A stretch of DNA of 64,000 bases from positions 1 to 64,000 of the forward strand of contig NZ_CBRF02000027.1 in the NCBI RefSeq assembly GCF_000470315.2. The letters run 5' to 3'. Below the pieces are notes generated by a model, which did no database searches, was not told the DNA's origin, and worked only from the letters and a program-made list of their open reading frames with translations. This DNA comes from Psychromonas sp. SP041. GTDB lineage: Bacteria; Pseudomonadota; Gammaproteobacteria; Enterobacterales; Psychromonadaceae. Of the stretch, positions 1 to 64,000 are shown in pieces. The first letter of the stretch is position 1, and the number at the start of each line of letters is the position of its first letter. The translations under genes were made by a program, and so were the position numbers.

Positions 1-130
1 CGCAGGAAAAATTAACACTAATAAGGCGTGAGTTGTAGGAGATAGTTGTTCTCACTTCAAAACTCACAACGCAGTTAGGGGTAATTTTAACCGGCAAGAA
101 TGATCACCTTATTAATTCTTTTGGTATAAG

Positions 131-406
131 TTGTATTCTTTCTCTTTTGGTTTAGCTTGTTGTATTTGTGTTGTTAAAAGAGGGGGGAGGGATATAGCAA
201 TGGTTACATCGTCTCATATCATTTATTTCTGTATTACTTCCATTGTTGCCATAAGCAATAGATTCTACAAGACGTCAATAGACACTAAAAGAATGAGAAA
301 TAGACTTAAGACTGATATAGAAAGGGTTTTAAATGAGATTTTGATATTAATCGAAAGGTTGAAGCTAAAAAGTGGTGCCGCTACTGGACTCAATTTTAAA
401 TCTTAA
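131..406 (+). CDS. Doubtful small hypothetical ORF
   Basis: This 91-codon open frame has no family I recognise. It starts with a Cys-rich hydrophobic stretch followed by a basic, helix-prone tail. Its last codons overlap the att-like sequence at 371-391, so its C-terminus may have been created by recombination at that site. I see no convincing ribosome binding site. It may be chance or the remnant of a gene cut by island insertion. Confidence 0.2.
   Translation: MYSFSFGLACCICVVKRGGRDIAMVTSSHIIYFCITSIVAISNRFYKTSIDTKRMRNRLKTDIERVLNEILILIERLKLKSGAATGLNFKS
371..391. other. Putative att scar matching the tRNA-Val 3' end
   Basis: The sequence AGTGGTGCCGCTACTGGACT matches the plus-strand copy of the tRNA-Val 3' end at 45345-45365, apart from one missing T. 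The tRNA copy lies beside a P4-type integrase. Integrases of that family commonly recombine into tRNA 3' ends and leave a direct repeat at the far end of the island. The position and match therefore suggest this is the outer att site of the island or of an older island stacked at the same tRNA. This is inferred from similarity alone. Confidence 0.55.
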
Positions 407-872
407 GTTGCTGATTTTAAGTGGTTTTTTAGAGGGTTATTTTCTTCCTTGTTACCTTGCGTGTTACATTTGAGTATTCCTACCCAGTAATATTCAAAAA
501 TATAATTAATTTTTATTTTGGGTTGTTAGTTTTTTATCTATCTTATACATAGTTAAAAGGAATAATTACAAAAATACATTATCCACACTGTTAGTGACAT
601 ATATTAAGTTGTGTTGTTATTTTACAGCATTGAGAAGATTATAAGTTTATCTTCTTATATTTTTTATTATATTAGTTGTTAGAAGAATTATTTTCGGACG
701 TTTTTATTAAAACTTTCAGCATGTTGATCAAGTAATATTTTAGAACATTAAAAGTAAAAAATTTTAAAGCAGAGCATAGGCGAAAAACTTGTTAGCTCTT
801 GCAATTCAGCGCCGTTATAGTATCGATAATTTTCCGGCTAAAAGCCGGGTAAAAATCTAAAGTATTGTCTGA
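407..872. other. Gene-free AT-rich stretch
   Basis: No open frame with a credible start or family similarity is visible on either strand. The stretch is very AT-rich and ends at repeat module A. A short dyad, CCGGCTAAAAGCCGG, lies at about 834-849. Confidence 0.5.
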
Positions 873-959
873 ATGGAAAATAACATGTAGGTTAGCCACC
901 CAATTGCATTTAGTCCCGCCATTAAATTACATACAACTTTGCCATTTCAGAAATGCCAA
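873..959. repeat. Repeat module A, copy 1
   Basis: This segment of about 87 bp is almost identical (one visible mismatch) to 7503-7590. Both copies begin AATGGAAAATAACATG and end CAGAAATGCCAA, after which the sequences diverge abruptly. All reading frames carry stops, so it is not coding. In the second copy it follows module C and abuts a truncated reverse transcriptase. The sharp common boundary looks like the end of a mobile or recombining unit. Confidence 0.8.
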
Positions 960-1037
960 TACTAACAAAATCGGTCATTGATATAATTTTTATTGATGGC
1001 AGCTCAGAGCCTAAATCGGACGTAAAATGTGTTGCTT

Positions 1038-1074
1038 TTTCTATCTCGCTTTGGGGGACAAACCGAGATAGAAA
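1038..1074. terminator. Perfect 11-bp stem hairpin near the amidase 3' end
   Basis: TTTCTATCTCG at 1038-1048 pairs perfectly with CGAGATAGAAA at 1064-1074 across a loop of about 15 bases. It lies about 136 bases beyond the stop of the minus-strand amidase gene and could act as a terminator for it. The T-run is weak, so a role as a repeat-end hairpin is equally possible. Confidence 0.4.
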
Positions 1075-1209
1075 TTATTTAAGTTACTCCATTATTAAAG
1101 GGACATAATAAAATGTTCAGTAACTTCTAATAAAGTAATTGAGAAGATTGTTACCTAGATGGTTGTTATGCATTCTCCATATAGAAAACGCATAACTAGG
1201 AGATACAAT

Positions 1210-2751
1210 TTAGTATGCAACTTCTACATCAAAATCAACTTTATCTTCAAATGCTTTTCCAAATCCAATTACTTCTTCATCTTGTCCAAACGTAGACATA
1301 AATGACAAGCTAACAGGCATGTTTCCTGCAGCCAAACCAGCAGGCACACTTATTTCTGGGTAACCTAAAGCAGAGGCAATATAACCTGCAGCCCAAATGT
1401 CATTGGATTCACATTTAAAACTGTTATCTGTTAAACCATATAGTGGAGCCGCTGGGCAAGCTTGTGTAGCAAAAACAAATGCATCAATTTCATTATCTTC
1501 AGCAATTTTAGATAGTTTAGTTCTTAATTGAGGAATTAAACGATTTTGGATTGCAATGTATTTAGGACCATCTGAGGTTAGGGTCATCAAATTAGATTGT
1601 AAACCTTGTACTCGACTTAAATTCGGTGGTGTTGATGATTCCAATGCCATTTTTGACTGTAATTGTTCCACTACATCCTTAAGCCTTTTATCTGAGTTAT
1701 GCCCTGCAAGATAAGAATTAAATTGAGAGCGGAACTCTGCATCACCAATTGGACCTAATACTTCAGACCATAGATTTTCAAACGTCGAAGGTAATTTAAC
1801 ATTAATAACTTTAGCCCCATTATCAGTTAGAACATCCAACGAATTCTTAGTTATATCATCGACATCACTATTCGCACCAGAAAAATTTGTTATAAAAGCG
1901 AACCTCTTGCCTTTTAATGTTGCTGTACTTAATGCTTTTTCGAAATTATTATCTCGGTTAGGGTAGTAAGTCGTTGCCTCATCATTTTCGTCTTCTTTTG
2001 CGATAACATCTAGAATTAATGCCAAATCACCTACACTTCTAGTAATTGGGCCTGTAGTATCTGCGGTTAATGATAGCGGTACAACTCCATTTCTACTAGT
2101 TAACCCTATAGATGGTCTGAAACCGACTAGACCTGTAACAGATGCAGGCCCTCGAATAGAACCGCTAGTATCGCTCCCCAAAGAAAAAGCAGCTAATCCA
2201 GACGATACTGCTGACGCAGAACCACTACTCGAACCTGATGGATCTCTTTTAAGATTTAAAGGATTTAATGTTTGTCCACCATATGAGCTATAGCCAAGTT
2301 TTCCATATGAAGCTGCTAATTCTGACATATTGGTTTTACCTAGTAATATTGCACCATTATCGATCAACAACTGCACTAAGGTAGCGTTTTTTTTAACTAG
2401 GTTATCATTCAAAGCAATTGAACCCGCGTTAGTAACTAATCCCTTAGCATCATAATTATCCTTTATTAAAAATGGAATCCCTCCTAAAGGTAGATCTTTT
2501 TTCTTATTATCATTATCCCAGTTTTTTGCTAGCTCTAATGCTTCTGGATTAATTAGAGTTACTGCATTCAGTGTAGGCCCTGTATCATCATATTTTTCAA
2601 TTCTTTTTATGTATTGCTCTACAAGATACTCAGAAGTGACCTCTCCATTCTTCAAAGATTTTTTGATATCAGAAATTGTTGCATCAGACAGATCTAATGC
2701 ATATACATTCAATGTAGATAGTGCTAATAAAATTGGTAAATAAGCTTTCAT
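1210..2751 (-). CDS. Secreted amidase (amidase signature family)
   Basis: This 513-aa protein belongs to the amidase signature family, which hydrolyses amide bonds with a Ser-cisSer-Lys triad. The candidate triad is Lys97 (PFLIKDNYD), a Ser in the GSSSGSA motif near 173-177, and Ser198 in SDTSGSIRGPAS. The length is normal for the family. Residues 1-18 look like a signal peptide (MKAYLPILLALSTLNVYA), so the enzyme is probably exported, unlike GatA, the cytoplasmic tRNA amidotransferase subunit. The substrate cannot be told. It stands alone, flanked by non-coding repeat modules A (873-959) and B (2976-3176), which suggests capture as a cassette-like segment. Confidence 0.88.
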   Translation of the reverse strand: MKAYLPILLALSTLNVYALDLSDATISDIKKSLKNGEVTSEYLVEQYIKRIEKYDDTGPTLNAVTLINPEALELAKNWDNDNKKKDLPLGGIPFLIKDNYDAKGLVTNAGSIALNDNLVKKNATLVQLLIDNGAILLGKTNMSELAASYGKLGYSSYGGQTLNPLNLKRDPSGSSSGSASAVSSGLAAFSLGSDTSGSIRGPASVTGLVGFRPSIGLTSRNGVVPLSLTADTTGPITRSVGDLALILDVIAKEDENDEATTYYPNRDNNFEKALSTATLKGKRFAFITNFSGANSDVDDITKNSLDVLTDNGAKVINVKLPSTFENLWSEVLGPIGDAEFRSQFNSYLAGHNSDKRLKDVVEQLQSKMALESSTPPNLSRVQGLQSNLMTLTSDGPKYIAIQNRLIPQLRTKLSKIAEDNEIDAFVFATQACPAAPLYGLTDNSFKCESNDIWAAGYIASALGYPEISVPAGLAAGNMPVSLSFMSTFGQDEEVIGFGKAFEDKVDFDVEVAY

Positions 2752-2975
2752 GTTAATAACATCCCTAAAATAAAAAAACTAAGCAAAAAATAGACCATAG
2801 TTTTAAAAGTGGGATGAAATATTTTTAAATTACCCATTTGTTGATAAATATCATTTTATTAAGGGGGCTAGTTAAATATAAAAAATTATTTTCAACTAAT
2901 TTATATTTGTTTTTTAAATCACAAAAGAGGCAATTGTGATTTAGCTTTCCAACTCGCTTTGGGGCGACTTAGAAG

Positions 2976-3176
2976 TAATGTCTGCTATGTCGGAACAGCG
3001 GACGTTAGTAAAACAAAATCCAATGTCAGCTAACCGTCAAATGATCTTAATTTAATAATCGAAAACCCAAGATAATTAAGTGATCACAGTAAATGTTATT
3101 TAATGGTAGCTTTAGATGATCATGCCTGGCATTTTTGGGGTAATTGGGTGGCATAACTCATGTAATTACCCATCTG
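2976..3176. repeat. Repeat module B, copy 1
   Basis: About 195 bp, starting TAATGTCTGC and ending near GTAATTACCCAT, match 13066-13261 with scattered substitutions. The 5' end can fold as a hairpin between AATGTCTGC and GCGGACGTT. No frame is open through it. In the second copy, module B is followed directly by module C. Here it is followed by unique sequence beginning CTGAATGAAAAT, which resembles the bases just upstream of module A at 871-881. Confidence 0.8.
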
Positions 3177-3614
3177 AATGAAAATTTAGTCAAACATGAT
3201 GGATACAATGACTTTCTATTCTTATTTGATTCATACATAACACATACGTTGTTATTGTTGTTTTTTAGGTAATAATAATCCTTCGGTAATATTGAACGAA
3301 TCGAGTAGATACATATTATTTAACCACTTCATCTGTCAAATTGGCTGTCAGCATATTGCTCAGCAAACACATATAGAGACTCTCTTACTGTGGTCTCACC
3401 ACTGCCTTAAACTTATTGAATAAGGGGTCTAGACATTTTTGGTTAACCTATTTCTGATGCTATTTAGAATTGATAGCTCTTGTGGCTAGTTATTTTCAGA
3501 TTCAGAAAAGGTGTGATTTTATAATATTAATCTTTTTAATTGTAATAAAAATCAGCTCTTTTCCTAACCATGTATAAATCTAGATAGGGTTCGTTAGCTG
3601 ATTTATGAATCTGA
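3177..3614. other. Non-coding flank downstream of the IS110 transposase
   Basis: There is no plausible gene in this interval. It lies immediately 3' of a minus-strand IS110-family transposase. Elements of that family carry structured non-coding ends that specify a bridge RNA, upstream of the gene in the IS110 group and downstream in the IS1111 group. If this copy is of the second type, the RNA would be here. I could not delimit the element ends. Confidence 0.4.
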
Positions 3615-4661
3615 TTAATTCAATAATCTAGTTTCATCGAATACACATTTCTTTTTTAACATGTAATAAACACATCGTCCTAATTTATGTGCTAAAACAG
3701 ACAATGCTTTAGCTTTGCTCATTCGTTTTTGTAGATTTTTTAAATACTTTGTGGCACTTGGGTTGTTACGAAGATATAAAACAGCTATTTGAGAGAATGC
3801 TGCCTTCAAATGACCATTACCGAATTTATTACCTTGGCTTCCGTAAGTTTTACCTGCTGATTCTGCTTTACACTTTATTAAAAGAGCATATGAAGCAAAT
3901 TTTTGAACAGAATCAAAACGATCGATATAGCCAATTTCATAAATAATAGTCAATGCTAAAATTTGGCCGACTCCAGGAATTGATCTCAGTAACAAATAAT
4001 CGTCCTCATTATGTTGTTTTGCCTGTTTTTCAATATATCGCTCAACTTTGACTAGTTCTTTGTTAATGTGAGTGACCATATCCAGATCTATATTAATGCT
4101 TCGCTTTACGGATTCGTTAGCCTCTGTAAAAACATCCTTCATTAATTCTCGATCTTTCGGATAACGCAAATCAGCAGTAGGGTTATCAAAATTATATTGA
4201 TTAGCAGTACTTTTTGTATGTGCTTTAAATTGAGCCCCACAAGTTACCATATGTTTTCGTCTTCGAAGTAAATCTCGTGTTGCTCTCATCTCATTGGGGT
4301 ATACATATGCCATTGGAAAAGTTCCACCTCGTAGCAATCGTGCAATTTTATAGGAATCTATTTTGTCATTTTTAGCTTTACCACCATGTATTGATTTCAT
4401 GTACAAAGCATGACCTAAAACGAAAGGGATATGATTATCATGGCATAAGTCAGAGACCCAATACCAACAATCCATACATTCTGAACCAACCACAACTTCA
4501 TCTTGGTAAGGAGCTAATATTTCGATTAATGTATCTCGGGATGGCTTTATTTCTCTGTGTAATACTGTCTCTCCTTCACTATTAATAATGCAGATATATA
4601 AACTACGTGCATGTAAATCAATACCGCAATAATTCGGGTGAGATTTGTTATAAAATTTCAT
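3615..4661 (-). CDS. IS110-family DEDD transposase/recombinase
   Basis: This 348-aa protein has the two-domain layout of IS110-family recombinases. An N-terminal RuvC-like DEDD domain shows candidate acidic residues Asp15 (YCGIDLHAR), Glu60 (VVVGSECMD), Asp98 and Asp101 (KNDKIDSYK). A C-terminal Transposase_20 region contains RSIPGVGQILA at about 228-238, the helix-hairpin-helix-like part with the serine-containing domain. The length is typical and the frame is intact, so it may be active. It lies 54 bases from the 3' end of the KfrA-like gene. No terminal inverted repeats are expected for this family, and I could not define the ends or target duplication. Confidence 0.9.
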   Translation of the reverse strand: MKFYNKSHPNYCGIDLHARSLYICIINSEGETVLHREIKPSRDTLIEILAPYQDEVVVGSECMDCWYWVSDLCHDNHIPFVLGHALYMKSIHGGKAKNDKIDSYKIARLLRGGTFPMAYVYPNEMRATRDLLRRRKHMVTCGAQFKAHTKSTANQYNFDNPTADLRYPKDRELMKDVFTEANESVKRSINIDLDMVTHINKELVKVERYIEKQAKQHNEDDYLLLRSIPGVGQILALTIIYEIGYIDRFDSVQKFASYALLIKCKAESAGKTYGSQGNKFGNGHLKAAFSQIAVLYLRNNPSATKYLKNLQKRMSKAKALSVLAHKLGRCVYYMLKKKCVFDETRLLN

Positions 4662-4715
4662 TATTCATCTTCTTCTAGTTTGTGATGACTTACTAAGTAT
4701 TAGTAAGTTCGTTTA

Positions 4716-5666
4716 TTAACGTGCATTTAAAGCTTGCGAAAGCGAATCACGCTCTCTATTTGACTGTGTTAAATCATGCGATAATTGAGAAATCTGATTT
4801 TGTTTTTCTATAATTAGAGCTTGTACTTGACTAAACTGATCGGCTTTTGTTTTTGATTCTTTTATGTCAATTTCAAGACGCAAGTTGTTTTTATTGATAG
4901 CAGAATTTTCAGTTTGCAGTTGAGCGATCAATATTTGTTGATTTGATATAGAAATAAGGGCTTTTTCTAACTTTTTTTGAGATTGTCCATAATGTAAATG
5001 TTCAATTTCATGTTTAGCAGCCTCAACAGTGAGTATTTTAACTTGCTCTCTTAACGTCACTGTTTCTGATTCCATTTTAATAATCTGATGATTAGCTAGT
5101 CGAATATGGGAATCTGTTTCTTTTTTTGATGCATCTACTATTGATTGAGATTTTTGTTCAGTAAAAGCGATTAATTTATTTGTTTTATCTTGGATTGAAA
5201 TGACTTCATCCTCTGCTTTTTCTTTTTCTCCTACAGTTGTTGCAAGTATTTTTAAATTATTTTCTAATTTCTCTTTCATTTCATTAACTGTTTGATCGCT
5301 TTGAGCTTCTGTTATATCAATGCGGTGTTTGCATTCTTCCTCTTTTTCATCTAACAACTCCACAAGCTCTGACAACTGCGCTTTTTGACGATCTACAATC
5401 TCTGTTAATGCTGTCGTTTTACGATCAATGACAACCTGAATTTCAGTGGCTAATAATTCTGCTAACTTACTATTACCGAGTTCATCTGCCATTTGAGAGA
5501 CTTCTTCATCACGCTTATTGTAAAAATCTCTGAGAAAACGAGATACTGTTTCTGTTTTACCTCCAGTTAGTCGTATAACTGTCCTCACTGTCGGTTTAAC
5601 TCCCTGACTAAGCATATCTAAAGCTATTTTCGCTACTTGTGCATAAGTGATTTTCTGTGCTGCCAT
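4716..5666 (-). CDS. KfrA-like DNA-binding coiled-coil protein
   Basis: This 316-aa protein has an N-terminal helix-turn-helix domain of the KfrA_N type (residues about 1-60: a run of ITYAQVAKIALDML followed by GVKPTVRTVIRLTGG). A very long charged coiled coil fills nearly all the rest. KfrA proteins are plasmid or integrative-element factors that bind repeated operators and form filament-like structures linked to stable inheritance. The C-terminus (SLSQALNAR) may have been trimmed by the adjacent IS110 insertion, though the length is normal. The neighbouring small HTH gene and the orphan repeat arrays elsewhere in the island fit a plasmid-derived segment. Confidence 0.8.
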   Translation of the reverse strand: MAAQKITYAQVAKIALDMLSQGVKPTVRTVIRLTGGKTETVSRFLRDFYNKRDEEVSQMADELGNSKLAELLATEIQVVIDRKTTALTEIVDRQKAQLSELVELLDEKEEECKHRIDITEAQSDQTVNEMKEKLENNLKILATTVGEKEKAEDEVISIQDKTNKLIAFTEQKSQSIVDASKKETDSHIRLANHQIIKMESETVTLREQVKILTVEAAKHEIEHLHYGQSQKKLEKALISISNQQILIAQLQTENSAINKNNLRLEIDIKESKTKADQFSQVQALIIEKQNQISQLSHDLTQSNRERDSLSQALNAR

Positions 5667-5770
5667 TTTTTATACTCTCTTTGTTTAATTACTTTTAAAT
5701 GAATCCATAAAGGAAACGGGAAACAATCATTTCCTTTATTTTCTGTTACCCATAAAACAGTTTTATTCTT

Positions 5771-5980
5771 CTATTCATGTCGCAAGGTAGCGGTATAAGT
5801 TCTACTTCTTAAAAACTCATCTAAGTGCTCTTTCAAGTAATAGACTTTGCGTCCTATTTTTAGGAATGGAAGATTGTAACGTCGTACTGATGCCCAGACT
5901 GCTAATGTTTGTGGCTTAATATTGAGGTAGTCAGCAGCCTCTTTTCGAGATAAATAATTTGGTTTTTTCATAATAATCAT
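5771..5980 (-). CDS. Small excisionase-like helix-turn-helix protein
   Basis: This 69-aa protein is a single winged-helix DNA-binding domain of the HTH_17/excisionase type. The motif YLSRKEAADYLNIKPQTLAVW at residues about 9-29 is the helix-turn-helix, followed by FLKIGRKVYYLKEHLDEFL, the usual wing and helix. Such proteins direct integrase excision or repress nearby promoters. It lies 104 bases upstream of the kfrA-like gene on the same strand, and divergent to the unknown gene at 6051. It could start at Met4 (MKKPNYLS) rather than Met1. Confidence 0.8.
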   Translation of the reverse strand: MIIMKKPNYLSRKEAADYLNIKPQTLAVWASVRRYNLPFLKIGRKVYYLKEHLDEFLRSRTYTATLRHE

Positions 5981-6050
5981 CCAATTTTGTTAACTTGAAT
6001 TTATATTAATCAACTATAATAAATTTATCGTATGGTTTTTTTATAAAAGG

Positions 6051-7238
6051 GTGGACAGTTTGAACGTTGAAAATGTAGACAAAAAAGAATCTTTAGAAGA
6101 ACAACTATTAGTTTCATTAGAAAAATTATTATCGGATTATAATCATGAAATTAGTGAGGGGTTATGTGCAGGTTTAAATGCTCTTTTAAGTGCCTTCAAA
6201 TCCCAGGGGGTTTCTTTAACTCGTCAGAATACAGAACAGCCAGTATTGGTTTTTGGAAAAGCAAATTTATCTAGGCTGCTTGAAAAACATATTGATTCTC
6301 ACATCGTAGAAATGCAAAAAGTTTTACATGATGATTTAAACTTAGATATTCATCTGACAAAGAGTTCATTGATTAACTTCAAGCTTAGCAAAGTCTCTGA
6401 GTATTGCGATAATCTAATGAATGCTGCTCGGAGCGTGTCATTAAATATTGAACTTAACGCTTCTTATCGAATTGTATCTGATCTGACTATAATTCGATTT
6501 TTTATATTAAATATCTATTCACTTGTATCAGACTTTTCTTTCAAAAAGTGTAAAGCTTGCTTTAGAAAAATTCTTTCAAATAAGTACTGCTGGCTACATA
6601 AAACTGCCAATGTTGATTTTTATCAACAGACGATACGTGTTATGAAATTTCAAGATTTAGAAAATAAAAATTTTATAGAAAATTGGAAAAACAAGAGAGA
6701 GTGGCTAGGAGATCACCCTAATTTAATCCCTTCAGGGATGGGACAGCATAAGTTAATGGTGAATGAACAGATTAATTCATATAAAAATACTGTTGCTATT
6801 CCGCATGATATTTATGATTTAGTTAAATCTTTCTCTCAAGTCGATTGGAAATGTGGAAAAAATGCTATTGATAATTTCATTAAAAGTGAATTACCGATGG
6901 TAAATACTATTGTCGAAGGTCTGACAACAGATGCAGATTCTTTTTCAGACTATGTAAGAATAATATACAAGCCTAATATTTTAGATAACCGGTATGAAAC
7001 TTCAACCTCAGAACTATGGTTTTTCTTTACTCTTTTAGAAGCTGAATATTGGTTTAAAGCTGAAGATCTAGCTAAAAGCGTGCCGGATTTGCGTGTAAAG
7101 AACACATTGAAGCGAGATGAGAAAATAATTAAGTTAAGAAGGGAGGGCATGTCACTCAGAAAAATAAGTAATGAAGTAAATTTTAGTAAGAGCTTGATCG
7201 AAAAAATATGTAAAAATATTAGAAATCAAAAGTTATGA
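6051..7238 (+). CDS. Unknown protein with a Cys/His cluster and C-terminal HTH
   Basis: I do not recognise the family of this 395-aa protein. It has a possible zinc-binding cluster CKAC...CWLH (residues about 177-196) and a C-terminal helix-turn-helix (about 360-392: KIIKLRREGMSLRKISNEV...SKSLIEKICK) like those of resolvase or recombinase HTH domains. The frame begins at GTG 6051, preceded by AAAAGG; a TTG at 6060 is also possible. It is divergent from the small HTH protein across a 70-base gap. The context suggests a regulator or recombination factor of a plasmid-derived element. Confidence 0.6.
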   Translation: MDSLNVENVDKKESLEEQLLVSLEKLLSDYNHEISEGLCAGLNALLSAFKSQGVSLTRQNTEQPVLVFGKANLSRLLEKHIDSHIVEMQKVLHDDLNLDIHLTKSSLINFKLSKVSEYCDNLMNAARSVSLNIELNASYRIVSDLTIIRFFILNIYSLVSDFSFKKCKACFRKILSNKYCWLHKTANVDFYQQTIRVMKFQDLENKNFIENWKNKREWLGDHPNLIPSGMGQHKLMVNEQINSYKNTVAIPHDIYDLVKSFSQVDWKCGKNAIDNFIKSELPMVNTIVEGLTTDADSFSDYVRIIYKPNILDNRYETSTSELWFFFTLLEAEYWFKAEDLAKSVPDLRVKNTLKRDEKIIKLRREGMSLRKISNEVNFSKSLIEKICKNIRNQKL

Positions 7239-7398
7239 TGTTCATCATCATAGATTGAAATTAAATTTCTCATTAGCATCTTTCATTTCTTTGAGGTTTA
7301 CATAATAGTAATCAAATATTTTTTTTGGCCTTGCTCCGCCATGATTCATCGAGTTGTGCTTTTGTTATAAGCCTTTAGGATGCCTTTTGAAAAAAGCC

Positions 7399-7503
7399 TG
7401 TGGAAGGTAGCTCTTAATTGCTTATTCAATGAGATGAAACTTACATGAAATAATATAGCATTTCATTATGCATCTTTTTTATATCAACAACCATTTTCCT
7501 TAA
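7399..7503. repeat. Repeat module C, copy 1
   Basis: About 105 bp from TGTGGAAGGTAGCTC to CATTTTCCTTAAA match 13263-13368 almost perfectly (one visible substitution, GAGATG versus GAGCTG). Here it leads directly into module A. In the other copy it follows module B directly. It has no coding potential. Confidence 0.85.
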
Positions 7504-7590
7504 ATGGAAAATAACATGTAGGTTAGCCACCCAATTACATTTAGTCCCGCCATTAAATTACATACAACTTTGCCATTTCAGAAATGCCAA
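7503..7590. repeat. Repeat module A, copy 2
   Basis: This is the second copy of the segment at 873-959, with a single visible base change. It joins module C on its left. On its right, the shared sequence stops within the first codons of the truncated reverse-transcriptase frame, exactly where copy 1 also stops. Confidence 0.85.
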
Positions 7591-8189
7591 GTGATACGTT
7601 TGTATTTAGAACGGACGTTAAATCGTATTATGAGTCTATCAATCACGAGATATTGCTAGATAAGTTATCGGTTTATATTAAAGATAAAATGATGATGAAC
7701 TTATTGTCACAGTATCTAAAAAAGAATATAGAATCGGGTGGGCTGTTTAGGGGTATAACGCAAAGTATTTCATCAGGTTGTCCGTTAAGTCCTATCATAT
7801 CGAATTTTTATCTCGTTGAGTTAGATAAAAAAATGGAAGGTAAAGCCCTTTATTACATGCGATACATGGATGACATTATTGTGTTATCACCATCAAGGTG
7901 GAAATTCAGGAAAGCGATTAAAACGGTCAGCCAATATTTTGAAAAACTAAAGTTAAAACAACATCCTAATAAAACTACCATTGGTAGGATTATTAATGGT
8001 TTTGATTTTTTAGGGTATCAGTTTGGACAAGAAAAAATTACGATTTCAAAACGAACATTACAAAATCACATTCATCGATTAAAGCAGCTTTATGAGAAAA
8101 AAAGCATCTACCTAATTGGAAGATGCTTCTTGATGATTATCGTCAACATTAGGTTACATGGGTTTATTCGGGCATACAGTCGTCGGTAA
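7584..8189 (+). pseudogene. Reverse transcriptase fragment, N-terminally truncated
   Basis: The 201-aa frame holds the RT palm: FRTDVKSYYESINHE (motif A with the first Asp), GCPLSPIISNFYL (motif B) and YYMRYMDDIIVLS (motif C, YMDD). HPNKTTIGRI and GFDFLGYQFG follow, as in group II-intron-like bacterial RTs. The fingers region that normally precedes motif A is absent. The frame opens at ATGCCA, which is the very end of repeat module A, so the gene appears cut and fused at that point. The C-terminus also departs from the expected thumb after about residue 175. It is probably inactive, and I saw no retron msr/msd or variable-repeat partner. Confidence 0.8.
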
Positions 8190-8215
8190 TTAATTTTAAT
8201 AATGAATCAATACAG

Positions 8216-8913
8216 TTAAGATTTTTTCTTAAATCGACGTGAGGCCAAACCAATCATGCCTAATGCAAAAATAGCAAATGTAGATGGTGCTGGTACAGTG
8301 ACCGTGTTCGCAGAAGCGATAGTCTCAGCATTCCTATATAATGCGACGCCAAAAAGGGTGTGGGTCGAAGATATGTCGAATTGGCCATTGTCCCCTATGA
8401 CCGCAGCACGATAAACTATTTCATTGCCTAAGCGTGTGTAGTCGCTGCTGATGGCAGCGTAGCGGCTACCTGCGTCTCCAGCATCGATGAAAAATGCTGT
8501 CGTGCTTACTAAATTATTAACACCCGTTCCATAGGTGAAGTGCGTGGACTCGCGTGTAGGACCGAACAGCGCTATGAAATTATCCATCAGCGCAGTGTCA
8601 TCTTCTGTATACGCGCTGTGCGTAATGTAATTGGCGGATGTTACGGGGCCGTCCAGCCGAAATCCGTGAACAAACTAGCCATGCGGTTGTTATCCGCGAC
8701 GACCCACCCATCTGCTGCGTAGCTTGCAGAAGCACTAGTTATTGATTCACCTACGGTCTCATCCCATTGGAGCCATTCTGTCGCACCGCTAGATACTATG
8801 TTAGTGTTCGTATCTAACGTGTAATTGTTATGAGTAATCAACCCTGCATTCGAAAAACCACTAACAGACAAAATTAAACTGGCTAATCCAGTTTTTATAA
8901 ATTTAGATTTCAT
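8216..8913 (-). pseudogene. PEP-CTERM-type surface protein, frameshifted
   Basis: Two adjacent minus-strand frames (8641-8913 and 8216-8587) make one protein of about 227 aa broken by a one-base shift near the GGGGCC run at 8645-8650. Restoring the frame joins FGWTAP to VTSANYITHSAYTEDD and then MDNFIALFG. The N-terminus has a signal peptide ending near SNAG. The C-terminus has VPAPSTFAIFALGMIGLASR then RRFKKKS, a variant of the PEP-CTERM exosortase sorting tail with a transmembrane helix and basic end. Function is unknown. No exosortase gene is in the window. The shift could be real decay or a homopolymer sequencing error. Confidence 0.75.
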
Positions 8914-9399
8914 TTTTTTCTCCCTTTGACGCCCAATGCCTCTCCTAAAAACCTCTGCTGGTGCAAATTTTTTTGGTACGTGTAACTTTGAGTTAGAGCA
9001 AAAGGCATGCCACAGTTAAAATGTTACGTAAATTCAACATAATAAAAAAGTGGTAAAATCATAAAAATATAGTGCTGTAAAACAAATCGACGGCTTTAAT
9101 GGGGGGGGGAAACCAATTAACGCTGTTATAAGAATAATTGAATGACCTCATCAAGTGAATATAGCAAAAAATATTAAACAGGTTAGCAGCCAATAGTGAG
9201 TTAGACAAAAGATGATTATATAATGGATATAGTTCCTATAGTTAACGCTCATTAAAAGTATTGCCAATGATAACAATGAACCTTAAACCTGACTCATAAA
9301 TGAGCTGCGAATTTCAGTTAATATTAGCCTAAATATATTCATCGTTTCATAAAGCATCAATGACCGCTTCCCTCTAAATCTGTACCCTAAATTACTTAG
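8914..9399. other. Non-coding stretch with a nine-G run
   Basis: No gene is visible. The interval contains the promoter region of the PEP-CTERM gene on its left side and a run of nine G at about 9102-9110. The run lies outside any open frame, so I do not propose phase variation. Confidence 0.4.
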
Positions 9400-9669
9400 C
9401 CACTACAGTTTTTACTTATAATTCGTACTTTTAATAAACTACCAACAGTAGCAAATAGTATTTGTGATGTAATTACCCTACGAGAAACAGGAGAGTTTAG
9501 TAAGGATTTTAGAAATAATTTGAATTCTCTTGAAGTAGGGAATCGACAGGTACTTAAGCACTTATTATCACGTAGGAGAGAAAATAGGCCTTCGAAAAAT
9601 TCTATAGTGCGGCTATTTCAGTGGATGGTAAATCAACCTGATTTTGATTTTGTACGTGTTTGTTATTGA
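9400..9669 (+). pseudogene. Startless coding remnant of an unknown gene
   Basis: A clean open frame of 89 codons runs from just after a TAG at 9397 to TGA at 9667, but it has no ATG, GTG or TTG near its beginning. The translation has protein-like composition, for example SICDVITLRETGEFSKDF, VLKHLLSRRRENRPSKN and LFQWMVNQPDFDFV. I do not recognise it. It looks like the C-terminal part of a regulator whose N-terminus was lost. A strong terminator follows at 9838. Confidence 0.4.
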
Positions 9670-9837
9670 TAGTTTATATTGCATTGAGAAGTACCAGTTA
9701 TTGACTTTAGTACTGCCAGGTTGGTTCTTTTTAGCTATACATTAGATTACACAAATGCTTTTATTTAGCGATATTTAATTATTAAATCAGAGCTTTATGA
9801 CTTCTTGATTGGCTTATCGTCTGACTAAAACTATTTT

Positions 9838-9870
9838 AGCCCCTGTTTGCCTACGTAAACAGGGGCTTTT
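9838..9870 (+). terminator. Strong rho-independent terminator
   Basis: AGCCCCTGTTT at 9838-9848 pairs with AAACAGGGGCT at 9857-9867, followed by TTTTTCGTCTTT. The stem is GC-rich and perfect. It would end plus-strand transcripts from the remnant at 9400-9669; it lies 174 bases beyond the stop of the minus-strand lipoprotein gene. Confidence 0.85.
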
Positions 9871-10043
9871 TCGTCTTTATAGTTTGCGAAATCTTTGTCC
9901 ATTGACTGAAATTTACTAACGGGTCACTCAATTCCTCTTTAGTGGGACGTTTTTAATTTGTTTAAATTCAAAATTAAAGACCTGTCTCTGTCCTCCTTTT
10001 TCTTCGTTCTATATTGAAAAATTAAATTCAGGTATGTGAAACT

Positions 10044-11501
10044 TTAGTTTCTATTACACGAAGGAAAGTGCTCTTTAAGGTCGTCTAAGTCAGTTAGTAC
10101 TGCCAGATATACAGAATTTGCAACTGGAAGAGTATTATTGTTAGCCTTAGACTTGTCGATTAGTGGCTGTGCATATTCTTCATATGTTTTAAGCTTATGG
10201 TTAGCAAAATAGAGAGTTTTCTTAGCTGAGTAGAAATCTAAATCCACTTCTCTTTTTGTTGTCTCTGTTGCTATTTTTGCGGCGTGTGCTAAATCAAATT
10301 TCTCTTGAGCTTTTTTAAACCTTTTATCTGCTTTTACTTCCGCTTCAATAGCATTGGCTTTAACTTTTTCGAACTCTTCTTGATTGGTCGTTTCAATAGA
10401 GTTAATTGCTTCTAGAACAGCTGTTGCGTTCTTTTTCTCAGTTTTTGCTGTGGATAAATTATTTTGAGCATGTTTAGAGGCTCTAGTTGTATCAGCGTGT
10501 TTAGACCTAGCACTTTCCTTGGACTTTTCTGCTTCTTCAAATGCGATTCTTGCTATTTCAGTAGGCTTTGTTAGGTCATTACTATACAGAACATAGTCTT
10601 TAGTATCATGTTTATGTAGATTAGCCATGCTCGATATAGTGCTAGCGGATTGGAGAGCAACTTCAAGAGTTGCCAACTCTTTTAACAACGCCGTTGTACC
10701 GTTTTTAATATCTGCAACGTCTAATTGTAATTTCAGTTTGTTTAATTTGGACTGTGTATTGACAAATGCAATAGAGTCAGCTGAGATTAGTTTGGTAACA
10801 ACTTTCAAGTGGCCTGATTTTTCGGATGAGATACGACTTTCATCTATACACTTCATTCTTAATTCAAATACTTTGTAGCCTGACACAATGGTGTAACCTT
10901 CTGTTTTTTTCTCACTCGAAGTATCTATATTTTTACTATTGTTAGAGGCTGATGCCGACACATTATCGTTCCAATTGTAAACACGAACGTTGTCTTCGTT
11001 AGTGCTATCCTGAAGAATCTTGTTAGCTTTAATTATTGCCTCTCTGTTGCTCTTTATTTCTTCAGCACATTCGGCTTTATCTTGGCATGTCGCTAAAGTG
11101 AGGGCTGTTGCACTGAGAGCATTTGTTAGGTCTAGCGCTGCGGTATTTATGTCGGTAGGTGGGGGGGCTGAATCGTTTTTTCCAACTGATTCAGGTCTAA
11201 ATGGGTAACTATGAACAATGACAGAGGCTTCGTATTGAGAATTTCTAAGACTGTCGGCCAAACAATTTGCTGTCATTGGTGAACGGTTTTTATCGGCATA
11301 ACACAGGTCTCCAATTTTATAGTGTAGTTGACCGTCGAGGCTAACTTGTGTTGTTTGTAACGGATAACCCCGAACAGGATCATTATACCAACCTTCGTTT
11401 TTTGCGGTATAGGCTAATCCATCAAAAACCGTAAGTTGGCTAGAACTACACGCGGAGAGTGCTGTGATACACAGTGAAGCTAAGATTCCATTCTTAAACA
11501 T
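10044..11501 (-). CDS. Coiled-coil lipoprotein of unknown function
   Basis: This 485-aa protein starts with a lipoprotein signal peptide. The lipobox LSAC places the acylated Cys at about residue 18, so the mature protein should be anchored in the inner or outer membrane. After about 120 residues of globular sequence with several Cys, residues about 300-440 are Ala/Lys/Glu-rich and predicted to be alpha-helical coiled coil (ARIAFEEAEKSKESARSKHA and similar). I do not recognise a family. It stands alone. The start is supported by AAAGGAAT about 7 bases upstream. Confidence 0.7.
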   Translation of the reverse strand: MFKNGILASLCITALSACSSSQLTVFDGLAYTAKNEGWYNDPVRGYPLQTTQVSLDGQLHYKIGDLCYADKNRSPMTANCLADSLRNSQYEASVIVHSYPFRPESVGKNDSAPPPTDINTAALDLTNALSATALTLATCQDKAECAEEIKSNREAIIKANKILQDSTNEDNVRVYNWNDNVSASASNNSKNIDTSSEKKTEGYTIVSGYKVFELRMKCIDESRISSEKSGHLKVVTKLISADSIAFVNTQSKLNKLKLQLDVADIKNGTTALLKELATLEVALQSASTISSMANLHKHDTKDYVLYSNDLTKPTEIARIAFEEAEKSKESARSKHADTTRASKHAQNNLSTAKTEKKNATAVLEAINSIETTNQEEFEKVKANAIEAEVKADKRFKKAQEKFDLAHAAKIATETTKREVDLDFYSAKKTLYFANHKLKTYEEYAQPLIDKSKANNNTLPVANSVYLAVLTDLDDLKEHFPSCNRN

Positions 11502-11877
11502 GATTCAATTCCTTTGAGTAACAAAACTATTGAGGCAATATTACATCGGAGTAGAGCTTACAATATATATCAGACTTTAGCGGAACCTTTGATTATTTTA
11601 GGTGATGAGTATCGAATAATTCAATATTTAATAATTTGAGGCAGGTTAAAATTAAACTTTCTTCTTTCACCATCCAATTGGACGACTCGTTTTCTTAGGA
11701 TGCATACGTCGGTCAGTTAAGGTTTCAATATCTTGCTCAATTTATCTGTTGAAGTACCCCATAAATTCGACTGATTGGGATAGTATTACTGCAATACACT
11801 GTTAATTATAATAATAGATTTAACGGTCTTCATTATATTTATGCATACGACAGTATGAAAATTCAACACTAAGCACT
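11502..11877. other. Gene-free stretch upstream of the lipoprotein
   Basis: I see no credible gene. It presumably contains the promoter of the minus-strand lipoprotein gene in its left end. No repeat shared with the rest of the window was found. Confidence 0.4.
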
Positions 11878-12189
11878 TTAGCTAAAGTGACAAAGGACAT
11901 TGATAATTATTCTATTACCTGTTCTTATTGTCGTTAAATAATTAATTTGGACGTTATAATATGAGTGAAGGTTTAGTAACATTTTTGAATACCAAGAACT
12001 AGATTTTTCGCTATGGACAGGACTATAATGAGCCACTACACTTGGTGTGGAAGTTGATGATGCATTAGAAATTTCTGAGCACACCGATATATAGTCATTA
12101 ATTGTTAAATAAGCATGGACGCTTTTGAACCTTAGATCGGTCATTGATGTTTTGTGAACTCTGAACATATTTAGGCTGATATTAACCAA
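11878..12189 (-). CDS. Doubtful hypothetical ORF
   Basis: A 103-codon frame without recognisable domain. The composition (many Ser, Asn, Tyr and Ile) is what AT-rich non-coding DNA gives by chance, and no clear ribosome binding site precedes it. It may be spurious. Confidence 0.2.
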   Translation of the reverse strand: MVNISLNMFRVHKTSMTDLRFKSVHAYLTINDYISVCSEISNASSTSTPSVVAHYSPVHSEKSSSWYSKMLLNLHSYYNVQINYLTTIRTGNRIIINVLCHFS

Positions 12190-12246
12190 AATTTTCTAAT
12201 CATTTGTGAATCAGCTCTAAGCTCATACCAGCCGGTAACGCGCAAT

Positions 12247-12549
12247 TTATATGGCAGAGCGTTTGGGGTCTAGTCCAAATTTTTCATCTGATAAATCTTT
12301 TTCTGCATCAAACATGAATGTTGCTCTGCGTTTGTCTCTCAGTGCATATATTGCTGTTTTAAAACATTTCTCGCATAAATCTAGATGATAAACATTTCCG
12401 TCTTCTTGTGAGCCATAGCCAAAAGTTGCACTTAACTTACCGGATTCTTGGTATTTTTCGCCATTCAACTCGATCATGACGCTCTCTTCACAAACATCAC
12501 AAATCTTATCTACCACAGTTTCAACAAGTTTTTCTGCATAAACTTTCAT
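12247..12549 (-). CDS. Small conserved-looking protein with two CxxC knuckles
   Basis: This 100-aa protein has CDVC at about residues 17-20 and CEKC at about 59-62, which would bind one zinc as in small zinc-ribbon proteins. The spacing and regular secondary-structure composition argue for a real gene. GGGAAAT lies about 6 bases upstream of the ATG. I do not know its role. It stands alone in the island between two unannotated stretches. Confidence 0.6.
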   Translation of the reverse strand: MKVYAEKLVETVVDKICDVCEESVMIELNGEKYQESGKLSATFGYGSQEDGNVYHLDLCEKCFKTAIYALRDKRRATFMFDAEKDLSDEKFGLDPKRSAI

Positions 12550-13065
12550 TAATATTTCCCATGAAAAAAATAGCTACAATAAGTCATTATTCACTACGAT
12601 GTTAGTTGTCAACGAAACTTAGTTGTATGACTACCGTAGTGGCTTTTTCGACTGTTAGTAATAAAGGTAAGCATACGTACTCTGAACACTGTAAACAGTT
12701 TGAGAAGCTATTAATGCTAATGTGAGAGTTACATTAGATTGGTCACTTAATTACATTAGTTTTGTCAGTTGATCACATCTAGATTTACCACTGTATCAGT
12801 GGGCGAAATCACTTAACCACAACACTTTATTCTGGTCTGATTAAACAGGGCACATTAATTCTGGATAATACAATCCACTACATAGTTGAATATGAATACA
12901 AAACGTCAGTACAAAACATATACCTGCAAATTTAGATCAGAAACATTGATCAATGCACTAAAGAGAAAAAAGTAAAACAGATTTAAATTTGTAGGTTTGT
13001 AAGACGTAAAGAGGGTGAAAATGTCTAGAAGTAAAACCTTATTTCATTTAAATTATATAAGTGGT
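12550..13065. other. Gene-free stretch before repeat module B
   Basis: No open frame with protein-like composition is seen on either strand. It contains the promoter side of the small CxxC protein and ends where repeat module B starts. Confidence 0.45.
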
Positions 13066-13261
13066 TAATGTCTGCCTTGTCGGAACAGCGGGCGTTAGTA
13101 AAACAAAATCCAATGTCAGTTAACCGTAAAATGATCTTAACTTATTAATCGAAAACCCAAGATAATTAAGTGCTCACAGTAAATGTTATTTAATGATCGC
13201 TTTAGATGATCATGCCTGGCATTTTGGGTGTAATTGGGTGGCATAACTCATGTAATTATCC
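13066..13261. repeat. Repeat module B, copy 2
   Basis: This matches 2976-3176 (about 90 percent by eye), including the initial hairpin (AATGTCTGC with GCGGGCGTT) and the block TAAAACAAAATCCAATGTCA. It is fused to module C at about 13262, showing that B and C are neighbours in the ancestral unit. Confidence 0.8.
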
Positions 13262-13262
13262 A

Positions 13263-13368
13263 TGTGGAAGGTAGCTCTTAATTGCTTATTCAATGAGCTG
13301 AAACTTACATGAAATAATATAGCATTTCATTATGCATCTTTTTTATATCAACAACCATTTTCCTTAAA
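13263..13368. repeat. Repeat module C, copy 2
   Basis: This matches 7399-7503 nearly perfectly. It is bounded on the left by module B and on the right by unique sequence that carries the target site of the IS1595 transposon. Confidence 0.85.
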
Positions 13369-13401
13369 ACTGATAACTGTCTAAATCTAAATATATAACC
13401 A

Positions 13402-13409
13402 TTTATAAA
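13402..13409. repeat. Left target-site duplication of the Fic transposon
   Basis: TTTATAAA immediately precedes the left inverted repeat at 13410 and is repeated exactly after the right end at 16170-16177. Eight bases is the usual target duplication length of IS1595-family elements. Confidence 0.88.
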
Positions 13410-13503
13410 GGCTATGTTGTAGTTTAGTGTGGGTTATTGGCTGGAAAATTGGAGTAGGCGGATTACTGGCAATGCCGTTCAAAATTTATCGTAAATATAA
13501 AAA

Positions 13504-13618
13504 TGATGAGAATAGAGAGGTTATTCTCATCAAAAACATACTTATATTGATTAGAATGTAGGGGTGATTAGAATAAGCCCTTTATTCTAATCAAAAATAA
13601 TGTTATTATGATTAGAAT
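13504..13618 (+). promoter_or_regulatory. Operator cluster upstream of fic
   Basis: Two perfect palindromes with 9-base spacers are present: TGATGAGAAT (13504-13513) with ATTCTCATCA (13523-13532), and TGATTAGAAT (13565-13574) with ATTCTAATCA (13584-13593). Single half sites TGATTAGAAT lie at 13548-13557 and 13609-13618, the last 16 bases before the fic start. The layout fits autoregulation by the C-terminal winged helix of the Fic protein, which is inference. A co-varied version lies at 43240-43293. Confidence 0.75.
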
Positions 13619-13634
13619 GCAATAGGTAACTAAT

Positions 13635-15014
13635 ATGAGCTTAAAATATAACTGGCAACATCCTAATTGGCCAAAATTTACATTTCAATCTAATGGTATT
13701 AACAAGATCATAAGTGAATATACTAAAATTTCTTCTAATCTTCAGGGGCAAGTTTCCCAACTTGATCAAAATAATAAATCTGAAGCCTATATATACTTAA
13801 TGGTTGAAGAAGCAATTAATACCAGTGAAATTGAGGGTGAAAACTTAAATCGTGAAGAAGTGCGTTCATCTGTTACTCGTTATTTAGATCTAGAATTATC
13901 TCAACCTAAAGGTATCTTCCATAAAGAAAATGGTATTGCTTCATTGCTTATTGATGTTCGCAACAATTTTACCAATAATTTATCTAAAGAAATTGTTTGT
14001 AGTTGGCATAAACTACTTTTAACAGGACAAGAGGATTATTGCGCTAGAAGAAATATTAAAGTAGGCGATTATCGTAATGGACCAGTAGATATTGTTACTG
14101 GTAATGGTGATTATGAAGAAGTGGTTTTCGAAGGACCTCCAGGTGAAACAGTTGAAATTGAAATGGCTGCTTTTATTGATTGGTACAATGAAACATCTCC
14201 ACTTAATGATAATAGCACATTCCTTCCCGGCCCTGTTCGCTCTGCAATTTCTCATATGTGGTTTACCTCAATACATCCTTTTGGTGATGGCAATGGACGT
14301 ATAGCTCGTGCCATATCAGAACATGCACTATTTCAGGATTTTGAAATACCACCTTTATTTAGTATATCTACAACAATTAATGAAAATATAGATGAATATT
14401 ACAAAATGCTTGCCGAAAGTTCTCGTATTAACCCATCTGTAGATCTAACCAACTGGGTAAAATGGTTTTCTGAAACAACAAAAAATGCCCAAGTTGATGC
14501 TAAAAACAAAATTGATTTCATCTTAAAGAAATCTATCTTCTGGGATCATCACAAAGATACAAGCTTAAATAAACGTCAGAAAAAAATCACTAGTAAGTTC
14601 TTTGATTTTGGCGAGAAAGGTTTGATTGAAAGTGGGATAAGCCCTGATAAATACCAGTCTATAACTAACTGTTCATCAGCTACAGCTACGCGTGATTTAA
14701 AAGATCTTGTTCAAAAAGGTATATTAACTCCATCTCAATCTGGTGGACGTAGCTTGCGTTACCATATAAACCTTATTGAAGAAAAGCCTGTATTTAATAT
14801 CTTTCCGAAAGGAAACGATAAAAAGTTAATAGAGATCAGTATCAGGAAATTATCAGAGGATATTCAGAGAAACATTAATTTTCATCAGTCTCCAAATAAG
14901 CAATTAAATAAACTTATTGATAAGTATAAAGTTTTTTCTGATGATAACCCTGAGCATCTAGAGAAATTAAATGAGCTATTATCACAACTTGATGATAGTG
15001 GATTTACACCATAA
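13635..15014 (+). CDS. Fic-domain protein (AMPylase type) with C-terminal winged helix
   Basis: This 459-aa protein is a Fic enzyme, a family that usually transfers AMP from ATP to target hydroxyls. The active loop HPFGDGNGR is complete at residues 214-222 (consensus HPFx[D/E]GNGR). The N-terminal inhibitory helix motif TSEIEG at 63-68 fits [S/T]xxxE[G/N], as in class II self-inhibited Fic proteins. Residues about 310-375 form a helix-turn-helix region (SSATATRDLKDLVQKGILTP). Operators lie just upstream, so it is probably autoregulated. It is the passenger of an IS1595 transposon. No separate antitoxin gene is visible, consistent with an internal inhibitory helix. Whether it acts as toxin, defence or housekeeping regulator is open. 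Confidence 0.9.
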   Translation: MSLKYNWQHPNWPKFTFQSNGINKIISEYTKISSNLQGQVSQLDQNNKSEAYIYLMVEEAINTSEIEGENLNREEVRSSVTRYLDLELSQPKGIFHKENGIASLLIDVRNNFTNNLSKEIVCSWHKLLLTGQEDYCARRNIKVGDYRNGPVDIVTGNGDYEEVVFEGPPGETVEIEMAAFIDWYNETSPLNDNSTFLPGPVRSAISHMWFTSIHPFGDGNGRIARAISEHALFQDFEIPPLFSISTTINENIDEYYKMLAESSRINPSVDLTNWVKWFSETTKNAQVDAKNKIDFILKKSIFWDHHKDTSLNKRQKKITSKFFDFGEKGLIESGISPDKYQSITNCSSATATRDLKDLVQKGILTPSQSGGRSLRYHINLIEEKPVFNIFPKGNDKKLIEISIRKLSEDIQRNINFHQSPNKQLNKLIDKYKVFSDDNPEHLEKLNELLSQLDDSGFTP

Positions 15015-15150
15015 ATTGATTGAGATCGCATGTTGCGACCCCAACTAATGTATACACTTTTGTAAACACAAATAAAACAGTAACACCTATAAGATTAAGT
15101 ATTTTCTGAAATTGATTTAATTATTTTTTTAGCTGAGCACTTTCTTGAAT

Positions 15151-15167
15151 GGCTATGTTGTAGTTTA
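15151..15167 (+). repeat. Internal copy of the transposon left tip
   Basis: GGCTATGTTGTAGTTTA here equals the first 17 bases of the outer left end at 13410-13426, in the same orientation, then diverges. It lies 10 bases from the transposase stop. A minimal element from here to 16169 would be 1,019 bp, a normal IS1595 size, so this may be the original end before the fic segment was gained. Confidence 0.75.
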
Positions 15168-15176
15168 AAATTAAGA

Positions 15177-16100
15177 TCATAAAGCCTCTTTTATCCACGT
15201 TTGATCTGAATACTCACCGTTATCTTCCATAAATCTAAACCAACTTAAATAATTCTCAACGTAGTCTGTTCCAATGCCATTAAACCTTTTCAACCAACCT
15301 TTCCAGCGTTTCATGTAATTATTCAAGGTTTGAATATGGTATACACCATCGATAACTAGTTGATTATCAAGTGCTATCAATCGCTTATGGTCAACATCTA
15401 GTTCCTTCGCAATATCTTTGTATGATAAATTACCATCCGTACAAAGCACTGAGCCTGATGATAATAGCGGTTTTAATTGGGCTTGAATATTTTCTTTTGT
15501 ATTGCGCTCTAAAACCTTGTGCGATACAGCACCACTACGATCAAGCGCAATAAAGATAGGGACTTGTTTGATTCGTCCACCACCACGTTTGCGTGATTTA
15601 CGGTCAATAACTCTCTTACCTTTAAAAGATTCCGGTAAGAATGTTTCATCGGCTTCAATAACTCCTGTAAGTTCTGATGGATTGAAGCTGGCAGGGGTTT
15701 TGATAAACATATGTCGCCAGCGAAATGACGTTCTAAGCGTTATGTCTAAGGCTTTAGCAGACTTCCTCAAGGATACTCCTTCCCACATTAGTTTCGTGTA
15801 CTCAATCCATTTCTCCGATTTTTTCATGCGATAAAGAGGTGAATCAGCAAGTGCATTAAAAGTTTTGTTGCATGATTTACATTTAAACCGTTGAATTCCT
15901 TGCCTTGTCATCCCCCAACGATTTAATTGATGAGAATTACAATGAAGACAGTGAGATATTGTTTCTTCATGATCGGCAATAGCTTGACCTACCTGATTGC
16001 TAGCTATATTTGATTCGACTTCATGGCGAAGTTTTTTAAGCTGGGCGTAGTTTAGATTTGTAACGTTATGTAGTATATTTTGAAACTGCTTGGAAGCCAT
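15177..16100 (-). CDS. IS1595-family transposase
   Basis: This 307-aa transposase has an N-terminal zinc ribbon (CLHC at about 51-54 and CKSC at about 73-76), then a helix-turn-helix, then an ISXO2-like DDE domain. GVIEADETF gives the first catalytic Asp, LCTDGNLSYK the second, and HIQTLNNYMKRWKGWLKRFN the final region, where this subgroup uses Asn or Glu after the HIQ motif. Length and frame are normal, so the enzyme could be active. Its right-hand inverted repeat is about 60 bases upstream of the start. Confidence 0.92.
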   Translation of the reverse strand: MASKQFQNILHNVTNLNYAQLKKLRHEVESNIASNQVGQAIADHEETISHCLHCNSHQLNRWGMTRQGIQRFKCKSCNKTFNALADSPLYRMKKSEKWIEYTKLMWEGVSLRKSAKALDITLRTSFRWRHMFIKTPASFNPSELTGVIEADETFLPESFKGKRVIDRKSRKRGGGRIKQVPIFIALDRSGAVSHKVLERNTKENIQAQLKPLLSSGSVLCTDGNLSYKDIAKELDVDHKRLIALDNQLVIDGVYHIQTLNNYMKRWKGWLKRFNGIGTDYVENYLSWFRFMEDNGEYSDQTWIKEAL

Positions 16101-16169
16101 GTTGCACCTACCGTTATTAGGTTTCAGTACATTAAGTATAGTTTACCCACACCGAAAGACAACATAGCC

Positions 16170-16177
16170 TTTATAAA
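16170..16177. repeat. Right target-site duplication of the Fic transposon
   Basis: TTTATAAA follows the right inverted repeat directly and equals 13402-13409. This proves that the outer pair of ends, not the internal tip, defined the last transposition. Confidence 0.88.
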
Positions 16178-16190
16178 AGATATAATCCGA

Positions 16191-16484
16191 TTAAAGCATT
16201 AACCGTAAGTTATTTTCTTTACTGACAGATATTTGTAAATTATCTTTATTTTCGGTGATTTTTCCTCTAGCGCAGAGCCTTCTTCCTCTAAGCTCACTTA
16301 AATTACCTAGTTTTTTGTTAAACTTATCTAAGTTTTTATTCCAAATTAATATTGATACAGACTGACTTGGGTATTTTTTGTCTAGATTAAGAAACGTTTT
16401 ACTTTTAAGATTTTTTAATTCGACTAACTTACCGCAAGCGATTACCGTTTTCCCAACATGAAATGGTGCCTTAATAGCTTCTAT
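16191..16484 (-). pseudogene. Startless remnant of an OB-fold protein
   Basis: A 97-codon minus-strand frame follows an in-frame stop at 16485 and has no start codon. Its translation has the pattern of an OB-fold domain seen in secreted nuclease-associated proteins: PFHVGKTVIACGKLVEL, then KTFLNLDKKYPSQSVSILIW, then LRGRRLCARGKI. The N-terminal part or signal peptide is missing. The IS1595 transposon inserted 13 bases beyond its stop. It is too small and startless to be functional as it stands. Family assignment is by pattern only. Confidence 0.45.
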
Positions 16485-16592
16485 TTAATTATCTGAATAT
16501 TAAGTAAATATGAAATATTGTGTTGCTATAATTAGAGTTTAAAATGATGAATTCTACCACCTGGTTAGTAGTTTTTCATCGATTGGAGTCAT

Positions 16593-17096
16593 ATGATTGT
16601 TTCTGAAGACATTTCTCAAATTGTAGATAGTGCTCGTGTTATTTTAGATAGAATGCCTAGAGTTTACGGCGAATGTTTGTATATCAGCGCATTGTTTGTA
16701 GCTATGATAAATGACAATACTAAATTAGATGCAAAATTAGTGGTTGGTAGTTTAGTCGTTCAAGATGAAATTATATTTAATCATTCGGATATAGCATCCG
16801 CTATATCTCCTAGCGGAGACATATTGAGGAATTGGGGAGGTCATGCTTGGGTTTCTATTTCTGGTACGATTTACGATTTTTCAATATTTAGAGCAATTCA
16901 TTCCAAGTACAAACCTGAAGTGATTTCAAATATATTAAATATATTAAACTTATTTGATGAAACATCTTATTTAATTTATGACTCTGACGAACTGAAAAAA
17001 ATTGGCGTAGTTTATAAACAATATGAAGAGTTAACTGACTCAGATATCTTATTGTTATTACAAAGCGCAGAGCGACTTGACTTAATTAACAATTAA
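16593..17096 (+). CDS. Putative transglutaminase-like Cys-His-Asp protein
   Basis: This 167-aa protein shows a Cys (RVYGECLYISALF, Cys about 28), a His (WGGHAWVSISG, about 84) and an Asp (TIYDFSIF, about 93). That order and context fit the papain/transglutaminase-like fold: a Cys at the start of a helix, His and Asp on adjacent strands. GGAG lies about 5 bases upstream of the ATG. It could be an amidase, peptidase or peptide-maturation enzyme. It is alone, so the context gives no substrate. Family assignment rests on the triad pattern only. Confidence 0.6.
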   Translation: MIVSEDISQIVDSARVILDRMPRVYGECLYISALFVAMINDNTKLDAKLVVGSLVVQDEIIFNHSDIASAISPSGDILRNWGGHAWVSISGTIYDFSIFRAIHSKYKPEVISNILNILNLFDETSYLIYDSDELKKIGVVYKQYEELTDSDILLLLQSAERLDLINN

Positions 17097-17486
17097 CAAC
17101 GTGTCCTGAGATAGACCACTAATGAAATTTAACTATTTAATTGAAAATTTTAAAAGCGATTAGTCCCTTCTTTTTAGCACAGCTAATTAGGTTGATTCAT
17201 CATAAGGTGTGTTGGCTTAAAAGCTCTAATAATATGGACCTATTATTACTCACTTGGTTCATTACACTAACTGGTTGTATTCGCTTTGCTCATTATGATT
17301 CGGTTACTCTTCTAAAGGTGTTTTGTTTAGACTTCATCTAAGAAGGTCATCTTTTTTAAACAGTAATTAGAAAAGTTCTATTGTTACGAGTGTTATTCTT
17401 AGGAAGGAGGATTATTGAATAGTATTCCCTTATTAATTGTGTGACTTGAAACTATTATTCGTACTTCATTCAAAAGAGAGAACTAT
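17097..17486. other. Gene-free stretch
   Basis: No credible gene is visible. The right end holds the ribosome binding site AAAAGAGAG of the truncated secretory gene at 17487. Confidence 0.4.
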
Positions 17487-17543
17487 ATGAAATTACTACT
17501 ACCATCTGTGTTATTCATCTCTAACGTAGCTTATGGCATGTAG
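17487..17543 (+). pseudogene. Signal-peptide gene cut by IS3
   Basis: ATG 17487 is preceded by AAAAGAGAG and encodes MKLLLPSVLFISNVAYG, a typical Sec signal peptide. The frame runs into the left end of the IS3 element at 17539 and stops two codons later at TAG 17541. No continuation of the gene was found beyond the right IS end at 18798. The IS therefore destroyed an exported protein, or a deletion accompanied it. Confidence 0.6.
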
Positions 17544-17546
17544 TGG

Positions 17547-18736
<1,190 letters not shown>

Positions 18737-18848
18737 TTAATGAGTGAGATGAATAATATCACCTCTAACTAGGTGGCCAAAATCACTGTACCACTACAAA
18801 TAAATAGATTAGAAAAAACCAATAGAAATAACACTCTTAAAAGAAAAA

Positions 18849-19794
18849 GTGTCATTCGTTTTATATCTCTCAAAAAAATGCAAGTCATTGTTTTAAAATA
18901 AATAATTTTTTTAAATGTCTTATTGGTACTAAAAAAGAACATCTTATGATGAGATTTTCTTTTTGTTAGCTTTAATATTATTACTAAATTGTGTGTTAAA
19001 TCGGGTAAAAGCGCCTGTTTTTTAAACAATAAGACTATTTATAGTAATAAAATTACGAGAAACAAGGAGTGTCATTCGTTTTAAAGCTAAAAGTCAGGAG
19101 TGTCATTCGATAAACGAGGAGTGTCATTCATTTTACGTAGTTTTATTACATAATTTATATGATTACACTGTTTTTTTCATAAAGATCCCTACTGAAGTCA
19201 TTGGTTGCTGTATTTATTTGCCAATGAACATAGCGAATTATTAGATAGAAGAAAAAAGTAACCATTAATGGGTGAATATTGAATTTTACAGTAAGAAAAA
19301 TTCAATAAAACGCGGAGTGTCATTCGTTATATATCTCTAAAAAAATGCAAGTCATTGTTTTAAAATAAATAATTTTTTTTGAATGTCTTATTGGCAATAA
19401 AAAAGAACATCTTATGATGAAATTTTCTTTTTTAGCTTTAATATTATTACTAAATTGTGTGTTAAATAGGGTGAAAGTGCCTGTTTTTTTAAACAATAAG
19501 ACTATTTATAGTAATAAAATTACGAGAAACAAGAATTGTCATTCGTTTTAAAGCTAAAAGTCAGGAGTGTCATTCGATAAACGAGGAGTGTCATTCATTT
19601 TACGTAGTTTTATTACTTAATTTATATGATTACACTGTTTTTTTCATAAAGATCCCTACTGAAGTCATTGGTTGCTGTATTTATTTGCCAATGAACATAG
19701 CTAATTATTAGATAAAAGAAAAAAATTAACCATTAATGGGTGAATATTGAATTTTACAGTAAGAAAAATTCAATAAAACGCGGAGTGTCATTCG
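18849..19794. repeat. Tandem 467-bp duplication with nine GTGTCATTCG iterons
   Basis: Two copies of a roughly 467-bp AT-rich unit lie head to tail (about 18849-19316 and 19317-19784) with a few percent divergence. The motif GTGTCATTCG, usually preceded by GGA, occurs at about 18849, 19069, 19100, 19121, 19317, 19536, 19567, 19588 and 19785, with single changes in some (ATTCA at 19121 and 19588, TTGTC at 19536). Within each unit the last two of three grouped sites are 21 bases apart, two helical turns. Such spacing is typical of initiator or repressor binding arrays. No replication gene is next to it. Confidence 0.8.
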
Positions 19795-20614
19795 TTTTGG
19801 TAGTAAAAGTTATGGAACAAGGACTAATAAACGAGGTATGCGTATAAAATGACGATTATTCTCTTCAGCAACAGTTTGGCTCGGGTGAGCCAAAAATACT
19901 TATATGTAACTCATGTGACACATTATCATTTAAGTTGTTGCAGTGTACAAAATAATACTATCTCCATTCAGTAGGAGAGGTTTTTGTTAAGTATACTTAA
20001 ATGAGACTATTTAGTTGATTCGTTAGATTCTATGCTTTTAGCGAAGCACACCTAACTAATCAGAATATGAATCTATTAAAAATAATAGGTTACAAATATG
20101 AAAGTTGACATGTCATACTTAGGAACATAAATTCTTTATGTAAGTAAACTTTTCAGTGAGGCGATGTATTCAATGCTTAATAGTCCATCAGTAAAGAAGA
20201 CGTGATCTGGTCAACTGAATTCGGTCACACTAGTTAAGTTAGCTAAGTGTATTTCTGAAAATACTTAAATAAAAGTAGTAATAAAAGTTTCAAAGTTTTT
20301 ACACTCTGTAGGATAGTCGCAAAGCAGGGCATTGTATGATTTAGCTGGATAATAAAGAGTATGAAAAATTATTTATGCTACTACTACATGTGATCTAAAA
20401 GGATTAGTTACTTACTGGGGACTCCATTTAGGTGGAGAACCGTTGAAATTTTATTAAGCTTTAACTGTTTAGCATGTCAATTTCACCATGCTTTTAAATT
20501 TTAAACCTTATTAAAGCGGCATTAGGTAACTGGAACGTTGCTTCTAGATAATTAATTCAGCTTTTTAGCAGTAAAAAATTATAGTTAATTTGTGTTCTTT
20601 TATAAACAAGATAA
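19795..20614. other. Gene-free stretch with a solo IS3 end
   Basis: No gene is visible. At 20207-20247, about 41 bases (CTGGTCAACTGAATTCGGTC onwards to GTTAAG) match the left end of the other IS3 element at 38555-38595 with four visible changes. This is a solo end left by deletion or one-ended transposition of that IS type. Confidence 0.6.
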
Positions 20615-21088
20615 TTAAAGCCTAGCAATATAGTCATTGCAATTTAATAATTCAAATCCATTTTTTAGTGCAAAAGCTTTTGATTTATCGTTTGTGCTTA
20701 AAATTTTAATTTCTTTAATATTAAACGATTCTGCAATTCCTAAAATGTACTTTAAAAGAGCTGTCCCATGACCTGATCTTTCATTTTTGAATCCAATAGT
20801 TGCAATCTCTATAGTTCTTTTTAGATTTGGATTTGAAATCACTTGAATGCGTAGATAGAGCCTTACGTTGTCATCTACTATATTAAGTATTGAACTACTG
20901 CTATCTTCGTATTTGAATGTTGAATCATAGAATTCATTATTAAAGTAGTTTCTTAATTGATTACAGAACTGATTGTTTTGAATAAGAATTTCTTTATGAG
21001 ATTTTATATTATTACCAGTAGTTATATTAACTTCAGTTTTAGGTGTTTTTAATACTTGTTTTAGATTCTTTCCGAGTTTTATACGCAT
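20615..21088 (-). CDS. GNAT-family N-acetyltransferase-like protein
   Basis: This 157-aa protein ends in a GNAT fold. IEIATIGFKNERSGHGTALL at residues about 93-112 holds the acetyl-CoA pyrophosphate loop RSGHGT (consensus [R/Q]xxGx[G/A]), and NDKSKAFALKNGFELL is motif B. The first 60 residues are lysine- and asparagine-rich without a known domain. The substrate is unknown. It stands alone in a repeat-rich area. Confidence 0.75.
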   Translation of the reverse strand: MRIKLGKNLKQVLKTPKTEVNITTGNNIKSHKEILIQNNQFCNQLRNYFNNEFYDSTFKYEDSSSSILNIVDDNVRLYLRIQVISNPNLKRTIEIATIGFKNERSGHGTALLKYILGIAESFNIKEIKILSTNDKSKAFALKNGFELLNCNDYIARL

Positions 21089-21843
21089 ACTTTGCTCTTT
21101 GAAGGCAGTATTTTTATTTGGTTATTATTTAATTTTTCCGTTCCATTATAATTTGTTACAAGCACCCGTGTTAAAAGGCCTTCTGTTATTATCCATGTGC
21201 AACGAATCTAGAATTAATAATTGTTATGTTAATTTTTAAGCGTTAAAACAATGCGTCTAAAGCATTCATTGCTCAAAATTGGTAATCGTATTAATTAACT
21301 TCAAACACTGCTCAGATGCTGTTATTTAGATTTTTAGCTACAAAGGCAATGTAGATTATTTGTGTAATTCAAAAAATAAAAAAAGAAATCAATTATTAAA
21401 TAATTAATTTCGTTAATGAATTTTACCTTCTCTTTATCTTCATTGATTGATAGTACATCTTAAGTTTATCGATGGGCACTTAAATGCTGAAGTCCCCCTA
21501 ATGCTTTAGTTTTTTGTGTTTTTGCTTTCAAATGTATTATTTTGCCAGTCTCACTTCGTTCGACTTAATTTAAGCGAGTTTACCTAATCCACTTGCTCTG
21601 ATTAGTTTTCTTATTGTATTCATTGGGTTATTTAAAATGTGTTTAAATGTACTATCTGATTTTAATAAAGTTATATTTATTGAATAAAAAATTATTACAA
21701 TTAAGTAGGCGTTTATTTCTTTTAGTCAACTCGATTATTTCACCGCAATGCGGTGGCGTCGCTTCGCGATAAAAAAACAACGATATATTAAACAAAGCAA
21801 TTATTATTTTTTAATAAATAACCTCAATTCTGCTTAAGGAATT
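21089..21843. other. Gene-free stretch
   Basis: I see no open frame worth calling. Short dyads such as CACCGCAATGCGGTG at about 21740-21754 occur near the right end, just before the IS982 remnant. Confidence 0.4.
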
Positions 21844-21913
21844 GAACTAAATGCCCACCTAGCGATCAGATCTTTCGACCAATAACGATTTGAAAGCAAC
21901 ATAAGGTGGGCAG

Positions 21914-22755
21914 ATGAATAACTTAGTAGAATTATTTTGTGATGTGGATAATTTTTGTCATCAATTTATACCTCAATTGGATTTATACCTCAATTGGAAA
22001 TACAACTCATCACTGATGGGATTCGTAAGCGAAAACGCAGTTCGGCAATATCTTTCGGTGAGAGGATGACCATTATGTTCTCATTTTATCAATCAAATCA
22101 CAGAGATTTCAAGAACTTCTACATCGGATTAGTTGAACGATATTGGACAGAGTACTTTCCAACTCTCATAAGTTATACCAGTCTTATCAATACTATGTCT
22201 GAACTTATTGCCCCTATGTGTGCTTATTTCCAAACAATTAAAGGTAAACCGACAGGGATTGCATTTGTCGATTCGACAAGTCTTAAGGGATGCCACAATA
22301 TTAGAATTCCTAGTAATAAAGTATTTGCTAAGACAGAAAAACGTGGGAAAGGTACGATGGCGTGGTTTTTCGGTTTTAAACTTCACCTTTTAAGTAATTA
22401 TCAAGGTTAAATCCTTGCGTTAAACATTAGTCCAGGTAGCACGAATGACGGTACACCAATACCTGATTTATGTAGAAATCTAGCAGGTAAGTTATATGCA
22501 GATAAGGGATATTGGAAATAAGTAAAAGAAAAACTAAAGATGTCAGATATTGATTTAGTCACGACTGTTCGTAAGAATATGAAAAAAATAGTAATATCAG
22601 CTTTCGATAGAGCTATGTTATCAAAGAGATAAATAATAGAAACGGTTAATAACCAACTAAAAAACATATATTAAATAGAGCATAGCCCCCACCGAAGTGA
22701 AAAAGGGTTTATGCTCAATGTTATTTCAGGAATAGTGGCTTATTGCCTAAAATAA
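21914..22755 (+). pseudogene. Dead IS982-family transposase
   Basis: The translation matches IS982 transposases: VDNFCHQFIPQL, then SFGERMTIMFSFYQSNHRDF, then FVDSTSLKGCHNIRIPSNKV, GTMAWFFGFKLHL and ISPGSTNDGTPIPDL. A perfect 17-bp tandem duplication (21964-21980 and 21981-21997) shifts the frame early. In-frame stops follow at 22408, 22519 and 22630. A pair of inverted 9-mers, TGCCCACCT and AGGTGGGCA, lies just upstream (about 21850-21913) in the probable left end. The element is beyond repair, so it is old. Confidence 0.85.
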
Positions 22756-23082
22756 GTAAAAGCCACGTATTAAGGTATCTAAAAGTGAATTAGAGATGAA
22801 GGCAGTTTGATAAATGCTATTGCTTATCCAGATCTCAGGTTAAACAAACTAGCAACTCTGTTTAAATAATTTATTGTTCTCAAATATAAGAGGAGGACAC
22901 TTTTTTAAAAATTTACAGTAAATAATTGTAAATAGTGTTTATTTGCTTATTTATTGATCAATTTTGGGGTTTTTTTACTTTTTTATAATTTATGAACCTT
23001 GTTACTAAAAATCATTTTTTAGCTCTGTTTTCATAAAAGGTTATCAAATTAGTAGATTTATTTAAAAGGTATTAATAAACAG
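22756..23082. other. Gene-free stretch
   Basis: AT-rich sequence between the IS982 remnant and the hsdM fragment, with nothing recognised. Confidence 0.4.
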
Positions 23083-23340
23083 TTGTTTGATGATATCGAT
23101 TTAACCTCTAATAAACTGGGAAAAAGTGAAAAGGCTAAAAATGAACTGATCACCACATTCTTAGGGCATTTAGATGAGATTGACTTCTGCCTTGATGATA
23201 CTGAGATTGATGTATTAGGCGATGCTTATGAATACCTGATTGGTCAGTTTGCCAGTGGTGCGGGTAAAAAAGCGGGTGAGTTCTATATAATGTCATCTTT
23301 ATTTTTACCCAACGAATGCCACCTTCATAAAGCTGCATAA
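23083..23340 (+). pseudogene. Fragment of a second HsdM methyltransferase
   Basis: The 85-codon frame matches an internal HsdM segment only: FDDIDLTSNKLG, then LDEIDFCLDDTEIDVLGDAY, then EYLIGQFASGAGKKAGEFY, the stretch just before the catalytic domain. The protein then changes to unrelated sequence and stops. It differs from the intact HsdM at 31890 (there NAYEFLIKHFAAGSGATAGE), so it comes from another type I system. It lies on the opposite strand, 4 bases from the end of the HEPN gene, marking a recombination joint. Confidence 0.8.
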
Positions 23341-23344
23341 ACTG

Positions 23345-24592
23345 TTACTCTTTGCCATGCATTTTTAAGGCTAGTTTTAGCTTTTCAATTTCTTCCTTTA
23401 TTTTATTTTTTTCCTTCGGGCTATCAAGAAACTTATTCGCTTCATCAATACTTTTAAAATCCTTTATAGACTTTACATAAAATAGAAACAATCTATAAAA
23501 ATAAAACTGAAGTTGAAATGCGAAGTTTTTAGCATTTTGATTTTCTAAACCTGAGTGAATATTTGAATTTCTATACTCTCTGATATGCTCTAAGATCTGA
23601 GCATGGTAATTATATTCTTCAAAGAGAAAAGAAATTCTTCGTGATATTGCATCGCAGTTGCTTTCACCTCTGGTCGCTAAAGTTTCTAAAGTAGCCCATA
23701 ATTTTACTACCGCAGTGTTTTGATCTTTTTCATCAAGAGATCTGACATAGCGAACAACTCCTTCGGTCAGAAGTGATTTATCTTTATGTTCTGCAATTGT
23801 GTTTATAAAAAAAAGAGTATTCTTGATAAGTAATTTAGGATTATTCAATTTTGAATTGTTAGCGGATACAAAGTTTGGTTCAAACCAATACAATTTATTC
23901 AATGCGGCATTGCCATTCTCTTCATGTAATGTATGGAATTTGCCAAGCCTAATAGTATTAACTGGCTTGTACGAGTCACCGACCATTTCCATTTTATAGT
24001 TAGTGAAAAGACATAATATTCCACGCCATAGATCTAAATCTTCAAGCGCTTGTTTAATTGCGCCATAAGGTGATTTCGATTTGCAGTAAACAATAACTTT
24101 TGAGTAATGGGTGTCTGAACCATTACTTTTTGACATATCATCTGCTTGTGATAATAAATCATTTCTTTGTACCTGATATTTTTTCGGGAAGTCAGCAACA
24201 ATATGAATTTGACTGTTGCCGACATTGAATTTTTTTTGTGGGTATGACAGAGGTAGTGATAATGAAGTAAGCACTCTATAATTTTTAATTTTTGTAGCTA
24301 AATGATCTCTTGCTAATCTATTCAAGTTTTCCAGTACAGTGTTGTTGTCTAGGTTTTCTTTTGCCGACTGAGTAACAGCTTTAGATATGAGAGAAGGTAA
24401 GTATAAATCTCGTGAAGCGTTTTTAATTTCAACCATATTTTCTAACGCAACAATGATTTCATGATAATCCCAGCCAACAAATGACACTTTTCCATCTGCC
24501 GTTACTTGAACTATTTGTGATAGCTTATCTAATAGAACTTGTGGTTTAAGGTTCTTCTTCCATGTGTATATAGGCTTAGCCATGATAGTCAC
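23345..24592 (-). CDS. HEPN-motif protein at the end of the type I R-M operon
   Basis: The 415-aa protein has an unassigned N-terminal two thirds. Its C-terminal helical domain (about residues 285-375) contains REYRNSNIHSGL, where Arg341 to His346 fits the Rx4-6H motif of HEPN ribonucleases, as in ApeA-like and abortive-infection proteins. HEPN proteins often cut RNA when defence is triggered. The start is GTG 24592, overlapping the upstream stop by 4 bases (GTGA); ATG 24583 is an alternative. It is the last gene of a seven-gene unit. RNase activity is inferred from the motif only. Confidence 0.65.
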   Translation of the reverse strand: MTIMAKPIYTWKKNLKPQVLLDKLSQIVQVTADGKVSFVGWDYHEIIVALENMVEIKNASRDLYLPSLISKAVTQSAKENLDNNTVLENLNRLARDHLATKIKNYRVLTSLSLPLSYPQKKFNVGNSQIHIVADFPKKYQVQRNDLLSQADDMSKSNGSDTHYSKVIVYCKSKSPYGAIKQALEDLDLWRGILCLFTNYKMEMVGDSYKPVNTIRLGKFHTLHEENGNAALNKLYWFEPNFVSANNSKLNNPKLLIKNTLFFINTIAEHKDKSLLTEGVVRYVRSLDEKDQNTAVVKLWATLETLATRGESNCDAISRRISFLFEEYNYHAQILEHIREYRNSNIHSGLENQNAKNFAFQLQFYFYRLFLFYVKSIKDFKSIDEANKFLDSPKEKNKIKEEIEKLKLALKMHGKE

Positions 24593-25446
24593 TCATTCAA
24601 ATACATCTCCGCCATATCATCCAGTTTGGATTTAACTTCTTTCCAATTAGGCATTACTTGGGTTAACAAACGCCAAAATTTGTCACTGTGGTTATGTTCT
24701 TCAATATGGCAAAGCTCATGCAATATCACGTAATCAATACATTCTTTAGGGGCTTTAATTAAATGAGGGTTGAGCATCAAATTACCTTTGGTAGAACAGC
24801 TTCCCCATTGCTTCTTCATAGCCATCACTCTAAATGATGGAATATCTGTTACCCATGTCGCTTTAGTTAACATTTTATTTAAGCGTTCATGAAAAATTGC
24901 TTTAGCTTTACGTTGATACCACTTGTCTATTAGTGGTTTAACTTTAACTACCCGATCATCATTATCTTGGCCTATTTCATGTTTAAGCGTTACGTTCAAT
25001 TTACCACGACTAAGCTTAACGTTAGACACTTGCTCAGAATCAATGAGAACTTTTAAAACATAGCGTCTGCCTAAGTAAAACTGGGTTTCACCGCTGACAT
25101 AGCGCTTGGGTAAAACGTAATCTTTTTGCTTTGCAAATTCTTCTATATTTTGCCAAATCCATCGGGCACGTTTTAGCATCGCATCTTGAATCGAATCATC
25201 GGTGGCATCATGTGGCACTGTTGCAACCACACGTTGATCGGGATGCACCTTTATTACCACCTTACGAGCAACAGCTTTACTAGAACTAAATTTACTACTT
25301 TGTGATTTACGTATCACATCATAATGAATCATGTCATTACCATAATAAAAAGCACCACGCTCATCCGTTTTAGTGTTGCTTTTTTTAGTAACAATGTCAG
25401 CCGCAATTGAAGAACTAGCACCTGTTAATGAATTCGCCATAACCAT
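24589..25446 (-). CDS. YgjP-like (DUF45) zinc metallopeptidase
   Basis: This 285-aa protein ends with the HExxH metallopeptidase site VILHELCHIEEHNHSDKFW (HELCH at 243-247, a third His candidate at 251-253). The upstream part matches the YgjP/DUF45 fold, with AMKKQWGSCSTKGNLMLNPH being the family's conserved block. This family often sits beside hsdR in type I restriction operons; its role there is not established. The start overlaps or abuts the hsdR stop and the stop overlaps the HEPN gene, so it is translationally coupled. Met3 (MANSLTG) is an alternative start. Confidence 0.85.
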   Translation of the reverse strand: MVMANSLTGASSSIAADIVTKKSNTKTDERGAFYYGNDMIHYDVIRKSQSSKFSSSKAVARKVVIKVHPDQRVVATVPHDATDDSIQDAMLKRARWIWQNIEEFAKQKDYVLPKRYVSGETQFYLGRRYVLKVLIDSEQVSNVKLSRGKLNVTLKHEIGQDNDDRVVKVKPLIDKWYQRKAKAIFHERLNKMLTKATWVTDIPSFRVMAMKKQWGSCSTKGNLMLNPHLIKAPKECIDYVILHELCHIEEHNHSDKFWRLLTQVMPNWKEVKSKLDDMAEMYLNE

Positions 25447-28400
25447 TAACCTCTTGATAAACCAAGGCGGGTAATTTTAAGCACTGCTTCAATGAGCTTT
25501 TCAGCGTTATCAATACCTATATCGCCAAATAACATCGGCAGTAATTTCATACTGATGGCATTTTCAATTTCGGCAGGGTTGATAGAGTATTCAGCTACTG
25601 CATTGTTAACCACTTCATCAATATTAAAAGCAAACTCTACTAATTTCTCATTATCTAATGATTGTTCGATTAAGTAGTCTGCGCCAAACACATGCTGAAA
25701 CAAACCAAAATAAGCTTGGGCATGTTTGTTTAACTTGCCTGAATCATCGGTAAAGTCGTTTGGTATATCGGCAATTTTTCGCTCCTTTACTTCTTGTTCA
25801 AAGTCAGCAAACAAGATGTATTGTTTAACTGGCGCATCAAACATTTCTTTGGTTTTCTCAATCGCTTTCTTTAACAGATTAGAAAAATACTCTTGTGCAT
25901 AAGGGTCATCAGCAAGATCTTCTTCAATCATCTTGGTGATGCGGCCCGTGATCTTGTCTGTTTGGTTTCGAGCTTCATCATCACTCAGATCTTGTGGCTT
26001 GACGTTTTTACCCAGATTACCAACCAAGTAAGCACCATCAGGTTCTTTTACCTCAATACCCGCAATATGTTTATCTAATAAGCTACGGATATCTTCAGCG
26101 TATTCATCGTAATTGACGGTTTCATTGGCATCTTCACGCACTTGTTTGCGTAAATCTACCAAGGCTTTTAAGTCACTTTTATACAAATCACGTTTGCTAT
26201 CGAAAGACTTATCTTCAAAGTAGCTAGCAGATTGTAAAGCGACCTTAATACAGTTAGAAAAAACAGTCAGGGCAGAGTAAAAGTCATCACGCTTTTTAAG
26301 ATTAGTATCAATCAGTTTACCATCTACATCCTGTACTTTAGGGGCTAATACTTGTCTTAATGCAGGGCCATCTTGCTTATTTTTAACATTAGCAAAAATA
26401 TCCCATAGCTCACTATGTAAGCCTGGTAACTTTTTATATTCCGTATCCATGCGGTTATACAAACCTTTAAGATCATCTATATCAAAGCCACCTTGGGTGC
26501 GTTCAGCCAAGTCTTGGTATTTTTCAATGGTGGTATCTAGTTCTTTAAGAATGCCACGGTAATCAATTAAGTAACCAAACTGCTTTTTACTATGTAAACG
26601 ATTTACGCGTGCAATAGCCTGTATCAGATTGTGCTCTTTAAGTGGCTTGTCGATATAAAGTACCGTATTTTTAGGCTCGTCAAAGCCCGTTAGTAGCTTA
26701 TCGACCACTATCATGATGTCTGGGCCATCGTCACGGCTAAAATCTTCTATAATGGCTTTTGTGTAAGCTTTTTCATCGCCCCCATAGGTTTGCGCTACGT
26801 TACCTTTCCACCAGTTTTGAACGATGTCTTTGCTGTCTTGATCAACAACGTCATGGCCTTCACGGGTATCAGGCGGTGACATAGCTACAACAGAAGTCAA
26901 AGATCCTATTTTATCTAATGCATTCTTATAGCGAATAGCCGAGGCTTTAGAGTCACAGGCCAGTTGGCCTTTTAAACCTTGCTGTTTGAAGTTTTGAAAG
27001 TGATCAGAAATATCATAAGCAATCAGATCAATTCGGCCTTCAGCTTGGTAAATTTGACCTTTTTGTGAAAACTTTTTCTTTAAATCAGTTCGTTGTTTTT
27101 CGCTTAATTTACTGGTGCTGCGCTCAAACCAAGCATCAATGGCTTTGTCATTCACGTTTAACTCAGGAATGCGCTCTTCGTATAATAAAGGCGTTACGGT
27201 TTTATCTTCAACGGCTTGTTGCATGGTGTAAGAGTGAATAATTTTACCGAACTTGTTTTCGGTCTTATCATCTTTTAATAGTGGCGTACCTGTGAATGCA
27301 ATAAAGGCAGCTTTGGGCAGTGTTTGCTGCATTCGAATATTGTTTTCACCGTTTTGACTGCGATGACCTTCATCTACTAATACAATAATATTGGGACTGT
27401 CGTTAAAGCATTCTTTTTGCTTAATGGCTGAACCAAACTTATTAATGATTGAAAAGATAACACGTTCATTACCTTTACCAATTTGCTCGGCTAAACGCTT
27501 GCCAGATGTTGCCATAGCATCTTTTTTATCTCTGTCAGTCAGTACACCACCAGAGGCAAAAGTACGGCTAAGCTGATCTTCTAAGTCAACTCGGTCAGTT
27601 ACGATGATCACACGAACTTGTGATAGCTCTTCCAACCAAACAAGGGCTTTGGATAAAAACACCATAGTAAACGACTTACCGCTGCCCGTTGTATGCCAAA
27701 TAACACCGCCTTCACGAGCACCTGCTGCGTCAAAGGTATTAATGCGTTCAACTAAAGCTTTAATGCCAAATACTTGCTGATAACGAGCGACAATTTTGCC
27801 TGCTTTCTTATCGAACAAAGTAAACAATCGGGTCATCTCAAGTAAACGCTCAGGGCGTAATAAACTGATGATCAGTCTATCTTGGTCGGTAACGATTAAA
27901 TCACCTGCGGATATTAACGATAAGTAGTCATCTTTAGCGTAAGCAGGTCGATGATTGAACAAACTATTAAGCTGTTTATCATTAAGACTACGATTTTTTA
28001 AGCGAACAAACTCAGCTTCAGGTATTAACTCTTCTTTCCACTTTGCCCAGAATTTTTCAGGTGTGCCGCATGTAGCATATAAACCTTCGTGCCCATTAAC
28101 CGATAACAGTAACTGGCTATAAGCAAACAAGTGTGGAATTTCTTGCTGTCCTTGATTGCGAATTTGCTGAGAAATTGCCTCGGCATTGGTCGATTTACCT
28201 TCTTTATTAGAGTCAGGGCGTTTTACCTCAATCACCACTAAAGGTAAGCCATTTACAAAACAAACGATATCAGGAATGCGATTACCAGTGCCTTCAGCAT
28301 TTTGTACAACCAATTCTTCAGTAAAATGGAATTGGTTGTTTTCGATAGTGTGCCAATCTATAAGCTGAATAGTCGGAGAGGCTTTTTTTCCATCAACAAA

Positions 28401-28748
28401 CTCAGTAACACTCACGCCATACATCATAGCGTTATAGAGCTTTTCATTAGCGGCTTTAAGCCCTAAATTCATTGCTGGGTTTAACTCGTGCATCACTTTA
28501 TCAATTGCGGCCTCAGTGAGCTTGTGTTGTTTGCCAGCAAAGGGAAAGGTTTGTTTAGCTAAAAACTCGCGCATTACAGGCATTAACACCACTTGATGGG
28601 TGCTTTTTTTATCTGCCACAAATGGATTGCCACGTAAGGCTTCACACTCACTAGGCGGAATAAATTGATAACCTAAATTAGTAAGCAAGGTTAGTGCAGG
28701 GATTTTTGAGCTAAATTCTTCTTGGAAATTAAGTGTATTATTTATCAT
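25446..28748 (-). CDS. hsdR: Type I restriction endonuclease subunit R
   Basis: This 1,100-aa protein is the motor and nuclease subunit of a type I restriction-modification complex. An N-terminal PD-ExK nuclease is visible as RIPD160 and VVIE174VK176. The superfamily 2 translocase follows, with Walker A TTGSGKS at 353-359, the DEAD-box-like VDEGHRSQ at about 460, and further helicase motifs including AIARVNRLHSK near 710. The C-terminal helical part is the usual assembly region. The ATG overlaps the end of the OLD-type gene by 4 bases. It acts with HsdM and HsdS to cut unmethylated foreign DNA. Confidence 0.95.
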   Translation of the reverse strand: MINNTLNFQEEFSSKIPALTLLTNLGYQFIPPSECEALRGNPFVADKKSTHQVVLMPVMREFLAKQTFPFAGKQHKLTEAAIDKVMHELNPAMNLGLKAANEKLYNAMMYGVSVTEFVDGKKASPTIQLIDWHTIENNQFHFTEELVVQNAEGTGNRIPDIVCFVNGLPLVVIEVKRPDSNKEGKSTNAEAISQQIRNQGQQEIPHLFAYSQLLLSVNGHEGLYATCGTPEKFWAKWKEELIPEAEFVRLKNRSLNDKQLNSLFNHRPAYAKDDYLSLISAGDLIVTDQDRLIISLLRPERLLEMTRLFTLFDKKAGKIVARYQQVFGIKALVERINTFDAAGAREGGVIWHTTGSGKSFTMVFLSKALVWLEELSQVRVIIVTDRVDLEDQLSRTFASGGVLTDRDKKDAMATSGKRLAEQIGKGNERVIFSIINKFGSAIKQKECFNDSPNIIVLVDEGHRSQNGENNIRMQQTLPKAAFIAFTGTPLLKDDKTENKFGKIIHSYTMQQAVEDKTVTPLLYEERIPELNVNDKAIDAWFERSTSKLSEKQRTDLKKKFSQKGQIYQAEGRIDLIAYDISDHFQNFKQQGLKGQLACDSKASAIRYKNALDKIGSLTSVVAMSPPDTREGHDVVDQDSKDIVQNWWKGNVAQTYGGDEKAYTKAIIEDFSRDDGPDIMIVVDKLLTGFDEPKNTVLYIDKPLKEHNLIQAIARVNRLHSKKQFGYLIDYRGILKELDTTIEKYQDLAERTQGGFDIDDLKGLYNRMDTEYKKLPGLHSELWDIFANVKNKQDGPALRQVLAPKVQDVDGKLIDTNLKKRDDFYSALTVFSNCIKVALQSASYFEDKSFDSKRDLYKSDLKALVDLRKQVREDANETVNYDEYAEDIRSLLDKHIAGIEVKEPDGAYLVGNLGKNVKPQDLSDDEARNQTDKITGRITKMIEEDLADDPYAQEYFSNLLKKAIEKTKEMFDAPVKQYILFADFEQEVKERKIADIPNDFTDDSGKLNKHAQAYFGLFQHVFGADYLIEQSLDNEKLVEFAFNIDEVVNNAVAEYSINPAEIENAISMKLLPMLFGDIGIDNAEKLIEAVLKITRLGLSRG

Positions 28749-30670
28749 GCGCCTTGTCCCTCTGCATTTGCTTCATTGTCTGGCACAGCAAGTACGCCAA
28801 GCTGAGTGAACAACTGTTTTAACGATGGAACTAAATCATCAATTGATGCTATAAATTCGATATATTTATTAAAAAGTATTGATGCTACTTCTTCATCTTT
28901 ATTTGAAGTTCTAATAAAAAGAGACTGTTTTATTTTGGATTCAAGTTGAATCACGAAATCTCTAATCAACGGTTTTGACATCACTCGTTCTGGTTTAAAT
29001 TGACCATCGTCAGACCAAGAGCGCATAACTTCAACAAACTGTAAGTTTTCAAACTCAGGTCTGTTGTTTTTCTGTCCATTGAAACGCTCTTCGACAGATT
29101 TATTTAATGGTGAATCAGGGTTGCGTATATCAGCGGAGAGTTGTTGTAATAGATCTACTATATGAATTTCTGTCTCAGCATCAGGTAAAAAGTCAATCAA
29201 TGAACAAATATACCTTTTGAATATTGTTATATCTGAAAAGATCACTGATTCAATACAATACCCTTCATGACTATGTGGAGTACATTTTTTTCCAATGATT
29301 ATATTTTTCAGACTTTCATCAATAGCTGCTGTTGAGAAATCTCTGTCAAATATTGCATTCCACGACTTCCCCTTTATTAAGGATGATAATGTACGCTTGT
29401 TATATTCAATCTTTTTGACAATATTATCTTTTCCTCTTAAAGGAAAGAAAGTTACTTCCGACAAACATCCTTGAACAGGATGAATCTCTTTAATTTTTCG
29501 ATTAATCAAATGAAGGTAACTAGCATCATCGCTCCCTTCAACAAAAGCTATATGTTTAGCTTGATTTAATAACTCTAGCGATAATATTACTCCACCAAGA
29601 GCATTCTTTATTGCATCAAAGCCTGTAATATCAATTGGCTCTAGTGAACCAGAATGCTTAGCGTCATCACTTAAAAAGAAAACTTCTCCTTCTCCAGCAT
29701 TTGTAACAAATTGGTCATTATGACTGATGACAAAAAACTGGTTGTGATCGATCTTTCTTAGGTGATTCAATAAATTTTGTTGCAGTTTAGAATGGATATG
29801 TGAGTCAGGTTCATCAACTAATAGTAGTTTTAAAGGAGCATCAATAAATTCAACGGTGGCTAATATCTCGACTATTTGTAAAAAGCCACTGCCTTGTAAA
29901 TGAAGATCATATGGTTTAGAACCATTAACTGAAACATCAAGGCGGACATATTCATCTTTTTCTCGTCTGGTAGTTGGTGGTAGGGTAAATTTAACCTCTT
30001 TTTCAACTATTTCTGAAATACTTGCTTCTAGGTCAGAAATGGACTTTCTTTTAGATATGATTTTATTTCTTAAAACTTCATGAGAAGAGCCTTTTTGTAT
30101 TTTCTTCTTAATTTGGGCCTCGTTGTAATATGGCTCAAACTGATGGACTCCAGCCACAGGTCGAGTTTGATAAATAAAAATGGCTTCATCTAAAAATTTA
30201 CCTGCGCCACAAAACGCTTCAGCAAAAGCGGTAAACTGTTCCTCATCTGTTGGCTGGACACGATAAAAAGCATTTTCTATCGAGCTTGGACAAGTTACCT
30301 TAAACCCTAAGTTCCAAGTTTGAGCTTCTTCCTCATCATTGGTTAAGGCAATAGTAATTTCAGAACACTTTCCAAGCTCAGGATCTTTAGGGTTATGAAA
30401 TAAGTCTTCGTCTTTCGTTATCCTTAGAAAGTCTAAATCTTGATAGTTTACATATCGATTAGTAGATTTTTTGACCTTGTAAAATCCTTTTCTTGAGCCA
30501 AGAATATAAGTTTGATAACACTTTTCCCACAAATGAATTGCTTCAAAAACGGTAGATTTACCTGAGCTATTTTCACCAATAATGATATTAAAATCTGGAT
30601 TGGGATGTATAGAAATCTCTGCGAATGTTTTGAAGTTCTTTAAATTTATATAGCTAATTCTTAATTTCAT
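28745..30670 (-). CDS. OLD-family ATPase with Toprim nuclease domain
   Basis: This protein of about 641 aa has an ABC/SMC-type ATPase: Walker A GENSSGKST at residues 32-40, a signature-like LQGSGFLQIVEIL at 258-270, and Walker B LKLLLVDEPDSHIHS at 281-295. A Toprim domain follows, with HIAFVEGSDDASYLHL (Glu378) and the metal motif DRD at 442-444. This is the layout of OLD nucleases, the same scaffold as GajA of Gabija. It lies between hsdS and hsdR, in the same operon. I chose ATG 30670 over the TTG at 30679; it overlaps hsdR by 4 bases. A role as an added effector is inferred. Confidence 0.85.
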   Translation of the reverse strand: MKLRISYINLKNFKTFAEISIHPNPDFNIIIGENSSGKSTVFEAIHLWEKCYQTYILGSRKGFYKVKKSTNRYVNYQDLDFLRITKDEDLFHNPKDPELGKCSEITIALTNDEEEAQTWNLGFKVTCPSSIENAFYRVQPTDEEQFTAFAEAFCGAGKFLDEAIFIYQTRPVAGVHQFEPYYNEAQIKKKIQKGSSHEVLRNKIISKRKSISDLEASISEIVEKEVKFTLPPTTRREKDEYVRLDVSVNGSKPYDLHLQGSGFLQIVEILATVEFIDAPLKLLLVDEPDSHIHSKLQQNLLNHLRKIDHNQFFVISHNDQFVTNAGEGEVFFLSDDAKHSGSLEPIDITGFDAIKNALGGVILSLELLNQAKHIAFVEGSDDASYLHLINRKIKEIHPVQGCLSEVTFFPLRGKDNIVKKIEYNKRTLSSLIKGKSWNAIFDRDFSTAAIDESLKNIIIGKKCTPHSHEGYCIESVIFSDITIFKRYICSLIDFLPDAETEIHIVDLLQQLSADIRNPDSPLNKSVEERFNGQKNNRPEFENLQFVEVMRSWSDDGQFKPERVMSKPLIRDFVIQLESKIKQSLFIRTSNKDEEVASILFNKYIEFIASIDDLVPSLKQLFTQLGVLAVPDNEANAEGQGA

Positions 30671-30682
30671 AACCGTCAATCC

Positions 30683-31900
30683 CTAGACTAAAACCCTGCG
30701 CTTACCTGTTAACAACTGCTGCATTAACGCTTTTTTCTCTTGTTTTAGATCGGCAAGTTGTTGTTCTAGTAATTCGATTTCTTTATGGGAATTAGTTAAC
30801 GTAGCTGCTATTTTTTGTTGCTCTTCTAGTGATGGTAGTTTTACAAAGCAGTGACTTATTTCACCTAAGTTTATTTTCTTTGGGAAGGCTACATGAATTG
30901 TTCGTTTCCATAATTCTCTGTGAAACTCTTTAGAATTAATGTAATAAGTTAGATAGTTGGAATCGAATTGCACATTAGACTTAAAAAGAGCCAAACTAAC
31001 ATAAAAAGAAGCTTGTACATCCCAAGTCAAACACTTGGCTGTTCCAATATCTCCGATCCTTGTCATCAATATATCGTTTCTTTCTAGCTTCACTCGTTTG
31101 TTCTCTTTTTCAAATACGTCTTCAGAAATAAACTTTGTACGTGAGAAATCATTGCGTGTTAAGTGCTCAACACTATAAAAGGGAACTCCTTTCTCTACAT
31201 ACTTTGGTGTACTGTGTGTACCATCATAGATCTTGGTGAGTTGACCAACTTCAATCTCTTCCCACTCACCCTCAAACGGTTTACCTGAATTATCAAGTAG
31301 GCGCTTTCTTTGGGTATGAGCGCCTGTGAGTAATTGTTGCATTAAGGCTTTTTTCTGCTGCTTGCTGTTGTCGATTAGGCGCTCGGTGATGCTAATCGCT
31401 TTATCCCAAGTTCCAAGGATAGTGGCGATTTTTTGTTGTTCTGGGAGTGGTGGGGTTAAAATTTTTGTAGACTTGATAGTTTTTAACGACAAATTTTTAA
31501 TCGTTGAACCAGTCAGTTCAGATGTATAAAAAGACTGAGTTTTGGAACTTTTTAAAGCGTAGTAAATATAATCTACGTCTGTACACTCGGCTACATTGAT
31601 ATAACAAGCACTCTTGCCAAGAACCACATTTTCTCCATTATAATATGCTAGGTTGCCGATAGTGCCATTAATAGACATTAGGATTGTCCTATTAGTTAAA
31701 TCGCGCCAATGTTTTTCCGCATTTTCAGCACAAACGTTTTTAGTTCCTTCAGTAATTTTTATTGAACCATTTTTTAAATTATTACCGTTCACAAAATAAA
31801 TACCAGAAGATTCAACATACTTAGGAGTTGAATGAATTCCATCACTGATTTTTGTACTTAGTTCGTATAAGTGCTTATTTTCCCATCCATTAGGCACCAT
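30683..31900 (-). CDS. hsdS: Type I restriction-modification specificity subunit
   Basis: This 405-aa protein has two target recognition domains separated by conserved helices. TRD1 spans about 1-150 (SDGIHSTPKYVESSG), followed by LPEQQKIATILGTWDKAI and QQKKALMQQLLTGAHTQRK. TRD2 spans about 205-350 (IYDGTHSTPKYVEKG), followed by LEEQQKIAATLTNSHKEI and EKKALMQQLLTGKRRV. The two TRDs share the motif G-x-HSTPKYVE, so the halves may read similar half-sites. It overlaps hsdM by 11 bases and sits 12 bases upstream of the OLD-type ATG. Confidence 0.93.
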   Translation of the reverse strand: MVPNGWENKHLYELSTKISDGIHSTPKYVESSGIYFVNGNNLKNGSIKITEGTKNVCAENAEKHWRDLTNRTILMSINGTIGNLAYYNGENVVLGKSACYINVAECTDVDYIYYALKSSKTQSFYTSELTGSTIKNLSLKTIKSTKILTPPLPEQQKIATILGTWDKAISITERLIDNSKQQKKALMQQLLTGAHTQRKRLLDNSGKPFEGEWEEIEVGQLTKIYDGTHSTPKYVEKGVPFYSVEHLTRNDFSRTKFISEDVFEKENKRVKLERNDILMTRIGDIGTAKCLTWDVQASFYVSLALFKSNVQFDSNYLTYYINSKEFHRELWKRTIHVAFPKKINLGEISHCFVKLPSLEEQQKIAATLTNSHKEIELLEQQLADLKQEKKALMQQLLTGKRRVLV

Positions 31901-33407
31901 AACCCAACTCCTTTAAGTAGCCTTCCATTTCTGCTTCAAGGGTATTGAGTTCATTTTTAAGCTCAACACGCTCAGTACGTACTGTCACCAAATCAATTTC
32001 AGCTTCTTCTTCAAAGGTATCAACATAACGAGGAATATTGAGGTTAAAATCATTTTCAGCAATTTCATCAAAACTGGCTAGGTAAGCATATTTATCAACA
32101 GTTTCACGGGCTTTATAAGTATCGATGATTTTTTGAATATTATCTGGTGTTAATTGGTTTTGATTTTTGCCTGATTTAAACTCACGGCTGGCATCAATAA
32201 ACAACACATTATTATCCGTTTTTTGCTTTTTAAAGAGCAAAATAGCGGCTGGAATACCTGTACCAAAGAATAGTTTTTCTGGTAAACCTATAACGGTATC
32301 AAGTAAGTTTTCTTCAATAAGTTGTTGACGAATTTTACCTTCAGATGATGCTCTGAATAACACGCCATGCGGTACAACTACACCCATGCGACCTGTTTCT
32401 GGTTTAAGGGTTTCAATCATGTGGCTGATAAACGCATAATCACCTTTGGTTTTAGGTGGTACGCCTCGTCTAAATCTGCCGTATGAATCACTGCTAGCAT
32501 CTTCATGCCCCCATTTTTCAAGAGAAAATGGTGGGTTGGCTGTGACGATGTCAAAGTGTAATAAACCTATACCGTCTTTATCTAATAACTGAGGGTTGCG
32601 AATAGTGTCTCCCCATTCAATACGGTGGTTATCTTCACCGTGCAGGAACATGTTCATTTTGGCTAGTGCCCAAGTTGCACCAATGGCTTCTTGACCAAAT
32701 AGCGCATATTTTTTTGAACCTGAGTTTTTACGCACCATTGCGCCACATTTTAATAATAATGAGCCACTACCGACACACGGATCACATATTTGATCACCCT
32801 CAACTGGCTCTAAAATGATTGCGAGTAAGTCTGAAACTTCTGGCGGAGTGTAGTATTCACCTGCGGTGGCACCACTGCCAGCGGCAAAGTGTTTAATGAG
32901 GAATTCGTAGGCATTACCAATAACATCTAAACTGCCCACACGCTCCGAGCTTAAGTTAAGAATGTCTTTGCCGAAATCTTCTAATAAGTGACGCAGTAAA
33001 TCGTTCTTTTGTTTTTCTTGGCCTAATTTGTCGGTATTAAAACTGATGTCTTGGAATACGTTTTTAAGCTTAGTGCCGTTGGCTTCTTCTAAAGCATGTA
33101 GTGCTTGGTCAATACGTTGCCCGTTACCTGCTTGGTGACGTTGTTCGTATAAATCCCAAAAGCTAGCACCTTGAGGTAATACAAAACGCTGCTTAGACAT
33201 CATGGCTGTTATTAATTTCGGATTATCGCCATATTGCTCAACTAGCTTGCTGTGATCGTCTTTATAAATATCAGAGATGTATTTTAAGAACAACATGGTC
33301 AACACGAAGTCTTTGTAGGTATCTGCGTTGATAACACCTCTAAAGGTGTCGCAAGCGGCCCATACTGCTTTGTTGATATCGTCCTGATTGATTTGGCTAT
33401 TTGGCAT
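31890..33407 (-). CDS. hsdM: Type I restriction-modification DNA methyltransferase subunit
   Basis: This protein of about 505 aa is an N6-adenine methyltransferase. It has the HsdM N-terminal helical domain, then the SAM-binding motif I DPCVGSGSLL at about 209-218 and the catalytic motif IV NPPF at 291-294. YYTPPEVSDLL just before the catalytic domain is typical. The frame is open from 33464, but the ATG at 33407 (MPNSQINQDD) is preceded by AAGGA at good spacing, so I use it. It methylates host DNA with HsdS, and is needed with HsdR for restriction. Confidence 0.94.
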   Translation of the reverse strand: MPNSQINQDDINKAVWAACDTFRGVINADTYKDFVLTMLFLKYISDIYKDDHSKLVEQYGDNPKLITAMMSKQRFVLPQGASFWDLYEQRHQAGNGQRIDQALHALEEANGTKLKNVFQDISFNTDKLGQEKQKNDLLRHLLEDFGKDILNLSSERVGSLDVIGNAYEFLIKHFAAGSGATAGEYYTPPEVSDLLAIILEPVEGDQICDPCVGSGSLLLKCGAMVRKNSGSKKYALFGQEAIGATWALAKMNMFLHGEDNHRIEWGDTIRNPQLLDKDGIGLLHFDIVTANPPFSLEKWGHEDASSDSYGRFRRGVPPKTKGDYAFISHMIETLKPETGRMGVVVPHGVLFRASSEGKIRQQLIEENLLDTVIGLPEKLFFGTGIPAAILLFKKQKTDNNVLFIDASREFKSGKNQNQLTPDNIQKIIDTYKARETVDKYAYLASFDEIAENDFNLNIPRYVDTFEEEAEIDLVTVRTERVELKNELNTLEAEMEGYLKELGYGA

Positions 33408-33476
33408 TTTTTTATTCCTTGTATAACTATAGATTCGTTTGTTTAGTCGATTGTTTTTTATCAACTTGATTGCTCA

Positions 33477-34109
33477 TTACGCTGTTAACGCTTTGTATGC
33501 AATCGCATCAAGTTGTTGTTGTCTGTTTTCAATGAGTTGCTGTAATACTTTTTGTTCTTTTACTCCGCAGCGGTGCATAGCTGTTAATTGTCGTTGTTTT
33601 TCTATTGGCAGCATTGTAATAGGCACATATTCTAAAATTTGCCTACGTACACTCAAATAAAGTGAGCCTTCTGCCGTTGTCTGAAAATAGCGCTGTGCAG
33701 GGAGTTGATTTAGTTGCCAGCATATAAATTCTGGCGTCACTAACTCTTTAAATGCTAGTTTTATTCGTACTAAAAAGAAATGTGGTGAGCACACCGTTTG
33801 CTTTGGTAAGTCTTCTACCACTGCGGAATAATGTTTGGCTCCTTTTGCCACAAAGAGTATATCTCCAGACTTTAACCAATCGGGCTGTTTTTTACTTGTT
33901 AGCGTGGTTTTGATCAATTCATCCTGAACTATCTCACCAGTGGCTTTTGTGTTTCGAACCTGTACAACATGCACATCACCATTGATATCTGGCTCTATAG
34001 AGCCCCTAAATGGGTGTCCTGAACAGATATGTGCAATATCACCAAGCCTAGTACCATGAGTAGCGTCATAAATACTCGTATTCATTAGATTTTTAACCTT
34101 GTTGGGCAT
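33477..34109 (-). CDS. Single-TRD HsdS-like protein, first gene of the operon
   Basis: This 210-aa protein resembles half of a specificity subunit. It has one target recognition domain (GTRLGDIAHICSGHPFRGSI onwards, with DWLKSGDILFVAKGAKHYSA) and one conserved helical tail (YVPITMLPIEKQRQLTAMHR, then EQKVLQQLIENRQQQLDAIA). It lies 12 bases before the open frame of hsdM. Half-size S subunits can act as dimers or swap with full-length HsdS. Having a half S and a complete HsdS in one operon is unusual. It may also be a remnant that was kept. Confidence 0.75.
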   Translation of the reverse strand: MPNKVKNLMNTSIYDATHGTRLGDIAHICSGHPFRGSIEPDINGDVHVVQVRNTKATGEIVQDELIKTTLTSKKQPDWLKSGDILFVAKGAKHYSAVVEDLPKQTVCSPHFFLVRIKLAFKELVTPEFICWQLNQLPAQRYFQTTAEGSLYLSVRRQILEYVPITMLPIEKQRQLTAMHRCGVKEQKVLQQLIENRQQQLDAIAYKALTA

Positions 34110-34255
34110 TTTATTGATCTATGGGCAAACATATCTAGCCAATAAGTACTTTGAAGGCACTTATTGACACTTATTTAATTTATCCTTAATTATATTGACT
34201 TAGATGCAAGTAAATATCAATCATTTTATGCAGTATTTAAATATAGCAATTTGTA

Positions 34256-35697
34256 TTGACAGGCATTCATTTCGACACCATATTTAATGCTATATTGAAA
34301 TGGATCATTAAATATGAGCGGAAATTTACCAAAAGTTGTAAAAAAACCGTTAATTTAGGAAAGTTGCCTTATTTTTCTGATGTTGATGAGAATGGAAAGC
34401 ACATAGTTATGTTCCATCAAGATCATATTGTTGATCGATTTCCAAGAGTATTATCACTAACGCGAGTTGTAGATGCGCTAGAAATTAACTTATTTTTGGA
34501 ACACAGGTACAAAGGTTTGTTTATGCCACCCCAGCGAGGCGGTAAAAAGAACGCTTTGGGTCGGGTGTCGCTTGTTACCATGCATTCATTGGCAAATTCG
34601 ATGTCTTTATTTTTACAATGGATAGAATTACATAACGTTGATTGGCATGAAGTATATGCGGTGAGTGATAGCGATAAATCTAAATATTGGTTGCCTGTGT
34701 ATCGTTATCGTAAGTACCTTATTGATCAGATTATTACTAAGAAAATTGATAGAGATACAGCAAATTTGTATATCAATCATGTGCGTCAATTTTACGAATG
34801 GGCTAGAAAGCAACACCGCATTGAGAAGCTTCCTTTCAAATATAAAACAAAAGTGATTAAGAAAAAACGTAAAGACGGCAACATTCATTTATTGTTCACT
34901 CAATATGGTGCTGAAGAAAAAGGCTTTACTGTCACCACTACAGATCTATTGATCCCCAAAAAATACAAGCAGAAAAAATCTACCGATACGAGTTTATCAC
35001 CATATGATCAAGATGAGTTGCAGTTACTTTATACCAGTAATGCACTAAGTAAACTTGGGCCAAGATTAAGAGTAGATTTAGCGGTGCAATGTGGACTTAG
35101 GGCAGATGAGGTGGCAACTTTTGAAGCTAACCATGTTGTTGATCCTGCTCTTAGTGATAAATCTATTTACTTCGTCACTATTATTGGTAAGTACGATAAA
35201 GAACGCACCATCATGGTTTCAAAAGGATTAATAACATCATTATGGTTAACCGTAACGATGAAGAGCATCAACACAGACTTTCGAAGTGGCAATTAGCCAA
35301 AGGCAGTTGTGATTATGCGCCTTTGTTCTTAAATCGCTCAGGCAATTTTATGTCACCTAAATCAGTTGGAAATGTGATCTCTAAAGTACGTAAAGAACTT
35401 AGGCTTGTTGGAAAGGTATTGAAACGTGATTTCCACTACTTGCGATCAACATTTGCCACAAACCTTGCTGGCTTTTTGATCCATAAAAACCTGCCTATTG
35501 GCTTTGTGCAATTCAAACTAATGCAGTTAATGGGTTATGCTGATTTTTCGACAACACAAAAATATATCAACTTTGCTCGTTCTTTAACATTTGATAAGCA
35601 AATGGCAAGTTGGGTAGACAAATTGTTTGGTGAGTTTGTTGCACCGTTACAAGAAGACGCATTTAAAGCAGAGATCGAGGCAGACGCTAATGCTTGA
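34256..35697 (+). pseudogene. Tyrosine recombinase interrupted by a frameshift
   Basis: Two overlapping frames (34256-35296 and 35242-35697) form one tyrosine recombinase of about 480 aa. The first part has the core-binding region and the first catalytic Arg in VQCGLRADEVATF. The second part has FHYLRSTFAT (HxxR) and MGYADFSTTQKYINFA with the nucleophile Tyr; the usual His before it is replaced by Asp or Tyr. The shift lies between about 35242 and 35290. It is divergent from the R-M operon and overlaps a small partner gene, an arrangement recalling integrase sets of defence-carrying gamma-proteobacterial islands. The shift may be decay or a sequencing error. Confidence 0.75.
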
Positions 35698-36106
35698 TCA
35701 AACTATTGATTTGTCGAACCTCACAACCAAGCTTGCTGCTTTTATGACAGAAGAAAATGCTAAACGAGTGCTATTGCATTTAAGGCTCTTTAAAAATTTA
35801 TTATTAAAATACGCCATATTACGCTCAGAAACCAAGACAATACTGGATGATATTCATGTTTTTCTGACTGATGACAAGTGGTTGAACTTTGAAATATTGG
35901 CTGAGCAATTAGATAAAGGTGACGATGTGCTATTTAGACGTTGTTTGTTTCACTTTGCTAAATGTATGGAGCCTTCTGTAATAAGACCCAGTGCTGTAAA
36001 GGTTTTTGATACCGACATTGATTTATTACATTGGTATAGAAAAAGCTTTCGACTCGGACATCTACTGCGTTTTTGCTTATTTATTTGGAATAACTACACA
36101 TCATAA
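35690..36106 (+). CDS. Small unknown protein coupled to the recombinase
   Basis: I place the start at ATG 35690, which overlaps the recombinase stop by 8 bases, giving 138 aa. The frame is open further upstream, but that part is antiparallel shadow of the recombinase. The protein is mainly helical (KRVLLHLRLFKNLLLKYAIL, FRRCLFHFAKCMEPSVIR) with no known domain. The overlap suggests a partner of the recombinase. Confidence 0.6.
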   Translation: MLDQTIDLSNLTTKLAAFMTEENAKRVLLHLRLFKNLLLKYAILRSETKTILDDIHVFLTDDKWLNFEILAEQLDKGDDVLFRRCLFHFAKCMEPSVIRPSAVKVFDTDIDLLHWYRKSFRLGHLLRFCLFIWNNYTS

Positions 36107-36226
36107 GCTCAGCCTTGTAGATAAAGCCAGCAACTTGTCACAAAAATAAACTTAAAAGATAAACAGTCCTAGGCATTTATTTTTTAATACCCACTTGCAC
36201 TTATATTTATCTATCATATAATTTAA

Positions 36227-36242
36227 CTGTTTTTTTATACAG
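36227..36242 (+). promoter_or_regulatory. LexA-type SOS box
   Basis: CTGTTTTTTTATACAG fits the gammaproteobacterial LexA box CTG-N10-CAG exactly and lies 9 bases before the umuD-like start. It would repress the umuDC pair until DNA damage. Confidence 0.82.
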
Positions 36243-36251
36243 TGATTAATT

Positions 36252-36662
36252 ATGAAGTTTATTCCCATTACAGCAAGTGCAGGAATTACCGGCTTTGAAA
36301 GTCCTGCCAGTGATTATCTACAACTTCCTCTCAGTCTCGATGCGTTGCTCATCGAGCATCCAAGCGCTACCTTTATTGGCAAAGCGTATGGTCATTCTAT
36401 GCAGGGTGTTGGTATTTTTAGTGGTGATGTCTTGATTGTTGACCGCCATGTCACAGCAAAAGATGCCGATGTCATTGTTGCCAACCTGAATGGTGAATTT
36501 ATTTGTAAAATTATCAATATAAAAGAGCGTCTTTTACTCTCTGCAAACAAACAATATAAAACAATTCCAATTAATGAAAATGACCAATTTACGATTGAAG
36601 GGGTGGTTATCCGCTCTATCCGCTGTCACCGTCCTAGCCAGCTTTTAGAGGCGCATATTTAG
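36252..36662 (+). CDS. umuD: UmuD-like SOS mutagenesis protein
   Basis: This 136-aa S24-family self-cleaving protein is the partner of the Y-family polymerase. The catalytic Ser49 is in YGHSMQGVG and the Lys86 in EFICKIIN, at the same 37-residue spacing as in E. coli UmuD (60/97). The block TGFESPASDY aligns with the residues just after the RecA-stimulated cleavage site. The N-terminal arm before it is therefore about 10 residues shorter than in E. coli. It has a LexA box and overlaps umuC by one base. Confidence 0.9.
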   Translation: MKFIPITASAGITGFESPASDYLQLPLSLDALLIEHPSATFIGKAYGHSMQGVGIFSGDVLIVDRHVTAKDADVIVANLNGEFICKIINIKERLLLSANKQYKTIPINENDQFTIEGVVIRSIRCHRPSQLLEAHI

Positions 36663-37918
36663 TGTTTGCTTTAATTGATGCCAATTCATTTTACTGTAGT
36701 GCAGAGCAAGTCTTTAGGCCTGAATGGCGAGGTAAGCCCATTATTGTTTTATCTAATAACGACGGCTGTATTGTTGCTGCGAATAAACAAGCACTCGCAT
36801 TAGGCATCAAAAAATTTCAACCATTTTTTAAAGTACAACGATTTTGTGAGCAAGCCGGCATCATTGTTTGCTCTTCTAATTACGAGCTTTATGCTGATTT
36901 ATCCCACAAAATGATGCAAGTCATTGCTCGGTTTGGCCCTGAGCAATATATCTACTCGATTGATGAATCTTTCTTAAATTTTAATGGTTGTAATCAGGCC
37001 ATCCCAGATTTAGCCCTACATGCTCAAAAAATACGTCTTGCTGTTTGGAAAGAAACGCGTTTACCTGTTTGTGTTGGTATTGGGAAAACACTTACCTTAG
37101 CAAAGGTCGCTAATCACGTTGCTAAAAAATGGCCCGGATTTAATGGTGTTTGTGTATTTGATGACAATGCATTTAAACAAGAAGTGTTTGAACAACTATC
37201 GCCTAGCGATGTATGGGGTATTGGTAAAAAAACGAATGAAAAACTAAAGCAAAATGGTGTTGTAAACGTTCGCCAGTTAAGTGAGTTGAATATAAAAAAC
37301 CTACCTGTTGGTTTTAATGTGGAATTAGACAGAACGATTCAAGAGTTGAATGGTACGGCTTGCAAATTATGGGATAGCGTCAGAGCCGACAAACTACAAA
37401 TATTCTCTACAAGAAGTTTAGGAGCGCGAATCACAAGTATTGAATCTCTAAACCAAGCATTAGCAAAGCATGCGAGTATCGCCGCTGAAAAAGCCAGAAA
37501 GCAAGGTTCATTATGCGGTACGTTATTAGTCTTTGCGGCGAATAGTCCCTTTGATGACAATCCATGTAGCTATAAATTTTTACATCATTTTAATCCTGCT
37601 ACTAATGATACTACTCATTTTCTTAAAGCAATAAGTGATTATATTTACCTTATTTTTAATCCAAGCATTGCTTATTATAAAATAGGCGTTGGGTTACTCA
37701 ATTTAAGCAGTGAAACACATCAGCAGTGGGATTTATTTAATCCCCCACATGGAAATGCGCCATTAATGAATGTGCTTGATAATATTAATCAACGCTATGG
37801 CACTAATAGCGCATTTTTTATAGCGCAAGGGATCGCTGAAAAATGGGCAATGCGTAGAAACCTGCTGACACCTCAATACACCACTAACTGGCATCACATT
37901 CCGTATATTTCTTGTTAA
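36662..37918 (+). CDS. umuC: UmuC-like Y-family DNA polymerase V subunit
   Basis: This 418-aa translesion polymerase starts with FALIDANSFYCSAEQVFRP (first catalytic Asp). YSIDESFLNF holds the second Asp-Glu pair, and VCVGIGKTLTLAKVANHVAK plus VWGIGKKTNEKL mark palm and HhH regions. The C-terminal UmuC-specific region is present. The start is GTG in the context TAGTG, sharing one base with the umuD stop, so the two are coupled and damage-inducible. Mobile umuDC pairs of this kind are common on plasmids and integrative elements. Confidence 0.93.
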   Translation: MFALIDANSFYCSAEQVFRPEWRGKPIIVLSNNDGCIVAANKQALALGIKKFQPFFKVQRFCEQAGIIVCSSNYELYADLSHKMMQVIARFGPEQYIYSIDESFLNFNGCNQAIPDLALHAQKIRLAVWKETRLPVCVGIGKTLTLAKVANHVAKKWPGFNGVCVFDDNAFKQEVFEQLSPSDVWGIGKKTNEKLKQNGVVNVRQLSELNIKNLPVGFNVELDRTIQELNGTACKLWDSVRADKLQIFSTRSLGARITSIESLNQALAKHASIAAEKARKQGSLCGTLLVFAANSPFDDNPCSYKFLHHFNPATNDTTHFLKAISDYIYLIFNPSIAYYKIGVGLLNLSSETHQQWDLFNPPHGNAPLMNVLDNINQRYGTNSAFFIAQGIAEKWAMRRNLLTPQYTTNWHHIPYISC

Positions 37919-38169
37919 AATAATTACCAATAAAGGTCATGCATAACATGAGATTTTTTCAAAGCAGATAAAAAAAGATTTTTAATACTTCTTCGTTAAT
38001 ATTTATTATTGTTGAATATTATTCTGTGTGAAACTTAATAAAATTTTTCTAATAGTTTTTCTTCGGTAGTATAGATTGTTGCTTAATTAATATATTTAGT
38101 GTCCAGGCTTTGCCTGAAATGGCCTAATTTTAAATAAACTTTGCTGATTCAATAATAATTACCTAGGGT

Positions 38170-38555
38170 GTAAAAGGTTTGACACTTTTATGGGACCTCA
38201 TGACCATGATTAGGTGTAAAAGGTTTGACACTTTTATGGGACCACATGAACATGATTAGGGTGTAAAAGGTTTGACACTTTCCTGGTGCAACATGCTAAT
38301 AATTAGGATGTAAAAGATTTGACACTTTTATTAGAAGGCATACTCATTACTGGGTGTAAAAGATTTGACACTTTTCTGGGACCATATGAACATGATTAGG
38401 GTGTAAAAGGTTTGACACTTTTATGGGACCAGATGACCATGATTAGGTGTAAAAGGTTTGACACTTTTATTAGACGGAATACTCATTTCTGGGTGTAAAA
38501 GATTTGACACTTTTCTGGGACCATATGAACATGATTAGGTGTAAAAGGTTTGACC
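38170..38555. repeat. 46-bp dyad repeat array, left block
   Basis: Nine units begin with GTGTAAAAGGTTTGACAC (or a one- or two-base variant), which is itself an imperfect palindrome (14 of 18 positions symmetric). The period is 46-47 bases. The segments between cores fall into a few classes, such as ATGGGACCACATGAACATG, CCTGGTGCAACATGCTAATA, ATTAGAAGGCATACTCATTA and CTGGGACCATATGAACATG. The ninth unit is interrupted by an IS3 element. It is not a CRISPR because the intervening parts recur. It looks like an iteron or centromere-type protein-binding array. Confidence 0.88.
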
Positions 38556-38590
38556 TGGTCAACTGAATTCGGTCACCCTAGTTAAGTTCG

Positions 38591-39445
38591 TTAAGCTACT
38601 TCTTTTAATGCTTTATCCATACGCTCAAATTCATTCGGACTTTGATAATTAATGTATGAATGCATTCGTTGGCTGTTGTACCACATCGTGATGTAATTCA
38701 AGACGTCTTGCTGAGCCGAATAACGTGTTTTGTAATTGCGCCAATGAACTCTCTCCTGCTTCAAGCTACCGAAAAAGCTTTCGGCTACTGCATTATCCCA
38801 GCAACATTCTTTTTTACTCATACTGCCTACAAACTTATGCAATCTCAGTATCCGTCTATATTGATGACTCGCATACTGAACGCCTTGGTCTGAGTGTATT
38901 ATCAAGCCAGCTTTAGGTTTGCGTTGCCATATAGCCATGGTGAGCGCATCACAAACAAGCTGTGCTTTCATTCTGCTACCCATGCTCCAGCCAACAACTT
39001 TACGAGAGTACAAATCGATTACGACGGCTAAATACAACCATCCCTCAGAAGTCCATATGTACGTGATATCTTGTACCCATGCTTGATTCGGATGTTGAGC
39101 ATCGAAATCCTGTTTGAGTTCATTATCATATACAGGCCTCTTGTGATCGCTATTCGTTGTTGCTTTATATTTCTTCTTATACCGCACCCAAACGTCTGCT
39201 TCTTTCATTAGTTGTGCTGTTTTCCTACGCCCAACGCCGAAATCAAGGGCATTTAATGCTTACTGAATACGTCTTTCTCCGTAGGTATTATCTAAACTCG
39301 GCAATATTCTTAACCCATCGCAGCATCTCTTGGTGATCTGTATTTACTGGTTTCAGAGACTTCCGCTTTTGATAACTGTAGTAATTATTGTTTTTCACAC
39401 CCAACATGTGACACTTCAATATCACAGGCCAGATCTTCTTATTCT
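38591..39445 (-). pseudogene. IS3-family OrfB with a stop and a frameshift
   Basis: The intact part (38591-39208) carries the DDE core: WVQDITYIW, GLIIHSDQGVQYAS and NAVAESFFGSLK. The upstream half is still readable in frame as ALNALDFGVGRRKTAQLM, but an in-frame TAA at 39260-39262 follows DNTYGERRIQ. Further upstream, NTDHQEMLRWVKNIAEFR is in another frame, so there is also a shift at about 39288-39292. The transposase cannot be made. Confidence 0.82.
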
Positions 39446-39463
39446 GGGCAATAAACGCGTATT

Positions 39464-39778
39464 TTACTTCGTTTCTTTGGCAAAGAAGACCGTCGCTTTT
39501 TTTAATATTTCACGTTCCATTTCCAAGCGTTTAACTTGTGCTTTTAGCTTGCGGATCTCTTCCTGCTCAGGTGTGAGCTTACCGTTTCCTCTGAATGCAT
39601 GACCATCGTCATTTTCTGCTTCTTTTATCCAACGTCCCAGAATCTGAGGAGGAAGCTCTAAATTTCTAGCTGCTTCAGCAGTACTGTAATTTTGTTCCCT
39701 TACTAGCGCAATAGCATCAAGTTTGAATTCTTTTGAATAGGTTTGACGTGTTTTCATTTTAATCTCCAGTTGAATCAA
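39464..39778 (-). CDS. IS3-family OrfA of the degenerate element
   Basis: This 104-aa protein has the HTH_Tnp_1 domain (KMKTRQTYSKEFKLDAIALV, TAEAARNLELPPQILGRWIK) and a zipper helix (EEIRKLKAQVKRLEMEREIL). It probably starts at Met8 (MKTRQTYSKE). A seven-A run (39497-39503 on the minus strand, in the codons for ILKKATVFF) is the expected -1 frameshift site. Confidence 0.88.
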   Translation of the reverse strand: MIQLEIKMKTRQTYSKEFKLDAIALVREQNYSTAEAARNLELPPQILGRWIKEAENDDGHAFRGNGKLTPEQEEIRKLKAQVKRLEMEREILKKATVFFAKETK

Positions 39779-39827
39779 TTATGTCTTAACTGGGTTAGTC
39801 GTATCAATTAAACCACGTCAATTTGAC

Positions 39828-40292
39828 ACTTTCCTGGTGCAACATGCTAATAATTAGGGTGTAAAAGGTTTGACACTTTGCTGGTACCACATGACCATGA
39901 TTAGGTGTAAAAGGTTTGACACTTTTTATTAGACGGCATGCTCATTACTGAGTGTAAAAGGTTTGACACTTTTATTAGATGGCATACTCATTACTGGGTG
40001 TAAAAGATTTGACACTTTTCAGAGACCATATGAACATGATTAGGGTGTAAAAGATTTGACACTTTTCAGAGACCATATGAACATGATTAGGGTGTAAAAG
40101 GTATGACACTTTCCTGGTGCAATATGCTAATAATTAGGTGTAAAAGGTTTGACACTTTTATGGGACCACATGAACATGATTAGGGTGTAAAAGGTTTGAC
40201 ACTTTTATGGGACCACATCAACATGATTAGGGTGTATAAGGTTTGACACTTTGCTGGTACAACATGACCATGATTAGGTGTAAAAGGTTTGA
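39828..40292. repeat. 46-bp dyad repeat array, right block
   Basis: About ten further units of the array at 38170 continue to the right of the IS3 insertion with the same core GTGTAAAAGGTTTGACAC and the same classes of intervening segment. Two adjacent units near 39998-40090 are almost identical (CAGAGACCATATGAACATG), which indicates growth by duplication. The last unit degenerates at about 40278 (GTTTGACTCTT). Confidence 0.88.
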
Positions 40293-40398
40293 CTCTTATT
40301 ATATTCTACTTTGCGAAGCCAATTAGCATACTTTTATGTTCGTCGTTACTGCACTCGCAGTATTATTTGTAAATCAAAAACATGACCACCAAGTTACT

Positions 40399-40493
40399 AG
40401 GAGTGTCTGAAAATTCTTAACATTCTAGTTTGTCATCATATTGCTCATATATCTTTCGACATGCAATATAAATTGATTAGAACAGACACTCCT
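40399..40493. repeat. 95-bp MITE-like segment with 11-bp inverted ends
   Basis: AGGAGTGTCTG at 40399-40409 is the exact inverse of CAGACACTCCT at 40483-40493. The interior is AT-rich and non-coding. The size and terminal repeats suggest a miniature element or a large regulatory dyad. Confidence 0.55.
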
Positions 40494-40688
40494 TTTCAGT
40501 TTATTGAATAATCTGTCTTAGATTTAAAATAAATAGATTGAGTTGAACTAGTTGTAAACACTGTCGGTAGTTGGGGTTTAAAATTAATTTCACAGTGGGA
40601 GAGAGTGGTGAAAAGTTGATTTCACTCTCGTTGGTTGCAGTATAAAAATGATTTCACAGTATAAGTGTGTGAATGATTAGCAATTGAT

Positions 40689-40746
40689 CTGCCGGATATG
40701 GAAGTTAAACTGCCGGAAGTGGCAGTTGATCTGCCAATAACGGCAG
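40689..40746. promoter_or_regulatory. Three CTGCC-N6-GGCAG dyads at 21-bp spacing
   Basis: CTGCCGGATATGGAAG (40689-40704), CTGCCGGAAGTGGCAG (40710-40725) and CTGCCAATAACGGCAG (40731-40746) are 16-bp dyads. The second and third are perfect in the arms. They start exactly 21 bases apart, so all face the same side of the helix. Just upstream (about 40590-40665), TTTCAC repeats (TTTCACAGT twice) occur. This looks like an operator or replication-control region of a lost plasmid module. Confidence 0.6.
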
Positions 40747-41349
40747 TAAAATTATTAGTGTATTTTAACTGTTATAACCAAAAAACTACTTTAAGAGCAT
40801 TTATCTCTTATATTAGTTATATAATAGTTATAATAATTACAATAGTTATAATAGTTATAATATATTTTTTTTGTTTTGTGAATTTTTAAATTTCGATCTT
40901 TTATAGATGATAAATCTAACCATCCATTGTTTACTAAACTATTTATAACTTTTTATGATTTTTAAAAGAAAATAAAGCATATCATATCTTGGTTTGGCAA
41001 TATTTCTATGCAACATAATGGGTGTAGGAAGGAAACGTTCTAAGAGTATTTAGATCTCAAAAGCAGTAAATGGGTATATGACTTTAGAGCAGAAGGTTAT
41101 CCTCGCGAGTCTTAAATTCGTATTTGGACTTTAATCTAAAACGTCAATTTGCATACTTTAGAATGTGAATTTTCAGTTTATCTTTCTAAATAATTCTAAT
41201 AAAATTTTAAATTTGGCATGAAACTTCCTTTACCAGTTATATACATATTATAAATGAGCATTCTGTATATATGCACCTATTTGGCACAATTTAAGAGCTA
41301 AAAGCGTGCAAGATATAAGCCTCAAGTAAAAGTTCATTGGTAACGAAGC
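40747..41349. other. Gene-free AT-rich stretch
   Basis: No credible gene is found. It contains a TAATAGTTATAAT-type low-complexity run at about 40820-40865. It ends in the terminator hairpin at 41350. Confidence 0.45.
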
Positions 41350-41395
41350 CTAAAATAAAGCTATGACACAGCTTTATTTTAGCCTTTTTTTTTAA
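41350..41395 (+). terminator. Rho-independent terminator
   Basis: CTAAAATAAAGCT (41350-41362) pairs perfectly with AGCTTTATTTTAG (41370-41382) across ATGACAC, followed by CC and a run of T. It has no intact gene upstream on the plus strand, so it probably belonged to a deleted gene. Confidence 0.8.
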
Positions 41396-41431
41396 TTTTT
41401 TAAGGACATTTTTAGTCGCAAGAATTTTGAA

Positions 41432-42292
41432 ATTAGGGCCGTTAGCAATATAAGTTTCAGCATTATGCCTGCTGAAACCTTAGGGCTCGTTGGATAAAGT
41501 AGTTATGGAAAATCAACAACCGGTAAAGCAATCATGAATTTAATTAATTTTGAAGGGAGTGTTAAATTATAACAATCAGAAATGAATGGTTTGTCAGGTT
41601 CGGCATTAAGAAATATACGTAAAAACATACAAATGATTTTTCAAGATCCTTATGCCTCATTGAATTCAAGAAAGCGGATAATTGATTTAATTACAGAGCC
41701 TTTATTATTACATAAAATAGTAACCAAAGATAAAGTCAGGCAACGTGTTTCAGAGTTGTTATTTCAAGTCGGTTTAGATGATAGTGCTTTAGACCGATAT
41801 CCACATCAATTTTCGGGCGGCCAACGCCAACGCATTTCTATCGTTAGAGCAATCGCTTCTGAACCGAAAGTAATTATCGCTGATGAATCTGTATCTGCTT
41901 TAGATGTAACATTACAGGCTCAAATTTTAGAGTTATTGCAAGATTTACAAAAAACACTAGGTATTAGTTTTCTATTTATCTCACATTATATGGCTGTGAT
42001 TGAACAAATATGCCACAGAGTTGCAGTAATGGACTGTGGGAAGATATTGGAAATGGGGCCTACTGAACAAGTTGTACAGTACCCGCGACATAGCTACACA
42101 AAAAGACTTATGCAAGCTGTACCTATAGCAAAACTAAATAGCAGACGTGATTTTAAGTCCTTATTAGACATTCATGAGTTAGTAAATCCGATTTATTGGA
42201 GTAATGCGAAGGAAGAGTTAACTAAATATGAAATTTTCAATAGAAACATGAAGTTGCAATTAATTAGCATTATTTCTGAAGCTGCTAACTAA
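41432..42292 (+). pseudogene. Decayed oligopeptide ABC transporter ATPase (DppF/GsiA type)
   Basis: The reading frame runs from IRAVSNISFSIMPAETLGLV through the Walker A remnant (SSYGKSTTGKA) to the intact part. That part shows IQMIFQDPYASLNSR (Q-loop), HQFSGGQRQRISIVRAI (signature) and VIIADESVSALDV (Walker B), as in DppF/OppF subunits. TAA codons at 41495-41497 and 41570-41572 break the frame, the first inside the P-loop. The 236-aa open frame from 41582 lacks Walker A and cannot bind ATP normally. No permease genes are nearby. Confidence 0.85.
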
Positions 42293-42768
42293 TCGCGTTG
42301 TAGCTAGTAGGAATGTGATGAAGTAAAAATATTTAAGTGGATATTGGAATGTATGTTTTCTGTAGGAACAAGTTATATGCTAATTATTACGGTCTAAATA
42401 TCGATTTATTGGTGGGCAAAACTATAAAAGTACAACAGCGAATATAATCAATGAAGTTGGCTTATTTAAATCAAATGTTTATTTATGTAATATTCTTAGA
42501 AAAGTAGTTTGTTATTAACTGTACCTGATGTGTAAATTAAATTTAAACTTAATATAAATATAAAAAAAATTTCAATCAGTATTTTCTATATACCTATAAA
42601 ATACAGTTACCTAATCATTGGCATAACTATAAGTTGTTGTTATAATTGGGTTTTTAATTTTATTCTTGTTGACTATGTAAAAAAACATGGGATTATATAG
42701 TTAATTTAAAGCTTTAAAGACTATTAAAGTTTGCAAGCTTTATTAACATTTAGAATAAGAATTCAAAT
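42293..42768. other. Gene-free stretch upstream of the AlpA-like gene
   Basis: No gene is seen. It probably contains the promoter of the AlpA-like gene near its right end. Confidence 0.4.
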
Positions 42769-43023
42769 ATGGAACCAATACAAAAAATTAAAATACTTAG
42801 ACTTAAAGATGCCTGTAATATGTTTGGGATTAGCAGATCTTGTTTTTATAAACGAATTGAAATCGGCATTTACCCTCCACCAATTTCACTTGGAGATCGA
42901 GCGGTTGGCTGGGTAGAAAGTGAATTACAAACAATTCTAAGAGGTTTAGTTTCTGGGAAAAACCATGATGTTCTTAAGAGCATAGTGTGCGACTTAATTG
43001 AGCAAAGACAGCTATTAATATAA
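42769..43023 (+). CDS. AlpA-family regulator/excisionase
   Basis: This 84-aa protein is a typical AlpA-like winged helix: ILRLKDACNMFGISRSCFYK (residues about 9-28) then RIEIGIYPPPISLGDRAVGW and VESELQTIL. In CP4-57-like elements AlpA promotes excision by activating the integrase or acting as excisionase. Here it lies about 0.9 kb from the integrase 3' end, pointing toward it. Confidence 0.88.
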   Translation: MEPIQKIKILRLKDACNMFGISRSCFYKRIEIGIYPPPISLGDRAVGWVESELQTILRGLVSGKNHDVLKSIVCDLIEQRQLLI

Positions 43024-43239
43024 AACTTTTTTCTAAAATATTTAATAAAATGAGTATTTTAAATGTTAAGCAACTAGCTATTATAATACTCATTATTTAG
43101 AAATTTATTGCAGTAGATAATTGATTTGCTTTTAACTTTTAATAAGAAAGATTAATCTAAAATTTATTAATTTACGTCTACACTCTAAGTGATCTCACAT
43201 TTTCATCAAAACGCACAAACTTTGACGATAATGAACGAA

Positions 43240-43293
43240 TGATTCGAATAAGCACTTTATTCGAATCAAAAACAAAGCTATTTTGATTCGAAT
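43240..43293 (+). promoter_or_regulatory. Relic fic operator, co-varied palindrome
   Basis: TGATTCGAAT (43240-43249) and ATTCGAATCA (43259-43268) form a perfect palindrome with a 9-base spacer AAGCACTTT. A half site TGATTCGAAT lies at 43284-43293. The spacing and downstream half site copy the operator of the intact fic gene, but both arms differ from it in the same symmetric positions. Confidence 0.7.
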
Positions 43294-43310
43294 AGAAAGT
43301 GTAAGTGATA

Positions 43311-43705
43311 TTGACTTAAAAATAACTGGTGACATCCTTATTTTAATTGGTCAAAATTCACATTTAAATCTGTTCGGTTTTCTTCGGTTGCTCGTTACTT
43401 AGATGTTAAAGACTCCGCAATCAAAAAGGAATTTCCCGTAAAGCAATTGTATAGCGTCATTACTTATTGATATTATTTTACCAATGACTTATCTAAACAT
43501 ATTTTCAGTAGCTGTTTTATTACCTTTAATAGGAAAAATTATTATTAATGTTAGAAGATATATTAAAGTAGGTGGATAACATAATTGTTCAGTAAATATT
43601 GCCATTAGAAATGGCTGTTTTTATTGATGGTTCAGTGAAACATCTCTTCTTAATAATAATGGCACATACCTGGTTTGATATAGAATTGCATCCTTCCTGC
43701 TTCAT
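43311..43705 (+). pseudogene. Heavily decayed second fic gene
   Basis: Nucleotide blocks align in order with the intact fic gene. CTTAAAAATAACTGG matches its start region (the ATG has become ATT). GTTGCTCGTTACTTAGATGT matches the TRYLDL region, AGATATATTAAAGTAGG the IKVGD region, and GAAATGGCTGTTTTTATTGA the EMAAFIDWY region. Many indels and stops occur, and the active loop is lost. No IS1595 ends were recognised here, so this copy may have arrived or decayed independently. Confidence 0.75.
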
Positions 43706-43932
43706 AGACATAAAACACGACATGCTCCTTATATTTTTCTATTTTAGTAATAATTATAGCCATTATGCTTTGTTTTTGTATTGATCAAACTGAGGTATCC
43801 ATACTTCAATTTGTAAGGTGTAAATATAATTTTTTGATACGTGAATTTGATTGTCGATTTAATTATATTTATAGTTTAAGCGCTTGCGTAATATGTGGCT
43901 GTGTGTTGCCACTTAGTTTCTGATGTTGGTTG

Positions 43933-45174
43933 TCATCTTGCAACTCTTAATGCTTGTAATCCCGTTATAGAGTTAAAACCATTAGATGCTTCTATAATAT
44001 GGTTACTCCACCAGTTCATTACGACCTTGCGGCGTTCGAGGTAATCAGTGCGATTATAAGCGCTTCTTACTTTATCTTTATCTACATGTGATAGTGCAGC
44101 TTCAATGACGTCTACATCGAATCCTTGTTCATTTAAAGTCGTGCTAGCAAGTGCACGTAAGCCATGTGAAGTTTGCTGACCTTTAAATCCCATTCTTTCT
44201 AATGCTTTATTTGCTGTTTGGCTGCTGACATGTTTTTTGCGACTAGTATGGCCAGGAAAAACAAATTCACTTTCTGGTGTGATTGATTTTATTGTTTGCA
44301 GCAAAGCTAAAGTTTGAGCTGTAAGAGGGATCGTGTGCGGTCTTCCTTTTTTCATTCGTTCTTCTGGGATATTCCAAAGTTGATTATCTATATCAATTTC
44401 ATCCCAACGTGTACCTGCAGCTTCAGAAGGGCGGGTCATTGTATGTAATTGCCATTCTATTAAGCAGCGAGTAATGAGTTTAATGCTAGCATAGTTTAAA
44501 GCGGTTAATAGTTTAGGTAACTCTTCAGGTTTTAGAGAAGCTTGATTAGTTACTTTGGGAGCTGCAAATGCTTTACCTATACCTGCTAATCTATTGTGTT
44601 CGATAATTCCCGTATTCACAGCAAAAGTCATGATCTCATTCAGATTACGACATATTCTCCCCACTGTTTCTAGTTTCCCTTCATTCGCTAAAGGTTGTAG
44701 TACTTTGATTGTTTGAGGAGCAGTTATTTCATTAATTGGGGATTTACCCATATAGGATAATAAGTATTTATCGAGGCGTTGTTTTAGTTTTCTGGCGGTT
44801 AATTCTTTAATACTTGTCTTTTTAACGGCATACCAATTATCAAACACAATTTGTAGAGTGTTATTTAACTTTGTTTGTTTAGATTGTAATTGTTCATCTC
44901 TATAATCTTTAGGGTCAATATCATCAACGAGAAGTTCTCGTGCTTCTATTGCTTTAGTTCTTGCTTTAGCCAGAGAAAGGGCAGGGTATTTGCCTAAAGT
45001 TAAATTAGCTCTTTTTTTGGTAATTGGTCGTTGATAATTAAAAATCCATACCTTTGTTCCAATCGGTTTTATTCGAAGCGCTAAACCATTGCCATCGTTA
45101 AGACTATATTCTTTTTCTTTAGGTTTTGATTTATCTACTTGCGTAGCATTAAGCGGGGTTGTTTTATTTGCCAT
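43933..45174 (-). CDS. P4-type tyrosine integrase of the island
   Basis: This 413-aa integrase has the DUF4102 N-terminal arm-binding domain (SLNDGNGLALRIKPIGTKVW), a core-binding SAM-like domain, and the catalytic domain. The catalytic residues are Arg in MTRPSEAAGTRW, HGLR in TSHGLRALAST, His in EAALSHVDKDKV and Tyr in RSAYNRTDYLERR. The length is normal and the frame intact. It begins 172 bases from the tRNA-Val 3' end, which is the usual placement relative to the attachment site. It probably catalysed insertion of the island. Confidence 0.95.
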   Translation of the reverse strand: MANKTTPLNATQVDKSKPKEKEYSLNDGNGLALRIKPIGTKVWIFNYQRPITKKRANLTLGKYPALSLAKARTKAIEARELLVDDIDPKDYRDEQLQSKQTKLNNTLQIVFDNWYAVKKTSIKELTARKLKQRLDKYLLSYMGKSPINEITAPQTIKVLQPLANEGKLETVGRICRNLNEIMTFAVNTGIIEHNRLAGIGKAFAAPKVTNQASLKPEELPKLLTALNYASIKLITRCLIEWQLHTMTRPSEAAGTRWDEIDIDNQLWNIPEERMKKGRPHTIPLTAQTLALLQTIKSITPESEFVFPGHTSRKKHVSSQTANKALERMGFKGQQTSHGLRALASTTLNEQGFDVDVIEAALSHVDKDKVRSAYNRTDYLERRKVVMNWWSNHIIEASNGFNSITGLQALRVAR

Positions 45175-45344
45175 TGTAACACGCTGAATCCTATTTTGTG
45201 TATGTGTTACATTGAGTGTTACATTAAAACGTGGATTCTACAAGATGGTAATAGACGTTCTGGGATTCCTTAAAGGCTAAAATAGCTGATTTTAGTGGCT
45301 TTAATAGGTGTTTGGGTACTTTACGGGACGTTATGAAACAAGAG

Positions 45345-45365
45345 AGTGGTGCTCGCTACTGGACT
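45345..45365. other. Putative inner att core within the tRNA 3' end
   Basis: AGTGGTGCTCGCTACTGGACT is shared, but for one base, with 371-391. It covers the CCA end, acceptor strand and part of the T arm, the common crossover region for P4-type integrases. Confidence 0.6.
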
Positions 45366-45422
45366 TGAACCAGTGACCTACGCCATGTCATGGCGGCACT
45401 CTACCAACTGAGTTAAGCGAGC
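45347..45422 (-). tRNA. tRNA-Val (anticodon GAC)
   Basis: The minus strand folds as a cloverleaf of 76 bases with encoded CCA. The acceptor stem is GCTCGCT/AGCGAGC, the D arm ACTC/GAGT, and the anticodon stem CCGCC/GGCGT (outer pair mismatched) around ATGACAT, so the anticodon is GAC. The T arm is ACTGG/CCAGT around TTCAAGT. Its 3' end faces the island integrase. A near copy of the 3' 21 bases lies at 371-391. Confidence 0.88.
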
Positions 45423-45539
45423 TTATATAGAAGCTGTTGAAAGTGAAGTGATTTTGCTGCATATCGGTGACGCTGTCAATAAAACTTTGCTAACATTAGT
45501 TTGTTTGATGTATTTTTGTGCACTGTGGTGATTAAGTGC

Positions 45540-46190
45540 TTATTTATGCTCCGTTTTTTGTAGTTTTGCGGCTTCTTGTTTAGTGCGTTCAATCAATTTT
45601 GGTACTTCAGAAATAAGTTGTTCATAAAAACGGTTTAATTTTTTATAGAATACGGCCATTAATAATATGCCTGCGACGAACGCTAAGATAACTAACAGAC
45701 CTAAAATAGATAAACCACGTTCTTGATAGTTTTGGATTAAACTTAATATACGGTCTTGCTCTAATGTCACACGTATATAACCAATCTTAGTGTCCTCAGA
45801 GTATAGTTCTGCAATATAGGGGATAACGCCTTCTGCCTCATCACTTTCTTTGTCGCCCAGCTTTAAGAGTAATGGCAGAGGTAAGGTTTCTTTTGATTGG
45901 TATATGATTTTGCCGAATTCATCATAAATGGTGGCATCTCTTACGATAGGGTCGCCGCTTAGGTCATCTATTAATAGTTGTAGATCTTTTTCTTTCTTTT
46001 GAGATAAGTAACGAGATGCTTCTGCTGCTGCTAAATTAGTTAAAGAATAAGAGAATTTTTCGGTTTGTTGATAACGCACAGCATTCGATTCATTTTGTAA
46101 GGTAATGAATTGATAAGCTATAACCGCAAATAATACGAGTATCGCTACTATTTGTAATGTACGTGTAAACCAAAAAAACTTATTACTCAT
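45540..46190 (-). CDS. smp: Smp/YtjB-family membrane protein
   Basis: This 216-aa inner-membrane protein has two transmembrane helices (about 10-30, FWFTRTLQIVAILVLFAVIA; about 157-178, LSILGLLVILAFVAGILLMA) around a periplasmic PAS-like or CHASE-like domain, and a cytoplasmic basic tail. Its divergent position to serB, 115 bases apart, matches the smp (ytjB)-serB arrangement of enterobacteria and Vibrio. Its function is not established. Confidence 0.85.
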   Translation of the reverse strand: MSNKFFWFTRTLQIVAILVLFAVIAYQFITLQNESNAVRYQQTEKFSYSLTNLAAAEASRYLSQKKEKDLQLLIDDLSGDPIVRDATIYDEFGKIIYQSKETLPLPLLLKLGDKESDEAEGVIPYIAELYSEDTKIGYIRVTLEQDRILSLIQNYQERGLSILGLLVILAFVAGILLMAVFYKKLNRFYEQLISEVPKLIERTKQEAAKLQKTEHK

Positions 46191-46305
46191 ATGCTTTACC
46201 TTCCAGTTATTCTATCTATGCTTGCATTATAAATTAGCAATCGCTATCTTGTGAGTCTTATTTTTATCACAGAATTTACAGCAATTAACCCATAGGCATA
46301 CTACA

Positions 46306-47331
46306 GTGGAAACTACTATAGCACTTCAACTTCCTACAAACTCTCTTTCAATTATGCAATGGCATTCTGATTTACAATCAGAGTTTGACAATAATCATGC
46401 ATTATTTTTAATTAATGATGAACTTGATATGGCATTTTTACCTGAATCTGAATTAGTGTTAATGGGTAAAGAATTGAACACAGACTTGTTAGTGGAATTA
46501 ACTTTATTATTAGTTAATAACGACGTTACCCAAGTTAAATTAACACATTTAGGCTCTGTTGAAGGTGTTGATTTTATTAGATTATCTCTTAATGCGTCAG
46601 AAGCGAGCTTAAAAGATAACGTCAAGTTATTTGCTAGTGAAAAGGGGTGTGATATTGCATTAGTGGCTAAATTACCTGATTTTAATCTACCCGGTTTAGT
46701 GTTGTTGGATATGGATTCGACGCTTATTCAAATGGAGTGTATCGATGAGATCGCACGTCTATATGGTGTAGGAGAGCAAGTTTCTGCTGTGACAGCCGCT
46801 GCAATGCGTGGTGAGTTAGACTTTAATGAAAGTTTACGTACTCGTGTTGGGAAATTAGCCGGCGCTCCTGAAAGCTTGATTAAAGAAGTGGCGGATAATA
46901 TGCCATTAATGCCTGGTTTAGTTGAGTTGGTTAAAGGCTTAAAAGCGGCTCATTGGAAAGTGGCTATTGCGTCTGGCGGGTTTACTTATTTTGCTAATAG
47001 ATTAAAAGACGATCATGGGTTTGATGCGGCTTATGCAAATACGCTGGAGATCGTTGATAATACGTTAACAGGTCAAGTAACGGGTGAGATTGTTAATGCG
47101 GATGTTAAAGCCCGTACGTTAAAGGAATTAGCGACTCGTTATAACATTCCTATGTCACAAACGGTTGCTATTGGCGATGGGGCGAATGATTTGGTGATGA
47201 TGGCGGCTTCTTCTCTTGGTATTGCTATTCATGCTAAGCCAATTGTGCAAGAGAAAGCATCTGTTGCATTAAATAACTTGGATTTAGACGGTGCGTTGTG
47301 TTTATTAAACGCGAGTTCAGTCTCTCATTAA
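46306..47331 (+). CDS. serB: Phosphoserine phosphatase
   Basis: This 341-aa HAD-superfamily enzyme dephosphorylates phosphoserine, the last step of serine synthesis. The nucleophile motif LVLLDMDSTLIQ gives Asp135 and Asp137. IASGGFTYF is motif II and AIGDGANDLVMM motif III/IV. About 125 residues of ACT-like N-terminal domain precede the catalytic part, as in other gammaproteobacteria. The frame starts at GTG. A strong terminator follows directly. Confidence 0.95.
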   Translation: METTIALQLPTNSLSIMQWHSDLQSEFDNNHALFLINDELDMAFLPESELVLMGKELNTDLLVELTLLLVNNDVTQVKLTHLGSVEGVDFIRLSLNASEASLKDNVKLFASEKGCDIALVAKLPDFNLPGLVLLDMDSTLIQMECIDEIARLYGVGEQVSAVTAAAMRGELDFNESLRTRVGKLAGAPESLIKEVADNMPLMPGLVELVKGLKAAHWKVAIASGGFTYFANRLKDDHGFDAAYANTLEIVDNTLTGQVTGEIVNADVKARTLKELATRYNIPMSQTVAIGDGANDLVMMAASSLGIAIHAKPIVQEKASVALNNLDLDGALCLLNASSVSH

Positions 47332-47339
47332 AGTTAGTT

Positions 47340-47388
47340 AAGGTTAAACAAGGTGAACCACTTAGTCGTGTCAGCCTTGTTTAACCTT
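47340..47388 (+). terminator. serB rho-independent terminator
   Basis: AAGGTTAAACAAGG pairs with CCTTGTTTAACCTT, the downstream arm merging with a short T run. It starts 9 bases after the serB stop. Confidence 0.85.
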
Positions 47389-47433
47389 TTGCATTGATTG
47401 TCTGCTTTAACGGTTTATGTAAACTCTGTTTAA

Positions 47434-47614
47434 ATGACTTAGCTAAGCTATTTATTTAAGCGACTAACTTAAGCTATCGAGCTGCCTAACTAACTAAGCT
47501 ACCTAACTAAGTTATCTATCTAAATTGCCTATCTAAGCTATCTAACTAAGTTATCTATCTAAGTTACCTAGTTAAGAGTTCTACTTAAGTTAGTAATCTA
47601 AACGACTAACTTAA
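47434..47614. repeat. Degenerate short-period tandem repeat
   Basis: The interval is built of variants of CTAACTAAG, CTATCTAAG and TTATCTATCTAA with a period near 10 bases and a higher-order period near 20. It fills the gap between the convergent serB and PilZ genes. The ten-base period means each unit is one helical turn. Confidence 0.75.
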
Positions 47615-47615
47615 G

Positions 47616-49943
47616 TTATCCCCCTAATATTTGTTCGGTGCGATCCGTTATTTCAATGATGGCATTGATATTCAATATTTCATCTTCTATACGCTTACTT
47701 AGATGCATTGCATAACAAGAGATAACGTTTAATTCTGAACTGATCACTTTTAGGCTCGGGGCTTCTATCGGTGTTAGACGGTAATGTAGTATTTGTAATT
47801 GATTCAGTTTTTTATGTTTTATGACAAAGTCTCTTTTACTCTGTTGAGATTCAAAATCTTCATCTAAATAACTTTCAATTGACCATTTATTACTGTCGTT
47901 TTGTATCTTGTTAATATAAATAGTTCGCTCAAAATTGAGTGGTTCTTGTTGTGTGCAAGCCGCTCGAAGTGGGGCCGTTAACAACCTGTCTAATAGTTTG
48001 TTATTAGACAGGGCGATATGGTTATTTTGATTTTCATTTTTACACTCAAAGTTAAACAGTTGTTTCAACGTTTTAGCGTCTTCAGCGATTGACGAGAAAC
48101 TGATTTTAGGTCGCCCATTTTGAGTCGATACATAAAAGAACGCTTGAGAGAGGGCTGATTCTGCCGCTTCATGTAACCGTGTTGTTACGGGCTGTTTGTG
48201 AGATTTGAGTGGGATCTCTTTAAAGTGTGTAGGGTTCTTGACGACTAACACTGAAAAGAACTGATACATGGTCATATAGCTTTCACGAGATGCTATTTGT
48301 AAATGATAAACACCTTTTGGACTAGATGAAATGACACGGTACTCTATATTCTTCAATGTAAATTGAGTTGATATTTTTTGTAGGTCAAGAAAATCGATGG
48401 TGACCAAACTACGTCTAGTTAACAGTTTAGGTGTATCAAGTTGTATTTTTAAACCTGAGTTAGAGAAATCAACAACTTTACCGGCTAAAGCGGCATCACT
48501 CGTGTGTAAGGTTATTGAACTGCTGTAACGGTAACGTTCCTCTTTACGCAGTTCTTCAGGGAATAAATCATAAACAGGTGTAAACCCTTCTTCTTTTTCG
48601 CGATGCACGTATTTGTTTAATAGGTTTGGATTACCTTTTTCTGAGCGTGTATCGATCTTTATTATTTCTTTGGTTGAGATTGACGTTAACGTTGCTAGAT
48701 GCGTTATGTCATTAAAGATTTGTGGGCGTATATCTGTTAACTGGTAACTTTTAATAGCTTGGTATGTGTAGCTTTGCAATGTGAGGTGGTAACACCGCCA
48801 GTTTGCTTTGCTTCTGCCATATTCAATGAACAAATGTTTTAAATTATCTTGTTGCAATTCTTCTTCTGTCGCTGACAAGAGAAACTCTTCACCCTCACTA
48901 ATATAGGTAAAGCTATAAACCGTTGTCACCAGTTTAGGTTTTGCGAAAGAGAGGAGTTTTTTGAGTCGCGATTCGCTGAATAAAAAAGGCAGTTGGTTGG
49001 TGTTTTCACAGCGCCAATCATTCAATATGTCTTTATTGACCGCATTTCTCAACATAAATAAAATGGGTTTATGACTATTGGCGTTAAGGTAAATAGGTAA
49101 GCTATTCATTGCCATTAATGTACTGTTTTTTAGCGACTTTTCACGAGCAAGGCGGAAATAATAAAGCACATCTAATTTATATTTATGTTGGTTCGCTCTG
49201 ATGAATGATTTAATGAATTGAACAAACTCTGGTTTGTCGTCCTCAAGGTTTAGGTAAAGATAAAAGCCCGTTTTTTCTTGTTGTTGTTTGACTAAACGAT
49301 AATTGATTTTTTGATCGACTATTGCTTTATCTTTATATTCATTACTGAGCGTTGTAAAACTAACTTGGATTAATTGACCATCTAAATGACTGCGTTGCTC
49401 TAGTAGTTTTATCTTTAAACCTGAAATAGAAATATTAGACGTGGTTGCTTGATATACAACACCATCTTCAAAGGTGACTTCTATTTTTGAAACAAAAAAC
49501 ATGCGTGCAGCTGTTTGTTTACGGTGATTATTTAATTGAATATTTTCAGTTATGTTTTGATTGATATCGGTGGTGATTTTTGGCGTTGCTTCGGTGCTTT
49601 GTTGTTGTTTTATTTTTTGCACATAACCTAAAACTTGCTCGTAAGCGCCAACGGTATATTCACCATATACCTTAATAGCTGTCGCTAATTCTTTATCAGC
49701 AGCGGTTGTAAGGTAGTGAGTTAAATTGAAGTAGGTATATTGTGCCGTTTTCTCAATGACTTTTTCACGTAGATCGATAATGCGTGTACAAGGCTTTGCA
49801 ATACGACTTATTTCCATTTTAATTAAAAATTTATCACTATTACTCTCACCAAAAAAAACCTTATCAATCATGCTATTAAAATCAGCACTATTATAAAATG
49901 GTATTAAGGTTTCGATTTGTGATTGGTAATCCTTCACGTTCAT
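47616..49943 (-). CDS. Large protein with two PilZ domains
   Basis: This 775-aa cytoplasmic protein has two PilZ domains, which in this family bind cyclic di-GMP. The first is at about residues 138-250 (NHRKQTAARMFF, then TSNISISGLKI). The second is at about 465-580 (RKEERYRYSS with RxxxR, then VVDFSNSGLKI with [D/N]xSxxG). The first lacks a clear RxxxR spacing (R-x5-R) and may not bind. The remaining sequence is conserved-looking but unassigned. It probably links cyclic di-GMP to motility or surface behaviour. It is a single gene. Confidence 0.85.
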   Translation of the reverse strand: MNVKDYQSQIETLIPFYNSADFNSMIDKVFFGESNSDKFLIKMEISRIAKPCTRIIDLREKVIEKTAQYTYFNLTHYLTTAADKELATAIKVYGEYTVGAYEQVLGYVQKIKQQQSTEATPKITTDINQNITENIQLNNHRKQTAARMFFVSKIEVTFEDGVVYQATTSNISISGLKIKLLEQRSHLDGQLIQVSFTTLSNEYKDKAIVDQKINYRLVKQQQEKTGFYLYLNLEDDKPEFVQFIKSFIRANQHKYKLDVLYYFRLAREKSLKNSTLMAMNSLPIYLNANSHKPILFMLRNAVNKDILNDWRCENTNQLPFLFSESRLKKLLSFAKPKLVTTVYSFTYISEGEEFLLSATEEELQQDNLKHLFIEYGRSKANWRCYHLTLQSYTYQAIKSYQLTDIRPQIFNDITHLATLTSISTKEIIKIDTRSEKGNPNLLNKYVHREKEEGFTPVYDLFPEELRKEERYRYSSSITLHTSDAALAGKVVDFSNSGLKIQLDTPKLLTRRSLVTIDFLDLQKISTQFTLKNIEYRVISSSPKGVYHLQIASRESYMTMYQFFSVLVVKNPTHFKEIPLKSHKQPVTTRLHEAAESALSQAFFYVSTQNGRPKISFSSIAEDAKTLKQLFNFECKNENQNNHIALSNNKLLDRLLTAPLRAACTQQEPLNFERTIYINKIQNDSNKWSIESYLDEDFESQQSKRDFVIKHKKLNQLQILHYRLTPIEAPSLKVISSELNVISCYAMHLSKRIEDEILNINAIIEITDRTEQILGG

Positions 49944-50062
49944 AAATGGGAAAGTCTCATATTGTTGATAGAATATTGCCAGAGTGAATTAGCATAGTTT
50001 AGTTAAACCATTTTAAGTCCTACTGGCAATAAGTCACTTATTTATCTAGATTTTTTAGTCGT

Positions 50063-50608
50063 TTACCACATTAAATCATCGGGTATTGCGAACTCTGCAT
50101 AAGGGTCGTCTTCATCGCTCTTAGACTCAACATCAGTTTGGTCGTGTAATGCAACTAACACTGACTCATCAATAGCGCGTAATTTCTCTGCGGCTTCTTT
50201 ATTGATAAGATAAAATTCTTCGTTTAATACACAAATAGCAAAGGCGCCTTTGATTAGGCCTTTTTGAATTTCTGGTTTAACGGCAATACGCTTTACTTTA
50301 TTGTCATAAGTAAAGTGATAGTCTAATTCACCTTGATAATTCTTTTCACAATGTTGGGCAATCATTTGTATTAATTTCCCATGTGCAGCGCGCTTCGCTA
50401 GCTCTTGTTGAGTTTGCTGGTTGTTTTCAAGGTCTTTCTGTTTTTGTTGTTCTGCTTTTGCTTGTACAGCAAGTTGTACGTCTGAGATGACAACGGTGCC
50501 TTTTTTCTTTTTTTGTTTTGCTTGGCGGCGTTTGTCTGTTTGTGCTTGCTTTGCTTTCTGTTTATTAACTAAACCTGAATTCATTAATTGATCTTGTAAT
50601 GAAGCCAT
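50063..50608 (-). CDS. yaiL: DUF2058 protein (YaiL family)
   Basis: This 181-aa protein has a lysine-rich N-terminal half (DQLMNSGLVNKQKAKQAQTD, then the basic run RRQAKQKKKKG). The conserved C-terminal DUF2058 domain follows (FTYDNKVKRIAVKPEIQKGL, FAICVLNEEFYLINKEAAEK). It is a small basic soluble protein that may bind nucleic acid; its function is not known. It stands alone. Confidence 0.88.
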   Translation of the reverse strand: MASLQDQLMNSGLVNKQKAKQAQTDKRRQAKQKKKKGTVVISDVQLAVQAKAEQQKQKDLENNQQTQQELAKRAAHGKLIQMIAQHCEKNYQGELDYHFTYDNKVKRIAVKPEIQKGLIKGAFAICVLNEEFYLINKEAAEKLRAIDESVLVALHDQTDVESKSDEDDPYAEFAIPDDLMW

Positions 50609-50745
50609 ATTGAAACCCTTTAGTGATGATATATATAGGTTTTAGTTTATCACACTATATTATTCGAAATATCGACTTTGTTATTAAAATGGTTTAGATT
50701 AAAACTATGGGTATAGGATGTACACAACGATAAAAGGAGCTAACT

Positions 50746-51144
50746 ATGTTAGAAAATCTACAAGTAAAGCAATTCATGACGGGTAAAAGTATCGCGTTTA
50801 CGAAAGAGATGAATTTACAAACCGCAGTGGAAAAACTATTAGCCTCGAATTTGATTGGTGGTCCGGTTGTTAATGAGTCAGGGCATGTGGTTGGCTGGTT
50901 ATCAGAGCAAGATTGTTTAGCTAAAATTATTGAAGCTAGCTACTACAGTGATCATTCTGCGCTAGTTGAAGATGTTATGTCTGATTCTCCTTTAAGTATT
51001 CCCTCTACACTTAGTATTGTTGATTTAGCACAAAAAATGATACACGAAAAACCAAAGATGTATCCGGTATTAGATGAAGATGATATTTATGTGGGATTAA
51101 TCACGCGTAAAATGGTGTTAGGAGCAATAAAAACGCAGCTATAG
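50746..51144 (+). CDS. Two-CBS-domain protein
   Basis: This 132-aa protein is a tandem CBS pair (Bateman module): VKQFMTGKSIAFTKEMNLQT with NESGHVVGWLSEQD, then VEDVMSDSPLSIPSTLSI with DEDDIYVGLITRKMV. Such stand-alone modules bind adenine nucleotides and regulate partners. No partner is visible here. AAGGAGC lies 7 bases upstream of the ATG. Confidence 0.9.
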   Translation: MLENLQVKQFMTGKSIAFTKEMNLQTAVEKLLASNLIGGPVVNESGHVVGWLSEQDCLAKIIEASYYSDHSALVEDVMSDSPLSIPSTLSIVDLAQKMIHEKPKMYPVLDEDDIYVGLITRKMVLGAIKTQL

Positions 51145-51250
51145 TTTGTTGCCAATGTTATTAATGTTTATTAATGTTGTTAATAGCCCGCTGTTAATTA
51201 TATCGCTTAAATAAATGTGCAACTTTTTGCACATTTTTTGTTTAAGTGAT

Positions 51251-51290
51251 TGTTCATTTGTTCATTTGTTCATTTGTTCATTTGTTTATT
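51251..51290. repeat. Tandem 8-bp repeat
   Basis: About five copies of TGTTCATT in a row, with further partial copies to 51315. It is in a non-coding gap between convergent genes, likely a simple slippage repeat. Confidence 0.8.
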
Positions 51291-51399
51291 TATGCGCCTG
51301 CTCATTTGTTCATTCAATATGTCGATATAGTCTTTTTGCCATTGTTTTTATTTTAGATCTCATTTAACGCTTGCTGACGATAAAACCTCAGCAGAAAAA

Positions 51400-52110
51400 T
51401 TAAAGCAGGGTAATTTTTTGTTTATCCCAACAGCTTTTATCGATGACCATGTTACTTGTTTGTTTTAATTGTTGAATGAAGTTATCTCTTGTATTGGCGA
51501 CCACGCCTAGGCTTGCTAAATGAGACGTCATCATTTGACAGTCAACGATTTGCCCTTGGTAAAAACTGAAATGTTTACATAAGGCTATGAAAGCTAATTT
51601 TGACGCATTAGTTTGTTGATGAAACATCGATTCGCCACAAAATACGCCACCCATGTTCACGCCATATAAACCACCGACCAATTCTTCTTTATTCCATATT
51701 TCGACTGAGTGCGCAGCGCCTATTTGATGCAATGCGATATACGCTTTTTTTATTACTGGGCTTATCCATGTTTCTGATTGCGTTTTACGCGGTAGGGCAC
51801 AAGCATCAATCACATCAGAAAATGCATGGTTGATAGTAATGGTTAAAGTAGTTTGACGGATAAACTTGGCCATACTTTTGCTTATATAGACTTCTTGAGG
51901 TTTGATCACCGCTCGCTCTATAGGGCTCCACCATAAAATAGGCTCTCCTTCAGAAAACCACGGAAAGATAGCTTGTTGATAAGCATTGAGTAAACGTGAA
52001 GTCGATAAGTCTCCCCCAATAGCCAGTAAACCTTCAGGATCATCCAATGCATTTATTGGGTCAGGAAAATATATATCATCGTTAGATAATACAAACAGTT
52101 TTTTTGACAT
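51400..52110 (-). CDS. aat: Leucyl/phenylalanyl-tRNA-protein transferase
   Basis: This 236-aa enzyme transfers Leu or Phe to N-terminal Arg or Lys of proteins, feeding the ClpAPS N-end rule pathway. It shows FPDPINALDDPEGLLAIGGD, AIFPWFSEGEPILWWSP, VEIWNKEELVGGLYGV and GVFCGESMFHQQTNASKLAF, all diagnostic. The frame is open to 52179, but the ATG at 52110 (MSKKLFVLSN) gives the usual N-terminus and is preceded by AGAG. Confidence 0.95.
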   Translation of the reverse strand: MSKKLFVLSNDDIYFPDPINALDDPEGLLAIGGDLSTSRLLNAYQQAIFPWFSEGEPILWWSPIERAVIKPQEVYISKSMAKFIRQTTLTITINHAFSDVIDACALPRKTQSETWISPVIKKAYIALHQIGAAHSVEIWNKEELVGGLYGVNMGGVFCGESMFHQQTNASKLAFIALCKHFSFYQGQIVDCQMMTSHLASLGVVANTRDNFIQQLKQTSNMVIDKSCWDKQKITLL

Positions 52111-52441
52111 AAGATCTCTAAAGTATTGTAACAATGAGTAATTTGGCTTTATTAGTAAGGTTTTTACAACGTTTTTCACGACATTGTTTACAATGCAAAT
52201 TAACCACTAAGTGACGCTATTAAGCTGCGTTTTGTGCTTGTTTTATTCACAATAAGTCCAAATATAGTGAAAATAGTATAATCACGTACAGATAAAAGTA
52301 AATCATAACGGTTATCTGTTAATACTTTCTTAGATTCAAGTAGTAAGCGCTTAACTCAATTTAACTTAAATATAAGTTATCTTATCTTTAATTAGTGTGT
52401 TTAAATTTCTTTTTTTGTAATAAAAAGTGAAGTGAGTATTG

Positions 52442-53047
52442 ATGAGCGATGTTAATTATGAAAATTTGTTTGAAGTTCTGAAACAAAAAGAAGACGTTAA
52501 AGGGAAGGTAACGATTATTTTAACCCCTGATTTAAGTATTCCAACGCAAGATTTGATGATTAGACACCGTATTAAATTTGATCATATTGTTAATTTTAAA
52601 GAAACGTCTGCGATGATTAATATGACAGCTGCAAAGAAAGGCGGCGCGACAGCTTTTTTTACATTAAATAACGAAGATAAAGCGGTTGTGTTCATTCAAA
52701 GTGAATTTATCCCATACCGTGCTGATTCTGATGTTCAGGTAATGAATGCCGCATATCGATATGTTTTTCTTATAAACGAATTGGCACATATCAGTGATGT
52801 TGAAAACAGCATCAATGTTGATAGAGAAACGGAAACAGGAGATTTATGTAAAGCTGAGGTTTACGCTAAGGTGTGTACGCTGAAACATCTTACGCTTAAA
52901 AAATACACTTATGCGCGAATGCTCTATGCCAATACGTTACTTAAAGTAGATGATGTTAACAATGATTATTGCTTGCAGGTTCAAAGAGAAGTAATGAAAA
53001 AATATCCGAAGAAAAAGTTAATTCAATGGTCAAAGCAGTCGAGTTAA
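52442..53047 (+). CDS. Unknown 201-aa protein
   Basis: I do not recognise this protein. It has mixed alpha/beta composition (VTIILTPDLSIPTQDLMI, GGATAFFTLNNEDKAVVFIQ) and a basic C-terminus (EVMKKYPKKKLIQWSKQ). I use ATG 52442; a TTG lies three bases upstream. It is convergent with gltA across a shared terminator. Confidence 0.7.
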   Translation: MSDVNYENLFEVLKQKEDVKGKVTIILTPDLSIPTQDLMIRHRIKFDHIVNFKETSAMINMTAAKKGGATAFFTLNNEDKAVVFIQSEFIPYRADSDVQVMNAAYRYVFLINELAHISDVENSINVDRETETGDLCKAEVYAKVCTLKHLTLKKYTYARMLYANTLLKVDDVNNDYCLQVQREVMKKYPKKKLIQWSKQSS

Positions 53048-53054
53048 AAAATAT

Positions 53055-53082
53055 CAACCCTCACGAATTAAGGTGAGGGTTG
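53055..53082. terminator. Bidirectional terminator
   Basis: CAACCCTCAC (53055-53064) pairs with GTGAGGGTTG (53073-53082) around GAATTAAG, between convergent genes. T-rich sequence follows on the plus strand (TGATTTAGCGTTTT) and A-rich flanks (TTAAAAAATAT) give a T-run for the other strand. Confidence 0.8.
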
Positions 53083-53116
53083 ATTTAGCGTTTTATGGCT
53101 ATTTTTCTTTCACTAT

Positions 53117-54394
53117 TTACTTCTCTGGGTACGTTAAATCTACTTCACCAGTGTATAACTGACGAGGACGACCGATTTTTTGGCCAGGTTGATCTAACAT
53201 TTCTTTCCAGTGTGAAATCCAACCAACAGTACGTGATACAGCAAAGATTACTGTAAACATGGTACGTGGGATACCCATTGCACGTAAAACGATACCTGAG
53301 TAGAAATCTACATTAGGGTAAAGTTTTTTCTCGATGAAGTATGGGTCTTCAAGCGCAATACGCTCTAATTCCATTGCTACATCTAGAAGTGGATCGTCAA
53401 TGTTTAATTCTTCAAGCACTTCATGACATGTTTTACGCATTACTGTTGCACGTGGATCATGGTTTTTGTAAACACGATGACCAAAGCCCATTAGACGGAA
53501 CGGGTCATTTTTATCTTTCGCTTTTGCAACAAATTCTGGAATGCGATCAACAGAACCAATTTCTTCTAACATTTCTAAACATGCTTCATTAGCGCCGCCA
53601 TGTGCAGGACCCCATAGAGAAGCAATACCCGCTGCAATACATGCAAATGGGTTAGCGCCAGATGAACCGGCTAAACGTACAGTAGACGTTGATGCATTTT
53701 GTTCATGGTCAGCATGAAGGATTAAAATTTTATCCATCGCGCTTTCTAAAACAGGGTTAACCACATATTCTTCACAAGGAATACCAAACATCATCTTCAA
53801 GAAGTTACCCGCATAAGATAATGTGTTATCTGGGTACATGAATGGTTGGCCTACAGAATATTTGTAACTCATTGCTGCAAGTGTTGGTACTTTTGAAATA
53901 AGACGAAATGCTGCTATTTCACGACACGATTCGTTAGAGATGTCTAATGAATCGTGGTAGAAAGCAGATAGTGCGCCAACAACACCAACCATGATAGCCA
54001 TTGGGTGTGAATCACGACGGAATCCACGGTAAAAAGCAACAAGCTGTTCATGAAGCATTGTATGGTGAAGTACAGTATGTTTGAATTTTGCAAATTCTTC
54101 TGTGCTAGGTAATTGACCGTTTAATAACAGATAACAAACTTCTAAGTAATCTGACTTATCTGCTAATTCATCTATCGCATAGCCACGGTGTAATAAGATC
54201 CCTTTGTCACCGTCAATGTAAGTTATTGCTGACTCACATGAAGCTGTAGCAAGGAATCCAGGGTCGTAAGTGAAGTAACCAGTTTTACCTAAGCTACGAA
54301 TATCAATTACATCATTACCAGCTGATCCTTGGTGGATAGGTAGTTCTACAGGATCTTGACCCGGTAAATGAAGTATTGCGACTTTATCCGACAT
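53117..54394 (-). CDS. gltA: Citrate synthase
   Basis: This 425-aa type II citrate synthase condenses oxaloacetate and acetyl-CoA. [31 protein letters not shown] and [20 protein letters not shown] contain the catalytic His, His and Asp. The length is that of E. coli GltA, so the hexameric NADH-regulated type is likely. GGGAGAG lies about 6 bases upstream of the ATG. It is divergent from sdhC. Confidence 0.97.
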
Positions 54395-54789
54395 TATTCT
54401 CTCCCTTGACTTAAAATTATTTATACTCTTTTTTTTGATGGCATATTTTTACAGTCTAACATTGACCTTGTCAAATTTAACATTTCAACTTTGAGAGCTG
54501 AAGTTGTTAACAATTAAAATTACCCTGAACTTGCATAAAGTACAATCAATAAAAAATAAAATTATCTTAATTAGCACTACAAGTCTGCCCGCGTCTCTGG
54601 TAATCTGGGACCTGAGTGAGCTGAAATTTTTTGTGTTTATTTTATGTCTGATAAGTCACAAATTTTATTTTTAATTGTGTTTGGTTCACAAAAGAAATAT
54701 TTTACTTGTTACAAATTGTTAACAATATGCTAACAATAGTGCCCGTGAAAACAACCCCTTACTTTTAGCCATTAATAAAGAGAAAAATT
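54395..54789. promoter_or_regulatory. Divergent gltA-sdhC control region
   Basis: The 395-base gap holds the promoters of gltA (minus) and the sdh-suc operon (plus). It is AT-rich with several TTAACA/TGTTAA-type motifs (for example TTGTTAACAATATGCTAACA near 54716-54736). In related bacteria this region is controlled by ArcA and CRP. I could not assign exact promoters or sites. Confidence 0.5.
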
Positions 54790-55164
54790 GTGCGCAAAGA
54801 GAGACCAAAAAATTTAGACCTATCCACGGTTAAATTTCCCATTACTGCAACAGCATCTATTCTGCATCGTGTTTCTGGGATTATCGTTTTTATTGCCTTG
54901 GCAATATTCTTAACCCTCCTAAACTGTTCGTTATCATCCGCTGAAGACTTTCAAAATGTACAAGGTTACTTTGACTTGTTTATTGTAGAATTTGTTTTTT
55001 GGGGATCATTAACAGGTCTTGCATACCACGCTGTATTTGGTATTAGACATATGATTCAAGATTTAGGACATTGGGAAGAGTTAGAGAGTGCTTCATTAAG
55101 TGCAAAAGTTTGTTTTGCTATTACTGCTGTACTGTCAATATTAGCGGGGATTTTAGTATGGTAA
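54790..55164 (+). CDS. sdhC: Succinate dehydrogenase cytochrome b556 subunit
   Basis: This 124-aa membrane anchor has three transmembrane helices and the family signature RPKNLDLSTVKFPITATASI followed by LHRVSG. The haem-ligand His lies in GLAYHAVFGIRHMIQDLG. It starts at GTG 54790, preceded by AAAGAGAAA. It binds haem b and ubiquinone with SdhD. It is the first gene of sdhCDAB-sucABCD. Confidence 0.95.
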   Translation: MRKERPKNLDLSTVKFPITATASILHRVSGIIVFIALAIFLTLLNCSLSSAEDFQNVQGYFDLFIVEFVFWGSLTGLAYHAVFGIRHMIQDLGHWEELESASLSAKVCFAITAVLSILAGILVW

Positions 55165-55502
55165 AGGTTGCAGGTACTTTTGGACGAAGTGGTGTGCATG
55201 ATTACATTTTATTGCGTGCCAGTGCTGTCATTCTTCTCGCCTACATTATATATCTTGTAGGCTTCATTGTTTCTACTGATATTACTTATCAGGTTTGGAC
55301 GGACTTTTTCTCTTTAACATTTACTAAGGTGATAACGCTAATGGCGTTGGTCGCTATGCTTGTCCATTCTTGGATTGGTATTTGGCAGGTGTTAACAGAT
55401 TACGTTAAATGTACGTTATTACGTGGCACATTACAGTTTGTGTTAACGACGGTTGCATTTGCGTATGTTGTTTTTGGTTTTGTAATTTTGTGGGGTGTTT
55501 AA
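55158..55502 (+). CDS. sdhD: Succinate dehydrogenase membrane anchor subunit D
   Basis: This 114-aa protein has three transmembrane helices and the motif [20 protein letters not shown], then [17 protein letters not shown] with the haem-side His. The start is ATG 55158, overlapping the sdhC stop by 7 bases; the longer open frame upstream is a shadow of sdhC. Confidence 0.94.
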
Positions 55503-55503
55503 G

Positions 55504-57270
55504 GTGAGTTTACCTATTCGTGAATTTGATGCGATTGTTATTGGTGCTGGTGGTGCAGGTATGCGCGCGGCATTGTCTATTTCGCAGGAAGGAAAAAGCT
55601 GTGCGTTGATTACGAAAGTATTCCCAACGCGCTCACACACGGTATCAGCTCAAGGCGGTATTACTGTAGCGCTTGGTAATGCACATGCTGATAACTGGCA
55701 ATGGCACATGTACGACACGGTTAAAGGTTCTGATTTCATCGGCGACCAAGACGCAATCGAATATATGTGTAATGAGGGCCCTGAAGCTGTTCGTGAATTA
55801 GAAAATATGGGACTGCCTTTTTCTCGTTTTGAAGACGGTTCTGTATATCAACGTCCTTTTGGTGGCCAATCTAAAGAGTTTGGTGGCGAACAAGCGGCAC
55901 GTACTGCAGCGGCAGCAGACAGAACAGGTCATGCACTACTACATACGCTTTATCAACAGAACATTAAAAACAAGACAACCATTTTCTCTGAATGGTATGC
56001 ACTTGATTTAGTTAAAAATGACGATGGTGATGTTGTAGGTTGTACAGCCATTGAAATTGAGACGGGTGAAGTTTGCATGTTTAAGGCGCAAGCGACAGTA
56101 CTCGCAACGGGTGGAGCAGGGCGTATTTATGCTTCAACGACTAATGCACACATTAATACTGGTGACGGTGTTGGTATGGCATTACGTGCTGGCGTGCCAG
56201 TACAAGATATGGAAATGTGGCAATTTCACCCAACCGGTATAGCGGGTGCGGGTACATTGGTTACAGAAGGTTGTCGTGGTGAAGGTGGTTACCTGCTTAA
56301 TAAAGACGGCGAACGTTTCATGGAACGTTATGCACCGAATGCTAAAGATTTAGCCGGTCGTGATGTTGTTGCTCGTTCTATCATGATTGAAATTCGTGAA
56401 GGTCGTGGTTGTGAAGGTCCTTGGGGAACGCACATTAAATTGAAACTAGATCATCTTGGTAAAGATGTTTTAGAAAGTCGTTTACCAGGTGTTTGTGAAT
56501 TATCTCGTACGTTTGCACATGTTGATCCAGTACATGAGCCGATTCCAATTATTCCAACTTGTCATTATATGATGGGTGGTGTTCCAACAACGGTTAACGG
56601 TCAAGCATTAAAACTTGATGCAGATGGTAAAGATATTGAAGTGAAAGGGTTGTTTGCGGTAGGTGAAATCGCATGTGTATCCGTTCATGGTGCTAATCGT
56701 TTAGGTGGTAACTCTTTATTAGATTTAGTGGTCTTCGGTCGAGCTGCAGGTAAGCATCTTGGTAAAGTATTAAGTGAAGAAAATACGTCGAAAGCACCCA
56801 CTGAAGAAAATATTGAAGCTGCATTAGAACGTTATAATCGTTGGGAAAAAGGTGCTGGCACTGAATGTCCAAACGAAATTCGTAAAGATTTGAAAGAATG
56901 TATGCAGAATAATTTTGGTGTATTCCGTGATGGTCCTGCAATGGCTGAAGGTCTTGCTGAACTTGAAGCAATTCGTGAACGTCTTAAAAATGCAAAACTA
57001 AGCGATAAGAGCAGTGAGTTTAATACTGACCGAATCGAATGTTTAGAATTAGATAACTTAATGGAAACAGCTTTAGCAACCGCTAAGTCTGCTAATTTCC
57101 GTACAGAAAGTCGTGGTGCGCATAGCCGCTTCGATTTCCCTGATCGTGATGATGCTAACTGGTTACACCACAGTATGTACATTGCAGAAACAGAAAGTAT
57201 GTGTAAACGTGACGTTAATATGGCGCCAGTACTACGTGAAGCTTTCCCACCTAAAGCGCGTGTTTACTAG
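55504..57270 (+). CDS. sdhA: Succinate dehydrogenase flavoprotein subunit
   Basis: This 588-aa subunit oxidises succinate to fumarate with covalent FAD. The FAD dinucleotide motif is [12 protein letters not shown], the FAD-linked His is in [11 protein letters not shown], and substrate-site residues are in [33 protein letters not shown] and [21 protein letters not shown] start at GTG 55504 ([10 protein letters not shown]), one base after the sdhD stop, which matches the usual N-terminus better than GTG 55495. Confidence 0.97.
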
Positions 57271-57283
57271 AAGGTTTATAGAT

Positions 57284-58000
57284 ATGAATATTAATTTTTC
57301 AATTTACCGTTACAACCCTGATGTTGATAAGAAACCTTATATGCAGGACTCGTCATTAGATGTGCCTGAAGGTTCAGACATGATGGTCCTTGATGCCCTT
57401 ATCTTACTTAAAGAAAAAGATGCGTCACTTTCATTCCGTCGTTCATGCCGCGAAGGTGTTTGTGGATCTGATGGTGTTAATATGAATGGTAAAAATGGAC
57501 TTGCATGTATTACGCCATTGTCTGACGTGTTATCAAAAGGCAAAAAAGTAATTATTCGTCCACTACCAGGCTTGCCAGTGATACGCGATTTAGTTATCGA
57601 TATGACACAGTTTTATACTCAGTATGAAAAAGTGAAACCGTTTTTAATTAATGACGATCGTACACCGCCTGCTGGAGAGTTTAAACAATCTCCAGAAGAG
57701 CGTGAAAAACTTGATGGTTTATACGAATGTATTTTATGTGCATGTTGTTCAACCTCATGCCCTTCATTTTGGTGGAATCCAGATAAGTTTATTGGTCCAG
57801 CTGGTTTATTAGCTGCTTACCGTTTTCTTATTGATAGTCGAGATAGTGCAACTGAAGAACGCTTGTCGAATTTAGATGATGCTTTTAGTGTTTTTCGTTG
57901 TCACAGTATCATGAACTGCGTTAGTGTTTGTCCTAAGGGATTAAACCCTACCAAAGCGATTGGTAAAATTAAATCTATGTTATTACAGCGCGCTGTTTAA
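57284..58000 (+). CDS. sdhB: Succinate dehydrogenase iron-sulfur subunit
   Basis: This 238-aa subunit passes electrons from FAD to quinone. The 2Fe-2S ligands are in SCREGVCGSDG and GLAC, the 4Fe-4S in CILCACCSTSCPSFW, and the 3Fe-4S in CHSIMNCVSVCPKGLNP. The start ATG 57284 follows AGAAGGTT; the frame upstream is a shadow of sdhA. Confidence 0.97.
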   Translation: MNINFSIYRYNPDVDKKPYMQDSSLDVPEGSDMMVLDALILLKEKDASLSFRRSCREGVCGSDGVNMNGKNGLACITPLSDVLSKGKKVIIRPLPGLPVIRDLVIDMTQFYTQYEKVKPFLINDDRTPPAGEFKQSPEEREKLDGLYECILCACCSTSCPSFWWNPDKFIGPAGLLAAYRFLIDSRDSATEERLSNLDDAFSVFRCHSIMNCVSVCPKGLNPTKAIGKIKSMLLQRAV

Positions 58001-58053
58001 TTTTTAACTAAACATTACTAATTAAACAATTAATAAAAGTATAAGGAATGTTA

Positions 58054-60864
58054 ATGCCAACTAATGTTATGGAAACTTGGTTAGCCTCATCGCATCTTTC
58101 CGGGGCAAATTCTACTTATATCGAAGACATTTACGAATTGTATTTAGAGGATCCACTTGCTGTGGACGCTAATTGGCGTGAAGTCTTTGATGAGTTACCA
58201 AGCGTGACTGATGCTCCTGAGGAGCGTCATTCAATTATCCGTGAACAGATGAAGCTTGCGGCCAAAGGGCCAAAATGTTTCACACCGCCAGATGGTGCTG
58301 TTCACAATGATGCAAAACAAGTCAAAGTGTTACAATTAATCGGTGCTTATCGTAACCGTGGACATGAAATTGCTAACTTAGATCCTCTTGGTTTAGTTAA
58401 AACAGAATCAGTTAAAGAGTTAGACCCTTTTTATCATGAACTAACCGGTTCTGATTTAGATGCTAACTTTAATGTCGGATCATTTGCTGCTGGCAATGAA
58501 ACGATGGTATTAAAGGATCTTATTGCATCGCTTAAACGAACTTATTGTGGCTCGTTAGGTGTGGAATACATGCACATCACTAATACTGATGAAAAGCGCT
58601 GGATCCAAAACCGTATTGAATCATGTGAAAGTCGTCCTTCATTCAGTAACGAATCTAAAAACCGTTTCTTAGAAGAGTTAACAGCAGCAGAAGGGCTTGA
58701 GCGTTACATCGGTTCTAAATTCCCTGGTGCAAAACGTTTCTCTCTAGAAGGCGGTGACTCTTTTGTCCCTATGCTTAAAGAAGTCATTAGACGTTCTGGT
58801 GAGCAAGGCGCACATGAAGTTGTTATCGGAATGGCTCACCGTGGACGTTTAAATGTATTAGTAAACGTACTAGGTAAAAAGCCAACGGACTTGTTTAACG
58901 AGTTTGCTGGTAAACATGCCAATATCGATGGTTCAAGTGATGTTAAATATCACCAAGGCTTCAGTAGTGACTTTAAAACGGCTAAAGGTAATGTTCATTT
59001 ATCATTAGCATTTAACCCGTCACATTTAGAAATCGTTAACCCAGTAGTATTAGGGTCGGTTCGTGCTCGTCAAGAACGTTTGAACAGCATTGGTGAAAGT
59101 GTTTTACCTATTACTATTCACGGTGACTCAGCTATTGCTGGTCAAGGTGTTGTGCAAGAGACATTTAATATGTCACAAGCACGTGCCTTTAAAGTCAGTG
59201 GTACTATCCGTATCGTTATCAACAACCAAGTTGGTTTCACTACTTCAGATCCTCAAGATACTCGCTCTACACGTTACTGTACTGACATTGCAAAAATGGT
59301 CCAAGCACCTATTTTCCATGTTAACGGTGATGATCCTGAAGCAGTCATGCAAGCGGCACAAATTGCGATTGATTTCCGTAATAAATTCAAACGTGATGTG
59401 GTTATTGATTTAGTTTGTTATCGTCGTCATGGCCATAATGAAGCTGATGAGCCGAGTGCAACACAGCCTGTGATGTACCAAAAAATCAAAAAACATCCTA
59501 CACCACGTGAAATCTATAGTAAGCAATTAGAAAGCGAAGGTGTTATTGCGGAAGGTTTTGCTAAGCAACTAGTCTCTAATTACCGTGATGCCTTAGATAA
59601 TGGCGAATGTGTTGTTAAAGAATGGCAAGCGATGCAAGGCAACTCTATTGATTGGTCTCCTTATCTAAAACATGATTGGGATTTACCTTACGAAGCGGGT
59701 TTCCAAAAACAACGCTTAGTAGAATTAGCTGAATCTATCAGTCATTACCCAGAAGATCAGAAACAACATTCACGTATTGCTAAGATCTATAACGATCGTG
59801 TAGCAATGGCGCGCGGTGAGAAACTGTTAGATTGGGGTTTTGCTGAAAACTTAGCTTACGCAACATTATTAGATTCTAAATACAATATCCGTTTAGTGGG
59901 TCAAGATTCTGCACGTGGTACATTCTTCCACCGTCATGCTGTATTGCATGAGCAAACAGAAGCTAAACGTTATACTCCTCTTCAAAATATCTCTGATGAT
60001 CAAGGTCATTTTGATGTTTATGATTCAGTTTTATCTGAAGAAGCGGTACTAGCATTTGAATACGGTTACTCTACTGGCGCACCTAAAGGTTTATGTATTT
60101 GGGAAGCGCAGTTTGGTGACTTTGCAAATGGTGCTCAAGTTGTATTTGACCAATTCTTATCATCAGGTGAGCAGAAATGGGGCCGTATGTGTGGTCTGAC
60201 TGTTTTATTACCGCATGGTTATGAAGGTCAAGGTCCAGAGCATTCATCAGCTCGTTTAGAACGTTTTTTACAATTATGTGCTGAGCATAATATGCAGGTA
60301 TGTGTTCCTTCAACACCTGCTCAGGTTTACCACATGTTACGTCGCCAAGTCATTCGTTCAATGCGTCGCCCATTAATTGTTATGTCACCTAAATCATTGT
60401 TACGTCATCCATTAGCGGTTTCTAGCTTAGATGAATTAGCATCAGGTACATTCTTAAATGCAATTGGTGAAGTGGATGAGCTAGACCCAGAAGCAGTGAC
60501 TCGTATTATTCTATGTAGTGGTAAAGTTTACTATGAACTACTAGAAAAACGTCGTGCTGAAGGTTTAAATCATGTCGCTATTATACGTATCGAACAACTT
60601 TACCCATTCCCAACGGATGAAGTAAATGATTTGCTTGAGCAGTATGCACATGTAACTGAGTTTATTTGGTGTCAAGAAGAGCCTCAAAACCAGGGTGCTT
60701 GGTACTGTAGTCAACATAATTTCCGTACTGTAATGCCTGAAGGCGCTACGCTGCAATATGCAGGTCGTGCAGCATCAGCATCAACGGCGGTAGGTTATAT
60801 GTCTCTACATGTTAAGCAACAAAAAGCATTAGTGAACGAAGCACTTGGTTTTGATGAACAGTAA
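58054..60864 (+). CDS. sucA: 2-oxoglutarate dehydrogenase E1 component
   Basis: This protein of about 936 aa is the thiamine-diphosphate subunit that decarboxylates 2-oxoglutarate. The N-terminus LSGANSTYIEDIYELYLEDP and the motif IGMAHRGRLNVLVNVLGKKP are diagnostic. The ThDP motif begins with GDDPEAV and continues through DLVCYRRHGHNEADEP. The C-terminal transketolase-like domain is complete. I choose ATG 58054 because AAGGA sits 6 bases upstream of it; ATG 58048 would touch that site. Confidence 0.97.
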   Translation: MPTNVMETWLASSHLSGANSTYIEDIYELYLEDPLAVDANWREVFDELPSVTDAPEERHSIIREQMKLAAKGPKCFTPPDGAVHNDAKQVKVLQLIGAYRNRGHEIANLDPLGLVKTESVKELDPFYHELTGSDLDANFNVGSFAAGNETMVLKDLIASLKRTYCGSLGVEYMHITNTDEKRWIQNRIESCESRPSFSNESKNRFLEELTAAEGLERYIGSKFPGAKRFSLEGGDSFVPMLKEVIRRSGEQGAHEVVIGMAHRGRLNVLVNVLGKKPTDLFNEFAGKHANIDGSSDVKYHQGFSSDFKTAKGNVHLSLAFNPSHLEIVNPVVLGSVRARQERLNSIGESVLPITIHGDSAIAGQGVVQETFNMSQARAFKVSGTIRIVINNQVGFTTSDPQDTRSTRYCTDIAKMVQAPIFHVNGDDPEAVMQAAQIAIDFRNKFKRDVVIDLVCYRRHGHNEADEPSATQPVMYQKIKKHPTPREIYSKQLESEGVIAEGFAKQLVSNYRDALDNGECVVKEWQAMQGNSIDWSPYLKHDWDLPYEAGFQKQRLVELAESISHYPEDQKQHSRIAKIYNDRVAMARGEKLLDWGFAENLAYATLLDSKYNIRLVGQDSARGTFFHRHAVLHEQTEAKRYTPLQNISDDQGHFDVYDSVLSEEAVLAFEYGYSTGAPKGLCIWEAQFGDFANGAQVVFDQFLSSGEQKWGRMCGLTVLLPHGYEGQGPEHSSARLERFLQLCAEHNMQVCVPSTPAQVYHMLRRQVIRSMRRPLIVMSPKSLLRHPLAVSSLDELASGTFLNAIGEVDELDPEAVTRIILCSGKVYYELLEKRRAEGLNHVAIIRIEQLYPFPTDEVNDLLEQYAHVTEFIWCQEEPQNQGAWYCSQHNFRTVMPEGATLQYAGRAASASTAVGYMSLHVKQQKALVNEALGFDEQ

Positions 60865-60919
60865 TCAAAATTAAATCGAATTTATTGAATAAAAATTATT
60901 ATTGTAGGAAGCGTTAATT

Positions 60920-62086
60920 ATGATTGAAGTATTAGTTCCAGAACTTCCAGAATCAGTTGCAGATGCAACTGTAGCAACTTGGCATAAACAACCTGGTGAC
61001 TTCGTTGAGCGTGATGAAGTATTAGTTGAAATCGAAACCGATAAAGTTGTTTTAGAAGTACCTGCTACAGCATCAGGTATCTTAAAAGAAATCATTGAAG
61101 ATGAAGGTGCAACTGTACTTTCTAAGCAATTATTAGCTAAATTAGAAGAAGCAGACGCACCTGCTGCAGCTAAAGAAGAAGCTGCTCCAGTTGAAGCGCC
61201 TGCAGCAACTGCTGATGCAAGCCCATCTGTACGTCGTTTAATGCTTGAAGAAGGCATTGATGCACGTGATATCAAAGGGTCTGGTAAAGGTGGTGTTATC
61301 ACACGTGAAGATGTAGATAACTTCCGTACGTCTAAAAACAAAAGTGAAACGGCACCTAAAGTTGATATCGTAGCTGCTGTTGCTGCACGTAGCGATAAGC
61401 GCGTACCAATGACACGTTTACGTAAACGTGTTGCTGAACGCCTATTAGAAGCTAAAAACTCGACGGCAATGTTAACTACTTTTAACGAAGTAAACATGAA
61501 ACCAATCATGGATCTTCGTAAGCAGTACCAAGAAGTATTCGAGAAAAAACATGGTATCCGTTTAGGGTTTATGTCTTTCTACATCAAAGCGGTGACTGAA
61601 GCGCTTAAGCGTTACCCAGAAGTTAATGCAGCAATTGACGGTACTGATATTGTTTACCACAACTTCTTTGACATCAGCATTGCAGTATCAACACCACGTG
61701 GTCTTGTAACACCTGTTTTACGTGATACAGATACATTAAGTGTGGCTGACATTGAAAAAGGTATTCGTGAGCTTGCAATTAAAGGTCGCGACGGAAAATT
61801 AACGGTTGATGAAATGATGGGCGGTAACTTTACGGTTACTAACGGTGGTGTATTTGGTTCACTACTTTCAACACCAATTATTAACCCACCACAAGCGGCT
61901 ATCTTAGGTATGCACAAAATCCAAGACCGCCCAATGGCTATTAATGGTGAAGTGAAAATTTTACCTATGATGTACCTAGCACTTTCATACGATCATCGTT
62001 TAATTGATGGTAAAGAATCAGTAGGATTCTTAGTAACAATCAAAGAGCTACTTGAAGATCCAACGCGTTTATTATTAGACGTTTAA
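60920..62086 (+). CDS. sucB: Dihydrolipoyl succinyltransferase (E2)
   Basis: This 388-aa E2 core subunit has one lipoyl domain with the lipoylated Lys in [12 protein letters not shown] short Ala/Pro/Glu-rich linker leads to the E3-binding domain ([20 protein letters not shown]). The acyltransferase domain ends with the catalytic [11 protein letters not shown]. It is slightly shorter than the E. coli protein because of the linker. AGGAAGC precedes the ATG. It forms the 2-oxoglutarate dehydrogenase complex with SucA and Lpd (not in the window). Confidence 0.96.
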
Positions 62087-62112
62087 TATCGATTTTTAAA
62101 TATTAGTCGATT

Positions 62113-62136
62113 GGCTGTTTATTTTATTAAACAGCC
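62113..62136 (+). terminator. Intercistronic hairpin between sucB and sucC
   Basis: GGCTGTTTA pairs perfectly with TAAACAGCC around TTTTAT, followed by ATAAAAAATTGTTTTT. The T-run is delayed, so it may be a partial terminator or an mRNA processing or stabilising hairpin that lowers sucCD relative to sucAB. Confidence 0.6.
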
Positions 62137-62204
62137 ATAAAAAATTGTTTTTACACTCACGGCCTTCGGGCTATTAAGTTTAACTAAACAGATGGAAATA
62201 AATC

Positions 62205-63371
62205 ATGAATTTGCATGAATATCAGGCAAAACAATTATTTAAAGAATACGGTTTACCGGTTCCTAATGGTGTCGCTTGCGACAGCGCTGAAGATGCAGTG
62301 AATGCTGCATCTAAATTAGGTGGCGAACGTTGGGTTATTAAATGTCAGGTACATGCGGGCGGTCGTGGTAAAGCGGGTGGCGTTGAATTAGTTGATTCAG
62401 ATGAAAAAATCAGTGCATTTGCTAACAAATGGTTAGGTCAAAACTTAGTGACTTACCAAACAGACGCAAATGGCCAACCAGTTAATAAATTATTATTAGA
62501 AGAATGTAGTGACATTGCTAATGAGCTTTATTTAGGTGCGGTTATTGACCGTGCTTCACAGCGTGTTACGTTTATGGCGTCTACTGAAGGCGGCGTTGAA
62601 ATTGAGAAAGTTGCTGAAGAAACACCTGAGCTTATTCATACTGCTATGATTGACCCATTGGTTGGCGCACAAGCGTACCAAGGTCGTGAATTAGCATTTA
62701 AATTAGGTCTTTCAGGTAAGCAAGTAGGTCAATTTACTAAAATTTTCCTAGGCTTAGCGACAATCTTTGAACAAAAAGATTTATCATTATTAGAAATCAA
62801 TCCATTAGTTGTTACTGGTGCTGATGACCTAATTTGTCTTGATGGTAAAATTTCTATCGATTCAAATGCAATGTACCGTCAAAAATCACTTCAAGCGATT
62901 AACGATACAACGCAAGATGACGAACGTGAAATGCATGCTGCACAGTGGGAATTAAACTACGTAGCACTGGACGGAAACATTGGCTGTATGGTTAATGGTG
63001 CTGGTCTTGCTATGGGTACGATGGACATGGTTAACTTACATGGCGGCAACCCGGCTAACTTCCTAGATGTTGGCGGCGGCGCAACTAAAGAACGTGTTAC
63101 TGAAGCATTTAAAATCATTCTTTCTGACGACAAAGTTAAAGCTGTTTTAGTTAACATCTTTGGCGGTATCGTACGTTGTGATTTAATCGCTGACGGCGTT
63201 ATCGGTGCAGTTGCAGAAGTAGGTGTATCTGTTCCTGTTATCGTTCGTTTAGAAGGTAATAATGCTGAGTTAGGTCGTAAGATTCTAGCTGAGTCAGGTC
63301 TTAATATTATTGCAGCAACATCATTAACAGATGCTGCGCAGCAGTCTGTTAAAGCGGTAGGTGGAAAATAA
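62205..63371 (+). CDS. sucC: Succinyl-CoA synthetase beta subunit
   Basis: This 388-aa ATP-grasp subunit carries nucleotide binding and the subunit interface: [59 protein letters not shown] and [16 protein letters not shown]. The length equals E. coli SucC. It ends in TAATG, sharing one base with sucD. Confidence 0.97.
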
Positions 63372-64000
63372 TGAGCATTTTAATTAATAAAGACACTAAA
63401 GTAATTTGTCAGGGTTTCACTGGTGGTCAAGGTACTTTCCACTCTGAGCAAGCGCTTGAGTACGGTACAAAAATGGTTGGTGGTGTTTCTCCTGGTAAAG
63501 GCGGTCAAACACATTTAGGTCTTCCTGTATTTAATACAGTACGTGAAGCAGTAGAAACAACTGGCGCAACAGCTTCAGTTATCTACGTACCAGCACCATT
63601 TTGTAAAGATGCTATTTTAGAAGCGATTGATGCAGGTATTAAATTAATCGTTACTATTACTGAAGGTATCCCAACACTAGATTTAGTTGCAGTTAAAATC
63701 AAACTAGATCAAGAAGGCGTTGTGATGATCGGTCCTAACTGTCCTGGTGTTATTACACCTGATGAATGTAAAATCGGCATCATGCCTGGTCACATTCATA
63801 AGAAAGGTAAAGTAGGTATCGTATCGCGTTCAGGTACATTGACTTATGAAGCAGTTAAACAAACTACTGATGAAGGTTTCGGCCAATCAACTTGTGTTGG
63901 TATCGGTGGCGACCCAATCCCTGGTTCAAGCTTCATTGATATCTTAAAATTATTCCAAGAAGATCCTGAGACTGAAGCAATCGTTATGATTGGTGAAATC
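63371..64000 (+). CDS. sucD: Succinyl-CoA synthetase alpha subunit, partial
   Basis: The frame opens at ATG 63371 and runs off the window after 210 codons. The N-terminus [20 protein letters not shown] begins the CoA-binding Rossmann fold. [20 protein letters not shown] and [20 protein letters not shown] are typical. The phosphorylated His region lies beyond the end. Confidence 0.96.

Follow-up and report, generated by a model that had tools for sequence, protein, structure and literature searches.

The operon and its genes

The window analysed here is a stretch of 64,000 nucleotides of Psychromonas sp. SP041 (contig NZ_CBRF02000027.1, positions 1 to 64,000). As described in a first-pass annotation of this DNA, it contains seven open frames between 23,345 and 34,109, all on the minus strand. 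They are given below in the order of transcription, followed by a divergent recombinase and a candidate operator.

33477..34109, minus strand: half-S, 210 aa, with one target recognition domain and a presumed helical domain (PADLOC Specificity_I, 2e-12)
31890..33464, minus strand: HsdM, type I N6-adenine methyltransferase (N6_Mtase, 1e-102; HsdM_N; NPPF motif)
30683..31900, minus strand: HsdS, full-length specificity subunit carrying two recognition domains (Methylase_S twice)
28745..30679, minus strand: cargo of slot 1, a fusion of an ABC-type ATPase and a Toprim/DUF4435-like region that resembles PARIS AriAB (AAA_21, 52.3 bits)
25446..28748, minus strand: HsdR, translocase-nuclease (HSDR_N, SWI2_SNF2; NCBIfam TIGR00348 above cut-off)
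24589..25446, minus strand: YgjP/DUF45 zinc metallopeptidase (PF01863, 7e-57)
23345..24592, minus strand: cargo of slot 2, a HEPN-like putative RNase, alpha/beta towards the N-terminus and helical towards the C-terminus (R341-x4-H346)
34256..35697, plus strand: tyrosine recombinase in two overlapping frames, divergent, adjoining the region upstream of half-S
34230..34247, minus strand: candidate operator GCTATATTTAAATACTGC, lying 138 bases upstream of where half-S starts

In transcription order, the intergenic gaps are +12, −11, +3, −4, −1, and −4 bases, a spacing tighter than the maximum of about 70 bases noted earlier, and the operon looks like a single transcription unit composed of a type I system and extra defence-like genes. 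HsdM, HsdS, HsdR, the ATPase domain, and the YgjP/DUF45 peptidase passed the Pfam cut-offs, and the components of a type I system (HsdM, HsdS with two recognition domains, and the HsdR translocase) were identified with Pfam and NCBIfam. The HELCH sequence reported for the peptidase is present, and HExxH was found in all 36 surveyed YgjP frames. Relatives of the tyrosine recombinase adjoin half-S in loci L008, L053, and L080, with a weak one in L083. The window was also searched for an island end in the form of an exact repeat of the tRNA-Val 3′ end, and none was found.

The operon is of a published kind, namely type I islands that carry defence cargo in the interval from hsdS to hsdR and in which a metallopeptidase gene follows hsdR. 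As described, the RRDM island of E. coli E2348/69 has the order RptR-HsdM-HsdS-DarT2-DarG2-HsdR-M48 (PMC12255303); it shares with the Psychromonas operon the number of seven genes, the core order, a defence module between hsdS and hsdR, a metallopeptidase after hsdR, and a regulator (a candidate one in Psychromonas) in first position, and the order M-S-cargo-R-metallopeptidase of RRDM-like islands is found in the window. The two differ in their first gene, since RptR is described as binding TAGCTA repeats whereas Psychromonas has half-S, set apart by that description, and in their cargo, which is a toxin–antitoxin pair in RRDM and, in Psychromonas, an ATPase-Toprim gene together with a HEPN gene that occupies an additional slot (PMC12255303). 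In Vibrio cholerae VPI-2, an independent defence system, TgvAB, is likewise embedded between hsdS and hsdR, and this cargo is reported to occur alone elsewhere; there, however, the cargo is a type IV restriction system, and half-S is not among the features described (PMC11411939).

A fixed core with exchangeable cargo

Gene order was surveyed in 36 loci, comprising 27 HsdR matches in 26 of the 295 genomes of the order and nine plasmid loci. Because the plasmid loci were chosen via YgjP matches, so that YgjP is present there by construction, its conservation was counted only in the 27 loci picked through HsdR, and in every one of them YgjP lies directly 3′ of HsdR. The position between hsdS and hsdR (slot 1) is filled in 25 of these 27 loci; it is empty in L097, and L075 ends at a contig end. 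Both the ATPase-Toprim and the HEPN-like genes were found in two of the 36 loci only, the Psychromonas window and Glaciecola pallidula, and were not found by tblastn in the other 34, which have the same core. In G187, whose HsdR is 97% identical, slot 1 is occupied by a CBASS pair instead. Across the survey, slot 1 cargo includes a SMODS cyclase with SAVED-HNH (CBASS), a PtuA-like ATPase, KAP NTPase, YhcG, SIR2 with HerA, RhuM, Schlafen-AlbA, and a dCTPase/deaminase-type protein, as typed from 30 (Pfam) and 10 (PADLOC) of the 70 listed cargo frames; the two cargo genes of the window and the Glaciecola ATPase were scanned in Pfam in addition to those 30.

As far as sequence can tell, the fixed core is HsdM, HsdS, HsdR, and YgjP, and two positions, slot 1 and the one after ygjP (slot 2), take unrelated defence modules. 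The co-conservation with the core suggested in the first-pass annotation was thus borne out for the DUF45 peptidase and failed for the OLD and HEPN genes. In L052, L054, and L077, the genes in slot 2 were considered as HEPN relatives and rejected, as they gave TniQ matches instead, above cut-off only in L077.

The coupling of the seven genes is nonetheless real: since Glaciecola pallidula has all seven genes as well, it is not an accident of one genome. Identities between the two operons are 75% for the HEPN protein, 81% for the ATPase-Toprim protein, 91% for HsdM, and 64% for half-S, while HsdS is only about 36% identical although HsdM is so similar. The Glaciecola operon also holds two extra genes, GIY-YIG-like and RhuM-like as judged by eye.

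The ATPase-Toprim protein of slot 1

The slot 1 protein matched AAA_15 at 41.8 bits and AAA_21 at 52.3 bits, both above the thresholds published for the PARIS ATPase (AAA_15 32 bits or AAA_21 27 bits; PMC9122126). Its C-terminal half matched DUF4435, the family of PARIS AriB, at 16.3 bits (E 0.0087), below the cut-off of 27, and the Glaciecola homologue did so at 21.2 bits (E 0.00026), also below the Pfam cut-off. The PADLOC AriAB model matched at 1.4e-18, ranked behind the mad3 and NsnB models. The acidic residues E381, D384, D445, D447, and E477 are invariant in seven of seven aligned ATPase-Toprim sequences; the Toprim glutamate pointed out previously as Glu378 is Glu381 in the 644-residue frame. 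Homologues with 72% identity were found on two viral contigs, P2-like by eye, and no match was obtained in complete E. coli genomes with the prophage homologue as query. The C-terminal profile matched nothing in PDB, and the predicted structure was unusable (pLDDT 36.6 on a four-row alignment).

The gene had been called Gabija-like OLD. Membership in Gabija was rejected because GajB is lacking, the neighbours being HsdS and HsdR rather than a UvrD-like helicase, and the weak DUF4435 match adds to the doubt. The name OLD is not wrong, because it has been suggested that PARIS forms an additional class of OLD systems (PMC10568477). PARIS (AriA/AriB) consists of an AAA ATPase and a DUF4435 protein, with fused forms known, and was described from a phage-satellite hotspot; that description does not place it within an hsd operon (PMC9122126), and the DUF4435 match in Psychromonas is sub-threshold. 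On these profiles, a guard of the fused PARIS (AriAB) type would describe the slot 1 gene better than Gabija does.

That the protein is instead a DNA-cutting nuclease of the OLD or Gabija type is the less probable reading, one that we still take seriously. Its ATPase profile also matches, among 60 of 231 PDB matches, PtuA (73 bits), OLD 6p74 (56), AriA (52.5), and GajA (48); the best stretches in these 60, however, coincide with the ATPase region, the gene has no GajB neighbour, and DUF4435 is the sole Toprim-type family in the Pfam match list. For a putative ATPase-Toprim guard, an abortive arm triggered by inhibition of restriction is plausible. Such a guard inside a type I locus is known from EcoprrI, whose PrrC differs in being a tRNA anticodon nuclease from another family (PMC12707154).

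The HEPN-like protein of slot 2

The Arg341/His346 motif recognized in the first reading of the sequence is well conserved, as R341, N342, N344, and H346 are invariant in all 14 aligned sequences, the one from the window included. In the predicted structure (pLDDT 85.6), helices lie between residues 252 and 374, and the R-x4-H motif is at the end of helix 327–347 in the helical domain, with a local pLDDT of about 71. Searches against Pfam, PADLOC, NCBIfam, and PHROG gave no match at E ≤ 0.001, the only HEPN-family match being DUF4145 at E 0.13; Foldseek found nothing similar to the structural model at E ≤ 0.001, and no PDB sequence was matched. Assignment to a standard HEPN family, for which neither family model, fold, nor PDB sequence spoke, was thus rejected. 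At least 13 homologues occur outside the window, a lower bound given that the genome contigs were scanned with one short pattern, and the Glaciecola copy is the only one of them in such an operon. The HEPN-like cargo is a single gene that is both rare and portable.

Half-S and the palindrome upstream of it

Half-S, merely listed in the first-pass annotation, turned out to be the most informative gene. It matches no Pfam family at E ≤ 0.001, its frame is open in 21 loci, it is 87% identical in G187, and it also adjoins hsdM on plasmids of gamma-, alpha-, and betaproteobacteria. Half-S identity follows that of HsdM (Spearman 0.44 over 210 non-independent pairs), whereas the recognition domains of HsdS track HsdM weakly or not at all (0.14 and 0.08); the half-S recognition domain, unlike those of HsdS, is not visibly swapped in these alignments. 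In length, PADLOC specificity models, and palindrome, half-S is compatible with a putative homodimeric S subunit like those of EcoR124I(delta50), EcoDXXI, and NgoAV, which have one recognition domain and, with HsdM, recognize interrupted palindromes. The reports in that source are confined to the type IC family, and the homodimeric subunits replace the full S, whereas the half-S of Psychromonas coexists with a full HsdS and comes first in the operon (PMC3874165).

An interrupted palindrome, GCATCA-N7-TGATGC with N6 variants, recurs upstream of half-S across relatives. The consensus was drawn up after inspecting the derivation loci. At one mismatch or fewer, 20 sites were counted in the 21 half-S loci (in 12 of them) versus 0.26 expected. 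In 14 loci that lack half-S, of which L091 supplied just 62 bases, the region upstream of HsdM had none. With two mismatches allowed, there were 27 sites versus 3.95 expected in the half-S loci, and seven sites in seven of the 14 loci without half-S; at this level, L054, L057, L059, L086, L089, and L097 (6/21) have no site.

A further 11 loci, retrieved once the consensus had been fixed, contained 10 sites versus 0.16 expected. These loci are L111 and 10 plasmid records, nearly all hand-picked to span organisms from 54 carrying a half-S match. L150, a near-copy of L052, was excluded before counting; without L140, whose half-S is a near-copy of that of derivation locus L084, nine sites remain in seven of 10 loci versus about 0.11 expected. 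Two copies at no more than two mismatches are present in 12 of the 21 and six of the 11 half-S loci. Site types, labelled by eye, cluster on a half-S tree that excludes L142 (seven changes versus a shuffled mean of 15.7), with the exception of the class N6_TGA (three rows).

The candidate operator of the window is a single copy with two mismatches to the family consensus. Alone it is no better than chance, because two-mismatch sites also occur in half of the loci without half-S; it is a candidate because the relatives L073 and L008 have one-mismatch copies. The exact palindrome occurs in 140 of the 295 genomes, mostly one to three times in each, so a single site is not diagnostic, and its use as a genome-wide marker of half-S was discarded as unspecific. 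When palindromes were counted free of motif in the 21 loci, the number was mildly raised, and similarly so for control gap lengths (12 vs 6.1; 21 vs 10.9). A promoter scan near half-S gave four sites versus 3.5 in shuffles, and the promoter position is therefore presumed.

We tentatively propose, with somewhat less than even confidence, that alpha-, beta-, and gammaproteobacteria share a class of type I systems in which a (half-S)2-HsdM2 complex would bind, and probably methylate, the often paired palindromes in its own promoter region, acting as an autoregulator. Half-S might otherwise be an additional specificity subunit, providing HsdM with a second, palindromic target for methylation and restriction, the promoter sites being incidental. 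This is unlikely: single-TRD S subunits do yield functional palindromic specificities (PMC3874165), and exact palindromes also lie elsewhere in genomes, but the half-S domain is not exchanged in the way HsdS domains are, and an incidental target needs no clustering of sites, often paired, just upstream of half-S. Quite improbable is a decayed HsdS fragment whose palindromes serve another regulator, which would suit a short protein without Pfam match and the half-S loci lacking a palindrome, but not frames that stay open, diverge gradually with HsdM, persist beside hsdM in plasmids of three proteobacterial classes, and have site types that cluster with half-S type.

Proposed working of the cassette

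The first-pass annotation had suggested that the seven proteins form one layered, co-conserved system whose Toprim and HEPN arms may be activated by the peptidase or by failure of restriction, and the tight coupling (the last three junctions overlap by 1–4 bases) and the recurrence of the whole set, plus two genes, in Glaciecola are in its favour; it is nevertheless improbable, and a fixed seven-gene machine is disfavoured by the survey, as both cargo genes accompany the core in only two of 36 loci, the HEPN homologues lie mostly outside such operons, and the near relative G187 has CBASS instead.

The sequences show the gene order, a division into core and cargo, conserved catalytic motifs, and, across relatives, a link between half-S and the palindrome. 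In our slightly favoured view, these are best accounted for by a mobile type I cassette with swappable cargo, a putative PARIS-like guard, a putative stand-alone HEPN effector, and half-S as candidate autoregulator. In such a cassette, the ATPase-Toprim protein would idle as long as restriction functions; the trigger that we infer is a phage anti-restriction protein, upon whose appearance the nuclease half would halt translation or growth of the cell. The HEPN-type RNase, if it has that activity, would act alone as an abortive-infection effector. Half-S would dimerize with itself, bind HsdM, and read the interrupted palindrome in the presumed promoter region; the likely direction of regulation is negative, the operon being turned down when the level of HsdM rises or the site becomes methylated.

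It has long been asked how a type I system can safely become active in a new host. If half-S together with HsdM reads its own promoter region, such control would be an integral part of the methylation machinery, and the operon's own methyltransferase would exert epigenetic feedback on restriction and on every cargo gene. In operons of the HsdR-YgjP type, the gap between hsdS and hsdR is a place where many different defence genes are exchanged, and the slot 1 cargo without assigned function, as well as the HEPN family found after ygjP, are candidate new defence genes.

Gene organization of the operon and its surroundings

The seven genes form one coupled operon on the minus strand, as the first-pass annotation had described, with spacings between -11 and +12 bases (+12, -11, +3, -4, -1, and -4 in the order of transcription). 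Pfam confirmed HsdM, HsdS, HsdR, and YgjP (formerly DUF45), plus an ABC-type ATPase, and the 210-aa half-S, with a single recognition domain, was assigned by PADLOC as a type I specificity subunit.

Features of the operon and its surroundings
34109 to 23345, minus strand: seven-gene operon, in the order half-S, HsdM, HsdS, ATPase-Toprim, HsdR, YgjP, HEPN-like
23083-23340, plus strand: HsdM fragment, 85 aa, facing the end of the HEPN gene
21955-22410, plus strand: transposase fragment (DDE_Tnp_1_3), near the HsdM fragment
34256-35697, plus strand: tyrosine recombinase, two overlapping frames, divergent from half-S
36252-37918, plus strand: umuD/umuC-like pair, near the operon
43933-45422: tyrosine integrase with arm-binding domain, adjoining tRNA-Val
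13635-15014, plus strand: Fic-family protein with DUF4172

The HsdM fragment is probably the remnant of a different type I system. Because relatives of the tyrosine recombinase adjoin half-S in three surveyed loci (L053, L080, and L008, the Glaciecola pallidula operon), this enzyme may move the cassette. Since the integrase adjoins tRNA-Val, the operon may also sit in a tRNA-inserted island; no second exact copy of the tRNA-Val end was found within the window.

Conserved core and exchangeable cargo

In the available portions of the sources, the layout of the operon is the same as that of the E. coli RRDM island, where the repressor RptR takes the first position in place of half-S (PMC12255303), and as that published for V. 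cholerae TgvAB (PMC11411939); PrrC, embedded in EcoprrI, is presented as the classic guard (PMC12707154).

For the gene-order survey that the first-pass annotation had proposed, an HsdR search in the 295 genomes of the order (E<=1e-200) gave 27 matches from 26 genomes; the reading covered every matching locus, namely the window, L008, and 25 others. Nine annotated plasmid loci, chosen from YgjP matches and therefore containing YgjP by choice, brought the total to 36. YgjP lies directly 3' of HsdR in 27 of the 27 HsdR-picked loci, and HsdM and HsdS precede HsdR in all 26 without a contig-end break (L075 is broken). Half-S stands before HsdM in 16 of these 27 loci, and in 21 of the full 36. Slot 1, the interval separating hsdS from hsdR, holds at least one frame of at least 80 aa in 32 of the 36, is empty in L052, L053, and L097, and is cut off by the contig end in L075. 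The ATPase-Toprim and HEPN-like genes were each detected by tblastn in 2 of the 36 loci, the window and Glaciecola, whose HEPN-like gene falls just beyond the edge of L008 and is present in L007 and L012. YgjP is thus kept, while the ATPase-Toprim and HEPN-like genes are not co-conserved, and the idea of a new, fixed seven-gene system was mostly wrong. From gene order and cargo contents, M-S-R-YgjP is the core and the other operon genes are exchangeable, the operon being a so far undescribed variant of an already known type I island layout.

Scans of the cargo in slot 1 and in the position after ygjP (slot 2) covered 30 of the 70 listed frames in Pfam and 10 in PADLOC, and part of the scanned frames had no match. 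Slot 1 of G187 holds a CBASS cyclase and a SAVED-HNH effector; the HsdR of this relative is 97% identical to that of the window. Elsewhere, slot 1 contains PtuA-like and other AAA_21 ATPases, NTPases of the KAP type, a nuclease of the YhcG type, SIR2 together with HerA, RhuM, Schlafen-AlbA, and a dCTPase/deaminase-type protein. A coupled slot 2 frame of at least 100 aa occurs in 14 of 36 loci as counted (15 including Glaciecola), one of the 14, that of L056, being a transposon gene. A TniQ-like gene overlaps ygjP or lies just past it in L052, L054, and L077, one of the three being above the cut-off; a TnsD gene is annotated upstream in L052 and L054. These genes hint that Tn7-like elements carry the cassette. 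On a Methylobacter plasmid, an ATPase distantly related to that of the window follows ygjP. A BREX operon on a Nostoc plasmid (L099, 976-7866) holds another such distant relative and also an embedded HEPN gene. The type I layout of the window has one more counterpart in the R-linked ORFs of Campylobacter.

The ATPase-Toprim and HEPN-like genes

The ATPase part of the ATPase-Toprim protein matches AAA_21 at 52.3 bits. For the C-terminal part, DUF4435 scores 16.3 bits (21.2 in Glaciecola), both values under the cut-off of 27. The fused AriAB model of PADLOC matches at 1.4e-18, with the mad3 and NsnB ATPase models scoring higher, and E381, D384, D445, D447, and E477 are invariant in 7/7 aligned sequences. 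The protein appears PARIS-like in architecture, with the DUF4435 match sub-threshold. As far as the accessible text of the two papers goes, the description of PARIS came from a P4-satellite hotspot (PMC9122126), and it has been suggested that PARIS is one more class of OLD (PMC10568477). Some match was found in 131 of the 295 genomes, with full-length coverage only in the window and Glaciecola and the next-best relative at 52 bits with partial coverage; full-length relatives are rare in this set. Two viral contigs hold 72% identical copies among tail genes, P2-like by eye.

The HEPN-like gene was found in 4 of 295 genomes of the order, its own included, and in 1 of 369 of the class, its own only. 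Homologues occur in at least nine loci by genome-contig scan, once in plasmids, and on three viral contigs, where they lie among phage-type genes (frames read by eye); none was found in the phage records searched. By tblastn, only 1 of 13 homologues, the 75% Glaciecola copy, sits in an hsd operon, and the gene behaves as a single-gene mobile element. R341-x4-H346 is invariant in 14/14 sequences. The structure model is fairly confident (pLDDT 85.6), and had no match at E<=0.001 among solved and viral structures. In another Psychromonas (L010, 8816-10631), a GIY-YIG-like gene (by eye) directly precedes a homologue; such a gene also occupies slot 1 in Glaciecola (by eye) and Alteromonas (annotated). 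A umuD/umuC-like pair stands near the operon in the window, and on viral contig L064 a homologue too lies beside a UmuC/LexA-like pair (by eye).

Half-S divergence and a palindrome upstream of it

Across 21 loci (210 non-independent pairs), half-S identity follows HsdM identity with a Spearman coefficient of 0.44, against 0.14 and 0.08, weak or none, for the two HsdS recognition domains. Between the window and G187, half-S is 86% identical and the HsdS domains 25-26%. By these comparisons, the HsdS domains are swapped while half-S diverges gradually, which suggests a fixed half-S target.

An interrupted palindrome, typically GCATCA-N7-TGATGC, recurs 5' of half-S; in the clade of the window the spacer is N6 and the right half reads TACTGC. 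In the 21 loci from which the consensus was itself written, 12 exact sites were found in 6,510 upstream bases (9 loci) versus none in 428,153 other bases, with 20 sites in 12 loci at up to one mismatch (0.26 expected) and 27 in 15 loci at up to two (3.95 expected). Upstream of HsdM in 14 loci without half-S there were no sites at up to one mismatch, and seven, in seven loci, at two. The candidate site of the window carries little weight alone, because it is a lone copy with two mismatches; the closest relatives of the window, L073 and L008, carry copies with a single mismatch.

A later set comprised eleven half-S loci fetched only after the consensus had been fixed, namely L111 and the plasmid loci L140-L149 (from Aeromonas, Acinetobacter, Methylobacter, Methylomonas, Gluconobacter, Komagataeibacter, Acetobacter, Moellerella, Sphaerotilus, and Bartonella). 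Eight of them carried a total of 10 sites at up to one mismatch (0.16 expected in the set); without L140, a near-copy of L084, there were 9 in 7 of 10 loci. L143 and L149 have variant perfect palindromes, and the upstream region of L146 has no site. Paired sites (up to two mismatches), separated by 53-77 bases, were seen in 12 of the 21 derivation loci and 6 of the 11 later ones.

On a 31-row half-S tree, site type clusters (7 changes versus a shuffled mean of 15.7; 0/200 as low), with types labelled by eye and near-copies favouring this result; the three-row N6_TGA class is unclustered. Five site-less loci form one clade, and because other frames reach or enter the half-S start in four of them, half-S is perhaps not the first gene there. 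Small proteins 5' of half-S in two loci of this clade (L059 and L086) share the stretch YQINYDLRKQRNY and are a possible alternative regulator.

Some counts speak against the site. Of the 295 genomes, 140 contain exact N7 sites at other places, in most cases one to three per genome. The motif-free palindrome count is only mildly raised in the first (13 versus 4.7) and later sets (12 versus 2.6), and is 6 versus 3.0 in loci without half-S. Control gap lengths were raised about equally in the first set (12 versus 6.1 and 21 versus 10.9), with no clear rise in the later one (4 versus 4.1 and 11 versus 8.0).

A possible autoregulatory role for half-S

According to the accessible part of PMC3874165, S subunits with one domain form dimers that act with HsdM to recognise and methylate interrupted palindromes, and neither S nor M of EcoKI binds DNA alone; homodimeric S subunits are reported there for type IC systems only. 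Half-S, made first, would join HsdM in a complex that could sense the HsdM level and mark its own promoter region. In three Vibrio plasmids the first-gene position is taken by a DUF6088 gene, whose partner is of the AbiEii type, and this occupant, like RptR in E. coli, fits a position that is regulatory in kind. The literature, searched in partial texts, gave no regulatory role for half-S, which is no proof of absence. The autoregulator role, which would come as a surprise to a specialist, is better supported in the relatives than in the window.
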